Of a DNA stretch of 64,000 bases, positions 1 through 64,000 are shown piece by piece. The translations under genes were made by a program, and so were the position numbers. Numbering within the stretch: position 1 is the first letter of the stretch; the number at the start of each line of letters is the position of its first letter. Source of the stretch: Coptis chinensis (Eukaryota; Streptophyta; Magnoliopsida; Ranunculales; Ranunculaceae); NCBI GenBank assembly GCA_015680905.1, contig CM027383.1, positions 37,074,501-37,138,500 of the forward strand, written 5' to 3'. Below the pieces are notes generated by a model that was given only the letters and a program-made list of their open reading frames with translations, ran no database searches and was not told where the DNA came from.

Positions 1-600
1 CTCGATCATGCTAACCTCTCCATCGATATTCGTATCAGGAAACTGTTTAATTGTTTTAAAAACATTGACCTCAACGGACAGATGGCCAAAGGATAAGGAC
101 ATCGAACCATCGCGGCAATTTATAAGCGCGTTGGCAGTTGCCAAGAAAGGGTGCCCTAAAATGATCGGAACAGAGTCGTTAGTGACTTCTATATCGAGGA
201 TAACAAAATCTGCAGGATAGTAGAAATCCTGAACCTTAACCAACACATTTTCAACTACACCCTTAGGATACTTGATAGACCTATCAGCTAATTGCAACGT
301 TATTGTTGTAGGTTGCATCTCTTGTAGACCTATTTGTTTATATAAATAATAAGGGAGTAAGTTAACACTCTCCCTGAAGTCTAATAAAGCAGTGGTCATG
401 TGAGTATCCCCTAAGGTGCATTGTACAGTAAGACAACCAGGGTCCTTGTACTTAACGATTCCATTATGTTTCATTAAAGTTGGAAACTGTTCAGTTAAAA
501 AGGCGTCTTTAGGAATCTTTGTCTTACGCCTAGTAGTGCACAACTCTTTAAGAAATTTAGCATGGTGAGGTAACTTTTTAATCGCTTCAAGAAAAGGTAA
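1..600 (-). mobile_element. Athila aspartic protease region (fossil)
   Basis: Translated on the minus strand this stretch has the order typical of the retropepsin region of Athila-type pol. A segment rich in TALLDFRESVNLLPYYLY lies where the active-site loop normally sits. It is followed by LQLADRSIKYPKGVVENVLV and later by the flap-distal ILGHPFLATANALINC. It continues off the left edge toward reverse transcriptase. It is part of the broken element and is not expected to be active. Confidence 0.75.
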
Positions 601-608
601 GCTTATCG

Positions 609-2359
609 TTAGATTTTAAAAACTTCCCTAATCTCGTCAAAATTTGTATCCTTGTTTAACATAGCTAATTTCTGAGAAAACGGTGGTTTCTCTCTATATT
701 TAGCATATGGATCAACAAGATGGTTAACCTTGCTTTTCTGTTTTTTAGGTTGTGGTTTAACTGGTACCTCTACAGGGGTAGGCTCATCACTTTCTATTTC
801 GGTATCTAGTTCAATCTTCGGTGTAGGGACTACTTGTGGGGTAACTATAGGCATAGTTACGTTATTATCAACCACTTTCCCAGAACGGAGAGTGGTGATG
901 GAATTTCTCTCACCTATGTTTATATTTTCGTTACTAGTATTACCGTTTATCTCAAAGGCTGTGTTTGGTGTTTTAGGATTAGGTATCACTTGTCCTGGAA
1001 ACACACCTTTGGGTTGTACTTTCTCTTGTGCTAACTGATGTAAGGAAAGTTGGATGGCTTGTAAAATCTATTGTTGAGATTGTATAAAGTATCGAAATGA
1101 TCCGATTGTGGAGGAGTGTTAGCTATAGGTTGTGTGACAGAAACTATATCACGTTGATTATTAATTGGTTGATTTTGATAGTTATTATTATTAACCAGAA
1201 TGATACCTTTATTAACATTATAATTATTATTGTTATAATTATTATAATTACCCTGACCTTGTCCTTGTTGTGGTTGAGCTTGGTTGTTATAGTTATAATT
1301 ATAATTACCCTGACCTTGTCCTTGACCTTGTCGTGGTGGGCCTTGGTTATAATTGTTTGCTGGTCTAACATTTTGATTATTAAACCCTGGAGGTGTTACT
1401 TGTTGATTATTTCTTCAACTGAAGTTGGGATGTTGTCTCCAAGGGGCGTTAGGAATAGGATAATTATTAATTGAGCAAACGTTATCTTGTTGTAATGTTT
1501 GTTGTTCGTAAGCGAGAGGACAATAGGAGTCGGGATGCTCTAGACTCAAACATAAATTACATGGATTGGTGTTGACATTCATGACGAGAATAGGCTTTTG
1601 TTGAACAGAAATAGCCTCTACCTTTTTAGTGAGAGATTCGATTAAATTTTTAAGTTCAGGGTCGGGTTTACTACCCCCATTCATTATGTCAAGGACTTCT
1701 TTATGGTGGTGTAGAAGTCCTTTGAAAAAGGCACGAACTAATGTGTCTTTCGCGAGGTTATAGTGTGGACACTCTATAAGAAGATCGGTGAAACGATTCC
1801 AAGCTTCTGAAAATGATTCATGAGGATTTTGTCGAAAGAAATGAATCTTGGAAAGCATTTCATCGGTCTTCAGTGGTGGATAAAAGTGTTCCATAAATAG
1901 TTGAACAAGTTTAGCCCATGAGTCCATAGAATTAGGCGCTTGGGCTGTTAACCAAGACGCCGCCTTATTGGCTAAAGTGAAAGGAAATACCCTCAATTTA
2001 ATTTGTTCAGCACCCACCGTAGGATGGTGGAATGTAGTAAGGACTTGGTCAATCCTACGCATGTGCTGATAAGGTTTTTCATGGTCTAACCCATGAAAAA
2101 CAGGTAACAAATTAAATATATTTGGGGGAATTCGGAAATCCCCCACTGAGTCTGATAGAACAATGCAAGATTTAGGGCTATCGTTCAAGGCTTTGTAAAA
2201 GTTTGAGAGAGGAGACTCTCTTTCTTCAGCCATTATTTCAGGTGGTGTGTGTGGTATATTAGCTAGAGGTATAGTGAGTGGTATACTAGAAAGGCGTGTT
2301 TGTTGACGTTGCCAGTTGATTACGTTAGGCGTTTTTCTTTGGCCTGACCTTAATCTCAT
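609..2359 (-). mobile_element. Athila gag region (fossil)
   Basis: The first part (1415-2359) begins MRLRSGQRKTPNVI and contains the plant retrotransposon gag core: FPFTLANKAASWLTAQAP, then a WAKLVQLFMEHFYPP segment and later ESFSEAWNRFTDLLIECPHY. This matches the Retrotrans_gag family, which builds the particle shell. An Asn/Gln-rich low-complexity stretch (about 1100-1410) follows. Then comes a segment at 609-1004 with ITTLRSGKVVDN and KYREKPPFSQKLAML, the usual linker ahead of the protease in Athila polyproteins. The parts follow one another in the expected order but are not one open frame. Confidence 0.8.
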
Positions 2360-2982
2360 GCAAGGCTAAGACCAATCTTAATGAAACATAACAACACTCC
2401 AAACAGTCCTGATATATGCTAGTATGAACCTCTAACAGGAGATGTGAGGTGTGGAAGAAAAGAGTACCTGAATGCCTCCTTGCTTCGGTTATGAATAGCG
2501 TCTTGTATACGCGTGCTCAGTGTATATAACAAGTTAGAACACTGAAAATCTTGAAGAAATGGAAGTTTGAAACAAACCTGTGGAAATCGAGCAGTTTCAG
2601 CAGAGGGCGCGGGTCGCACTCAGGTCAAGCTGGAGTTCCAGGCGTTTGGGCGGGGTGCACTCGAACTTAGCCTTGGTAGGGCGCAGGTTCGCGCTCAGGG
2701 AAAAACTCAAGGTCCAGGCGCTTCAGCGTGGAGGGCGCTCGAGTTTTGCCTTGGCAAGGCGCGGGTCGCGCTCAGCTAAAAGCTGGAGTTCTAGGCGTTT
2801 GGGCACGGGTGGCGCTCCAATTTAGGATGCCTAGGGCGCGGGTTGCGCTCCGTGTAATTCTGCGAGGAAAAATTTCAATGCTGAAATGGACAACCACAGT
2901 TAGAATCAAACAAGGGTGGGTGGGTTTGGGACTTTGGAAGACTAACAATTCTAAAGAAAATAATACTAAAGGGAACTAAGAT
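2360..2982 (-). repeat. Athila leader with GC-rich degenerate tandem repeat
   Basis: This is the untranslated leader between primer site and gag. From about 2597 to 2860 it becomes much more GC-rich than its surroundings. It holds about four degenerate units of roughly 75 bp built around GGCGCGGGTCGCGCTCAG and a CTGGAGTTCCAGGCG segment. No gene is visible. The repeat may be a packaging or dimerisation region, which is inference. Confidence 0.6.
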
Positions 2983-2995
2983 GGCAGCGGCTCCA
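2983..2995 (-). promoter_or_regulatory. Primer binding site, tRNA-Asp-like
   Basis: On the minus strand TGGAGCCGCTGCC lies two bases inside the LTR edge. It resembles the 3' end complement of plant tRNA-Asp (TGGCGCCGTTGCC), the primer used by Athila and many other plant gypsy elements, with small differences. Its position fixes the inner LTR boundary. Confidence 0.7.
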
Positions 2996-2997
2996 TT

Positions 2998-4593
2998 TGA
3001 TAAACGTGAAAATGATAGTTTTACCTACGAATAAATGATTAACTTCAAATGCAAGTAAAACTAAAACTAATCAAAGACAATGTTTATCAAAGATTTCTAC
3101 TCTCGAATCTATCGAAATAGAGTGGAGTAAAATATTCGTTCCATTCCTAGTTCTTTTAGCATTCAAAGTTTTATACGACTATGAGTCTATCCAAAGTTAA
3201 TGAGAGTTTTATGAAAGGAATTATACTATGATGTCAATTCAAATACTAAACAAGATACGAATAACGAAAATGACGGAAATGCTAATGTTTGAATCTAGAT
3301 AAAGAATTATGGGGGATTGATTCCACCTTAACTCGACTTAATTCACTAACGAAGAATCGTCGTAATCCGAATTGAACTGCTTTCGCATAACAATTGGTTC
3401 TTCCTAATCCCTAATTGTTCATGGTAATCTCTACCAACTAACATCTAGCATGTGAAACAATCAAACCCATTCTCATGGTGAACTAATCGTTTTCTAGAAT
3501 GGAATGGAAATTACGACTACTCTACGCTAACACAAATCAAGTTTCATCAAGGCTTATTCAACCCCCCTCTAATGGAGGTTTAGCCTATAATCATTATGTT
3601 ATCATTTCCAATCGAAATTAAACTAAACATCATATAAAGATTCTAACTTTACTAATTTAACTAATCAATAATCAATTCTAAATTAACAACTAAGAAATGA
3701 AATTGATTCTAATGAATTTAATAATTGAACTAGATTATGATTAACTAATTATGAAATAAAGACAACTAATTTAAGAATTTAACAATACTAAACTTAAACA
3801 AGACTTTAATAAATAGCTAAATTGGAATAAAATTTAATACTTTATTATAAACTAATATTTGATTCTAAAATAACAATCTATTTGTTCTAATACTAATTAA
3901 TTGAAAGGGAAAACTAGATCTAAAACAATAATTGAAAACTAATTAATGGAATAAAACTCAAAACTAGATCTAGAAATCTCTAATGGCTACTTTCTACCCT
4001 AAGCTAATTGATGCTTAAGAGTTTAGTCTTGTGTGTGGAAATAGAGGAGATCAGATCCACATTTTCGTGCATGGGCTGAGGAGCCATGTTTTGGGCCGGA
4101 AAATCGAGCCCAAGGCCCAATTTCTTCAATCCACATAGCCCTTTTCAGCTGATTTTGACTTCAATAGACTTTTCGTCCACTTCTGCTCCTCTGATTGGGT
4201 GAGGTTTGGACCATTTGAAAGCTCTTTCTGAGCCGGTCATTTTGAAATAAGGTACCCCCAATTCCGAGGCCTGAGTCCAAAGATACGGTCTTCGAAAGTT
4301 CTGCTGACTTTTGTGTGTTGTTTCTGCCCGCGTTGACTTTGACTTTTCAGCTTTTGACCGGGCTTTACAAAGGCTTTTTCTCCTTGAATCTTGGCCTTTA
4401 ATCACAGAACTTCTTAGCAACCAACCCTTGCTCTTTTATCTCGCCAAAGTGGCACATTTCTGCACATAATTGACTTCAATGCCTGAAATACATAAAAGCA
4501 CGTAATCAGCATTAACTCTTATTTATTACTCGCATAATTGGTCTAAAAGTATTATTGTTAAGGGGTTAAAACTATAGTTTTGGGCTCTTATCA
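2998..4593 (-). mobile_element. Athila 5' LTR
   Basis: The 1596-bp segment is bounded by TGATAA at 2998 and TTATCA at 4588-4593, a six-base inverted terminal repeat with TG..CA ends. The inner edge abuts a tRNA-Asp-like primer site and the outer edge abuts hAT coding sequence. It is AT-rich (especially 3600-3960) and codes for no protein. Length and ends match Athila LTRs. The five host bases next to the outer edge are GTCAA; their duplicate should lie beyond the other LTR, outside the window. Confidence 0.85.
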
Positions 4594-6531
4594 GTCAAGA
4601 ATCACTATTTTATCAAGATGTTACAAAATATTGCTAAGTTTGGGAATGGATTTAAGCCACCTAGTTACCATGAGGTGAGGACAACATTCTTGGTGAGAGA
4701 AGTGAATAGAATTAAAGTGGACTTGATGGGAATGTACAAGAAAGAATGGAATCTAAAAGGGTGTACCATTATGTCGGATGGGTGGACCGATGGAAAGTAT
4801 CGAGCAATCACAAACTTTCTTGTCAATAGTCCCAAAGGGACTTTCTTTCTCAAGTCCATTGACACCTCGGATGAGACTTATAGTGGGGATTATCTTTTTG
4901 AGCTTTTAGATGGTGTTATTGAAGAAATTGGAGAAGAGAATGTTGTACAAGTGGTAACCGATGGTGTTTTGGCTTATGTTAGTGCGGGTGCAATGTTGAT
5001 GGAAAAGAGGAAGACAATATTTTGGAACCCATATGCTGCCCATTGCTTGAACTTAATGCTTCAAGATATTGGTGAGCTGCCTACACATGTTAATACTATC
5101 TCAAAAGCAAGAAAAATAATGGTGTTCATATATAGGCATGGATGGGTTCTAAACAAGATGAGGAAGTGTACAAAAGGAAAAGAGTTGCTTAGACCCGGAG
5201 TTACAAGGTTTGCAACTAATTACTTGACTTTGATAAGCATCCATACTTGCAAGAAGGGATTAAAACAATTGTTTACATGTCAAGAATGGCAAGATAGTCC
5301 TCTTTCCAAGAAAGGTTCTCTTGGGTATGATGTACAACAAATAGTTCTAGCGGATGCTCGTTTTTGGGATGCCATCAAGTATTGCCTCAAGTGTGTGCTT
5401 CCCTTAGTGAAAATATTGAGACTAGTTAATGGGTATGCCAAGCCGGCCATGGGTTACATTTATGAGGCAATGGACAAAGCAAGAGAAAAGATTTTGAGCA
5501 ATTTCAAGGGAGTAGTAAGTAGATTTTATGATGTTTTGGAAATTGTTCTAAAGAGGTGGAACTATCAATTGCATAGGCCTCTCCATGTGGTGGCATATTA
5601 TCTTAATCCAACGTAAGTTAACTACATAACTTATATTTGTTTTAATGCACAAGGTAATGTTTTTTCTTATGTTAACACTTATTTGGATTTTTTGCATATT
5701 TTTTTTTTTAGATTTCATTATTAACCTACCTTTCTAGCCGACCATGAAGTTAAAAAAGGTCGCATCCAATGCATTGAATTTATGTGCCCAACACCTCAAA
5801 TGAGATTGAAGGTAGATAGACAACTTGAGAAGTTTCACAATGCGGAAGACTTGTTTAGTAGTACCATGGCTATTCAATTGAGGGATAAGAAGCAATCGGC
5901 ATTGTGGTGGGACACTTATGGAGGGAGTTGTTCGGAACTTCAAACTTTAGCCATTCACATTTTGAGTTGTACTTGTAGTGCCACCGGTTGTGAAAGAAAT
6001 TGGAGTGTATTTGATCATGTAAGTGAGAGCCAAACTTATTAAGTGTTTCAATAGGCATTTAGCTATCTTTTAGTCTCTATGTCTCATAATGGTTTTGTAT
6101 ATTTTTAGGTTCATTCAAAGAAGAGAAATCGATTGGAGCAACAAAGACTTAGTAACTTGGTGTATGTAAAGTACAATCTTCAATTGGAAGCTAGGCAAGA
6201 GACAAGAGTTGAGAATGGAGACTCTTATGATCCAATCTCTTTGGAGGATATGGAATCGGATGATGAATGGATCATGGAAAAGGAAACACCGTGTCTTCCC
6301 ACCGATAATTCATGGATGGATGTGCATGAATGCTTTGAGGTTGGGGAAAGTTCAAAAAAGAAAAAGAGAGGTAAAAAAGTGTAAAATTTCCTATTTAAGT
6401 CTTTCTTATAATGTTCTTTTAAGTAATTAAACATTTCCAATCTTTTTATAGGGCCGAGAGATTTAACGTTGAAAGATAAAGGAAAAGAGAAAGTCCAAGA
6501 AGTAGAAAAGGAGAAAGAAGACACAAGTGAA

Positions 6532-6568
<37 letters not shown>

Positions 6569-6609
6569 TCGAAAGCGAGGAGGATGTGTCTAGCATGGAT
6601 GATGATTGA
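4594..6609 (+). pseudogene. hAT transposase gene (DUF659, hAT dimerisation), 5'-truncated
   Basis: Four exons can be read with GT-AG introns: up to 5612, 5712-6018, 6109-6370 and 6452-6609. The first carries the DUF659-like transposase core (FKPPSYHEVRTTFLV, MSDGWTDGKYRAI, NPYAAHCLNLMLQDI). The second holds the C-terminal dimerisation domain (WWDTYGGSC, SCTCSATGCERNWSVFDH), continued by VHSKKRNRLEQQRL. The last exon ends in an acidic tail with a run of Asp from a GAT microsatellite. Coding begins exactly at the Athila LTR edge (VKNHYFIKMLQNIAKFGNGF), so the BED zinc-finger half is displaced left of the window. One in-frame TAA lies at 5722-5724, where Lys is usual (HY-stop-PTFLADHEVKKG). It is most likely a dead autonomous hAT transposase. 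A domesticated origin is less likely, given the stop. Confidence 0.85.
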
Positions 6610-7209
6610 AGAATATATAAATTGGGAATTGATGATTAGTGTCTTTTAGAATTTTGAGTGTGTTATGACTTATGGTTATTTAAGTCAAACTTAGTAGTAT
6701 GTTTTTGTGGTTTTAAAAAGAAAATACTCTATGTCTATGGTAGAGATTGTCTTCTCAAACTCTTGTTTTGTTGTCTTTTGTGGGACTTGGTGATAAAAGC
6801 TTGTTATATCATTGAGAAGAAGTAATTGAAAAAATCTTTGAAGAATCTAATTTCATTACAATGATATATTCATTTAGCTTCAATAGCATTACAACACTAG
6901 TTTCAATAACACATAAATTCTCTTTGTTGAAATAAACTATCTTTGTTGTTGATGATTTGATGGAATGGTCTCTATGTGCCTATATCCATTGTGAATGATG
7001 GAAGAACTATTCTCTGACTCTTCAAGTGCTGTGCAAATAAGAAAAAACAAGTTATTAGTAGTTTTCTTATGGTATATTTATATATGTAAAAAATTTATAA
7101 CCCTTATATATAATATGGCTTGAATCTTACGATTTATGACTCGATACGATTTACGAATCGGTAAAAATGGAAAACGATTCCCGTTTTGATTCAGGAGTTG
7201 ACAACATTG
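6610..7209 (+). mobile_element. hAT 3' non-coding part and probable terminus
   Basis: After the transposase stop there is about 600 bp of AT-rich sequence. It ends with GAGTTGACAACATTG (about 7195-7209), whose reverse complement CAATGTTGTCAACTC looks like a plant hAT terminal inverted repeat. Just inside it lies subterminal sequence with repeated CGATTTACGAATCGG-like motifs (7130-7185). The other terminus lies left of the window, so the repeat pair and the 8-bp target duplication cannot be checked here. Confidence 0.45.
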
Positions 7210-8344
7210 GATCCAAATTAAATACTTGAACTTGTTCTAAAAGGTAAGACAAGGAATCGAGCCAATGCAAAGGTACAAATGTACAAGAGCTTGATTGATA
7301 TTATCTTTCACTTTGTAATCTGGTAGGTTATATAATCTAGATTGCAAGTTATTACTGATTCATTTCAGTTAGAATCACCATTAGACCAGTGTTCTTTATC
7401 TCTTAAAAGTCTCTGAGATTGAATCGAGGAAGTTTATTACTAAATCGGAAGTATACAAGACTTGTCGCTTGTGATGCGCTTTCGAGGCGGAACTTCGGTC
7501 CGAAGTTCAGCTAGAATTTGTTTTCGTTAGAGTGAGTTTTGGAATATAGTTACCTAGGACAAAAATATAACATTATGAATCTGTTGAATCTGTTTTCTAA
7601 GGGTTCCAGTTTCATGGTATTTGGATAACTGAGATAGGAGTTATGTACTTCGAAAGGTGGACTGTTCCAACTGAATTTTCCACACTGATTTTGAGCTAAA
7701 TTTTGACATAGTTATAGTCAACTTTATTGTTTTAGTCTTTGTTATTTTATATTCCTTGTTGCCTATCACTTACAATCTGGATGGTTCTAGATTTATTGTT
7801 TCATTCATTGGCATGTTTATCACTTAGTTACTTCAAATTGGCTTCTACATGTTGTTAATTTCCAATTCCATCTCGTCTTCCTTCATGATTTAATACTTAA
7901 TTTGTTACGCCGCGCATACTAACTAATTTTTTAACATTTGTTTCTCTTTCATAAAGTTTTATAGTAAATATCATTTGTTAGGGGTGTAAGCCTTTTGATA
8001 GCTATGGGACTCGGATGTATGTATTTTACTTGTGTTTTTGGTAATGACTTTGTACAAGGTGCTTGGATGATCTGGCATTAGTCGAGGCATTCAAGTACTT
8101 TGGCATACTAAGTCCTAATGTTGAAGTGATCTCATTTTTGTAAGCCAGTTATTTGACTGCTCTAGCATCAGTCGAGACGGTTAAATAACTGGGTTAACCA
8201 ATGATAAATATATGATTGTAATTTTCAGGTTATGACAGGTTTATATTTATGAAATGTCGAAAATACAGAGGAGATGTTGCCGAAATTTTATTATAAAAAC
8301 CACATGTCATAGGTTTGTAATTGTTCGAGTTTTGGGGCGTTACA
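7210..8344. other. Unassigned; possible remnant of a gypsy LTR
   Basis: No gene is visible. The stretch ends at 8334-8344 with GGGGCGTTACA, the reverse complement of TGTAACGCCCC, a common start of plant gypsy LTRs. It contains GTCGAGGCATTC and GTCGAGACGGTT style repeats (8085, 8172) and a short inverted repeat around GAACTTCGGTCCGAAGTTC (about 7492-7510). I could not find the other edge or a target duplication, so the LTR reading is weak. Confidence 0.25.
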
Positions 8345-8806
8345 TATTTGCTTGTTCCAAAACTAGAAAAGAGCGTGTGTGTTTTAGATTTTGTTGGTTT
8401 TAATTGTTTTTTGCTTACCCTGACTTAAAAAACACATATATGAGGTTATGCAATGTGAACATATATCGTATTTGCATTTTGTACTATAATGAATTTTGTC
8501 GCTTTACAATATATTGAACCTAACTATTTCTTTTCTTTTGTTTTTTTTTTTTTTTATAGATTAAACTTAATAGAACGCGGCTATGATGGCTAGATGGATG
8601 GATAAAAGCTAGACGTGAAATCGATCATTTTCTCGCATGGTGTTAGACTAGACTGATTAGGTTACTTTTTTGTGGGTTTTGTGAACGTTTTGTATTTTGG
8701 ATAGTTGGTTGGTTGGTTGTAAATTGATGTTTGATAATGGAATTATTTAGTAATGAAATGAAATCGTTTTTTGAGATTGTTAGTTATGTTATATTGATGT
8801 GGATGG

Positions 8807-8811
<5 letters not shown>
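8345..8811. other. No gene recognised
   Basis: This is AT-rich sequence with a T tract near 8540. A short open stretch after 8580 (MMARWMDKS) is too brief to assign. It could belong to the interior of the neighbouring CACTA element, but nothing decides it. Confidence 0.3.

Positions 8812-8856
<45 letters not shown>
8812..8856. repeat. Poly(T) tract
   Basis: An uninterrupted T run of about 45 bases immediately left of the CACTA terminal region. The open minus-strand frame across it encodes only poly-Lys and is not a gene. Confidence 0.9.
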
Positions 8857-9197
8857 CTGAAATAGGTGATTCAATTTTACTAAAACTGACACAAGAAGGG
8901 ATTCAAATTTGTGCGATTTAAAGAAGAACCGACACAACAGAGCTATTTCTTGTGTCGGTTTGTGCTTTCCCAGAGCAAATTTACAGCTGTGAAATGCTAA
9001 AACCGACACAAGTAGTATACTTGTTGTGTCAGTTTATACTTAAAAACCGACACAAGTACTATATCTATTGTGTCGATTTGACAAAAACCTGTTGTGTCAC
9101 CACTACTTGTGTCGTTTTGTAAATCTGAAAAAACCGACACATCAGACTTGTTGTGTCACTTAAAAACTGACACAACAAACCTTTTTTTTTAGTAGTG
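8857..9197. mobile_element. CACTA (En/Spm) terminus with subterminal repeats
   Basis: The right edge reads AAAGG..TTTTTTTTAGTAGTG at 9181-9197, the reverse complement of CACTACTAAAAAAAA, the signature terminal inverted repeat of plant CACTA elements. Inside it, about twelve copies of a 10-bp motif, ACCGACACAA, occur in both orientations over some 300 bp (first near 8885, last near 9165). Such arrays are the known binding platform for the TnpA-type transposase of this superfamily. The opposite terminus was not found, so this is a fragment, or the end of an element whose rest has been replaced. Confidence 0.75.
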
Positions 9198-9459
9198 CCA
9201 TCTTTAGTGAATTAAAATATGCAACACATACTTCAAGCCATTGCTTTTTACTTTCACATACAACCATAATTTCAAATAGTAAAACCAATAATTATTTCGT
9301 AAATTCTAATAGTAAATTTAATAAATTTTGTTTGTGCTTTGTTATCACTTTGTGTTGAGTACGTTCATTTATACTCCGTGCGTGGTAACTTTTATAAGTT
9401 ATTCACGTGCAAAACATGTGCACTTTAGCAGCTAGTTTCTATAATCGTTTCTCTTCATT

Positions 9460-9461
<2 letters not shown>
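9198..9461. other. No gene recognised
   Basis: AT-rich non-coding sequence between the CACTA end and a TA microsatellite; nothing identifiable. Confidence 0.5.

Positions 9462-9538
<77 letters not shown>
9462..9538. repeat. (TA)n microsatellite
   Basis: About 38 uninterrupted TA dinucleotides. Confidence 0.97.
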
Positions 9539-9541
<3 letters not shown>

Positions 9542-9719
9542 TTTGCATACTAGTTTCTTCATTAGTTTGCATACTAGTTTCATTGATTGAAGTAAGGCAT
9601 ATATGTTTTAATTTCTTCTCTTATTAATATGGAAATTTAATTGTAATAAGTATTGTAATGTTGCACTACTTAATTAATCTTGTACGTATTGCTTTCATTA
9701 AGGAACTAAATTTCAAAAC

Positions 9720-9920
9720 ATTTCGAGAAATTTTCACGAAATTTTTCATTTTCGGTGGGCATAGAAACATTTCGAACCCTACATTTTCTGTTTGTAAATT
9801 TTCGAAGTAATTTCACAAATATTTTGACCATTTTTTCAATTTCAAAATTTTCACGAAATTTTTCGTTTTCAGTGGACATAGAAACATTTCGAACCCTACA
9901 TTTTTTTGTTTGCAAGTTTT
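9720..9920. repeat. Direct duplication of about 70 bp
   Basis: Two similar copies lie about 120 bp apart (9729-9800 and 9848-9915). Each runs from TTTTCACGAAATTTTTC through a CATAGAAACATTTCGAACCC segment to TACATTTTTTG-like sequence. They are not identical. No coding role is evident. Confidence 0.7.
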
Positions 9921-10717
9921 TAATTTACATAAAATTTCAAATGGTAGCAAGTGCAATAAATAATTTAAATAGTGGTTAAATTATTTTTGTCAACTTAACA
10001 TTTAGTATTTATTAGTTACTAAACATTAACGACCTAATCTTTCTCAAACAAACATTTAGCATTTAGTATTCACCTTATCCTTGCTGTTTTTCTCTTTAAT
10101 TTTTATTTTTTATTTTTTTATGGGGGCACATTTGATTATTGAGATATATTATATACGTCTATTTTGGTCAATTTTTGGTGTATAGATATCTAAATTTGAA
10201 AGAATAATTGCTACGCCATTTTTTGTTGTTGTTGATGTATTCACATAATTTCTCTTGCTTTTCGCAAAAATGTCTCGAACAATAACCGAGAACGAAATTT
10301 AATTCCTTAGGGCATCTCCAATGGGGGGTGTAAAATTACACCTCCACATAAGTGCCACCTATGTGCCATTATGATTTTATTACTCCAATTGTAAATTATT
10401 GTAGAGTCCATAAATATCCACTCTCTATTGTTCCCAATGGAAAAGTGTAAAAAAGTTCAATTTTAAACTCGGATGTCACTTCAAGTGAAGTCCCTCTTTA
10501 AATTAAAGTGAGTGACGTCCGAGTTTAAAATTTTTAAATCGTGACTTTAGAAATAGATAGGGACGACACTCCAAGTGACGTCCAAATTTATTTTTACTCA
10601 GACGTCTGTTCGAGTGTCGTCCGGGCTTTTTATTAGCTGATAGCGAGATAGGGAATTTCCCACCCTCTCTATCAACTAATACTCTATTAACTACGGTATA
10701 ACACCTCTATTGGAAAG

Positions 10718-11943
10718 AGTTTTTGTTGTACCCACTGTATGCGTCCATGAATGACAAAAGCTCATGGCCGCAAGTTTGGTCTACCAGTATATCGATTCTT
10801 GGTAGGGGGAAGATGTCCTTTGGGCAGTGCTTGTTGACGTTGGTGAAATCTATGCAGAGTCGTACCTGACCGTTCTTCTTTGGAATGGCTACTATGTTGG
10901 CAAGCCAGGTCGGGTACTCGACTTCTCTTATGAATCCCACATTTTTAGCTTTTCTATCTCTTCGTTGATGGATTTTTGAAACTTGAGTGCTAGCTTCCTA
11001 GGTCGTTGTTTGATAAGCTTGATGGTTGGATCTACATTTAACTTGTGGCAAGCGACCTGAGGGTCGATTCCTGACATATCAATATACGACTAAGCAAAAA
11101 TATCTTTATTGAGAGATAGAAATTTGACAAGCTGCTCCTTGAGCTTGGGGTCTAAGTTATCCCCTACATAAACAAATTTTGGGTCATCAGTTGTGCCCAA
11201 ATTGACTTTTTCTCCTAGTTTTATTTGAGCTTATTTTCCTTTGAGCTTTTCTAATGTTGTTGCTAGAGGGCTGGATGTTTGAGGATCCTGCCTCTTTGGG
11301 ACGTCCTTGGCTTCGACGACCTGAGGCTTGGGTGAGGTCATAGTGCTGACCTGATTGTATCAGTGAGCTTCTAGTTGGTTGCTTCTGAGCTCCATGATGC
11401 CTCTGGGACTAGGATATCATAGGACCTGGTGTAGGGTTGATGGAATTGCTTGGATTTTGTGAATCCAACAGCGTCCTAGAATGGCAGTGTAGGACGACCT
11501 GACATCAATCATACTGAAGCATGTTGACATTTTGACCATGTCCTCTTTTTCGCCAATGGAGACTAGTAGGATTACGTCTCGATGGCATCTGTACGATCTC
11601 CGTTGAACCCATAGAGTGGTGCATTAGACTCTATCATCATTGAGTCCGGTAGGTGCATGTCCCTATATGTTTGATAGAACAGTATGTCACATGATCCTGG
11701 ATTGATGAGGACTCTTTTGACTGTCCAACCGTTAATTTTGACATGCACTACCAAGGCATCATTGTGAGGTAGGCACACCTTGTCTAGATCCTTTTCTGTG
11801 AATGCAATTGTTGTTGTCCTCTTGGGGTCGGTGGGGTTGATCATTTCGGCTTTGTGTGAGAGGTGGTAGATTTCTTGGATTGCTCCCACTCTTCTACGCT
11901 TCTCCCGACCTGAGGTTTCGTCGTTTAAGGTGTCTGTAATCAT
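10718..11943 (-). mobile_element. Tat protease and partial reverse transcriptase (fossil)
   Basis: The protease part (11572-11943) has EKDLDKVCLPHNDALVVH and VKRVLINPGSCDILFY, the Tat counterpart of the retropepsin active-site region. Between 10940 and 11570 only degraded pol sequence is seen. The reverse transcriptase part (to 10718) shows YPTWLANIVAIPKKNGQVR, LCIDFTNVNKHCPKD and DAYSGYN, and then stops at Harbinger sequence. Confidence 0.7.
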
Positions 11944-12063
11944 GTTGATTACTTTGTTCTCATCTTGGTCGGAGGAGTGATGTCTCCTGTTGTGCGTTGA
12001 CCGACCTGGAGACTTAGATCATCGAGTTGATCTGCTCCTACTTCTGTTTCTGTTGTTGGCAAG

Positions 12064-13261
12064 TCATTCATTATTGCGGCTCCTACTTCTGTGGCATTTG
12101 GCGTCCAGCTTGTGCCTCAGATCGCTTTCTGGCAAGAACTCTTTTAATTTTCCTTCCTCCACTAGGTCTTGGAGGTAGTGTTTGAGGCTCCAGCAATCAC
12201 TAGTGTCGTGGTGGTGGAGTTTTTGGAAATGGCAGTATGGACGCTCTTGTATGGCTATCACCTTGTTGATGTTTGGTTTGAAGTATGGTGTTGTATATAT
12301 TTTCTTCAGATTTGACTTGGCATCCTGGAGAAGTTGGAGAATTCCCTCTTTGTGTATGAGGGTTTGCTGGCGTTGGATCTTTTGTTGTTGCTTGAATATT
12401 GTTTGCTTTCCTTGGGGTTTGGCTCATTGCTAACTGTGAGAACCTCTTTGCCTTTCCGCTTGGCCATCCACTCTTCGTATTTGATGTATTTGTCGACTCT
12501 GTGATACAGGTTGGCTGAGGTGTCGGCTTTGTTGCGCATAAGGGACCTTGCTAGGTCGGAGTCGTCCAAGAGGGCGTTTGTGAACGCAGAAATTACAAAA
12601 CCGTCACTGAGTCCTGACTCCAGCAAGAGGAGGTCCTTCTTAAAACGTCCTAGGAAGGCTCGGATCGTTTCGCCATGAGCTTGCTTGAGCTGAAACAAGG
12701 AGTCAGTCGGTGGCGCTTCTTTTACATTATTGAGCGAAGCTCTGCTACAAACTTCTCGGTAAAAAATTTGTTGAAGTTGTTGATTGAATCTGGAGGGAGT
12801 GTGTAAAACTAGTCTATTGCTCCGTCCTTTAAACTGGCTAGAAAAAGTTTGCACTTCAGGTAGTCGTAGTCTGGATGGCTGTAGAGTGCAAGGATTTGAC
12901 TGAAGCGGGCTACGCGCTCGCCTAGGCATGAAGTATCATCGTACAGTGGGAACTTTGGTTGGATGAACTCTGAAAGAGGTTGTTTGTCTCGGATGTCTTG
13001 GATGAATGGTGATGCTTTGTACGTCTCTAGCATCTTCTGAGCGATTTGGATCACGCTGGCTCTTTCGCTTAACTTCTCTAGTTTTTGCGCGAAGTATTCT
13101 AAATGCTGATTGGTGGTGTTGGTTAGGGCTGCAACAGTGTTGTGCTCCCCGGCTTCTGTGGTGCCATTATTGGCGTTGGAGTTAGCATGTTCTCGCATTG
13201 CCTGGTTTTCTTGTTGCAAAGTGATGAAGGATTCTTGGAGTGTCCTCATCTGGTCTGCCAA
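12064..13261 (-). mobile_element. Tat gag and zinc-finger region (fossil)
   Basis: The N-terminal part shows IQPKFPLYDDTSCLGERVA, then ALYSHPDYDYLKCKLFLASL. Later come LFQLKQAHGETIRAFLGRFK and the CH-type finger region RPYCHFQKLHHHDTSDCWSL, which precedes protease in Tat polyproteins. The pieces overlap in different frames and do not form one reading frame. Confidence 0.7.
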
Positions 13262-13366
13262 TGCTTGTAGGTTGGGCTCTATTGTGATTTTTCTGACCAG
13301 CTTCGTGGGCTTTAGAAAAGAGTGGTTGTTCTTTTCTTAAGGAAACGAACTAGCAGACGGCGCCAA

Positions 13367-13795
13367 TGTAGATGTTGGTTATTTTGGGACTACGACCTGA
13401 TGATTTGTTGGATAGGAAGTAGCTGCACTCTTATTGGGATAAGAGTTGCCTACGTATCAAGTTTCTCAGGGTAAACTTGAATCAAGTCTTCCTAGTTCAT
13501 CTCTCTCTATTTATAGATGTGTGTTTGAACCGTTATGGGTTGCAGATCCATCTTGTATGCTATCTTGATGATTCGCCATTACTCTGCTGTTACAAAGTAA
13601 ATGACTCCTTGATTGTTGCATTGACTGAGCTCCAGGATTGCACTAGTTGATATCTTTCCATGAATGGCTGTAACTGCTGCTGGTAACGACCTGGGTGTTG
13701 GGTCATTAGTCGATCTGATGTTGTGGGACGAGCTGAAGTAAGACGTCCTGCCTTGTGGACACGTGCTCTGTAGTATAGAACGGAGGGTACTTACA
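13367..13795 (-). mobile_element. LTR of the Tat fragment
   Basis: The 429-bp segment has TG..CA ends (TGTAGATG at 13367; GTACTTACA ending 13795). It is followed, on the minus strand, by TGGCGCCGTCTGCTAGTTCG at about 13346-13365, a primer site of the type seen in Tat elements. The outer edge abuts Harbinger sequence. Confidence 0.7.
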
Positions 13796-13848
13796 AGGTG
13801 TAAAAATTCCACTCTATACGGTTTACACCCCCCTTGGAGATGCCCTTA

Positions 13849-14288
13849 ATTGCCTTAGAAACTCACTGAAGTTCAATATACATGCATGCTATGTATAATT
13901 GTATATTGAGTTTGTGAATTGCGTTGGGCATGGATAATCTTAGTATGTTTGATGTTGTTAGTTCTTAGTTGGCTAAAAACAAACAAACTATATCATGTCT
14001 TCGAGAGACTAGAGCCAATCACCTGTCAGTAAAATCAGAAAGGCAACTAGGCAAAAACCATGGAAAATCTTGACTTCCTATACTACCCCTATAAAATACA
14101 AAATGAAAAAGAGAGAACGTGCGGTGCTGGATTTCCTGCTCCCCCTTGTTCTTTCATCGAGAGGAAAATCAACAGTATTCAAGCCATAGCCCACTGTTTT
14201 GAGCAACACTACAAATTTTGATTTAGTTAGAAATACAAGTAGCCTTTCATTAATCACTGTTATTAGTAGACAGTAGTAGTTGAAATCA
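13849..14288. other. No gene recognised
   Basis: Non-coding sequence between the Harbinger right flank and the MULE left terminus; nothing identifiable beyond AT-rich spacer. Confidence 0.5.
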
Positions 14289-14375
14289 GGGAGTAACTCT
14301 CAAGGACAAAAATGCCGAAAAAGTAACTCTCAAGGACACCTTTTTATTTTTGTAACTCTCAAGGACCGGGTAGAT
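14289..14375 (+). repeat. MULE left terminal repeat, three units
   Basis: Three units about 30 bp apart share TAACTCTCAAGGAC: GAGTAACTCTCAAGGACAAA at 14291, AAGTAACTCTCAAGGACACC at 14321, and TTGTAACTCTCAAGGACCGG near 14354. The first pairs with the outermost unit of the right end. Confidence 0.8.
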
Positions 14376-14488
14376 GAAAGTTCAAGTATACCCTTGACAC
14401 AAAATAAAAAACTGATCGGGTAGATGAAATGTCAAGTATACCCCTGACGCGAAATAATTAACGGCCCGGTCCAGACGAAACGACCTGG

Positions 14489-15380
14489 TGTATTTAGTAT
14501 GAACATTCAATGTTCATAGTCCTTTGGGTATGAACATTCAATGTTCATAGTCCTTGGGTATGAATATTGATTGGGTATGAACATGCGATGTTCATAGTGA
14601 ACATTCAATGTTCACAGTCCTTGGGTATGAACATTGATTAGGTATGAACATTCAATGTTCATAGTCCTTTATGAACATTCAATATTCATACATGAACATT
14701 CAATGTTTATCCATACATGAACATTGAATGTTTATAGTCTTTTGGGTATGGACATTGAATGTTCATAGTCCTTGGTCCTTTGGGTATGAACATTGATTAG
14801 GTATGAACATTAAATGTTCATAGTGGGTATGAACATTAAATGTTCATAGTGAACATTCAATGTTCATAGTCTTTGGGTATGAATATTGATTGAATATGAA
14901 CATTCAATGTTCATAGTCCTTTGGGTATGAACATTCGATGTTCATAGTCATTGGTCTTTTGGATATGAACATTGATTGGGTATGAACATTGAATGTTCAT
15001 ACATAAACATTCAATGTTCATAGTCCTTGGGTATGAACATTCAATGTTTATAGTCCTTTGGGTATGAACATTCAATGTTTATACATGAACATGAAATGTT
15101 CATAGTCCTTGGGTATGAACATTGAGTGGGTATGAACATTCGATGTTCATATTCCAAGGACTATGAACATTCAATGTTTGAATGTTCATAGTCCTTGGGT
15201 ATGAACATTGATTGGGTATGAACATTGAATGTTCATAGTCCTTTTGGTATGAACATCCATTGTTCATAGTCTTTGGGAGATGAACAATCAATGTTCATAG
15301 TCCTTGGGTATGAACATTGAATTGTGTATGAACAATTGATGTTCATACCTTTGTGTATGAACAATGGATGTTCATACCCA
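14489..15380. repeat. Palindromic 21-mer cluster 1 (upstream of Ulp1 gene A)
   Basis: About 26 copies by eye of TATGAACA-N5-TGTTCATA. The centre is mostly TTCAA or TTGAA, which makes the whole 21-mer an almost perfect palindrome. Copies are separated by linkers such as AGTCCTTTGGG and GATTGGG. Some copies are half sites (GGTATGAACATTGATTGGG). It lies between the MULE left end and the promoter region of gene A. Confidence 0.9.
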
Positions 15381-15394
15381 ATAAATATAGGATA

Positions 15395-15574
15395 TTATGT
15401 GTCACGTCCTAAATAAACGGTTTCGTGTCCAATTATTAATACGGTTCCAACTACTCTTTTTGCACACATTTCCAAAAAACAACGAAACCAAAAAGAAAAC
15501 TAACACAAACAGTAAAACCCTAGATTCATTTTTAAACCAAAATTGTCTCCAAAATCAAAATCAAAATATATCAA
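15395..15574 (+). promoter_or_regulatory. 5' flank of Ulp1 gene A, homologous to that of gene B
   Basis: The 180 bp before the start codon of gene A align by eye with 21425-21596 before gene B. Both share TTATGTGTC, then ACACATTTC(C/G)AAAAAA, AAACCAAAA and an AAACCCTA(G/T)ATT block. No TATA box stands out. The similarity suggests the two genes were duplicated together with their promoters. Confidence 0.5.
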
Positions 15575-15939
15575 ATGGACAAAAATGTGTGCAATAAGAA
15601 TTGCAATAAGCCTAGGAATGAGAACGACATTTACTGTGAAGAACACAAACAAGAAATATCAAATGTCATACAAATTATTGTAAATGATACGGTTGAAGAA
15701 AAAGTTGGAGGAGATTAGGAGGATAGAACAAAAGAAGTAGTTGTTGAGAGTGAAGATGACGAGAAAACAAATACTGATGATGAAGATGGAAATGCAGAAG
15801 AAGAAGAAAAATAAGAAAAAGAAGAACAAGGAAAAGAAGAAGAACAAGAAGAACAAAAGGAAGAAGAAGATGAAGAACAAGAAGAAGATATAAAGGTTTT
15901 TTTTTTTTAATTTTTGTTTTTATTTTTTGAAATAAAGTG

Positions 15940-16275
15940 GTATGAACAATGAGTGTTCATACGTCTATTTTTGCATATTAGGATTTGAATATGTTAGGAC
16001 CGCGTAGAATAGGAAATAGGCATGAACTTTCATTGTTCATACTCATATTAGACTATGAATACTCATATTCATGTAGTATAGCATGATATTAAATATGTAT
16101 AAATACTGATTTTTCATAACTTTGTTTTGCATGTTAGGATTTGAATGCTGGAAATCAAGAAGCACATCAACAACAAGATGGAGGAGAAGATGATTTGGAG
16201 GTTCCAATAAAGGTACATTTACATTAGTGATTACTCAAAACTCTGTATGAACATTAATTGTTCATAGTCCCTGGG
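15940..16275. repeat. Palindromic 21-mers, cluster 2 (introns of gene A)
   Basis: Three scattered copies: TATGAACA..TGTTCATA near 15940 and a weaker one near 16022 in the first intron, and one near 16241 in the second intron of gene A. Confidence 0.8.
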
Positions 16276-17427
16276 TATGAACATCGATTTCATCCCTTTA
16301 CAATAACAAAACTATGTTTATAATTTGCATGTTTAACCTTCAATTATTTGCAGTCCTTAATCCGAGGAAGGACGAAAAGAAATATGGAGAAGAAGAAGAA
16401 AGTCGATAAGTCCCCTGTGAGTAGATTTGTAAGTAGAAAGTTATCTTTGAGATCTAATGTACCAAACAAAAAATTATGTTTGAGGTCTGCATAAAAAAAA
16501 AGGAAACCGAGTCGAGCAACGCTGCCGTCCAATCTAAAAAACTTAAGACAAAGAATACTAGTAAAAGGAAGGTTGTGCTCAAGAAAACTAATAAAAGGAA
16601 GGGTGTGGTCAAGAAAAATAGGAAAGAGAAGGTGGTAGAAGAGAAGGAAGATGAGGAAGATGAGAAGGAGAATGTTAAAGGTACCATAGTAGCACCTGTG
16701 CAGCTGCGAAGTACCTTCTCACACATGATAAGTTTGGTACAAAAACTCAAAGAAGTGGGGATTCCAAAAAAACATGTCAATGAAATGAAGAAGACACCCT
16801 TCTGGTTTATGTTTGATGTATTATACAATTGTGGGATTGTTGAAGGAAACAAATTTAAGCCAAACAAAGAAATATTCTATCTCTTGGACAATTTCAAATC
16901 AGAACCTAAGGAGGCATTTGAGATTGGTAAGAGAATGGTAAAGCTAACTGTAGAGGAGGTTAGTCTCATGTTTGGGCTGCCTATCACAGAGACTTTGGTG
17001 CAATTAAATAGGACTGTTGGAGATGATGAAAAGAAAACCAACTTCATTAAAAACTACTTTGGTGATGCCAACACCAGGTATTCCAAGTCTCATGTTGAAG
17101 ATGGCATAATGAGGACTTTGGCAACCACTGATGAGCAATCAGCTGAAGATTTTGCAAATCTGATGTCGCTTTTCATGTTGGTTATATGTTTCTTCACCAA
17201 TACCAATTACAGAGCATCATGGCCATTGATCAAGGCTGTTGACAGATTGGATACACTTAGAAGTCTGTCTTGGCCAACTGCCATACACAAGGAATTAATT
17301 GATGCTACCATTGAATACAAAGAAGCAAAAAAATAGACAATCAATGGATGCACTATAATGTTTTTGGTATATTTCTTTAACTCAATATCTTTAATTTATG
17401 GTTGTTTGTCTGTTTTTATAACAATTG

Positions 17428-18185
17428 GTGGGTATGAACACTCAATGTTCATAGCTATTGGTGGATATGAACAACCAATGTTCATACATGGATACCTATT
17501 GGTGGATAGCTAACGCTGGGTATGAACAATCCATGTTCATAGCTATTTGGTGGGTATGAACAATGAATGTTCATACATAAATACCTATTGGTAGCTATGA
17601 ACAACCAATGTTCATAGCTATTGGTGGATATGAACACTCATTGTTCATATCAATTGGTTGATATGAACAATGAGTGTTCATATATGGATACCTATTGGTG
17701 GGTATGAACAACCAATGTTCATAGCTATTGGTGGGTATGAACACTCAATGTTCATAGCTATTGGTGGATATGAACAACCAATGTTCATACATGGATTCCT
17801 ATTGGTGGATAGCTAATGCTGGGTATGAACAATCCATGTTCATAGCTATTTGGTGGGTATGAACAATGAATGTTCATACATAAATACCTATTGGTAGCTA
17901 TGAACAACCAATGTTCATAGCTATTAGTGGGTATGAACACTCAATGTTCGTAGCTATTGGTGGATATGAACAACCAATGTTCATATATGGATTCCTATTG
18001 GTGGATAGCTAATGCTGGGTATGAACAATCCATGTTCATAACTATTTGGTGAGTATGAACAATGAATGTTCATACATAAATACCTATTGGTGGCTATGAA
18101 CAACCAATGTTCATAGCTATTGGTGGTTATGAACACTCAATGTTTATAGCTATTGGTGGATATGAACAGCCAATATTCATTATCT
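17428..18185. repeat. Palindromic 21-mer cluster 3 with higher-order repeats
   Basis: About 20 copies with centres ACCAA, CTCAA, ATCCA and ATGAA in a recurring order, linked by CTATTGGTGG. Whole blocks are duplicated: the GCTGGGTATGAACAATCC segment recurs at about 17518, 17821 and 18017. The cluster fills the intron of gene A between its N-terminal-domain exon and the next exon. Confidence 0.9.
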
Positions 18186-19454
18186 ATTATTAGGTTATGA
18201 ACATTTATTGTTTTAATGTTTTAGTTTATTGGTGTGTGAACTAATATGGCTTTCGTCATGTGCATTACAATTTTGGTTTTGTGAGCACTCTGTACTCATC
18301 AAGAAGGTAGAGAACCATGAAACCAAATTCCTGAGGTGTGCAAGGTGAAATTTGAAGACCTTACTTGATGCGTTCCGAAAGACACCAATAACAGAAATAG
18401 CTGCAAGTCAGATTGTTGTTGATGCTGAAGTAGCAACGGAGGATGAAAATACTTTACTTCATGACATGTATAGTGATTTAGTCACAAATCATGAAATAAC
18501 AGTCCAGTCTACTATAGAAAACATTGATGCATTGAAAATGGAGAACAAAGAACTGAAGGAGAGGGCCATTGAGCTTGAAAAGCAAATTATGTCTTCCAGA
18601 GATGAAATGGAAAAGTTAAAGGCAAAGTTAAAGGAGCAGCAAGAGAGGGATATGTCTGATAAGGTTGAATTGCAACCTAATGAAGTAATGGATGAAGTCC
18701 ACCTACCGAAAGAAGTGCAGCAGGGGCATCCTGATGAAGTCACGGATGCAGTCCACCCAGCTGAAGTGCAGCAGGGGCATTCTGACGAAGTGGCAACTGA
18801 AGTAACGAATGAAGTCCACCCACTTAAAGAAGTGCAGCAGGGGGATCCTGATGAAGTCACAGATGCAGTCCACCCGGCTGAAGTGCATTAGGGGCCTTCT
18901 GACAAAGTCACAACTGATGAAGTTCAACAGAGTAAGTATGTCGGAGAAGCCTTTGATGGTCCATCATTTGATCTTCGCGTAACCTTGTCACCTCCAGATA
19001 AAGATGAGGATAAGGATGTCGAGGGAGCCAAGAAACATTGCTCACTTGTAAAGCGAGTCAAGGAAAATAAAGAAAGGAGAAGTAAAGTGATTGGTGAGGA
19101 TTTCACTGGTGATGGGCGAAAAAAAAAGAAAGGTGACACTGGCAAAGGGACTCTTGTTGATGACAGTACTGTTCGCCCTATGCTTGACCTGAAGACATGT
19201 CGATACTATATGGGTTTGGAAGAAACCCATCAAGAAGTCATTGACACGTTCTTTAAAATTGCGGACAATGGGTAAGTTTAAGATACCATAAAATAATATT
19301 TTGAGTAAATATCTTGTTTGACTAATGGTTATTTCTTATGATTTTTGAAGAGCTATTGCTTGGTCAAATGGAGCATTACAAATTCAAGGTGTTCTAGTTG
19401 AAGATATTCTCTTTGATAGAGAAATTGATCACCAGGTATTTTTTATTCATACCA

Positions 19455-19692
19455 CAATTGGACTATGAACAATTATTGTTCATAATCTTTAGCTATGAAC
19501 ACTCATTGTTCATACCCACAATTCGACTATGAACAATGATTGTTCATAGTCTTTAACTATGGACACTCATTGTTCATACTCCAACAATGGGTATGAACAA
19601 TCATTGTTCATACTCCAGCAACTTGCCAAGAATCTTGTAGCTATAATTAACCTTAGACAATTGGACTATAAACATTTTTTGTTCATAGTCAT
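19455..19692. repeat. Palindromic 21-mer cluster 4
   Basis: About six copies, mainly with centres ATTAT, ATCAT or CTCAT, in the gene A intron 19436-19740. Confidence 0.85.
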
Positions 19693-20324
19693 AAACTATT
19701 TATGTGATGCCAATTTAAAATAAACTTATCCATTCAACATGTCATCGACTGGTGGACGATAGAACTTCAACAGAGGAAGACTGGAAATACAGAGACTTGT
19801 TTAGTATCTGCAAACTCTAAGGTGAATTTTTTATTACAAAAAAATATTGTTTCATTTATTATTATTGTCACATTCTTATTATTTCACACAATTGTTGACA
19901 CAGAGATTGTTAGAAGAAGTAGGTTTGGAATCCATATTGAAGAGCATCGACTTCTCTTTGAAATTCATTGCCATTCCAATTCATTCGGACAATCATTGGA
20001 CTCTTCTTGTGTTGGAGTTGGTGGAGGGACAACAAGCAAGATGGTATTACTTCAACTCCCTAAGCCACACAAAAAAAGGGTTGGAAGTTGCAAAAGAATT
20101 GGTGAGTTCGACAATAAACACTTAAATTACATAAAATTTTTTATGTTGAAATATAAAGAAATAACTTATTGTAATTTTGCAAAAGAAGGTACTAGTTCAG
20201 TCAATAAACAATCTTATCACAAAGGGGGATTTGAAAATCCAGTCTGTCAATAATAAAGGAAGAATTCTTTCACCAAAATGTCCTCAGCAAAACAATAGGT
20301 AATTATTTATTTACAACCTGTGTT

Positions 20325-20520
20325 ACATGTGTGAACTTTGATTGTTCATACCTATTGGGTATGAACAATGAGTGTTCATACCTCATATAGCTATGAACAT
20401 TAGTTGTTCATGCCTCAGATAGGTATGAAAAATTATGAATAGAATGACTTTTCATGCATCAAATAGCTATGAACAATCATAGTTCATACCCATAGGAACT
20501 ATGAATAATATTTGTTTATA
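20325..20520. repeat. Palindromic 21-mer cluster 5
   Basis: About five copies, some degenerate, in the last intron of gene A (20299-20587). The matching intron of gene B has none. Confidence 0.8.
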
Positions 20521-20969
20521 CACCAATACATATGAATACTATGATTCCTCATATTTTAGCACTAATTGTGTATTCTCTAAATTGCAGCGTTGATTGTGGC
20601 ATTCATGTGTGCAAAATGATGGAAATTTTGTATGAACAAGATTATATGGATTTCTCTCAATTGATAAATGAAGAGGAAAAACAAAACTTGCGCCCTCACA
20701 TTGCATGTAGAATGCTTTCAGACTTGCCGAGAAGCTGGAGTAAAGATGATCATGATTTTCAGGAAAATTTTAGAAAGGCAATGTTTGTTGAATGAATGTG
20801 AGATTTTAAAAAGGAAATGTTTACTGAATGAATGTGATGAAGGCAAAAAACAATCTATTTTGTGGTGTGTTTTGTGCATAATGATATTTTGTTTATGAAA
20901 GTTAAATATTGGTGTTATTAATGTGTTATCTTATTATTATTTATAACTAATTTTCATTATATTTATATC

Positions 20970-21395
20970 CTTGTTCATAACTGATGTTCATATTTGTGGA
21001 TATGAACAATTATTGTTCATACCTGGTTAAAGGTATGAACAATGAGTGTTCATATCTCCAATAGGTATGAACAATCAATGTTCATATTATTTTCTTTAAG
21101 CAGGTATGAACACTCATTGTTCATACCCTCAATTACGAACATTAGCTATGAACAATAAGTGTTCATACCTATTGGAGCTATGAACAATGATCCAATAGGT
21201 ATGAACATTGATCCAGTTATGAACATGGATTGTTCATACCTATTTGGGAGTATGAAAATTCACTGTTCATACATCAAACATAAGCAATCATTGTTCATGA
21301 CTACTTTGATTTCAAATATAGTTGAACAATCATTGTTCATACCTCAACATGTGAAAAGACATTGAGCTATGAACATTGATTGTTCATACTTACGC
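20970..21395. repeat. Palindromic 21-mer cluster 6 (between the Ulp1 genes)
   Basis: About ten copies with centres ATTAT, ATGAG, ATCAA, CTCAT and TTGAT, in the 0.8 kb between gene A and gene B. Confidence 0.85.
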
Positions 21396-22029
21396 ATACA
21401 TGTGAAAAGACATAATTACCCTCAAAAGCGGTTTTGAGTGTTATGTGTCCATCATTTCTTGTTTTTACGATTTCAGTTACACACATTTCGAAAAAAAGAG
21501 CGCAAAGAAACCAAAACCGCAAACCAAACCCTATATTGATATCTTTTCTTACTTAACTCAAACAATACAACAAAATCAAAATCAAACCCAGTAAAAATGT
21601 CAAACTCACCATTTGAAACCGGCGAGAACTTGTGTGCAACGGAAAATTGCACGAATACTAGATTTGAAAACCAAGTTTATTGTCAAGAACACATCCAACA
21701 AATATCATCTGTTATTGACAATATTATGCTGGATGATTTGATGGAGGAACAAGGAGGAATTGCAACTACTGAGAATGATGATGAGAAAGCAGATAATTTT
21801 GTCCTTAAGAGCATAAAAGAAGTTGATGAGAAATCAGATGATGTTGGAGAAAATAAAGATGAAGAAGAACAACTACAACAAGAACCGGAGAAGAACAAGA
21901 AGAGGATGTACTAATAAAGGTACATTTTTTAGTATGAACAATGATTTTTTTTTTGCAATGATAGTTCATAACTCTGTTCCCTATGTTAGTGAATGTTAGT
22001 TTCTGCATGCATGTTGCACGGTAGGAAAT

Positions 22030-22420
22030 ATTAGTGTATGAACATTGAATGTTCATAGTCCTTGGGTATGAACATTGATTGGGTATGAACATTCAATGTT
22101 CATAGTCCTTTAGGTATGAACATTCGATGTTCATAGTACTTGGTCCTTTGGGTATGAACATTGACTGTTCATACATAAACATTCAATGTTTATAGTCCTT
22201 GGGTATGAACATTGATTGGGTATGAACATTAAATGTTCATAGTCCTTGGATATGAACATTCAATGTTCATAGTCCTTGGGTATGAACATTCAATGTTTAT
22301 ACATGAACATGAAATGTTTTTACATGAACATGAAATGTTCATAGTCCTTGGGTATGAACATTAAGTGGGTATGAACATTCGATGTTCATATTCTAAGGGT
22401 ATGAACATTCGATGTTCAGC
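22030..22420. repeat. Palindromic 21-mer cluster 7
   Basis: About twelve copies in the 5' intron region of gene B. Centres and AGTCCTTGGG linkers are like cluster 1 rather than the adjacent cluster 6. Confidence 0.85.
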
Positions 22421-23304
22421 CATTGATATATACTTTCCTAATTTTTTAATCTTGATATATGGCTTTTATTAATTTGCATAACTTAGCCCGTAGACAGAAG
22501 AAAAGGAAGGCAGTGCCAACCACTGATGCCGGTCAATCTGTTGCTAAAAAAGGAAAGGGAAATAAGGCAATGGAAGTGAAAAAGAAGAAAAAGGAGGAAA
22601 AGAAGGTAACTCAGCTGCGAAGTACCTTGTCTTTTATGATAGGTCTTGTAAGAAAACTCAAGCAGAGAGGCATTCCTGAAAAACATCTCCATGAAATGAA
22701 GAAGACGTCGTTTTGGTACATGTTTGATGCATTGTACAACAACATTATTGTAGAAAGAAACAAACCCAACAAGGAAATATTTTATATTCTAGACAATTTC
22801 ACTGTACCTGAGGAGGCATTTCAAATTGGAAAAAAGCTTGTCAAGTTCACTGTAGAAGAAGTCAGCCTAATGTTTGGAATTCCTATGACCGAGACAATGG
22901 TGCAGCTAAACCGGATTGTCGAAGCTGATAAACGAAAAACAAGGTTCATTTTGAAGTATTTTGGTGATGAGACCGTCCGATATACCAAGGCTCAAGTAGA
23001 AGATGGCATACAGAGGGCCTTAGATGACCCAGAAGAGCAACACGCAGCTAAAGATTTTGCAAGGCTGGTGTCTCTCTTCATGCTGACAACTTGCTTCCAC
23101 AAATGCCAACTACAGAATCTTGTGGCCATTGGTAATTGTTGTTGACAACTTGGATACATTTAGAAAGTTGTCTTGGCCAACAGCTATCCACAATGACCTA
23201 ATTGATGCAGCTAGAGAGCACAAAGTCAATAAGAAACTGACATTCAATGGCTGCACGATAATGTCTATGGTATTGTTTCTCCTTAATTTTTTTTTTCAAT
23301 TTGT

Positions 23305-23570
23305 AGGTATGAACATTGAATGTTGTTCATAACCTAGATGTTCATAGCCCTAGGGTATGAACATTCAATGTTCATAGTACTTTGGATATGAACATTGAAT
23401 GTTCATAGTCCTTCGGTATGAACATTGATTGGGTATGAACATTGAATGTTCATAGTACACTAGATATTAACATTCAATGTTCATATCCTAATGAACATTC
23501 AATGTTAATACATGGATAGGTATGAACACTAATTGTTCATATCTATTATTAGGGTATGAACATTGATTGT
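23305..23570. repeat. Palindromic 21-mer cluster 8
   Basis: About seven copies in the gene B intron that corresponds to the cluster 3 intron of gene A. Confidence 0.85.
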
Positions 23571-24824
23571 TTTAATATTTTGGTTTATTGGTGTGTGAAC
23601 TAATATGGATTTCGTCACGTGCGTTGTCGTTTTGGTTTTGTGAACACTATCTAGTCATTAATAAGGTACAGAACCATGAAAGTAAATTCCCTAGGTGTGT
23701 GAGGTGGAATTTAAAGACCTTGTTTGATGCGTTCCAGAAGACTCTGATTACTACAGTAGCTACATCTCATATCGTTGTCAATGCTGAATCAGCAACGGAG
23801 GCAGAAAGGGAGTTACTTCATGACATGTACATTGATTTAGTCAAAAGTACATATCATGAAGTCCAGCCTACTCTAGAACGGATGAAACACTTAGAGTGGA
23901 GAACAAAGAACTGTTGGCCAAAATTGCCACACTTGAGAAACAACTTCTTGATCGCGAAGAAGAAATAAAAAAAATTAAAAGAGATGTTAAAGGAAAGGCA
24001 AGAGGGGGATACAGCTGAACCTCAACCTCAACCTCAACCTGATCAACCTCAACCTCAACCTCAACTTGATCAACCTCAACCTCAACCTGATCAAGTCCCC
24101 CTTACTGAATTGCAACCTCAACCTGACCAAGTCCCCCGGCTGAAGTGCAACCTCAACCTCAACCTGATCAACCTCAACCTCAACCTAATCAAGTCCCCCT
24201 GGCTGAATTGCAACCTTAACCTGATCAAGTCCCCTTCACTGAAGTGCAACAAGTGAAGCTCCAGCGAGAGTTTGAAGCTCTATCATTTGACTTACGTCTT
24301 ACATTGTCTCCTCTACACAAGGAGGGAGATACAAATAAAGGTGAAGAGAAGGATGTTGAGGCGGGTAAAGGAGCAGAGAAACCTTGTTCCCTAATAAAGC
24401 AAGTCAAGGAAAAGAAAGGAAGGAAAACTAAGCCTATTGGTAAGGAATACAATGCTGAAGGGAAGGGGAAAATAAAGAAAGTTGATACTGGCAAACAAAT
24501 TCTTGACGATGATATTGAGAGTGGACCACTCGAAGACCCTAAGACGAGTCCCTACTATGAGGGATTAGAAGAAAGCCACAGACAAGATGTCGACACTTTC
24601 TTCATGATAGCAGACAAAGGGTAAGTCTAACAAGACTGTAAGTTTTACAAGTTTACTATAACATTTTTTACTAATGGTAATTTCTTATGGTAATTCCTTG
24701 TGGTTTTTGAAGCACAATTACATGGTCAGATGGAAATTTACAAGTACAGGGTGTTCTAGTTGAAGACCTTCTGTTTGATAAAGAAATTGATTTTCAGGTA
24801 AAATTTGTTTATACTAAAATTGTA

Positions 24825-25080
24825 CTATGAACAATCATTGTTCATAGTCATGAGCTATGAACATTCTTTGTTCATACTAAAATTGGACTGTGAACACTCA
24901 TTGTTCATAGTTCATACTGTACTATGAACAATATTAATAATTGTTCATAGTCATGAGCTATGAACATTCTTTGTTCATACTAAAATTGGACTATGAACAA
25001 TCATTGTTCATAGTCATGAGCTATGAACAATCATTGTTCATAGTCCATACTGTACTATGAACAATTATTGTTCATGAAAT
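24825..25080. repeat. Palindromic 21-mer cluster 9
   Basis: About eight copies in the gene B intron 24798-25116, which corresponds to the cluster 4 intron of gene A. An ACTATGAACA..GTTCATAGTCATGAG block is locally duplicated. Confidence 0.85.
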
Positions 25081-26154
25081 ATGTAATGCCAATTTAAAAA
25101 ATGCTCAATTCAACAGGTTATCGACTGGTGGTCTAAACACCTTCAAGAAAAGAACCATGGAAAAAATGAAACTTGTCTAATCACTTCAAACATAAAGGTA
25201 AAATATTTATTACAAAATTCTATTTCATTTCTATATTGTAGATGTTGTCACATTCTTACTATTTCATGCAATCATTGACACAGAAAATGTTAGATGAAGA
25301 AGGAGGCTTGGAAAAAATAGTGCAGAACATCAATGTTTCTGCAAAATTCATAGCTATTCCTGTTCATTCAGATACACATTGGACATTTCTTGTAATAGAG
25401 TTGATAGAGGGACAACAAGAGCAATGGTTTCATTTCAACTCCCTAATCACCGAAAAAAAATTGCTCCAAGTTGTGAATAATCTGGTGAGTTCAACATAAA
25501 ACACTTAACTAACATGAATTTTTTTTCTTGAAACATAATGAAATAACTTCTTTTTATTTTGTAGAGGAAAAGACTGGTTGATCCCATCAACAGTCGTATC
25601 AAAATGGAGAAGAAGAAAATCCACAGCCTCAGTAATAAAGGAAGAATAATGCCTAAAAAATGTCCACAGCAACAAAATAGGTAAGCACGTAATTATTCAC
25701 TAACATTCTTGGAGACTTCTAGACATACAGAAAACAATAATTGACCTGAGATCTGTATTCTCTAAATTGCAGCGTTGATTGCGGCATTCATGTTTGTTAA
25801 ATGATGCAAATTCTTTATGAACAAGGTCGTTGGGATTTTTGTGATGTAACTACTGAAACCGAAGTACACAATACAATATGCATGTGGAACGATTGCATGT
25901 TGGATTGAGTTTACGATAAAACAATATATTTTGACGTGGTGATTCAAAGTGAAATGTGTTCTTTTTGAGTTGTCTTTTTGGTACCCAAGGACAAAACAAT
26001 ATTTTTTCTCGTGTATGAATGTGCATCGGTGGTGATTCATAGTCAAATGTGTTCTTTGAGTGGTCAAGATTTTGGTACACAATGACAAAATGTATGAACT
26101 ATTATTAATGTTTATCATGTGTTCTCTTATTGTTATTCTTTTTTATTAATTATC

Positions 26155-26490
26155 ATGTATGAACAATATTTGTTCATACTCCAGTAAGTATGAACAATGA
26201 TTGTTAAGTATGAACAGTGATTGTTCATAGTACGCGTACTAGGTATGAACATTGATTGTTCATGGTGAACAATCAATGTTCATACCTAGTATGTGTACTA
26301 TGAACATTCATTATTGCTCATACTTGTTAGTGTATGAACAGTGATTGTTAAGTATGAACAGTGATTATTCATAGTACACCATATATGAACATTGATTGTT
26401 CACCATGAACATTGAATGTTCATAGTACACGTCCTAGGTATGAACATTGATTGTTCACTATGAACATTGAATGTTTATACTCCAGTAGGT
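26155..26490. repeat. Palindromic 21-mer cluster 10 (between gene B and transposase)
   Basis: About ten copies in the intergenic space where gene B (plus) and the transposase gene (minus) converge. Some are joined through TAGTACACG linkers. Confidence 0.85.
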
Positions 26491-26721
26491 ATGAACAAAT
26501 ATATTCCACCTAGAACATTAAACATCCTAATATAAAAATCATATGAAAACTGTATTAATATCAATCAGTCAATCAATATATTGTTCATATAAAACATTAC
26601 CACAGCCTGATTAGTTCTTCCTACCTAGAATAATTGGCAAGACTTTGATACCATATCACCACTAGGCTACTCAGTAGTTAACACATCAACAGTTTTCCCT
26701 TGGCAATTCTTTTCGGTCATG

Positions 26722-28993
26722 TCAGTCGGTGCTGTCACATTTTTTGCATTTGTGGGCAGTATAACGCATAGCACCCGCGCTCTCAATCCTCTTAACTCGT
26801 GGTCTACCCGGAGGCTTCTTCACATCTGGTGGGAGAATTCGCACTTCATCAGAACCATCCGAACAGATCTCATTACGACTAATTGCAGTTATGCCATGAG
26901 AGTAGGTGCTACTGAAATAAGTGGAGCGAAATGCATCTTCAATGTATGAATACACCGACTCTTGTTTGCAATGAATACTTGTAATAGCATGACGGCAAGG
27001 AAAACCGTCTATGCCCCATTTGTTACAAGTACAGTCTCTCCTAAGCAAATCAACTCAATGTTTATGCTTCTCCGTATCAACTTCAAATATATGATCATTT
27101 GACTTTGTCACAGTCACAGAACGATCCCTCTCAGTCCTCTCAAGCAATTTTGCTTCAATTTTAGGACAAAGAAAACTTTTCCAATTCTTGTATTCCATCC
27201 TCCGGCAAGACGCCATCTTCATCATCTTCATCCGAATTCCATCTAACATGGCTGTGATGGGAAGATGCCGCTCTTTATCTATCCAGCTGTTGAAGCACTC
27301 CGCCAAGGAAGAGCACATCTCACCATACCGGGCCCCATAGAAGTATGCATTAGCCCAGTACTCATAAGGCGCCCTATTAAGAAAGTTAAAAAGTGCATCT
27401 CCACCAATTTCCTTGAATTCAGCCATGTGTTCCTCAAATTTCTCATGTGTGGCAGCATAAGCACATTTCTTAAATAATGCAACCAACACTTTTGTCATAC
27501 CACATGACTCCGACAAACATGTTCTAAGGTTGTTCTCCATATGCCACAAGCAAAAAGAGTGATAAGAATCAGGAAATACAATAGGAATGTTGACAAGCAA
27601 ACCATGATGTCTATCACTCAAAAACGTATACCTCCGCTCATACCCAAAAGTCTTCTTAAACATATCAAGAAACCAATACCAATTGGAATCGTTTTCAATG
27701 TCAACAACACCAACAGCAAGAGGGAACAATCCTTAAAAAAACAAAAAAAACAAAATATGAGATAACTTGAAGCATCAGTGTTATGTGTTCATACAGAGTG
27801 TATGAACATTGATTGTTCATACACAAAAATGTGTATGCACAATGATTGTTCATATGAACACGTATTGTTCATACTCCAAAACAGTTATGATTGTTCATAA
27901 CCAAACACAAAATTAAAACTAATGAAAATGCTAGTAAAATTAGGAGAATACCTTGATCTCTATTTTTTGCAGTAGTAGCCAACAAACACCCTTTGTAATC
28001 AGATTTCAAGAATGTTCCATCCAAATACACCATCGGGCGACAAAACTTAAAACCATGGATACTTGATTCAAAAGCAACAAACACCCTCTCAAACTTCCCA
28101 CTCTCCTTGTTAACTTCAAGTTTAACAATATTCCTAGGATCTCTTCTTTTCAACTCCTCCGTATACCACAACAAGTCATTGTAAGGCAATGCAACATCAC
28201 CATACAACTCCTTCAATGCCAACTTTTTACCCGCATAAGCTATGTGCCTTGAAATATTAAGCCCGTACTCACGAGTATATAAAGCAGTAATATCTCCAAA
28301 TGTCAAATCTGGTTTATCTCTCACAAAATCAAGAATATGAGTCTTCACAAGATAAGAAATGAGAGGTGGATGTTCGTAGTCTTTAACTGCAAAACCACAA
28401 GTGTGTGTCAGATTAATCTTCTTAATCTCAAAATAACCACAACTCTCCCAAGAGTGAATACACCATTGACAATTTAGCTCATTCTTCTTCTGACAAACCG
28501 CAGTCACTCTAAAATCATCATTCTTGATCAACTCATACTTATAACCACTCACAATAGAGTACTCTATCAATTTACATCTAAACTCAGGAGCACCTAAAGC
28601 AAATCTCTGCCCAACACCACCATCAAAGTTACGCTACCAAAAATCAGACTTGTAAGTTTTATGGCCAACAACCTCACCACCAATTAAGTAACTCGATGAA
28701 CCTGATGAACTTGACGTACTTGCACCACTACAGCCACTCATTGAACTCATACACACATTTACTTTAATCTCCACAATTGCAATCTTCATGCCATAACAAT
28801 AGCAAGCCAAGGATCGCAAATCCCCATCCGTTTCAATCATATTCTCTTTTGCATCACGGGAGAAACACATAGAAAAACTCCTTAATCCCAAATCAAGCCA
28901 CTTGTCACACACCTTGCGCGTAACAACATCAATCGAAGAATCCAACCCAAAACGAAAGGACAAAGTACCCCCATTATAGCAAAAAAACTCCAA
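26722..28993 (-). pseudogene. MuDR-type MULE transposase (two in-frame stops)
   Basis: Two exons, 28993-27952 and 27731-26722, are joined by a GT-AG intron that contains palindromic repeats. Exon 1 starts MEFFCYNGGTLSFRFGLD, the N-terminal region of plant MULE transposases. The MuDR DNA-binding-like region follows (QWCIHSWESCGYFEIKKINL, then HTC). The DDE catalytic residues are seen as D in VYLDGTFLKSDYKG, D in FLSDRHHGLL and E in SSLAECFNSWI. A SWIM zinc finger, CTCNKWGIDGFPCRHAI, is intact. In-frame stops lie at 28634-28636 and 27055-27057. The frame ends at 26722 inside what should be a CCHC knuckle (KCKKCDSTD). It catalysed cut-and-paste movement of the element but cannot make a full protein now. 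Confidence 0.88.
27790..27895. repeat. Palindromic 21-mers, cluster 11 (transposase intron)
   Basis: About three copies inside the single intron of the MULE transposase gene (27732-27951). Confidence 0.85.
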
Positions 28994-29088
28994 TCACACT
29001 AAATTCCATGTATAACTGCAAAACTCAACCCACAAAAACACAATAAAAATGTAATTCAAGAGATGTACACAATAAAAACAAAATACTA

Positions 29089-29410
29089 TGATCATTCACA
29101 ATTCTTCAGAGAGGTCTGAACATACATTGTTCATACTCCACTAGACTATGAACAATAAGTGTTCACCATGAATAATAAATGTTCATAGTACACGTACTAC
29201 TATGATCATTCACAATGCTTCATAGAGGTATGAACATACATTGTTCATACTCTACTACACTATGAACAATAAGTGTTCACCATGAACATTAAATGTTCAT
29301 AGTACACGTACTACTATCATCATTCGCAATGCTTCAGAGAGGTATGAACATACATTGTTCATACTCAACTAGACTATTAACAATAAGTGTTCATATTATT
29401 TGTTTAATGA
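29089..29410. repeat. Palindromic 21-mer cluster 12 in a 112-bp tandem unit
   Basis: About eight copies upstream of the transposase start. They are arranged in three tandem units of about 110 bp starting near 29089, 29201 and 29311, each carrying centres TACAT, ATAAG and TTAAA in the same order. Confidence 0.85.
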
Positions 29411-29867
29411 GTATTCATACCCATTCAGATCTAAAAAAAAAAAAATATCTAAATCATAAAACAACCTTAATCAAAACAAAGCCGATAGCATAAAAACCAT
29501 CAATCATAAACAATCTCAATGGGTATACAAATCATAACATTTTATGATTTCAAAATACGATTTCAAGTTTAAGTATACCCTCAACATACGATTTCAATTT
29601 TAAATGTACGATTTCAAGTTTAAGTTAATAGATTATTGGACCTCATATTGAAATCATATAGAACAAACCTTTTTAGATTGAAACTTGGTGTCACAATCTT
29701 CGCTCTCCACTAAAAACGCAGCGCGCAGTGTAAAGTAGTTTCTGATTTTGAAATTTTCTCTGCATTAAATAAAACACGGAGGGGTTAAACTGGTATTATA
29801 AAAAAATGGTCAATTTCACAAAAGGGTATAACTGGCATTTAAAAAAATACAAATGGGCCGGGCTAAC
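29411..29867 (-). promoter_or_regulatory. Transposase upstream region
   Basis: The non-coding stretch between the transposase start side and the right terminal repeat. It has AT-rich degenerate repeats of ACGATTTCAAGTTTAAGT (29555-29625) and an A-tract near 29436. Presumably it holds the transposase promoter; no distinct TATA box could be fixed. Confidence 0.35.
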
Positions 29868-29954
29868 TTATTTTGTCCTTGAGGGTTACTAAATATGAAA
29901 TCGTGGGTTCGTGAGTTACTAATTTCTAAAATTTGTCCTTGTGAGTTACTCACC
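29868..29954 (-). repeat. MULE right terminal repeat, three units
   Basis: Reverse-complement relatives of the left units: TTTGTCCTTGAGGGTTACT at 29873, a weaker GTTCGTGAGTTACT at 29908, and TTTGTCCTTGTGAGTTACTC at 29933-29952. GGTGAG/CTCACC closes the outer edge. The outer 20 bp differ from the left repeat at one position. Confidence 0.8.
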
Positions 29955-30499
29955 AAAAAGTGTGTCCTCTAGACTTCATTTTCTCAAAAATTGGGCTTTC
30001 GGCCCAATTTCTTGAGTTGAAATAAGGTCGAAAAATTTGGAATGGTACGGTTATCAGTGGTAGCCTTTCATTACCACCGACTTCGAAGCTAGAATCACGT
30101 ACTCAGCGGAGAAGAAATTCCACTTTGTTTTGATATAAGGTAAGGGACAAATTAGGAAGTCGGAAATAAGGTCAGTTACTGCGCTGCTAGGCGGGCTTTC
30201 AAATTATGCTGAACAGGTGGTTGGCTATAGTGTCCCCTTGGAGGCCTTGGAGCAATATCGCTGGGAGCAAAAAAATCACTCCATGTCTTCGCGTCTTATA
30301 GTAACATTATTCTTTGTTAGTAGCAAGAATAGGGACCGGCATTCAAATATTCAATTCTCGGACCAATTGCATGAATTCAACATGCTATGTTTGATCAAAC
30401 TTGACAAACTAACTTCAGTGTGCGTGAGTTAGTTGTTAATGGTGGCCTCTAAGGGGTGATTATTAACCTTAGGGGTATTTAGGACATTTTACAAAATTT
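29955..30499. other. No gene recognised; hairpin next to MULE end
   Basis: Spacer between the MULE and the LINE. An inverted repeat at 29983-30016 pairs AAATTGGGC with GCCCAATTT around TTTCG and extends to CTCAA/TTGAG with one mismatch or gap. Nothing else is identifiable. Confidence 0.4.
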
Positions 30500-30559
30500 T
30501 AGGAAAAAATATGCAAAACACACGAGAGTTGAGAGTTTTAGATTTAGGAAACCTTAGGA

Positions 30560-32345
30560 AACCCTAGCACACCAGCTGGGAGTCCAGGGAAATCATCACC
30601 AGATCAGGCAGAGTCGGATGTGGATAGCTTTGAGAGTGAAATAAAGGCTAGATATGGTGAGGGATCAGTTGAGAAATATAGAAGAAAGTTGTTTGAGGAG
30701 TTTGGAATGAATCTGAAACCGAGTGGTTTGTGTGAGGAAGCATCAGAGACTCTTACAAGTAAAGAAGACTTACTAAGAGAGGCAAAGATTCTTTGGATGC
30801 GGTGAAAGAAGTCGAGGAGTTTGAAGAGAATAGTGATTCTGTGCAACACATAAATCTTTCAACAAAAACAGCAGAAACACAGGGGGTATCGAGAATTAAT
30901 GGTGAGGGAGAAGATGGAGACTTCATCTTCAAGAAAGTAACTGCAGACATGGGAGAGAAGAAAGGCAAAGAAGTGGATCCGATTATTTCGGATCTGACCA
31001 AAGTAAAGAGTTCATTCGTGCAACCACCACAAGTGCTGAAGAACTCGTGGGCTGAGATTCTTGGCAGAAAGTCAGTAGGTAGAGAGGAACTTTCTTACAT
31101 ACCTCCGACAATGGTGAATGGTAAGCAAGTGATACATGTTAAAAGTGAAAAAAAATTTGATTATAACAAGAAGTTTGAGAATCTGGTGGTTGGATCGTTT
31201 GTAGGAAAAAGAATCAGTTATAATTATGTCAAGGAGATAGTTACTCGTACATGGGGGATCAAAAGCTTTATAATGAAACCATATGGTGATAATATGTTTA
31301 CTTTCAAGTTCGAAAAGGAAGAAGAAAGGAGGGCAGTGTTAGACATTGGTTCTTTTCACATAGCAAGCCATTTATTTGTAGTACGACCATGGAAAATTTG
31401 TTTGAAGCCGAGACACGAGAGCTGAAGACAATACCTATTTGGGTGGTTGTGAAAGGACTTCCGATGGAGATGTGGAATAGAGTTGGATTCAGCAAAGTAT
31501 CGAGTGCAGTTGGTATACCCATGTTCACTGATAAACTAACAGAATCCATGTCGAGGACAGCCTTTGCAAGAGTTTGCGTGGAAGTTGATACCAACTGTGT
31601 ATATCCAGAGAGTATACGGTAGTCTTTGGACCAAAGGCGGGCATATAAGGTATCGTTTGAATACAATTGGAAACCCTCACGATGCTTACAATGTGAGGTG
31701 TTTGGTCATAATGAGCAAAATTGTCCGAGGAAGATTAAGGAGAAAAATGAACACGGTGAGGCTATATGGTTGAAAAAGGATAGTAAAGTTGAGCAAGTCA
31801 AGGTGAATGAGGATGTTCAAACTGAGAAAGGCTTGGAGGAGGCTGTTCAAACTGAGAAAGGCTTGGAGGAGGCAACATAGAGTGAGGAGGCAAAACAGAT
31901 AGAGGAGGTTCAAGAAGTGCACAATGTAGAGGAGGAGGGAAAATGGGAATCACCGGGCAGAAAACATACAATTAGAGCGAGGAAACAAAGCACCATTGAG
32001 GGAAAGGAAAAACGAGGAAATGAGGAAACAGTTTTGAAAGGGAAAGAGAAACAGCAAGAAGATGGAATTGAATTGAAAAGATACAGCATTGAGAACACAA
32101 TACAAGGGACTGTTCAGAGGATTGAAAAGGAGAGATCAGTAGAGAATAGTAATCAAGAGAAAATAAAAGAGGGTGAGAAGAGAACGAGGGTTAGCATGAT
32201 TAAGGAGAGTTCTGGAAAAAATGGTGTTGCATTGCAAAGTGGAGGTCAGACGAGTGCGGTAAAAGAGGCTGGTGGGCAAACAAGCAGCAAAGGAAAGAAA
32301 GTTTTCACTAAGGGTGGCACCCTTAAACAGCCCAATATTAAATGA
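30560..32345 (+). pseudogene. LINE ORF1 (DUF4283-like, CCHC knuckle)
   Basis: An N-terminal acidic region is followed by a DUF4283-like RNA-binding domain (GKRISYNYVKEIVTRTWG, MKPYGDNMFTFKFEKEEE, FVVRPW, then IPIWVVVKGLPMEMWN). Next is a zinc knuckle CLQCEVFGHNEQNC and a long Lys/Glu-rich tail with a duplicated VQTEKGLEEA. This is the nucleic-acid chaperone of plant L1 elements. It is broken by frameshifts near 30795 and near 31390 and by in-frame stops at about 31620 and 31878. Its final TGA overlaps the start codon of ORF2 as ATGA at 32342-32345. Confidence 0.8.
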
Positions 32346-35300
32346 CGAGTACAGCATGTTGGAATATGAGAGGCTTCAATATGAATTTCAAGCATAATGA
32401 AGTAAAGGAGTTGATCAGAAAGTTTCATTTAAGTTTAGTAGGGTTAGTGGAGATGAAAGTTAAAGAGGAAAAAATGAATTATATAGTGAATAAATGTTTC
32501 GCTGGATGGCATATATGTCATAACTATGAAAATAGTGATAAGGGCAGAATATGGGTGGTATGGGATCCGCAAGTATACTCAGTTTTGATGGTTAAGAAGG
32601 GGCTACAATACATAACTATGGAGGTGAGGCTACAGAATGGAAGTATGTTTTGTACTAACTGTGGTATATGGGAGCACTGATTTATACATAAGGCAACAGT
32701 TATGGGATGAGCTAATCAACTTCTCTTATATCAATCAGCAACCTTGGATGGTAATGGGCGATTTTAATTCAGTGTTACATTCGTATGAGAGAGTTGGTGG
32801 TGCACAGACAAGGCCGCAACACTTTGCAGACCTTTTACAGTGTGTAACCTTAACAGGGCTGATGGATCTAAAGTCTAAAGGAAATACACTTACGTGGAGT
32901 AATAAGAGAGAGATAAGGGCATGGAGGAAGCTTGACAGAGTTATGGTCAATGCTAGATGGTATGATGAGTTTGAAGAACATGAAGCAGAGTTTCTCAATC
33001 CAGGAATTGCTTCTGATCATTCTATCATAATTGTATATCCACTTAAGCAGAGACATCAAAAGAAGAGGTCTTTTCGATTTTTTAATTTTTGGGTGAAGGA
33101 AGAGGGTTATATGGAAGTTGTCAAACATGCTTGGGCAACTGAATTTGGAGGGAATCCAATGTATAAACTCATGAGGAAACTGAAACAGTTAAAAGGTGAG
33201 TTGATTGAGTGGAATAAAACTAGAGTGGGTAATGTTATTACTAGAGCTGATACCACTAGAAAGGATCTGGACAGGGTACAGACGATGCTACAAGTTGACC
33301 CTTTGAATAATGGGCTTATAAAGGAGGAAAGGGTAGCTACTCAGAGACATGTCCATGCAGCTATAGTGGAGGAAGATTTCCACAGGCAGAAATCAAGGGA
33401 CCAAGTTATAGTAGGCGGAGATAATAATACGGCTTATTTCTTTAAGTCAGTGCAAGCGAGACAAAGTAGAAATAGAATAACTTGTCTTTTTGAGAATGAT
33501 GGTAGTGTGATTGAAGAGGGAGACCTGATAGGAGCAGAATGTGTGAAGTATTATGAAAGAGTATACAGGCCCGATAGTTTGCCAGACATAAGCTTTGAGG
33601 TATATGGCAATATGCAGCCTAGATATCAGGTAACACAAGATGAGAAAGATGAGATGAAGAAATCAGTAACAAGGGATGAGATTGTGCAAGCTTTAGCTGA
33701 TATTGATAGTGAAAAGGCTCTGGGGAATGATGGCTACTCTGCTCATTTTTTCAAATCTGCCTGGAGTGTTATAGGAGATGATTTTGTGAAGGCAATACAG
33801 GGGTTTTTCAGATCTAAGAGGATGTTAGGGGAGGTGAATTCTACATGCATAGCTTTGATACCAAAAGTAAAAAGCCCTACCTCTCTGGGGGATTACAGAC
33901 CAATTGCATGTTGTTGGTGTGGTATACAAATGTATTACAAAGATTCTTACTGCTAGAATGAAAGGGGTAATTAACTGTATTGTTTCTAATAACCAGTCAG
34001 CTTTCATCACAGGCAGAAGGATACAGGACAACATCTTATTATCACATGAGCTACTACACAACTATCATAGGAATGAAGCACCTCCTAGATGTGCGGCAAA
34101 AATTGATCTGAGGAAAGCCTATGATACGGTGAGGTGGGAAACAGTGGTGTTTGCACTGAGAAGATATGGAATGCCAGAGGAGTTCATAGCATGGGTACAA
34201 GTATGTATAGAAACTCCGATATACTCTATAATGGTGAATGGGGCACCTTATGGGTACTTTCAAGGCAAAAGAGGTATCAGGCAAGGTGATCCTATGTCTC
34301 CCTATTTGTTTGTTATGGTTATGGAGCTACTAACAGAGCTTATGCATCATAGTGTCAGGGAAGGAAAATTCAAACTTCATTATAGATGCAAGGATCCTAT
34401 CATCACACATTTATCGTTTGCCGATGACCTGATAGCATTCATGTATGGTGACTTTGAAACAACAGAATGCTTAAAGAATAACCTTCTACTGTTCAAGCAA
34501 AGTACGGGGTTGGATGTGAATGTGCAGAAAAGCCAAATTTTCTTTGCAGGGATGAATGAGGAGCTATGTGATTCTATAACCAATTCTATGCAATTTGCTA
34601 GGGGGAGTTTGCCTGTAAAATATCTAGGATTGCCTTTAATAACGACTAGACTCACACATACGGATGCTTTGCCGTTGATAGATAAAGTGGGAAAGAGAAT
34701 ACAGAGTTGGCGAGGTAAGATGCTGTCTTATGCTGGTAGAGTGCAACTCATTAAGTCGGTACTCAGCAACTTGAGTGTATACTGGTTTGCAACGTACATA
34801 ATGCCTCAAAGCATCTTGGATGAGATAAATAAGTTATGTAGAAATTTTCTCTGGACTGGGACAGATTGTTTACCGTCTCATGCACTGATTGGGTGGGATG
34901 AAGTGTGTTATCCATATGAAGAAGGTGGGCTGGGAATACAGAATGTTAATACTGTGAACAAAGCTGCCATTATGCGTCATGTGTGGAATTTGGTTAGTAA
35001 AAAGGATAACTTATGGGTTGTTTGGATTTGGAAGAATCTCATCAGAACTAAGAACTTCTGGAGCATGAAGATTCCGAATGATTGCTCATATAGCTGGCGA
35101 GCTATTTTGAATAGTAGGGATGATGCAAAACTTATAGTGCGACATCAGATAGGAGATGGCAGAGATACACTCTTCTGGCAGGACCCTTGGCATCCAAGAG
35201 GTATTTTAAAGAATGTGTTCCCACAAACATTCACATATGACACAAGTTGTCATATGAATGCACCAGTTGCGAACTTTATTAATAATGGAGAATGGAGTAT

Positions 35301-36639
35301 AACAAATAGGCTAGGGAGAGAATGTCCAGAGATAGTGAAGGAGATGAAAGAGGGAGTAACAATAAAGGTGGGAGCAGATGAGGTAGTGTGGACTGATGCG
35401 CTATATGATGAGTTCCAGCTGAAAGAAACTTATCGACGATGAGGAGAAAGATGAGAATAATGATTGATTACGAGAACAATATGGTTTCGAATAACATCCC
35501 GAGGCACTCGTTCATTGGGTGGATGGTAATGAAAGGAGCGCTAAAAAAATACTAAGTAAGATGTATGGACCGGAGAGTAGTGCAATCGAAAATGTGTGTG
35601 CTGTGTTGGAGGGAAGATGAGACGGAGAAACACTTGTTTTTTCACCGTAACTATTCCAAATATATATGGATACAACCGATTACTTATGCAGGGTACTCAA
35701 GGCAACCGCCATGGCGTGGGAAGCCGAGTGTGAATGGGTGTTGCAGGAGAGTAAAAGGTAATGGAGGGAAGAAAGATCTTATTTGAAGCTCATTGTCAAC
35801 GTTCGTTCTTTTAATGGATATGGATGGAACGAAACAAGAGAATCTTTAAAAATCAGCCACGAGAACCGCAAGACCTCATTCACAGGATGCTTGGAGATGT
35901 AAAGATAAAAGCCGAAGTTGCCGAACTATAAAATGGAAGAAGGGTCGAGCGCCAAAGGTTTATGGAAAAATGGAACGTGAACAATTTAATAAAGAGGGAG
36001 ACAAGAAGATGTGTGTGTGGGAAAGAGGAGGAGAAGGTATGTACAATCTAAATTCTGATGGAACATTGCAAGGACAGATTGGAGGGTGGGCTGCTGTGAT
36101 TAGAAGCGAGACAGGAGAAGTGGTTGCGGCAGCACATGGAAAATCGTCATTTTGTGAGATAGCAATGATTGAGCTACAGGGATTGCAAGAAGGATTAAAG
36201 CTGGCGAAGAGACAAAATATCAAAAGGGTGCGCGCGCAGACAGATTCAAAAAATGTTATATCTACTATCTATATACTAAAGCAGAGACCTTTAAAGGAGG
36301 ATTTTCTCTCTCCTATGTGGCACTCTAATATGAGAGTTAGCCTTTTTTTTATCCTGTGGCACTCTAATATGAAAGATAGTATTTTCTAATAGTCCCACGT
36401 ACATGGAACCTCTTAGAAGAGTTTAAGTGTATTTATAATTCTTATATTTGGAGAGTTTGAGAGTATTTCCAATTCTTATATATTTGATCAAATAAAAAAA
36501 AAATTACTAAAAAATTGGTGATTCCTATTACGAATCAAACACTTTTAGTGTTTCAATTCTTATATATTAGATCAAATAAAAAAAATTGCTAAAAACTAGG
36601 TGATTTGTATAAACTAATTCCCTATTACAAATCATACAG

Positions 36640-39600
36640 TTTTAGTGTCTATGATAAAGTACCGACTTATTTTGAATATATCCTTAAAACGGCCTCAAAA
36701 TATAGTTAAAAACAATTATACAAAAAATAACATCACAAAATATATAATAGAAAATGAAAAAAAAAATAACGGTAAAGTAATAATGACAAATATTTTAAAA
36801 TATGTATAATACTGAATGAAACTAACGTCAAAAAACAATTAATGGAAAACCGAAAACTGGATGCAAATGTATCGAATTAACCTCAAATAATATTTAACGG
36901 AAAATCTTTGGATGCAAATGCAAGTATTATACTAATCTTAAAAAGTAATTAATAGAAAATCGAAATATAGATACAACTGCATTAAACTAACCTCAAAGAA
37001 TAATTAACGGAAAATCAAAATGTGGATGCAAATACATCAAACTAGCATAAAAAAATAATTGTCGGAAAATCGGAAACTGGATGCAAATGCATTGAGCTAA
37101 CCCTCAAAGATTAAATTAACGGGAAATCGGGAACTGGATGCGACTGCATTGAACTAACCTCAAAGAAAAATTATTTATAAATTGGAAACATAATGCAAAT
37201 GCATGGAACTAATGTTAAAAAATAATTAACGGGAAATCGGAAACCGGTTGCAACTGCACTGAACTAATCTAAAAAAATACACTGTATACAAAACCTCAAG
37301 AAATAATTAACAAGAAATCGGAAACTGGTTGCAAATTCATTGAACTAACCTCAAACAATAATTAACGGGAAATCGGAAACTATATGCAAATGCAACTTTA
37401 TCAAATAATAAACGAGAAATCTAAAACTATATGCAAATGCATTAAACTAATCTCATATAATAATTAACGGGAAATCAGAAACAGGATGTAAATGCATTGA
37501 ACTAACCTCGAAGAACAATTACCAAGAAATTGGAAATTGGATGCAAATGTATTGAACTACCGAAAAGAATAATTAACGAAATCATAAATTGGATGCAACT
37601 GCATTGAACTGATATCAAAAAAAATAAATAACGGAATTGGAAATTAGATGCAACTGCATTGAACTAACCTCAAAATATAAATAACGGAAAATCGTAAACC
37701 TGGATGCAAATACATTGAACTAACCTCAAAACATAGTTGGGTTATATGTTGTGAGAATGTCTCGATAAGTATAGTTTTACACTTAAAATGGTGTTTATCT
37801 TATCTCTTTCCGTATGATTGGGAACTCCTTGCTATTCAAATTTCAAAGTAGTCCAATATATATGAAACTTTATTAGGCAATATCACTAAATTTCAATCAA
37901 ATTTCTATTATTAAACAACAAAATGAAGTTGAAGAGTTTTATCAAAGGTGAGTTCATTTTTTTTTAACGGAGAGTGAGGTTTTCACGTTATAAGAAATCT
38001 GGTTGAGTGATTAATATAATGTTAATATATATAATAGTTCTGCATATTTGCAAATATTTTTCAGAATAATTAATATAACAACACCCGTTCGTAGATAATC
38101 TTTGAAGATTCCACATAGTGAGTCATGCATAATTTAAAGAATAATTAGTGAGAAATTGGGAACTGGATAATCTTCGATGATCTCACATAGTAAATTAAGC
38201 ATAATTTACTTTTTATGTCATGTTTGTAATGACACTACAGATGAATCAGTAGAAATTGGTATTACATACCATATTGGATAATTATAATGAAATCAGAAAT
38301 TGGATTCAAATACATAACTGAGCTCAAAGAGTGATTAACGGGAAATCATAAACTTTATACAAATTGCATTAAACTAACGACAAAGAATAATTAACGGTAA
38401 ATTAGGAATTGGATGCAAATCATTGAAAAATATTTAACGGAAAATCGGAAACGGTATGCAAATACATCAAACAAATCTCAAATAATAATTAATGGGAAAC
38501 CGGAAACTGGATGCAAATGCATTGAACTTTACTCAAAAAATAATTAACATAAAATCAAAAACCGAATGCAACTGCATTGAACTAACCTCATAGAATAATT
38601 GGTGGGAAATCGAAAATTAAATGCAAATGCATTGAAAAACCTCAAAGAATAGTTAGCGGGAAATCAGAAACCGGATAGAATTGTATCGAACTAACCTCGA
38701 AGTATAAATAATCAGAAACTAGATGCAGATGTATTGAACTAACTTTAAAGAGTTATTAATGGGAAATCGAAAACTGGATCCAAATGCAATGAACTAATCT
38801 CAAAGACTCATTAACGAAACATTGAAAAATGGATGAAATTGCACTGAACTAACCTAAATTAATAATTAACGGGAAAATATAAATTTGATGTAACTGCATT
38901 GAACTAACCTAAAAAAATAATTAACGGTAAATCAGAAACTTGATGCAAATGCATTGAACTAACCTCAGAGAACAATTAACATAAAATCGGAAGTTGGATG
39001 CAACTGCATTGAACTAACCTCAAAGAATAATTAACGGAAAACCAAAAACTGGATGCAACTGCATTAAACTAAAATCAGAGATTAAGTAGTGGAAATCGAA
39101 ATTGGATGCAAATGCATTGAAATAACTTAAAAAATAGTTAACTAGAAATCGAAGTCGGATGTAACTACATCGCATTGACCTCGATCAAAGCATAAATGTC
39201 CACTTTTTAGCCTTCTCACATGAGTAATTAATAATTAGGAACCAAAACGAAAGTGAGTTTATAAAAACAGACTCTTACATGTATACAAATTGTATAGAAA
39301 TTGTAAACTATCGAACTAACCAACAATTAACGGAAAATCAGAAACTGGATGCGATGTATTGAACTAACCTCAAAAAGTAATTAACGGTGATTGGAATCTA
39401 GATGCAAATGCTATGAACTAATCTCAAAGACTAATTAACGAAACATCGAAAACTGGATGCAACTATACTGAATTAACCTTAATGAATAACTAACGGGAAA
39501 TCATAAAGTGGATGCAATTGCACTGAATTAACTTCAAATAATAATTAATGGGAAATTGGAAACTTGATGCAATTGCATTGAACTAATCTCAAAGAATAAT

Positions 39601-39690
39601 TAATGAGAAATTGGAAACTGGATGCAACGTACTACATTAAACTAACCTCAAATAATAATTAATGGAAAATCATAAACTTGATGCAAATGC
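36640..39690 (+). repeat. Helitron degenerate tandem repeats, unit about 55-60 bp
   Basis: Dozens of diverged copies of a unit built from GGATGCAAATGCATTGAACT, AACCTCAAAGAATAATTAAC and GGGAAATCGGAAACT. The array is broken by other sequence at about 37740-38290 and about 39190-39300. The unit contains the small palindrome TGCAAATGCA/TGCATT. Confidence 0.85.
37735..38105 (+). repeat. Helitron internal duplication, copy 1
   Basis: About 370 bp beginning with TTATATGTTGTGAGAATGTC and ending in AATATAACAACACCCGTTCG. It aligns with 39715-40055 (TTATATGTAAGGAGAATAAA to AATATAACGGCACCCGTTCG). Both copies contain TCAATCAAATTTCTATTATT and GAGTTTTATCAA segments. Confidence 0.75.
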
Positions 39691-39714
39691 ATTGAACTAA
39701 TAACCCTAAAACAT

Positions 39715-40060
39715 ATTTGTATTATATGTAAGGAGAATAAATGTCTCAACAAATATAGTTTTGCATTTTAAGTAGTGTTTATTATAATTCTTTTATTGTG
39801 ATTGGGAATGCCTTGCTATTCAAGTAGCTTCAATATTATCTTCGCCACATTAGGTATTCTCACAAAACTTCAATCAAACTTCTATTATTAAACCTAACAA
39901 TAAAAAGAAGTCGATGAGTTTTATCAAGTTTTGGTGCTTCCTTTTTATAGAGAGTGGTGCAAGAAATTTAAATGAGTAATTAATATAATTTTCATATCTC
40001 ATAGCTATGCATAGTTACTAATATTTTTTAGAATAATTTAATATAACGGCACCCGTTCGT
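39715..40060 (+). repeat. Helitron internal duplication, copy 2
   Basis: The second copy of the segment at 37735-38105, diverged by substitutions and small indels, placed just after the second block of tandem repeats. Confidence 0.75.
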
Positions 40061-40177
40061 AGGATACGTTCATGTGATAATCTTTTTAAGTGAGAGTAGT
40101 GTATTCTTTGAGGATATGGAAACAATCAATCTGTTTCAGTGATTTGTACACATTAGTAAGCCGAACGGTGATGATTT

Positions 40178-40830
40178 ACCGCTAAATCACTATAAATCTA
40201 ATAAAACTATTATACAAGCTAGATCGAGTTTAAGATAATTTGAAAATTATGGATTAATATTATAAACCACAAAGTGAAGAGGGTATCTCAATTTGATCCC
40301 TTAGTTTCCAAGTACTTATGCACCATAATTGTTGCTCATTAACGTATTTCGGTTTATTTTCAATAAAAATATATTCTTATTCAAAAATTTGCCGCTAAAT
40401 CACCATAAATCTAAGAAAACTATTATACAAGCTAGATCGAGTTTAAGATAATTCTATTTGAAAATTATGGATTAATATCCTAAACCACAAAGTGAATAGG
40501 CTATCTCAATTTGATCTCTTAGTTTCCAAGTACTTATGCACCATAATCGCTGCTCATTAACATATTTCGGTTTATTTTCAATAAAAAATATATTCGATTC
40601 GAAAAATTTGTCGCTAAATCACCATAAATCTAAGAAAACTATTATATAAGCTAGATCGAGTTTTAAGATAATTCTATTTGAAAATTACGGATTAATATCC
40701 TAAACCACAAAGTGAAGATGCTATCTCAATTTGATCCCTTAGTTTCTAAGTTCTTATATACCATAATCATTGGTCATTAACGTATTTCGATTTATTTTCA
40801 ATAAAAATATATTCTGATTCGATAATTTGT
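40178..40830 (+). repeat. Helitron 3' triplication, unit about 215 bp
   Basis: Three copies start CTAAATCAC(T/C)ATAAATCTA near 40182, 40395 and 40614. Each runs through AAGCTAGATCGAGTTT, AACCACAAAGTGAA, a CAATTTGAT(C/T)(C/T)CTTAGTTT segment and TTTCGGTTTATTTTCAATAAAA-like sequence. They lie just before the 3' hairpin. Confidence 0.85.
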
Positions 40831-41157
40831 GCGAGACATTTCGTAAAGCCTTTTCAACACACAAAATATTTAATAGATCCTGGGCGTATGCCCGGGTCCA
40901 AAATCTAGTCATTTCTAAAGGGGACACATCCGTGGCAGGTGAGATACATCATCAAGGAAGTGAAGCACATTATACAAGAGTTAGAAAAGTTTGAAATAGT
41001 ACATGTGTATAGGGAGAGTAATAAATTAGCTGATGCATTAGCGGCAAATGTGCCCAATGTGAGTTTTATTGAACTGGTCCCTAGTTCATTCTCAGAAGAT
41101 ATTAGGAAAATTGTATATGAGGATGCTAGTGGAAAACAGTATATGAGATGTAATTGA

Positions 41158-41275
41158 CTCCAAGCTTTATTTTTATAAATAAAGGGGTAGGGGACCTCGT
41201 TAAAAACCCCGCTTGCCAACCAAAAATAAAAAATAATAAAAAAAAATAAAAAATAAAAAAACAAAAACAAATCGA
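41158..41275 (+). mobile_element. LINE 3' UTR and A-rich tail
   Basis: After the ORF2 stop there is a short UTR with GGGACCTCGTTAAAAACCCC and GCTTGCCAACC, then an A-rich tail of AAAAATAAAA units. This type of 3' end is usual for plant L1 elements. Confidence 0.7.
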
Positions 41276-41419
41276 ACAATGATTTATGAGGAAAGACAGA
41301 GCAAACATTGATTATATTTTGCTTTTAATTATCCTGTTGTTTATATGTACCTTTCTTTTTTCAGTGATTATTAGATGTTCTAGTCAATTTTATCATGTTT
41401 ATTTGTAACGTGCAGATGC

Positions 41420-42080
41420 ATGGGTCGTGGAAAACTTAACATGCAGCTCATAAGCAATGAGAAGTCTCACAATGTTACTTTTGTCAAGAGACGAAACGGA
41501 TTAATTAAAGAAAAAATTGCATGAATTCACCCTTATTCACCACATTATGTGGCGTCGATGCCTGTATGATTGTCTATGGACCAAACCATCGTGATCGTTC
41601 CCTTGCAGAAACATGGCCAGAAAATAAAGAAGTGCACCGCGTCCTTAGTCGATATTGTCAAAAGAATCACAACTCTGAATGTTCTATGTGGGATGATCAT
41701 ATAAACAAGTTACCTGAAGATCAGCTGAAGCAATTTTCTAACGAATTGGATGATAAGATTGATTCGATCCAAAAGAAAATTGAGTGGACAGGATCAAATG
41801 GAATCAAAGCATGCCAAAGGAAGAACCGAGAATGGTCCAGCAAAAACATGCAACAATGGATCAAACACCATGTTATGTACAACCTATTGCTTACCTGAAT
41901 CCACATTCGCACATGCATAATCAAGTTCACGGTCTTTCCAATGGGAGCAACGACAATGAGCTGTGTATAAAGAACGACTGTGATGCCAATAATTTTAACA
42001 CGGGTTACATGGGGGACAATTCCTATACTACTTTGAAGCACCCGTATCTTCCCGATCAAGGACAACTATGGCCCTTTTGA
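41420..42080 (+). pseudogene. Type I (M-gamma-like) MADS-box gene, frameshifted
   Basis: From the ATG at 41420 the frame reads MGRGKLNMQLISNEKSHNVT then FVKRRNGLIKEK, an N-terminal MADS DNA-binding half. A frameshift near 41512 moves the rest to another frame: TLCGVDACMIVYGPNH, the C-terminal MADS half, then AETWPENKEVHRVLSRY as in AGL80-type M-gamma factors. A coiled K-like region follows (QLKQFSNELDDKIDSIQKKI). A second frameshift near 41800 leads to a tail with PCYVQPIAYLNPHSHMHN ending at 42080. M-gamma MADS proteins act as transcription factors in female gametophyte and endosperm. The two frameshifts suggest a pseudogene. The LINE tail ends about 145 bp upstream. Confidence 0.75.
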
Positions 42081-43099
42081 ACCTTTTTTGTGCTGAAGGT
42101 TACCATCTTTAATGTCTTTCAGACTGTCACTATCCAGCAGCATGATAGTAAGCCTGCAAGATCCCATATATACTTTGAGGGTTTTTATTCCAAGAAATTG
42201 AAGGGGCCTAGAACATGTACAGAAGTGCAGTATATCATGGTTACAAGGCATGAGTTGCAAAGATGCCAGCTGGTCCGGCCTTGGGTTTGCTCCCCAAAGG
42301 TGACTAATTTAAGCTGGCCCGGACACTCGGTCAGCAAAAAAAAAAAATAGATGCAAAAATGCCGTGCATACTATTAGGAACAGGGAGCAAATGTTGCGGA
42401 CAGTACTTACTATACTACTATGCAAGGAATCAGAAACAAACTAGAGAGAACGAAATATGCAGCATTAAATTTGTTTTCCTTGTAAAATTGAAGCTTTGAA
42501 TACAAATTTCTTGATGTACTTCGTCTTACTGCAGACTGTTGATGGGGATATGTGCTGTGTACTTGATCGATTTTGTTCTTCTGAATTGCTAAAATTTTAA
42601 CAAAAAACCATAGAAAGTCATTTAGCATTTTAGCGGCATAAACATAATTTGATTTTGATATATAAAATTCGCAACGTGCAAGATATGAGAAACTAACACA
42701 AGCGTGCTACTTGCTTTGAAGCTTTGCACAAAAAATATTAGCTTCATGGTGTAACTGAATTGAGTTTTCTTGCTACGGTTGTGACCGCTCATCAAAACTT
42801 TTGTGGCTACATTGTGATTTTAAAGATAAATGACTTTCTATGCTTTAAATTTTTTGCATCTGTATGTTCTTGTCTCATTTTGAAAAACTATGGATTAGAA
42901 GTGCATCTGTGAGCTCAAAGTCTCACATCTAAGAAAATCACTAAATTTAAAACCAAAATAGCTCTTAAAGAGTTCAAACAATACAGGGTAGCAAACACCA
43001 GAAAATTTTATAGCTCATTGTCCTAACAAAATTACATCCAAAAACTAAAGAGCATCTCTATATTAGGTCGCCCTTATTTCCGCGGAGTGTTTAGTCAAA
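42081..43099. other. No gene recognised
   Basis: AT-rich spacer after the MADS remnant. Short A-tracts and no open frame with recognisable content. Confidence 0.5.
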
Positions 43100-44060
43100 A
43101 TCAGCATTGACAGAGTTCAAAGGTTCTTGAAGCTCCCGTCGTGCTCCAGCATCACTGCTCCTTAATGTCAGCATAAGGTCTTTGCTATTGCCTAGGATCA
43201 GTGCTTTATGCCTTTATCCATCCTCAAATCTCTATGTAGCCAGGCAGCAATCTCAGCATCATGACACTCCACTTCCATAGGACTTCTAGCAGCTAGTAAA
43301 CTTCCTGTATACAACTCCAATTAAGTAGCCTCTCATTATTGGCTAAACAAACTGCTGCAGCTGCTCCCTTGCTTGACAATCAGTCATGGGCACCATCAAA
43401 ATACAATATATTCCAACCTGTGTAAGTTTGAGGTCCTGGTCTATTCAGCGTTTTAGATAAACAAATATCAATCCCATTCCTGTGCTGTTTATACCCTCAT
43501 TGTCCTGCTTGCATCCTGAATGCTTCCGTACTTTCCAGAATTATTTTCTCTGACATGTCTGTATACTGCACAGAAATCAGGTTCTATGTTTCCAAATCCC
43601 AGCTTGTTTCTACAGCTACATATCTCATACATCATCAGCGAGAAATAGGTAAGTGCATATCTGAGCGTCTCCTCTTTTTCATTGTTGTTCCATAGTATTG
43701 CCTCCTCAAGTCAGTCTCTGAGGGTTTTGTCCCTGTTTTCCTCTACCTCTTAGGTTCAAATCAGACCCAAACCACAAGCACCAACGGATACACCCTACAT
43801 CACCTTCACAACTTCTATTGTCAAAACAGTCTTTGACACTTTTGTACTGATCCAAGAGGGCAAGAACCACCAGCTATATGTGTCTCCCTCCGTGTTTATG
43901 TGTTTGTAAGCTGACTTGACTGTGAGCTCACCACTTTTGTTAGCAACCCAAATGATTTTATCAGAGATTTCTGGATGAATTTTCACTAGTTTACTACTAG
44001 TGAGAGCCTGAGGAAACACCTCTCCTATCCTACTTTGGTTCCAACTTCCAAGTGAGGTTT
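43100..44060 (-). pseudogene. LINE ORF2 C-terminal fragment (zf-RVT and RNase H), degraded
   Basis: On the minus strand 44019-43795 reads IHPEISDKIIWVANKSGELT then VKSAYKHI, the region typical of plant LINE ORF2 near zf-RVT. Further on, near 43425-43330, GWNILYFDGAHD and SSKGAAAAVCLANNERLL resemble the beginning of an RNase H domain. Many stops separate these parts. It is an old LINE relic, more decayed than the element at 30.5-41.3 kb and on the opposite strand. Confidence 0.55.
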
Positions 44061-44309
44061 TGAGTAACTTGGACTTGTTGGGACCCTGTTGAGATTTGTG
44101 TTTGTATTTAGGATAGAATCGAGAAGGCTTTTTAGACAGGTTGTTTTGTTGAGATAGGTCGATAGGTTATCCAAGGTTCAGCATAAATACACAGGCAAGA
44201 AGTTAGAACCATCTCCTACTTTCCATAACAAACCACCCTTATTTGACACTGAGTCTTATCGTTTAAGAGTCTGTATATACATAACCCTCCCATAAACTTC
44301 TCTGTAGAA

Positions 44310-44528
44310 CTACTGATTCTGCACAACACATCTATACAGTTTCCCATTTGCTTCAATTTTTTTGCAATGAGAACCCTCAAAGTATTTGTATAAAGAAGTA
44401 CATCCAAATTCCGGATAAGAAGGATTGTGTGCAAGGAAAGGAAAACAATTTAGAGGAACGAGTAGTAGAAGTGCAATAATAAATTTCAAGTGCATCTCTA
44501 AGCCTCGTCTCACATCAAAGATAGTCAT
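44310..44528 (-). CDS. Possible small secreted cysteine-containing protein
   Basis: A 72-residue frame with a likely signal peptide: an internal Met at about residue 12 begins MHLKFIIALLLLVPLNCFPF, a strong hydrophobic stretch. A mature part with three Cys follows (FGCTSLYKYFEGSHCKK, then YRCVVQNQ). A second frame just after it (44434-44216) continues with more Cys (CIDVLC, GGLCIY, TQCQIRVVCYGK), so an intron or frameshift may link them. I do not recognise the family. It could be a small secreted peptide gene or chance. Confidence 0.3.
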   Translation of the reverse strand: MTIFDVRRGLEMHLKFIIALLLLVPLNCFPFLAHNPSYPEFGCTSLYKYFEGSHCKKIEANGKLYRCVVQNQ

Positions 44529-44654
44529 TCACACTGTAAGTTTCAGTTGTCAATTATCGGACCCTGAAGGCCTGAACATCTCTATATTATCACTTACAAA
44601 CAAACATATTAGCAAGAAGCAGTGGATTAATAAATTGGCATCAAACAGGCCTTT

Positions 44655-44791
44655 AATGGACGAACCATAGTTTTGTTTCAGACCCTGGATAGCTGTCTCT
44701 GCATCATCAATGCTTTCAAAGCTGGCATAACCCTCGCCCAAGCACAAGTCAGTCTCGTCGTCTATTACAGCGTGAACCTTAGTGAGAGGAC
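44655..44791 (-). pseudogene. RRM-like exon
   Basis: After an acceptor-like CAG on the minus strand the frame reads GPLTKVHAVIDDETDLCLG then EGYASFESIDDAETAIQGL. This looks like the second half of an RNA-recognition motif, with an RNP1-like GEGYASF and the following helix. No complete RRM is present and the flanking exons are unclear. It may be an exon of the gene starting at 45201 or an isolated fragment. Confidence 0.4.
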
Positions 44792-45053
44792 CTGACGTAG
44801 TTGAGTGGGAGGTTCCGAAGCATAATTGAATTGTTTACAGCATTCTCCTTTATATTCAAAGTAGGAACAGGAGTTATGAGAGTGCAAGCCGCGGGGGACA
44901 GCTAGGAATGATAACGCTTCTTTACAAAGAATAGGTTGTTTGATCAAAGATTTAGAGACTAAAAGATCAATCTATGCATGAAGGGAGACATTTCTGTTTT
45001 TACTGATTGCCTGTCCATGGTCTCAAGATATAAATAAATTCAAACATACGTAC

Positions 45054-45201
45054 CCCACAAGTACTTGACTAGTTTTGGAGATGTTGGACGACGACGACGG
45101 CAGGGGAGAACTTTGTTTTCAAGAACACCATCCACACCACGATATCCCAAAGCCACTTCATCATCCACTCTTGGACTAATAATACCAGTCGTTGCCTCCA
45201 T
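45054..45201 (-). CDS. Putative host gene, first coding exon
   Basis: On the minus strand ATG at 45201 opens MEATTGIISPRVDDEVALGY followed by RGVDGVLENKVLPCRRRR and ends at a donor GTACGTATG (45053). A pyrimidine-rich (CT)n leader precedes the ATG (45202-45230) and a TATATAAAG box lies about 60 bp upstream, as expected for a plant promoter. The peptide is not one I recognise. Downstream exons are uncertain; the RRM-like exon at 44655-44791 is a candidate but the phases do not join directly. Confidence 0.4.
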
Positions 45202-45261
45202 TGTACAGAGAGAGAGAGAGAGATGTAATGGTTTTCTTTTTCCTCTTCTTTGATTTTTTTT

Positions 45262-45270
45262 CTTTATATA
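45262..45270 (-). promoter_or_regulatory. TATA box for the putative gene at 45201
   Basis: TATATAAAG on the minus strand, 60-70 bp before the ATG and ahead of a CT-rich leader. Confidence 0.4.
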
Positions 45271-45284
45271 GAGCCCACACCACC

Positions 45285-46847
45285 CTCACCGCTTGAACGG
45301 TTTAACAACTCACCTCGCCTTGATTCCCTTGTGTTTCGTTTACAATTACAATTTGCCCTCTATTTATTTTATTCTAAGCAGTTAAAATCGGTTTTTGAAA
45401 CTAATCAGTCTAGGAGAGTTAATCGGGGATTTAATCAGTTGTACCCGAGGTATATATTTGACACTTTCAAAATATATAATAATATAATCATAAAATATTT
45501 ATACATAGTTATTCGAGATGCAACAAAAATATATTAAATTTTCATAATCATATTTAATTAACTCAATTTTAGAATACTACATATATGCCAAATACAACAA
45601 TTATGTTAAATATTTAAAAAAAAATAAGGAGAGAGAGAGAAGAGATGATATATATTAGAGAGATAATACAATAATATTTAACATTCGTTAAGAGAAGAAA
45701 ATAAGTAAACTCTTAGCTTTGTGTGTTTATTAGGTTCCATTATTATTAATACGGTTTAAAAATCCAATTTGTTAATTTTATGTATTTTTTTGGGTGGGAA
45801 ACTGATATTTTCAATAAATTTTTTTATCAGTTTAGTGAGAAATCGGTCATCTCGGCCGATTAATCGGTCAATTCAGTGATAAAATCGGTTTAGTGAGAAA
45901 ATTTTAAAAATCGGTAAAAACTAATCGGGCTACAAGCGATACGCGATTAATCGGCCGATATAACCGATATTGATAACATAGATTTTATTTATACATCACT
46001 AACCTCATGGGTAATATCGTTAGTTTGCTTGCTTTTATTTTCTATTTCTATTTGCAATGGAGGCATATATTTATTTCACGATGGTAAACAAAAGAAAGTG
46101 CCAATCTGAAAGTGTAGCAATCATGTATGCATATATTGTTAGCTCAATTCTCCGAATTGAATTTTTAAAGGTCATATGTTTAATACTTCCAAATGTTTGA
46201 AAGATTCGAAATAATTTGCAATTTTTTGCATTGAAACGTATAATGAGGCTTTTGGCAAATTTTTCAAAAATTCGGCTAAAATAAAAAAAATGAAAATTCG
46301 GTTGTGCTTTTGTTATTTTTTATGTACTTTATGTTTTCACTTTTACTTTAAGTCTCCCGCTCTTACATTTTTAGTGATAAATTCATTCAAAAGCTTTGTT
46401 TTTATACTTTTTGGACAATATTTAAATTGTCATGTCATGGTGTATGTGTATGTTTTGAAATTTGAACTGTAATTTCAATCCAATAACAAATAAATGAAGG
46501 TACATATGTGGACTGTTCAATTAGTTTCAATGTTTTCGTAGCTAAATTGTTTTGATATGTTTGTTATGTTGTAAAGAATGACACCTATTATTAATATTTA
46601 CTAACATAATATCACGAATTTTTTACTTCTGAATTTTTGCAACCAAACGTTTAAAACGCGTATTAATTAAATACCGCATTTTTACCGTATTGCGAATTTT
46701 TGACCATATCATTTTTTTGAGTCACTGAATAATTCTTAAATTATTCCCGTACCGAATTTTTAGCGTATCCCAAATTGCTAACAAGGGCATACGATAGTTT
46801 TCTAGATTTTAGTCACAATGTTATATGATATTGTAAAATTCTATATA
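45285..46847. other. No gene recognised; ATCGG-rich patch
   Basis: AT-rich spacer. Between 45840 and 45975 the motif AATCGG/CCGATT recurs many times, ending CCGATATTGATAACATAG. This could be the subterminal part of a small hAT-like element, but no partner end was established. A GA-rich tract lies at 45628-45648. Confidence 0.3.
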
Positions 46848-47575
46848 CTAATATTGTAATTCTACTATTATTATTTTTTTTTTTTTCACAATATGTGCAT
46901 AACATCCATCACTCGCTCTCCTATCCCCATTCTCATATGTAACCTCGAGAAAATCATGTTTGTCTTCTGAATAACGTATTTCATCTACACTATCAGCTGT
47001 TAACCTCAAGAGCCATTTGTCACCTCCACAACTTTTTGGATGGCATTTTGAGGTGAGATGAACGGCAGCCAAACACTCCCTTCTAGCCTTATGCTCTGTA
47101 AATGTTATGTAATGTTTGAAATTAACCTGATTTTGAACGTATGCTGAAGCCCCCGAACCGAGTAGACAATTATCAACATCGCCAATATTATCCTTTGTAC
47201 TGTCTACCACGTATATTTTGTAATCATTCAAATCTAGTGAAATCCACATATTATCGATCACCTTTAGTATGTGTAAGTCTTCGTTTGACACTTTTCTATT
47301 TATATATTTTTCACGCATAAAATTATGAATGATTTGACTTTGTTCTTCCACATTTTTTTGTAAGAATTTTCATACTCCAAATATTGTAGTAGATTCTTAC
47401 GAACTCCATTGTGCCCTGACCACAACATATATACATTAGAGCCAATTTTATCATATTTTCCTTTTTCCTAGAAACCATAATTAGATGAGTTAAGTTTTGT
47501 CCATTTTGAATCTGTACAAGCGTAATTACCATTGTCAAATTTTGTCGCAACAAGAATAGTATTGGAAAACTTCAT
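46848..47575 (-). pseudogene. Possible DUF295-type protein remnant
   Basis: From the ATG at 47575 the minus strand gives MKFSNTILVATKFDNGNY and CTDSKWTKLNSSNYGF, then a stop. Later frames give VIDNMWISLDLNDYKIYVVD and NCLLGSGASAYVQNQVNFKH then YITFTEH. The order (W..L, then SLG..LFLG-like, then YFTD-like) is reminiscent of the DUF295 beta-propeller found in plant F-box proteins. Several frame changes separate the pieces, and the last 60 residues do not look like DUF295. The assignment is weak. Confidence 0.3.
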
Positions 47576-47918
47576 TTTTTTTCCCTATTATGATTGAATA
47601 GCAATAGCGTTTTGGCTAGAAAATCACTTATTACGTCTTACTAGTCCTTTACATACTTATAATCAAAGCTTAACTCATGGGGAAATTTTAAGAACACTTC
47701 TTTTCTTACCTATTATTCGCACCTACTATTCCAACTCGATACTTAGATAACATTAATAATTGCACTGAAATACAAGTGGTGTGCATCTTGATGCAAATAA
47801 AAAATAATCAGTTGCTAATATGTTGGAACTAACATTAATAGATATAGCAAAAGTGAGCCTGACTATAATTATTAATCTTTCAAAATAGGTCACGATATTT
47901 GAAAAGATCAATTGATTG
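47576..47918. other. No gene recognised
   Basis: AT-rich spacer before the second Harbinger-like copy. Confidence 0.5.
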
Positions 47919-48848
47919 AGGAATCTCCAATGGGGGGTGTAGAGTTAATACACCTCCGATCCACATAGGTGCCACTAGGACTTTACAACTTTTTTTTCGC
48001 TAAGTGAGCCGAGAAATTGTATTAAATAATAAGAAAGGTTACATGGTGTGGAGAAAAAAACATAAAAAGAAAACATAATACAAGTGATCTTGTAGTAGGA
48101 GATTAGCATCATTATGGAACTATAGCATCCCTACTAGGTAGACCTTCTACATACATTCCAAAAATCATATGCACAACCCTATTAGTTTCTCCTTCTACAC
48201 TCTAGTCAAGATATCCACACTATATAGCTTCTCATGGGAAACTCTTATAAATTTGGAACTTTAAAACACGCATGCAATTGGAGTGACATCGGAGTTAGAA
48301 TTAAATAGGGATGTAAAGTGACGTACGAGTGTATTTTAATTTACACTAGCCTTGTGCACGTGGCAAGCCACCTTTTTTCAACACATTTTATATTACAAAT
48401 TTTTTAGTGGAGCGGACCCCACAGGAGTTGCCGAAATCATTTTTTTTAAGACTTCAAACTTTGCCACCATATTTGATGAAATCTACTGAATTGCCACCGT
48501 TTTGCCCACAAAAAACAAATAACAAAACTATGTAATTGCCACGCGAAAACCAAAAAATTACAATTCTACCACCGTGACAGAAACAGAATCTACTGTTGTC
48601 CACACCCCAGATTTTTTATAATGTTTAGATTATTAGAAATTACTTATTGTTTTAGACTTGCGTGTCACTCCAAATGATACCCGAGCCTTTTACCAATTGG
48701 TATCTAGGTGTGGAGAATTCTCCATTCGATCTATTAGTTTTGAGCTATTATCTACGATTTACATCCTCTATTGGGAGGGTACGTATTTTTTAGATTAAGA
48801 GTGTAAATTTTACATCTTATATGGTTTACACCCCCATTGAAGATGGTC
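47919..48848. mobile_element. PIF/Harbinger-like element, copy 2
   Basis: The left end GGAATCTCCAATGGGGGGTG and right end GGTTTACACCCCCATTGAAG, then ATGGTC, match the ends of the element at 10310-13845 with a few changes. Internal similarity includes the ACACCTCC..CCACATA(A/G)GTGCCAC stretch, ATTGGAGTGAC and repeated GTGACGT(C/A)CGAGT. It is about 930 bp, non-coding, and contains extra AT-rich sequence (about 47990-48240 and 48350-48650) absent from copy 1. The target duplication is eroded. Confidence 0.7.
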
Positions 48849-49490
48849 TTGTTTTTTAGATTAAGAGTGATATAACAACCCCATTTTTAAACAACATAAA
48901 TTATATTATTTGAATTGAAAATAACTATTATATTATGAAGTCTAGCTTGTTCTAGAATTTGTTTGGCTGTTGTTGATTTTTCAAAATTGGTTTTACTTGA
49001 ATTTGTTTGTTATAACTTTTGTGGGTATTTTAGAATCATTTTTGTGCTTGAAAACATTGTTAAAATGTACTCATTCTTATATGTATGGACCTTGGGTGTT
49101 TTTAGACCCATTTGAGGCCCATAGGTTAACTTAAACAGACTTAAAACCTTGAATAAATGATACCTGCGAATTTCCTCGGTAAAAATCTTATTTTTCAAAA
49201 ACAAAACCCTAGCCTCCATTAAAAAGAATATTTTTTATTGAAAGAAATAAAAAGAAAGGGAAAAAGAAGAAAAGGGATTGGAGAAAAGAAAGCATTGACA
49301 TTATTTTGCAAATTCAATTTCAGGTGAGTAGTCTAAACTTTATTATTTTTAAATTTAATTGATTAGTTATCATATGAATTATATCTTGAATAATTCCCTA
49401 TTTTAAATTTTCTGAAAATTTAGGGTGTGACAGGTGAACTTTACATCTTATACAGGTTTATTACACCCCTATTACGGCAACATAGGTTTT
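48849..49490. mobile_element. Partial Harbinger-like right end (copy 3) split by a solo LTR
   Basis: TTTTTTAGATTAAGAGTG at 48851-48869 repeats the sequence just before the right end of copy 2 (48789). The continuation, AACTTTACATCTTATACAGG and TTTATTACACCCCTAT, appears only after 49433. The two halves surround a 565-bp LTR-like insert. It looks like a duplicated right end. Confidence 0.6.
48868..49432 (+). mobile_element. Solo LTR of a gypsy-type retroelement
   Basis: A 565-bp segment begins TGATATAACAACCCCAT and ends TTTAGGGTGTGACA, TG..CA ends of a common plant LTR type, with no internal coding. It interrupts Harbinger-like sequence. No clear 5-bp duplication is left. It is a fossil trace of an element otherwise lost by LTR recombination. 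Orientation is inferred from the ends only. Confidence 0.5.
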
Positions 49491-49769
49491 GCATGATTCT
49501 ACATTTAAGGAGTTATATATGGTTGTTGTTGTTGTTATTGTCTTGTCTTGTTGATTAATATCATTTATTAACTTTTGTATTAAAAATTAAAAGAGAAGCA
49601 TGAAAGGGGGAAAGGTGGCGCTATATACAATGTTGTGTTAATGTATTTTTGTGCAAAGAAATACACAAAACACTAAATCTCAAAAAACTTGTTCTAACAC
49701 ATCCCATTTATAAATCTACAAATAAAGGCTTGCCTACCCAAATAGAGCTATTGTACGTTGTCTGTAAGA

Positions 49770-50270
49770 CTAAATGAAAAATTGGTAGGTTGGTTTGCAG
49801 AAAAGTTAGCTTCCCGCCAAATTGAGTGAGGATATGTGAAATTTAGTGAGCCTCCATTTGCATTTATTTGTCCCATCTTGTTAGCATCATCCAAGGTAAC
49901 TGGGAGGTACCAAAGGCCTTTACTATTGCTTCTAAATCTGATTCTATCTATCCAGCCAATGCAAATTTATGTCCGCCATCTTTCTAATGCCAGTTCCACA
50001 CTCTCTAGAATTGCAATACATTCTGCAACAAAGTTGGTTGCGATCCCTATGTTTCCACCAAGAACTAGTAGGAACTCATACAAATGCTTTTTGGAGATAA
50101 CACTAATGTTATTGCCCATCCAGGATTGTCTTATGTTGCCCCATCCACAATTACTAACTTGCATATTTTCATGCATTTTCCTAGAACAAATTTGGGTGCA
50201 TGCACCGTACATACTTGTAGAGAAATCAAAGTGATGACATAACAAAAATTCAAAATTATTCCATGACAAA
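49770..50270 (-). pseudogene. LINE-type RNase H fragment
   Basis: The minus strand reads GGNIGIATNFVAECIAILES then VELALERW and, after a frame change, WREANFSAKQPTNFSF. This matches the second half of the RNase H domain of plant LINE ORF2 (conserved N..AE..A..E.., and the final W-R-x-x-N). No other LINE part is seen nearby. Confidence 0.5.
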
Positions 50271-51440
50271 ACTTCTATTAAAAATATATGCTGGAGAAAA
50301 CTGAAAAACCAAATATAAGAATGACGAGGGATGAAGATATATAGAGAAAGAAATGGATAGCAATAAGTGTACTAAAAAAAAAAGAGAGAGAGAAAACCAA
50401 TCTAAACAAGCACCCATGACCCATACCACTCATTCAATGTCGAAACCTCTTGTCTATTTTCTTTGGAGGGAAAGTATATATGATTAGGCTGGCAAGGACC
50501 CCTAAACAAATATGCGCTTCTCACCGAGTAATGATCATTACGAAAATAAACTAATACGTAAAAAAAAAATCTAATTAAACTTAATATATTGAAAATTGAT
50601 CAATTTTACCCAAAAAAGGATAAAACAAACTAATTGTTTACAATATTCTGGTAAGCATATATATAGTGTGTGAAGTTGATTAGAGAAACACAACACAAAT
50701 GACAAAAATATTATTAGGCTCTTAGCATTTGATTACCAAAAATAAATTTGAGAATTAAATTACCAAACTAAACTTTGAATATGGGTCGAATCATGGTATT
50801 ATTGTTTCTTTTAAATGGTTGGACCATGGGATCCTAATTTCTATTTGAGAAATGTGTGAAGATCAAAATTGACACTATGCCACGTTGAAAAATATTGGGT
50901 CCGAGTGAAGTGTTGTTTACAACTTTACATTCTAACTTATTTGTTGCCCCAAGTTGACATATTTTCTAATTTAACACAAATACAACATACATGCAAATAA
51001 GTTTATGCATGTGTGTTAAAACATGCATACATCTCTTTGCATGTAAATTCATTACTCAAATTAGTTCTAAATAAATTAAGTAAAACTTGAATAACAACAT
51101 ATATACCAATTACAAAGTACAAATTATTCTAATTTGTTTTAGACAACTAACTCACATATTTACATACAATAAAAATGTAATAAAATAAATCACGAAATAA
51201 GCTAGGGTTTTACCTTTAATGGTAATTCATTGTTATTTTCTTCTTCAATTCTTCACAAATCTTCATCAACATGTTGATCCAAATTTCTCATTCTCAAATT
51301 GTAAGAAAATAAGGATTTCAAATTTCGTAGATTATGATTTCAATTGGGAATTAGAAGAAATCAAGATTGTGCGTGTTTGAAAATGTTAGCTTTGTTAAAT
51401 GGATAGATTCAAGTACTTTTAGTTGGTTGGTGAAGTTGTA
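50271..51440. other. No gene recognised
   Basis: AT-rich spacer with short microsatellites (GAGAGAGA near 50383). No open frame of interest. Confidence 0.5.
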
Positions 51441-51524
51441 ATTAAGTGAGCGGAGCGAACGATCTGGACAGAAGGGGGGTTATGCAGACAAAAACTAAGT
51501 TGGTTGGTTTTCTGTCTGTATGTC

Positions 51525-51650
51525 CTCACCTATCTCTCTCTCTCTCCTCTCCCTCTCCTCTCGCTCTCAACCAAACCCTAACTCTCTCTCTCTCTCCCCC
51601 ACCCACAAACCTATCTATCCTTCTCTCTTCTCCACCCTCCGCTCACGCCC
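51525..51650 (+). repeat. CT-rich microsatellite tract
   Basis: Polypyrimidine tract with several (CT)n runs. It resembles a plant 5' leader and lies 110 bp before the F-box-associated remnant. Confidence 0.8.
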
Positions 51651-51761
51651 CCACTGCTTAAATTAGTTGTCTAGTAAGAATGTACAAAACTAACAATGGT
51701 GATTTTTCAGTTTTAAATTAGTTGTAACTTATTTGAAGTAGAAGAGTTGGGCTAAAAAACA

Positions 51762-52860
51762 ATGAAGGGCAATACCGTCTTTGCAAGTCTAGTCAACCCG
51801 GTTTGTCCTGGAGCCGTAATTAAAATGAAATATTTGTTCTATGGGCTCATTCTCTATTCTCATTATCTCTGCATGCTTTCGTACGTGGATATCAAGAACA
51901 AGACAAAACTGAAGAAGAACTGTTTTCAAAGCTTCAATTCCCCTCGACATATTATCAAAGACTACCACTCAAAACCATCTCACAATGCAGATGGGTGTCA
52001 AAAGCATGGTATAATTTCATACTCCACCCACGTTTTTACTGAACTTCATTTGTCTGGGACTAGTTTCCCATGTAGATATAGTAGGTCTTATCTAGTTGAT
52101 CCTGAAGATTTTGATAATTTGGAGACTTGGGTAACTGCTTATGAACTAGAATTAAAAGAGTTCAAGAATGTTTATAGAGAAGTAATGTTGGTTTTATCCG
52201 TTTCGATGTATGTAGTTGGTACTGTTAATAGACTAATTTATTTCTCACTCAAAATTGACGATTATAAACCTGTACCGTATAATGTATGTAATCTGATTAC
52301 ACGGGGTTATATAGTGGTCCCCGAGTTGCCTAAGATTGGTTATCAGCCTATGGCTTCTGGGGTTGGTTTTGATTCACTTAATAATCAGTATAAAATGTCT
52401 CAGATATTGAGTAATGCTTTGGGATATGGGAATGAGGTTGAAGTGTTTATTATGGGGTCAGATGGTTGGAGAGTGAATAGTACAAATATTCCATATGTTA
52501 GTGAAATGAATAGGTTTCACGTACTTTTAAATGAATGCATTCACTGGGTTGCTAATTCGACCGTTGATGGTAATAATTCTTTTGTGATACTCTTGGTTAA
52601 TGTGGCTATGGAGGAATTTGATTTATTCCAGATGCATCTTTTATCGATGGATGGAAAATTAGTATTTTTTATGATATGTCTGTGTTAGATGGACAGCAAT
52701 GTGTTACTACTCGTGACTATGGTGAACGGGAGACATGGGTGATGAAAGAGTATGGAGTACTTGGGTCTTGTGGTTAAAGAACATGTTTTTCGTGTTTACC
52801 CTAGACTTCCGCTTGGGTGTAGTCATGAAACGATGGAACTATCGCTCAAGAGGTAACAAA
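51762..52860 (+). pseudogene. F-box-associated (FBA) domain protein remnant
   Basis: One open frame to 52688 shows SPRHIIKDYHSKPSHN, a segment normally just after an F-box, then IISYSTH, and the FBA core KIGYQPMASGVGFDSLNNQY and NEVEVFIMGSDGWRVN, then CIHWVAN. A frameshift near 52630 moves the rest to another frame (GWKISIFYDMSVLDGQQCVT, TRDYGERETWVMKEYGV) and a second near 52775 leads to the tail around 52860. The F-box itself, which would bind SKP1 in an SCF ubiquitin ligase, is not recognisable. The gene is a pseudogene or a 5'-damaged relic. Confidence 0.65.
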
Positions 52861-52961
52861 TTTTTTAGTTAAATGATTACTCATTTTATCGAGTGTTAAG
52901 TTTTTGTTGCATTTCCTTTTGTGGTAATGAATATCATACTATTTGTAGTGATCTAAGAAAC

Positions 52962-53338
52962 TGATCACTATTAACAGTAATGAATTGCTAAGATGAAAGA
53001 TCAAGATTGAAATCGAGTTGAAATAATCTTTGTTCTAGAATAATAATATCGGTTACAGTATTCTCTCTTTTTCTCTCTCTTACTCTCAGTTTTTTATTTT
53101 ATTGTAATGATCTCCAATGAAATAAATCTTTTTCTTGCTAGTCTATTTATAGTTCTTTTTGAATAGTTTGGACCAATCCCCTCTTGACATGTGTCCATCC
53201 TCTCCTTCTTCCTTCCTTCCTTTTCCTTTTCCCGCTTTCCTGCAACATATCAATTGTAATACAAAATATCGAATTGAGAATCTATCAGAATATGAACAGT
53301 TTCAAAATTTAAAAATTTCAAAAAATCAGGCAGTTACA
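52962..53338 (-). mobile_element. Probable 3' LTR of the Tat element
   Basis: The candidate ends are TGATCACT at 52962 and CAGTTACA at 53338 (TGTAACTG on the minus strand). The segment is non-coding with CT-rich stretches and AATAAA-like signals. Boundaries are a guess from TG..CA ends and position beyond the additional gene. No polypurine tract is obvious. Confidence 0.35.
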
Positions 53339-53373
53339 CCTAGAAATCTGAACAGTTATCACGAAATATTCAC

Positions 53374-56300
53374 TATAAAAAGAGTTTCACCGTTTTCTCT
53401 CTCTTCACTTTCCCCAAAAAGCTTTATCTTTCCAAACCCCACCACCATTATCGTCTTCAGAAAAGCTTCATTTTGTCTGTATTTGCTGTTACTTTCAACA
53501 AATTCTTCTCCACAATATCAGGTTAGTACTACAAAGTAACTTAACATGTTATTTCTTATTCCGATTCCATAGTTTCTTGAAAATATTTTAACTGATCTCA
53601 CCATCTTCTTTTTTCTAGATTATGTTACTTAGCATTTAGGCTTTGAATACTTGAATATTACCTGTGTACCCTTATACTAACTAGATTTTTAACACCAATC
53701 TTTGACAGTATGGCTAGGAGAAAAATTTGTGTTAACTTTATACGTACTCTCTCGAAACAATCTCAGCTTCGACATCAAGAACGTATGCGTTTGAGACACA
53801 CCTCTTCACCTCGAAACCCGACATTATCATCTCGAGACACCGACACGTGCTTATTACATAATATATTATATACTTATACTATATATAGCGATAGTAGCTC
53901 AGATAAAGGATATAATTCTAATAAAAAATTTATTGTTTTTAGTGATACCACCATGTCGAACGAAAGTACTGAGTCTGCAACTCGCATCAACTCGATGCAT
54001 ACGCCCGTCATCCCAACGAACTGAGTCTGCCGAACCAGAATGGCATGCCTCCTATTTGGCTGATGGTTTACCCTGCCATCTATTCGAGACTATTGCTTCT
54101 GACACCGATCGCGAGATTATTGATGACCAAAGTATTTGGAGTGGTGGCTTGAACCCTTGTTTTCTAGAAAGACACAACTTACATCTAGTTAGAGCTGCCT
54201 ATCAAATTCCAGATTGCGTCCAACTTCGACACTATGTTGGAAGTAAAAAAGGAACTTAATACCAAAGTGGCGAGCTCAACACCACCCTTATCACTGTTGG
54301 ACAATTGGCTGCCGGCTTACGCCTTCCCCTTTCTACCCTTGACCGAGAAGTACTGAACTATCTGGCCATCTCTCCTGGTCAAGGCACAGGCAACTTCTGG
54401 AGATTGTTGTACATTTGCAACTTCTACAATTCTCATCTTAAACTCGATGTCCGGTCTTCGAAGAGAATTCGTCTTATCGATATCCAAAAACACTATTCCT
54501 TTCTTGAACGTTACGAGAAAAATAACCATAATACGAAAGTACCCAGTGGTTATTTTTATCCTAAGAAATGAATTGGCCGTGATAGTATTATAAGGATAAA
54601 TCGAGATAATGACTTCCGATGGCCATTATACCCTATCATTGTTTCTGGTCGGTGGGAATCACTTGTACCGATAGCAGTTCCATCTTTGGCACACCCTGTT
54701 TTTAACCTCAATGGTATGTTATCTTTCTATATCCTCTCCTTCTTTATCTCGAGCCTTGATTCTGACTTATCTACTATTGCAAGCTTATTTCAGTTCCTAA
54801 ACCATCTTTGATGAGAAGTCTTGGGGAATCTACTAGAGTAACAAATCTTCTAAAAGGCACTGATAAAGAGATTAATGTTCGAACTGGCGCTGATATTTAT
54901 GGCAACCCAAAACTGATTGTCGAACTCATTGATATCGCCAACTATGTTGCTCCTTTATACTACTTAAAGAATTCCGTTCTTCGAGGTCAAGATTTCTTAC
55001 CTTCCAAACCCTGTCCCTTACAACCTTGTTCTTCTGAACAAACGCTATGAACGACTTTCAACTTTACTTGAACTACCCGTTAATACTCCCCCATGTTATT
55101 TTACATATATGCAAACTGGTTTTAAAATTACTGCAGATCTTTTCCCTCAAATCAAACAAGAAATTCCTGACTTCTATAATTATCCTCTTTTGAATGACAT
55201 ATTTGATCAGCATTGTTTATGTTTCACAGATATGGCATCTCGTATTCCACAAGTCCCTGTCAAATCCTCAAAATTATTAGATAAGATTTTGAGCAAAAAG
55301 AAAACCACAAATGGCAGTTCTTCCCAAGCTCCTACTTCTTCCCGAGATAAAAATGTCGATCCCATTCATCATTCGAAGAAAAGAAAAGAACCATCCAATC
55401 CTTTGGCTCCACCAGCCTCTAAAATAAGCAAACCCATCAGACCTACTGACACTACATCTATTACTTTACCTTCGAAAACTTCCACCCTTCCACCTAACAC
55501 AAACCCTATTGCTTCTGCCTCTTCTTCGCCCTCCAGTGACTTTGAAGTTAAACTCGTTATGTGAGATCAAACCAACGTCCAAAACACTGCTTCTCTGTTA
55601 TCTGAACCTGCAGTACCCAGTCTCGGGGAAGCTCTTGTGACAAATACTATACTTCCTCGAGATAGGCGAGCAATTGCTGCAATCAGCTCCAATGAACGAT
55701 TTCAACTTCTGTGTTCTTCTATTGAAAAAGTAAGTTTCTATGATTTCCCTTATTCTTATCTACTTATTTATTATTCATAAATCATATATTCTCCTTCTCA
55801 GGTCAAAATTGCTGCGGTGGGGCAATTTGATTATGAAATGTCTTGCTTTCGTCAATATAGAGAAGAAAATGCTCAACTGAAGAAAGATAAACATCATCTT
55901 GAGCAAACTCTCGAGACTGAAAAACAACATTCTGCCAAGATGAAGAAGTTTTTTAACGACACCTCAGCTATGAATGAGAAATTGTCCGCATCTTGTCAGT
56001 CTATGGAGAAAGAACTTACTCAAACCAAAACCTCCTTTGCTACTGAAAAAACTGCCTGGACGACTCGACAAAATAATCTCGAAGTTGAACTGGAAAAAGC
56101 CCATGCCCAAGTTGCTTCATATGCTGCCAATATGGAATATGTGGCCGAGACCATGAGAAGCTTACGGAGATACATTCCTGGCGATGTTGCCGAAGAGAAA
56201 GGGCTAGATTCTGACACTAAAATCGAGATGCCCTCCGAACCTGCTGATACCGATGCTGTAGATTCTACCCTTCATGTAAATGATCTTTGGATTTGGCGAC

Positions 56301-56425
56301 CGGAGATATCTACTCCACCTTTTAATCCTGGCACTTTCATTAGTACTCCTAGTGCTGATCTCGACATCTTTCTTGGAGCAAAGAAAGCTTATTTGAACCC
56401 CAACGAGGATCTTACTCCACTTTAA
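53374..56425 (+). mobile_element. Antisense additional gene of the Tat element
   Basis: It is transcribed opposite to gag-pol. A TATAAAA at 53374-53380 and a CT-rich leader precede a leader intron (donor 53522, acceptor 53708) and an ATG at 53710. Further GT-AG introns are visible near 54715-54783 and 55729-55801. The sequence LPLSTLDREVLNYLAISPGQ followed by GTGNFWRLLY resembles the Transposase_28 (putative gypsy-type transposon) family, which occurs in extra ORFs of plant gypsy elements. Then come a basic Ser/Pro-rich part (55260-55560) and a coiled coil (55817-56200) ending in an acidic Pro-rich tail at 56425. Function is unknown. The gene appears broken in a few places. Confidence 0.65.
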
Positions 56426-56659
56426 TTTGTTGTCTTATTACTCTGTCACTGTAATCTTGATACAATGATCCATTTATTTTTTGTCCACGATCCCGATGAC
56501 AAGCTTTAAATGTTGATTCTGATTTAAACCTTCTTTTGTAATCTTTCTAAAACTTCTTTTGATATGTGAACAATATATCTTTTTGCTTTCTATAGATTCC
56601 TCTTGTATACAACACTTATGATATTTACCACCTTTAAACAGTAAATAAACTCCTCTTCT

Positions 56660-57190
56660 CTAACATGTATATAAATTTTAAACCAAGTTTTGATACCCCT
56701 CCAACTAAAAGAAGTATCGATACTTATCATATAATTATATATTTTTAAAACGAGTTTCGATACCCCTCCAACTAAAAGAAGTATTGATACTTATCATATA
56801 CTTATATATTTAAAACGAGTTTCAATACCCCTCCAACTGAAAGAAGTATCAATATTTATCATATACTTATATATTTAAAACGAGTTTCAATACCCCTCCA
56901 ACTAAAAGAAATATCGATACTTATCATATACTTATATATTTAAAACAAGTTTCGATACCCCTCCAACTAAAAGAAGTATCGATACTTATCATATACTTTT
57001 ATATTTAAAATGAGTTTCGATACCCCTCCAACTAAAAGAAGTATCGATACTTATCATATACTTATATATTTAAAACGAGTTTCGATACCCCTCCAACTAA
57101 AAGAAGTATCGATTCCTATTATATACTTATATTTTTAAAATGAGTTTCGATACCCCTCCAACTAAAAGAAGTATCGATACTTATCATGTA
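56660..57190 (+). repeat. Tandem repeat, unit about 61 bp, eight copies
   Basis: Eight copies of a unit containing GAGTTTCGATACCCCTCCAA, CTAAAAGAAGTATCGATACT and TATCATATACTTATATATTT. GAAGTATCGATACTT is itself a short inverted repeat. It lies between the antisense gene and the acidic ORF. Confidence 0.9.
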
Positions 57191-57521
57191 CTTATCATAT
57201 ATTATTTTATTATCCCTTTCCATGCATTTAATATAGTCAATAAATATAGTCATTTAATATAGGCTCATATACCAAAATGTTTGTACAAACATCCTTCAAA
57301 CCTCTGACTATCCCACGCACATACAACGAAGATAACAGCTTTTTCGTACTATCTCCTCTTTTTCATGCTCACCTACCATTAATACTCCTCTTTTTCATAT
57401 TAAATCAACATTAAAAACCTCGTATCCTTGCCCACCGTTTTTCCTTTAAAAACCCTTTGAGACTTTACCTTTTATCATATCTCTTTTTAACTTCCTTGCT
57501 TATTATCTTAGAGAGAAAACC
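57191..57521. other. No gene; leader of the acidic ORF
   Basis: AT-rich stretch with a TTTAAAAA element near 57448 that could be a TATA-like box for the ORF starting at 57522. No coding content. Confidence 0.4.
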
Positions 57522-57944
57522 ATGCACTCCATTTCCCTCTTCCTTATTATTCTTATCATTTCTATGGTTTTACCCGATCATTCTAATCATTCTCCCCCCG
57601 AACATTGGTCTGATTGCCACACCACTGATCTTTCTGATGATGAATGCCATTCAGAAAAAGAAGCTATAAATAATGAAAATAGCGACACATATACTGAAGA
57701 AGAAGAAAAAATTGAAAATGACTATACAAATGAATGGTTTGAAGATCCATATTTTAACGAGCAATCTAAAGATAACAAAGAAGATGATGAAGCAAACCCT
57801 AGTATTTATACTGATGAGGATGATGGCGAAGATGGTGATGATGAAAATGAAAATGAAATGAAGATGAAGATGAAAATGAAGATCCTGATGACGAAGAAGA
57901 TAATGATTAGCTTTGATTCTTGTATTTTTAATGTTCCTTTCTGA
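57522..57944 (+). mobile_element. Small acidic ORF with signal-peptide-like start, within the Tat element
   Basis: The frame starts MHSISLFLIILIISMVLPDH, a hydrophobic leader, followed by a highly acidic part (SDDECHSEKE, YTEEEEKIENDYTNEWFEDP, EDDGEDGDDENENE). It lies on the same strand as the antisense gene, between two tandem-repeat blocks. I know no family for it. It may be a second additional ORF of the element or a captured host fragment. It does not look fully intact at its end. Confidence 0.4.
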
Positions 57945-58179
57945 ACTGTAATAGGCTGCTTTGCCTACTCTTGTTCTCCTTCTAATGACATCTTATTGCC
58001 CTATTTATGATATCAGTTTCCCTACTTTTTAATATTCATTTCTGCTATCGACATAAAAAAAAAATGATATTGATATTCGACATTCGACATTCGACATTCA
58101 AAATGTATTTAAAATATTACTCATAAAACATACCATACTTTCACCGTATTCTGATGTCGACCACTCAACACCACGTATT

Positions 58180-58705
58180 CTTTAATTTTATTGACCTGGT
58201 ATCGAGATGAGGATCTACAGATCACCAGGATTGTATTGACTTGGTATTGAGATGAGGATCTACAGATCACCAGGATTTTTTGACCCGAACTTGACATTTC
58301 TGTCAAGAACTGGATTTGATTTACCTGAACTCGCATTACTGCCAAGAATAGGATTTTATTGACCTGGTATCGAGATGAAGATCTACAGATCACCAGGATT
58401 TTATTGACCTAAACTCGCATTTCTACCAAGAACGGGATTTTATTGACCTGGTATCGAGATGAGGATCTACAAATCACCAGGATTTTATTGACCTGAACTC
58501 ACATTTCTGCCAAGAACAGGATTTTATTGACCTGGTATCGAGATGAGGATCTACAGATCACAAGGATTTTTTTACCCGAACTTGACATTTCTGTCAAGAA
58601 CAGGATTTTATTGACCTGGTATCGAGATGAGGATCTACATAACACCAGGATTTTATTGACCTGAATTCGCATTTCTGCCAAGAACAAGATTTTATTGACC
58701 TGCAA
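58180..58705 (-). repeat. Tandem repeat of two alternating modules
   Basis: The modules TTATTGACCTGGTATCGAGA, TGAGGATCTACAGATCACCA and GGATTTTATTGACCTGAACT, CGCATTTCTGCCAAGAACAG alternate with a period of roughly 80-120 bp, six or seven times, just downstream (in element sense) of integrase. The open minus-strand frames across it are products of the repeat. Confidence 0.85.
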
Positions 58706-58809
58706 TCAATCATATAACTCCATATATACAAATATTTATTATGATAATATCTTTTATTGAATGTATAACCTTGATACCAAATATTACATCATGATACTTG
58801 AAATATCCT

Positions 58810-60071
58810 TTATTGGTAAAATACTTTCAAATTGCTTACATTTTGAGGCTTTGGTAATATTACACCTTCATCCATTTTTAAGTAATAAGCTTCATTTACT
58901 CCAACCTTGTGAATGATATAAGGCCCCTCCCAGCTTGCCGCTAGTTTGCCAACCCCTTTTTCTTTAGTTGCTTGAGTGACCTCTTTCAATACCAAGTTAC
59001 CCTCCTGAAAATGCTTTTCTCTAACTTTCTTGTTGAAAGCTTTTCTCAGCTGCCTGTGATAGGAATCGAGTTTTACCCTTGCTTGATCCTTTGTCTCCTC
59101 AAGACTGAGCACTTTTGAAGCCATTTTTTCATTATTCTGACCGCTCTCTATCATCCTTGTTTTTTATGTCGATACCACCATTTCAGCTGGCGTTACCACC
59201 TCCATACCATATGCCAAAGTGAAAGGCGACTCCCCCGTGGCTGTTCGAGGTGTTGTTCTATAAGCCCACAAAACGTTATTTGGCTCATCCACCCAAAGAC
59301 CCTTCTTGTCTTCTAGTTTTTCTTGATATTATCCATAGTGGTCTTATTTGTTGCCTCTGCTTGCCCGTTACCCTGAGTATAGTATGGCACCAATGTGAAA
59401 TGCTTAACCTTGTAAGATTCCAAAAAAACTTTCACCTTTCCTCCTTCGAACTGCGACCCATTATCTGATATAATAGCATATGGCAATCCATATCGACATA
59501 TGACTCGTTCAAAAAGGAAATTTATAACATCCTTTTCTTTGATATGCTGCAAAGCTATGGCTTCAACCCACTTCGTAAAATAATCTATGACTGCCAATAT
59601 GAACCTTCTTTTACCTCTCCCTGGTGTAAGAGGTCCTACAATATCCATCCCCCATAGAGCAAAAGGCCATGGGTTTGAAACACAATGTAACTCTTCAGCC
59701 GGAACATGTATGGCTTTCCCATGAATTTGGCATTTTACACACTTTTTTGCATATCGAAGGCAATCCCTTCGCATTTGAGGCCAGAAATATCCCTGTCTCA
59801 TGATTTTATTTGCCAACGATCTACCAGCTGAATGGTTTCCACACTCGCCTTCGTGAAGCTCCGCAATGATTAGTTGTGCCTCCTCATACGATATGCATTT
59901 CAAATGTGGCCCTCCAGGATTCTTTCGATATAACTCATTATCAACCAATACATATCTGTGGGCGCCCGACTTAATTTTTCTAGCCTCATTTTTATTCTCC
60001 ACTACTTTTCCATCTGCTAGATATGAAATATATGCTTCCATCCATGACGCCCCCAATGTATCAATTTCCAT
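58810..60071 (-). mobile_element. Tat integrase region (fossil)
   Basis: The N-terminal zinc-binding region reads HEGECGNHSAGRSLANKIM and GYFWPQMRRDCLRYAKKC then VKCQIHGK. The catalytic core has MDIVGPLTPGRGKRRFILAV, IDYFTKWVEAIAL and IISDNGSQFEG, the D,D,35E type. The C-terminal part (58810-59154) has FQEGNLVLKEVTQATKEKGV and LAASWEGPYIIHKVGVNEAY. It inserted the element copy into host DNA. It is split over more than one frame. Confidence 0.85.
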
Positions 60072-60206
60072 GACTTCTTGCTGGTCGATATCGATGTTAG
60101 GCTTTTATTGCACTCCAATATGCATAGTACGACCCTCCGTGTTTTCTAGCATCGCTGCCACATATGCTAATGCATCCGCATGCCTATTCTCATTTCTGTT
60201 GAGATG

Positions 60207-62165
60207 CTAAAATCTTGTTTTACTGAAATACTTCAACTTGGATTTTATAAAATTCAAATAATCCACCATATTTTCACATCTTGCTGAGTATCCCCCATTG
60301 ATCTGACTGACCACGAGCATCGAGTCACTAAAAATCGACAATTCTTTAACATTGAAAGACTTAGCCATCTCAAGCCCAACTATTAAAGCTTCATATTCAG
60401 CCTCATTGTTGGATGCATGAAAACCCAACGTTATTGCTGTCTCGAGCCTTTGATTTTCAGGAGTAACCAACACCACTCCGATGCCACAACCTTTTTCTCC
60501 AGAGGATCCATCGACAAATAGTCTCCAACCATTCGTTCCATCCCATGGATCATCTACATCGATAACATCTTCAGGCTCTTGCAGCATTGCAAATTCCTCT
60601 TCTTCCATTCCCCAACTGGCATCCTCAGATGGAAAATCAGCTAGGAAATCAACTAATATCTGACTCTTTTCTGATACACGGTTTCGATATTCGACTCCAA
60701 ATTTATTTATGAGTACAGACCATTTAGACATTCTTCCTGACTTCGTTGTCCTTGCCAGAATTTGCTTTAACGGGAGATTCGTCATCACTATCACTGAATG
60801 TGCTTGAAAATATGGTTTTAACCTCTGAGATGGGAATAATAGTGCCAGAGCATATTTTTCTAGCATTGAATATCGAGTCTCAGCCTCGAGCATTGTTTTA
60901 CTTTGAAAATACACTGGTCTTTCCAACCCACCTTAAACTTTCACCAAGACAGAACTTATAGCGAAATCTGATACAACCAAATAAAGGAGCAAACTTTCTC
61001 CCTCCTCTGGCTTTGTTAGAGTCGGTACTTCTTGGAGATATTTCTTTAATTCAGAAAATGCTTCTTCACACTCTTCATTCCAACAAAATTTGACATTCTT
61101 TTTGAGCAACTTAAAAAGTGGCTTACAACGATCAGAAGTTCTGGAGATGAACCTATTTAGTGCCGCTATCCTTCCCGTCAACCTTTGTATTTGCTTTCGG
61201 GTTGTTGGTGACGGCATTTGCTGAAGTGCTCGTATTTTATCAGGATTAGCATCGATACCCCGCTTCGTAACGATATAACCCAAAAACTTGCCCGAGCTAA
61301 CCACAAATGTACATTTTTCCGGATTAAGCTTCATATTAAACTCTCTCAATATTCTGAATACAGTACCGAGGTCCTTTATATGATCTCCCGCTTTCATAGA
61401 CTTAATGACCATGTCATCGATATAGACCTCGACAATATGTTTGATGAGTTTTTTGAACATCTTCTCCTATAATCTTTGGTACGTGGCTCCAGCATTCTTT
61501 AAACCAAATGGCATTCTGATGAAACAGTATATTCCTCCATTGACCACGAATGCCGTTTTTAACTGATCTAGTACAACCATTAGAATCTAAAAATATCCTG
61601 AATAACCATCACAAAAACTAATCAACTCGAAACCAGAAGTTCGGTCCACCAACTCGTCAATTCAAGGCATAGGATAATGATCCTTTGGACACTTTCTATT
61701 TACATCAGTAAAGTCTACACAGATCCGAACTCTACCATCTTTCTTGGGCACAACCACTATATTTTCTACCCATTCAGAATGCTCGACTTCTTTGATGATG
61801 TTATTATCTAACATCTTTTGTATCTCTGCTTGCACCGCTTCTTCGTATATTGGTCTCACCTTTCTGTGCTTTTGATGTATTGGAGTTGCATTTTCTTCCA
61901 TATTTAACTTGTGCGTACAGATATCTGGATCGATACCAATGAGATCCGACATCAACCATAAAAAAACATCATGCTTCTCCTTTAAAAAGACTACCAACTC
62001 TTTTCTTATATTTTTATCCATTTTTGTACCAATGAACGTATGACGTTCACTTTCTCCTATCCCAATATTAATCCTTTCCACCGATTTTATTGTTTTTCTT
62101 TCCCATGGTTGCTCCTCATGTTGTTTCAGCTCTTGAGTGAACTTTACTTGCTCCTGTATCCGCAT
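60207..62165 (-). mobile_element. Tat reverse transcriptase and RNase H region (fossil)
   Basis: The reverse transcriptase starts in 61662-62165 (VVVPKKDGRVRICVDFTDVN, RKCPKDHYPMP) and continues in 60933-61460 with the catalytic VYIDDMVIKS and the thumb/connection parts (GKFLGYIVTKRGIDANPDKI). The RNase H part (60207-60926) has LPLKQILARTTKSGRMSKW, WRLFVDGSSGEKGCGIGVVL, NNEAEYEALIVGLEMA and SIFSDSMLVVSQINGGY. The domains are in normal order. Several breaks separate them. Confidence 0.85.
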
Positions 62166-62333
62166 ATTGATGTCGGCAGTGAAGTTTTCAGAATCGCTAT
62201 GTAGAGTTTTCCACGACGCCCCCAGTATCTTGGGTTTTACCCTTCATCATTCCCTTTACTGTAACAAAATTACACTTTTCTGATTCTGACTGATCACCCC
62301 TAATCTCATGTAAACCAGATATGGTTGGGAATC

Positions 62334-62858
62334 TTAAAACTTGATAAAATGTACTAGGAACAGCACACATTTATGTATCCATTTTCTTCCTAATATAGCA
62401 TTATGATAAGATTGGTGCTTGATAACCACAAATTTTGTCATCACCATTTGAGGCATCGCTCTTACTAGCAATTTTATCTCTCCAGCTGGTCTGGTACACG
62501 TTCCATTAAACCCATACGAACTGAACTTCGGGGGCTTTAAATGTGACTCATCGAAACCAATTCCGCTAAACGCCTTCCAAAATAGAATATTAACTGAACT
62601 ACCACAGTTCACTAATATCTTCTATACATCATAACCCGAAATACGCAAAGTGCTTAGCAAAGCATTATCATGTGGTAACATTACCTTGGACAAATCTTCC
62701 GGTACGAACATGATTTCCCCTGGAACACTAGCCGATATCAGTTGCTGGCTCACTGGTACTGGCTTGATATTGACCTCGAGCACTTCTTTGACCGTTGAGA
62801 TCTTCCTTATCTTATCTCGAACAATCTTTTTCTGAGGAATTTCCCCCCGATAAATCAT
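62334..62858 (-). mobile_element. Tat protease region (fossil)
   Basis: It shows VPEDLSKVMLPHDNALLSTL then a retropepsin-like stretch (MNCGSSVNILFWKAF) and AILGRKWIHK, equivalent to the usual I-L-G-R-x-W motif. It lies between the gag finger region and reverse transcriptase. Confidence 0.75.
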
Positions 62859-63933
62859 GTTTATTACCCCCCAAAGGCTTCTCTCGTATCATTGCCGTCT
62901 CTACTGGCCTGATATCTGCCCGAAACTCTCTCAACTTTCCATCTTTCATTAGCCTGTCTATTTCCTTAACTAACTGGAGACATCTATTTGTCTCATGGTT
63001 CTCAACCTTGTGAAACTGACAATACGGCTTCCCCTTTATTTCTCTTAGAGTGTATTTCGGCCACACAACAAAATCTTCCTTTTCTATTATTCGCAAAATA
63101 TCTTCTAGGGTAGAATTCAGAGCTATAAATTTACTAGGATTGAGTTCCTCTCTCAAAGTCTTATCATATTTCCGTCACTGCTGTGGCTTATTATCTCTAT
63201 TAGAGTAATTGTCCTGAGGTCTCTTATTCTCTGATCTCGAGGAATCTCGTCTTTCATGGCGATCCTTATTATCCTTTTCTTTTTTCTCCGCATCAGTTAC
63301 TTGTAAAACTGCCTGCGCATTGGCGGTTCTCAACCCCTCTTCTACTAATATATCTTTATCGACCTTGTCATACAACTCCTGCAATGTTTTAACTTGTTTT
63401 CTAAGTAAATACTTATGCATAAAAGATCCTGGCATTAATCCTGCTTGAAACACTATGACAGCCGTCATTTCCGATTCATCTAACATTTCCACCGACTGTG
63501 TCTCAGCCTTGAACCTTGTTAAGAAATCCTTCATAGATTCTTTCTTTGCTTGCTTTAACTGAAACAAAACCGACACCTGCTTAGGTTTCACCCTCTGGTG
63601 ACCATAATTAGTTAGGAACCTTTCTTCAATTTCTCTAAAGCTTGAGATTGACCCCTCTGGAATTGTACAAAACCACTTTAAAGCTTTGCCCTTTAAGCTT
63701 GACGAAAAAGATCGACATAGTACAGTATCCCAATATTCAGTACCCTGATATATTGAGAACTGATGTCGGTAACTAAAAAGATGGTCCATTGGATCCGTAG
63801 CTCCTTCATATTGGCTTAATTTTGGATTCTTAAACTTCGGAGGTAACGAAGCCCTCTCTATCTCTTTATTTAATGGATTTCTACCGACATCATCTGCTAG
63901 CTTCCTTATCGATGCTGATACTTTTTCTAACAA
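62812..63933 (-). mobile_element. Tat gag and zinc-finger region (fossil)
   Basis: The gag core reads PPKFKNPKLSQYEGATDPMD, FSSSLKGKALKWFCTIPEGS, RFLTNYGHQRVKPKQVSVLF and QLKQAKKESMKDFLTRFKAE. The finger part (62812-63156) is KPYCQFHKVENHETNRCLQL. It resembles the gag of the fragment at 12.0-13.3 kb in order and motifs but is clearly a different family. It may continue past the right edge. Confidence 0.8.
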
Positions 63934-64000
63934 CCGATCCCCTAACCGCCCGACATCATTTCTTGCACCATTTCCTTTGTAACTAGTACTTTTCCTTCTT

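Follow-up and report, generated by a model that had tools for sequence, protein, structure and literature searches.

A single decayed MULE of about 15.7 kb (15661 bp) lies in the window, the whole 64-kb stretch of Coptis chinensis DNA that was analysed, and hosts every copy of a 21-bp palindrome, TATGAACA-N5-TGTTCATA. The element is larger than the span of the palindrome clusters, and it links these arrays to a transposase gene and to two Ulp1-bearing genes, A and B. Its main features are as follows:

14239-14252, forward strand: candidate left target-site duplication, GTAGCCTTTCATTA (identical 14-mer at 30060)
14291-14366, forward strand: left terminal inverted repeat, in which GTAACTCtCAAGGAC occurs three times at intervals of about 30 bp (local alignment)
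15575-20795, forward strand: gene A, decayed (open reading frames, A/B homology, Pfam C48 and a tandem coding repeat)
21597-25910, forward strand: gene B, decayed paralogue of A with similar exon order, a tandem-peptide exon and Peptidase_C48
26722-28993, reverse strand: MULE transposase gene, decayed, with DBD_Tnp_Mut, MULE and SWIM domains (Pfam)
29875-29951, reverse strand: right terminal inverted repeat (local alignment)
30060-30073, forward strand: candidate right target-site duplication (14-mer shared with 14239-14252)

An earlier note on this DNA had called the host element a MULE, and the three transposase domains bear this out (PF03108, 2.6e-07; PF10551, 3.7e-10; PF04434, 4.6e-07). 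Two transposase exons contain one in-frame stop each, and stops are also present in genes A and B. The transposase search found no relative among viral or prokaryote contigs. Local alignment of the left end with the reverse complement of the right end scored 55, the largest score in 300 shuffles being 34; the terminal inverted repeat is weak and gapped over about 76 bp, degenerate but present. The element is flanked by a 14-bp direct repeat without mismatches, which is separated from the inverted repeats that could be detected by 38 and 108 bp; among 1000 shuffles of a 200-bp flank, 1 produced a shared word of 14. MULE target duplications are typically about 8-11 bp long and adjoin the termini.

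Gene A runs from a CCCH-like N-terminus through a conserved exon 3 and a coiled-coil-like, tandem-peptide exon 4 to exons encoding Peptidase_C48 (Ulp1; PF02902, E=6.6e-05 and 5.8e-05), a domain found in gene B at 25284-25490 (E=1.3e-4). The same exon carries tandem peptide repeats in both genes (117-bp at 18681-18917 in A, 98-bp at 24050-24250 in B). The CCCH-like motif reached only E=0.05 in B, with no match in A, and no DNA-binding domain was identified in either gene. Twelve open stretches of A and B, with some small exons left out, gave no match to DUF1985 or DUF287 at E up to 10 in a scan where most weak matches are discarded by the filters of HMMER. When A was compared with B in five exon pieces totalling 501 codons, dN/dS was 0.28 and dS about 1.1; exon 3 alone gave 0.19 (dS about 1.5) and exon piece E4a2 gave 0.62. 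Purifying selection has mostly prevailed in the history of both genes, which on sequence evidence are old paralogues.

The window holds 67 exact copies of the 21-mer and 120 copies with up to three arm mismatches, against means of 0.00 (largest 0) and 1.04 (largest 5), respectively, in 100 shuffles. The first of the 120 copies starts at 14498 and the last ends at 29395; with copies less than 400 bp apart joined, they form twelve clusters of 26, 4, 21, 6, 5, 9, 12, 8, 7, 11, 3 and 8 units. These counts agree with the 115-120 copies in twelve clusters between 14489 and 29410 that had been noted earlier, and the coordinates given there are off by no more than 15 bp. The palindrome had also been described as private to one MULE, absent from the other 48 kb. 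Within the window this holds at up to three mismatches: 0 of the 120 copies lie in those 48 kb, where hAT, L1-like and Gypsy-like sequence and other DNA are all palindrome-free, and raising the threshold to four mismatches yields three weak matches outside the element (at 34931, 45483 and 49084). An intronic repeat spread through the whole host genome and merely concentrated at this locus by chance is a most improbable reading; the privacy result covers the 64-kb window, and copies may occur elsewhere, but the clusters also end inside the terminal repeats on both sides. The clusters are distributed as follows:

14498-15376: cluster 1, 26 units, between the left end and gene A
15941-16266: cluster 2, 4 units, three in gene A intron 1 and one in intron 2
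17433-18216: cluster 3, 21 units, gene A intron 3
19464-19687: cluster 4, 6 units, gene A intron 5
20330-20520: cluster 5, 5 units, gene A intron 8
21001-21388: cluster 6, 9 units, between genes A and B
22037-22420: cluster 7, 12 units, gene B intron homologous to A intron 2
23308-23575: cluster 8, 8 units, gene B intron 3
24826-25076: cluster 9, 7 units, gene B intron 5
26158-26479: cluster 10, 11 units, between gene B and the transposase gene's 3' end
27801-27873: cluster 11, 3 units, transposase intron (from splice sites)
29115-29395: cluster 12, 8 units, within 2.7 copies of a 114-bp repeat upstream of the transposase

All of these locations are introns, intergenic DNA or subterminal DNA of the element. 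The coding model, whose exon limits are those of a hand model based on splice sites and the A/B alignment, covers 8051 of the 15661 bp and is overlapped by none of the 120 copies; units rotated round the element touched coding sequence 64.8 times on average (P(0)=0.00225). The gene B counterpart of A intron 8 (about 25681-25772) lacks the palindrome.

The two arms show a marked preference for a 5-bp gap, with 120 placements against 3, 2, 1, 4, 5, 9, 0 and 22 at gaps of 3, 4, 6, 7, 8, 9, 10 and 11 bp; all nine gap-9 placements and 12 of the 22 gap-11 placements take one arm from a 5-bp-gap unit. The half-sites, TGAACA and TGTTCA, stand in opposite orientation with centres 11 bp apart, or about one helical turn, and their exact matches in the element number 204 in units, 4 in coding sequence and 26 elsewhere. 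Helical phasing of the unit spacing was not significant when similar spacers were counted once (p=0.16). Many centres are indeed self-complementary, as noted earlier, but only at the frequency of shuffled pairing: among 132 units with up to four mismatches, positions 9 and 13 pair in 58 and positions 10 and 12 in 97, compared with 54.3 and 97.8. The centre is variable and the arms lack covariation, which points to a sequence-specific dyad and away from a hairpin.

It is correspondingly very unlikely that the copies were kept for folding as RNA or single-stranded DNA hairpins, whether for long-intron splicing, intron compaction, or giving or avoiding small RNAs. The intron RNAs at 17367-18226 and 24799-25118 fold far better than shuffles (z of -27.9 and -12.8), which follows from the automatic folding of a conserved palindrome, and G-U-preserving arm changes number 29 in the presumed sense RNA against 16 in the antisense (p=0.07, relatedness not removed). 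Arm-pair covariation, however, never rose above shuffles in the 132 units, which hold 5 double changes (3 compensatory) against 129 single changes, some arising from half-sites that overrun the next unit. Clusters are present in intergenic DNA too, and no Rfam family matched at gathering score. The intron hairpins proposed in the earlier note are thus weakened by the variable centre, by the lack of compensatory change above shuffled levels and by the constancy of the 5-bp gap, in which hairpins would tolerate variation.

The half-sites are conserved specifically. Across 2872 unit pairs from non-homologous clusters, drawn from those 84 of the 120 units whose flanks were clear over 8 bp or more, identity was 94.0% in the arms and 34.3% in the flanks (chance 27.4%); part of this likeness may be recent homogenisation, because blocks have been exchanged between clusters. 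Nine collinear duplicate blocks, which were hand-chosen and of which six are not significant singly, differ at 36 of 609 arm positions and at 94 of 728 positions elsewhere (p=1.7e-5). Differences were also more frequent in the 5-bp centre (30 of 180 positions) than in the arms (24 of 572; p=1.9e-7). The arm difference rate was minimal exactly at a mask shift of 0 under all three arm definitions, a test that lessens, but does not remove, the upward bias in conservation of the consensus-based definition.

Around the half-sites the clusters have turned over. Repeats within them, both tandem and higher-order, have periods ranging from about 20 to 303 bp. Of all cluster pairs, clusters 1 and 7, which do not occupy homologous positions, are the most alike in their flanks (0.548) and share long alignable stretches. 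At the margins of homologous introns, units of A align with units of B, while the intron interiors have turned over; copy number changes by tandem repetition, and the A/B exons are still alignable. The prediction that repeat number would vary while exons do not agrees with this comparison of paralogues with homologous introns in one element. Slippage-driven growth, likewise suggested before, fits the growth inside clusters.

Such turnover also bears on an unlikely alternative, in which the 21-mer, with or without its spacer, is a selfish short palindrome with no role as a protein target, spreading through tolerated non-coding DNA by slippage, template switching or gap repair, as in Volvox organelle genomes. 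Intron and intergenic confinement is the Volvox pattern (PMC2670323), and the tandem and higher-order repeats and the flank likeness of clusters 1 and 7 are consistent with it. Spread alone, however, predicts neither a variable centre of constant 5-bp length nor half-sites conserved above spacers, and it leaves privacy to one element unexplained; in Volvox itself, palindrome copies in the nucleus have been suggested to be inert (PMC2670323). As far as that paper's description goes, the palindromes of Volvox carteri organelles are likewise short and fill intergenic and intronic non-coding DNA, but they are organellar hairpins with a recurrent loop, average about 50 nt, are often inserted into each other and are not transposon-linked (PMC2670323). 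The SIRC of Arabidopsis also combine short repeats, some palindromic, with unlike spacers, often with mobile elements; they are described, however, as 3050 cassettes of 2-8 repeats with a widely varying consensus (PMC10342631), whereas here one motif occupies twelve clusters.

It is quite unlikely that the palindromes are bound by the transposase of the element, or by a transcription factor of the host that drives the element. The dyad is sequence-specific and the transposase bears an N-terminal DNA-binding domain (PF03108), but the terminal inverted repeats, where a transposase must act, contain no palindrome and instead carry GTAACTCtCAAGGAC, and the arrays, far from being restricted to ends or promoters, occupy introns in each of the three genes. 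Transposase binding, one function offered in the earlier note, is weakened by these ends; another, silencing evasion, fits best if it acts via a bound dyad.

VANC proteins carry DUF1985, to which the twelve scanned stretches of genes A and B gave no match at E up to 10. VANC relatives reportedly gain and lose DUF1985, DUF287 and Ulp1 domains, as attributed to Sasaki et al. in 2022. The closest parallels come from Arabidopsis VANDAL MULEs, whose private short motifs are amplified in introns and intergenic DNA (PMC5735166); the view that no described MULE family has a dispersed private motif is contradicted by them, although their motifs are non-palindromic. VANC21 occupies a short motif arrayed in the introns, intergenic DNA and terminal non-coding DNA of its own family, VANDAL motifs are gained and lost through tandem repeats, and VANC variable regions contain tandem peptides (PMC5735166). 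Like the present element, VANDAL21 (Hiun) is a MULE with a transposase and extra genes, a dense private non-coding motif, tandem-repeat turnover and an extra protein whose variable region contains peptides repeated in tandem (PMC5735166). VANDALs have degenerate terminal inverted repeats (PMC10398659) or lack them; the repeat here is degenerate but present. Its motif, YAGTATTAY, is a non-palindromic 9-mer in one orientation (PMC5735166); motif orientation is undefined here because the motif is a palindrome. VANDAL6/VANC6 likewise has private motif arrays of its own, so that the motif differs between families, but AGTTGTCC and AGTTGTAC are non-palindromic; the VANC motifs described in that work are 8-9 bp long, compared with the 21-bp dyad here (PMC5735166). 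VANC21 binding and demethylation are experimental in Arabidopsis (PMC5735166), and their counterparts here are predicted from sequence.

Ulp1-carrying MULEs are known from melon, grape and rice (PMC2528002). KIU (Kaonashi), the Ulp1-carrying VANC genes, provide a second parallel in which a MULE has captured Ulp1 (C48) in an extra gene (PMC13317346, PMC2528002); according to a review, KIU genes act on motifs of Ulp1-carrying VANDALs, and KIU-carrying VANDALs recognise non-coding motifs of KIU-carrying elements (PMC13317346). Compared by description, the present element differs in having two diverged Ulp1 genes and a palindromic target motif.

We consider it somewhat better than an even chance (roughly 0.57) that the palindrome arrays are private targets of the element's own VANC/KIU-like protein. 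The 21-mer would be a dyad DNA-binding site that has multiplied in the principal non-coding parts of a single Ulp1-bearing MULE, and its two-fold symmetry predicts a dimeric binder, putatively a VANC/KIU-like product of gene A, gene B or both. Like VANC21 and VANC6, which act in this way on their respective motif arrays in VANDAL elements of Arabidopsis, the predicted protein would coat the arrays and clear silencing marks, or hold them off, within its own family alone; such arrays would be expected family-wide. At least some clusters may have been seeded before the A/B duplication; they would then have expanded, contracted and swapped blocks as slippage, conversion and unequal exchange acted on them, with the half-sites and their 5-bp spacing maintained by selection. 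More tentatively, and at rather less than even odds, the two VANC-like proteins, which have diverged from each other, may read the 21-bp dyad either singly or as a heterodimer, in a palindromic, dimer-type anti-silencing system. In that case the dyad would have been kept since before the A/B duplication, which has by now accumulated about one synonymous change per site or more, whereas Arabidopsis VANDAL motifs are fast-changing.

If the VANC/KIU-like reading is correct, this locus would be a candidate VANC-type target system with a motif that can be read from sequence alone, because the dyad is long and its gap does not vary; the 21-mer is a short, CpG-poor site suited to a direct binding test. 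It would further suggest that motif symmetry and stability vary among anti-silencing systems, and that plant genomes can be searched for such systems by the private palindrome arrays in MULE introns. Should the anti-silencing role prove wrong, half-site-specific conservation in the non-coding DNA of a decayed transposon would still demand a cause.

In the window, the palindromic unit TATGAACA-N5-TGTTCATA (a 21-mer of two 8-bp arms around a 5-bp centre, with half-sites TGAACA/TGTTCA) occurs in 67 mismatch-free copies where 0.00 are expected in 64 kb, and in 120 copies with at most three arm mismatches where 1.04 are expected. The main counts rest on the latter set. All 120 copies lie within 14498-29395, grouped in twelve clusters inside one decayed Mutator-like element (MULE) of about 15.7 kb, and the 48 kb of neighbouring DNA in the rest of the window contains zero copies at this threshold. 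A host-wide intronic repeat would leave that empty 48 kb to be explained and is highly improbable. Allowing four mismatches gave 132 units, one of which (23639) overlaps an exon and several of which are half-sites extending into the next unit. The 5-bp gap accounts for 120 placements, against 3, 2, 1, 4, 5, 9, 0 and 22 at gaps of 3, 4, 6, 7, 8, 9, 10 and 11 bp; an arm is borrowed from a 5-bp-gap unit in 9 of 9 cases at gap 9 and in 12 of 22 at gap 11. Among the 15 commonest exact 8-bp inverted-repeat arms in the window, the rest are registers or pieces of this array, or a TA microsatellite.

Features of the palindrome-bearing element
14239 and 30060: exact 14-bp direct repeat, outside the inverted repeats
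14291-14366 and 29875-29951: imperfect inverted repeats (score 55, shuffle maximum 34)
About 15575-20795, plus strand: gene A, paralogue of B
About 21597-25910, plus strand: gene B, paralogue of A
26722-27054 (SWIM), 27055-27732 (MULE) and 27869-28633 (DBD_Tnp_Mut), minus strand: Mutator-type transposase (Pfam)

A common word of 14 bp between the flanks arose in 1 of 1000 shuffles of the 200-bp flank. The inverted repeats at both ends hold a repeated GTAACTCtCAAGGAC motif and lack the palindrome; because the ends carry this different motif, the reading of the palindrome as a transposase binding site is disfavoured. The transposase has one in-frame stop within each exon, and genes A and B also contain stops, so this copy of the element is probably dead. 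The gene content of the window suggests plant DNA. The transposase stretch 27055-27732 had no relative in viral contigs, and none of its 13 pattern stretches in prokaryote genome contigs was confirmed by tblastn.

Five exon pieces of genes A and B align at 73-82% nucleotide identity. Across 501 codons from five exon pieces, dN/dS is 0.28 and dS about 1.1; by piece, dN/dS runs from 0.19 (exon 3, dS about 1.5) up to 0.62 (E4a2). The two genes have therefore been shaped largely by purifying selection for a long period. Both genes contain pieces of a Ulp1-type Peptidase_C48 domain and, in the same exon, a tandem repeat (A, 18681-18917; B, 24050-24250). By eye, the His-Trp and the DCG Cys motif are present in both, and the stretch read as the Asp motif (YDS in Ulp1) is FNS in both (19906-20103 and 25286-25488); the catalytic Asp may thus be Asn in each copy. 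A search of solved structures returned weak SENP1/SENP5 similarity (E 0.34-0.61) for one C48 piece of A and no credible match for the other, and an AlphaFold2 model of the conserved exon, built from two sequences, had a mean pLDDT of 42, too low for recognising DUF1985 by fold. A conserved Cys-Cys-Cys-His motif at the start of both paralogues (15590-15646 and 21633-21692) is a possible small zinc finger and a candidate for the DNA-binding part; Pfam returned zf-C3Hc3H (E=0.05) and WRC (E=0.06) for the N-terminus of B and no match for the motif of A.

The arms are the conserved part of the unit. Among the 84 units whose flanks are clear, 2872 pairs drawn from non-homologous clusters show identities of 94.0% for the arms, 50% for the centre and 34% for 16 bp of flanking sequence, with chance at 27%. 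In nine hand-chosen collinear duplicate blocks, 3 of which are significant alone, differences number 36/609 in arms versus 94/728 elsewhere (p=1.7e-5). Since the arms were recognised through consensus likeness, the arm mask was slid from -15 to +15 bp under three arm definitions, and the difference rate was minimal exactly at shift zero under all three. Differences within the unit fall at 30/180 positions of the 5-bp centre and at 24/572 of the arms (p=1.9e-7).

Covariation of arm pairs did not rise above the shuffled expectation in the 132-unit set, which holds 129 single and 5 double changes, 3 of them compensatory; two of the 24 pairs tested within and beside the unit, both outside the 21-mer, reached p=0.007 and 0.025. 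Given the conserved arms and absent covariation, it is the letters and spacing of the half-sites that are kept, not base pairing. A hairpin function is accordingly disfavoured: the two intron RNAs tested fold much more strongly than their shuffles (z -27.9 and -12.8), and G-U changes are somewhat more frequent in the presumed sense than in the antisense RNA (29 to 16, p=0.07), but compensatory change is lacking, and an intron hairpin as main cause was rejected on the absent covariation together with the constant gap. Self-templated repair of the palindrome was likewise rejected, as it predicts symmetric double changes and just 5 doubles, 3 symmetric, were found. With 11 bp, roughly one helical turn, between their centres, the two half-sites would suit a dimeric protein bound to a single face of the DNA. 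Helical periodicity in the spacing between units was strong across all 102 spacings but lost significance among the 41 non-redundant ones (p=0.16); the best of the periods tried was 12.5 bp, not 10.5. The CpG observed/expected ratio is 0.19 in the clusters (a set that includes 75 bp of exon A2), 0.41 in coding sequence and 0.61 in the element's remaining non-coding DNA, and this depletion may stem from the decay of methylated CpG or from a design free of CpG.

Placement was assessed against a coding model of 8051 bp, made by hand from splice sites and A/B homology. None of the 120 units touches coding sequence in this model; when the units were rotated around the element, coding sequence was touched 64.8 times on average (P(0)=0.00225). 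Units occupy introns in all three genes (A, B and the transposase), the DNA between genes, and positions just inside both element ends, and several short introns are without the palindrome. Among the rival readings (ALTERNATIVES), a selfish short palindrome of the kind described for Volvox organelles (PMC2670323) accounts for this spread into non-coding DNA. It leaves unexplained both a variable centre of constant length and the conservation of half-sites within duplicates, and we consider it unlikely.

The intron sets of both A and B hold the palindrome, with spacers not common to them. Homologous introns carry, in A and B respectively, 1 and 12 units (intron 2), 21 and 8 (intron 3), 6 and 7 (intron 5), and 5 and 0 (intron 8), and their interiors have turned over. 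Single units at intron edges still align (16246/22037, 18196/23555, 19464/24826 and 19667/25056), so at least some copies probably predate the A/B duplication. Part of the likeness may come from later exchange between clusters. Of all cluster pairs, the flanks are most alike between cluster 1, which lies upstream of A, and cluster 7 in an intron of B; blocks thus appear to move between non-homologous sites as well.

Other repeats were observed in and near the element. Cluster 10 contains a 73-bp inverted repeat (26243-26480, 89%) and, in one of its spacers, a second palindrome, GTACRCGTAC, seen by eye also in cluster 12. Arrays of a 55-bp unit at 36819-39700 look like an ordinary satellite, yet the unit's core, GATGCAAATGCATT, is a short palindrome too, so that the MULE has another palindromic repeat nearby. 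A 65-bp tandem repeat at 56677-57200 carries a TATCGATA-type palindrome.

Other elements in the window
4570-6042: hAT-type transposase remains (DUF659, Dimer_Tnp_hAT)
32628-35442, downstream of the MULE: L1-like non-LTR element (endonuclease and reverse transcriptase)
59313-61466, minus strand: Gypsy-like pol remains (rve, Integrase_H2C2, RVT_1, RT_RNaseH_2)

In 2022 Sasaki and colleagues reportedly described how DUF1985, DUF287 and Ulp1 domains are gained and lost, as well as a role for motif density and helical periodicity. Their paper may cover similar motifs from further plants; novelty is therefore assessed here only against the literature searches made. Six palindrome 15-16-mers were absent from all 5.39 million papers searched, the two 8-mer arms occur in 1,939 papers with no plant-transposon title among the 20 matches listed, and searches on palindromes in plant introns or MULEs and on Ulp1 MULEs gave no matching report among the matches listed. 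For VANC, the anti-silencing proteins of Arabidopsis VANDAL MULEs, the sole co-occurrence with 'palindromic' among the 13 matches listed concerns a bacterial plasmid. A pattern of two adjacent palindromes had 0 matches among viral contigs and prokaryote genome contigs, sets that do not extend to other plants.

According to PMC5735166, VANC proteins have a variable region holding tandem peptides and bind short private motifs packed into the non-coding DNA of their own family (introns, intergenic and terminal stretches), causing loss of DNA methylation there; the motifs grow and diverge as tandem repeats. The same non-coding regions are targeted by host RNA-directed methylation (PMC10398659). 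According to a review (PMC13317346), some VANC genes (KIU) have a Ulp1 domain and are reported to act on elements that carry Ulp1, whose capture is dated to the monocot-eudicot split. Our element resembles a VANDAL in its transposase, its Ulp1-bearing extra genes with tandem peptides and its non-coding motif, private within the window, and perhaps in its ends, whose inverted repeats are degenerate but present. Its motif is palindromic, whereas the VANC motifs given in PMC5735166 are not, and DUF1985 had no match up to E=10 in twelve open stretches from the two genes, a set without the small exons and scanned with filters that lose weak matches. For these two reasons the element is not classed as a VANDAL, although it is proposed to work like one. 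From this VANDAL/KIU-like anatomy we infer the identity of the palindrome-binding protein, its binding and the ensuing demethylation: the palindrome is most likely the target in cis of a VANC/KIU-like protein encoded by the family itself, which would probably bind as a dimer.
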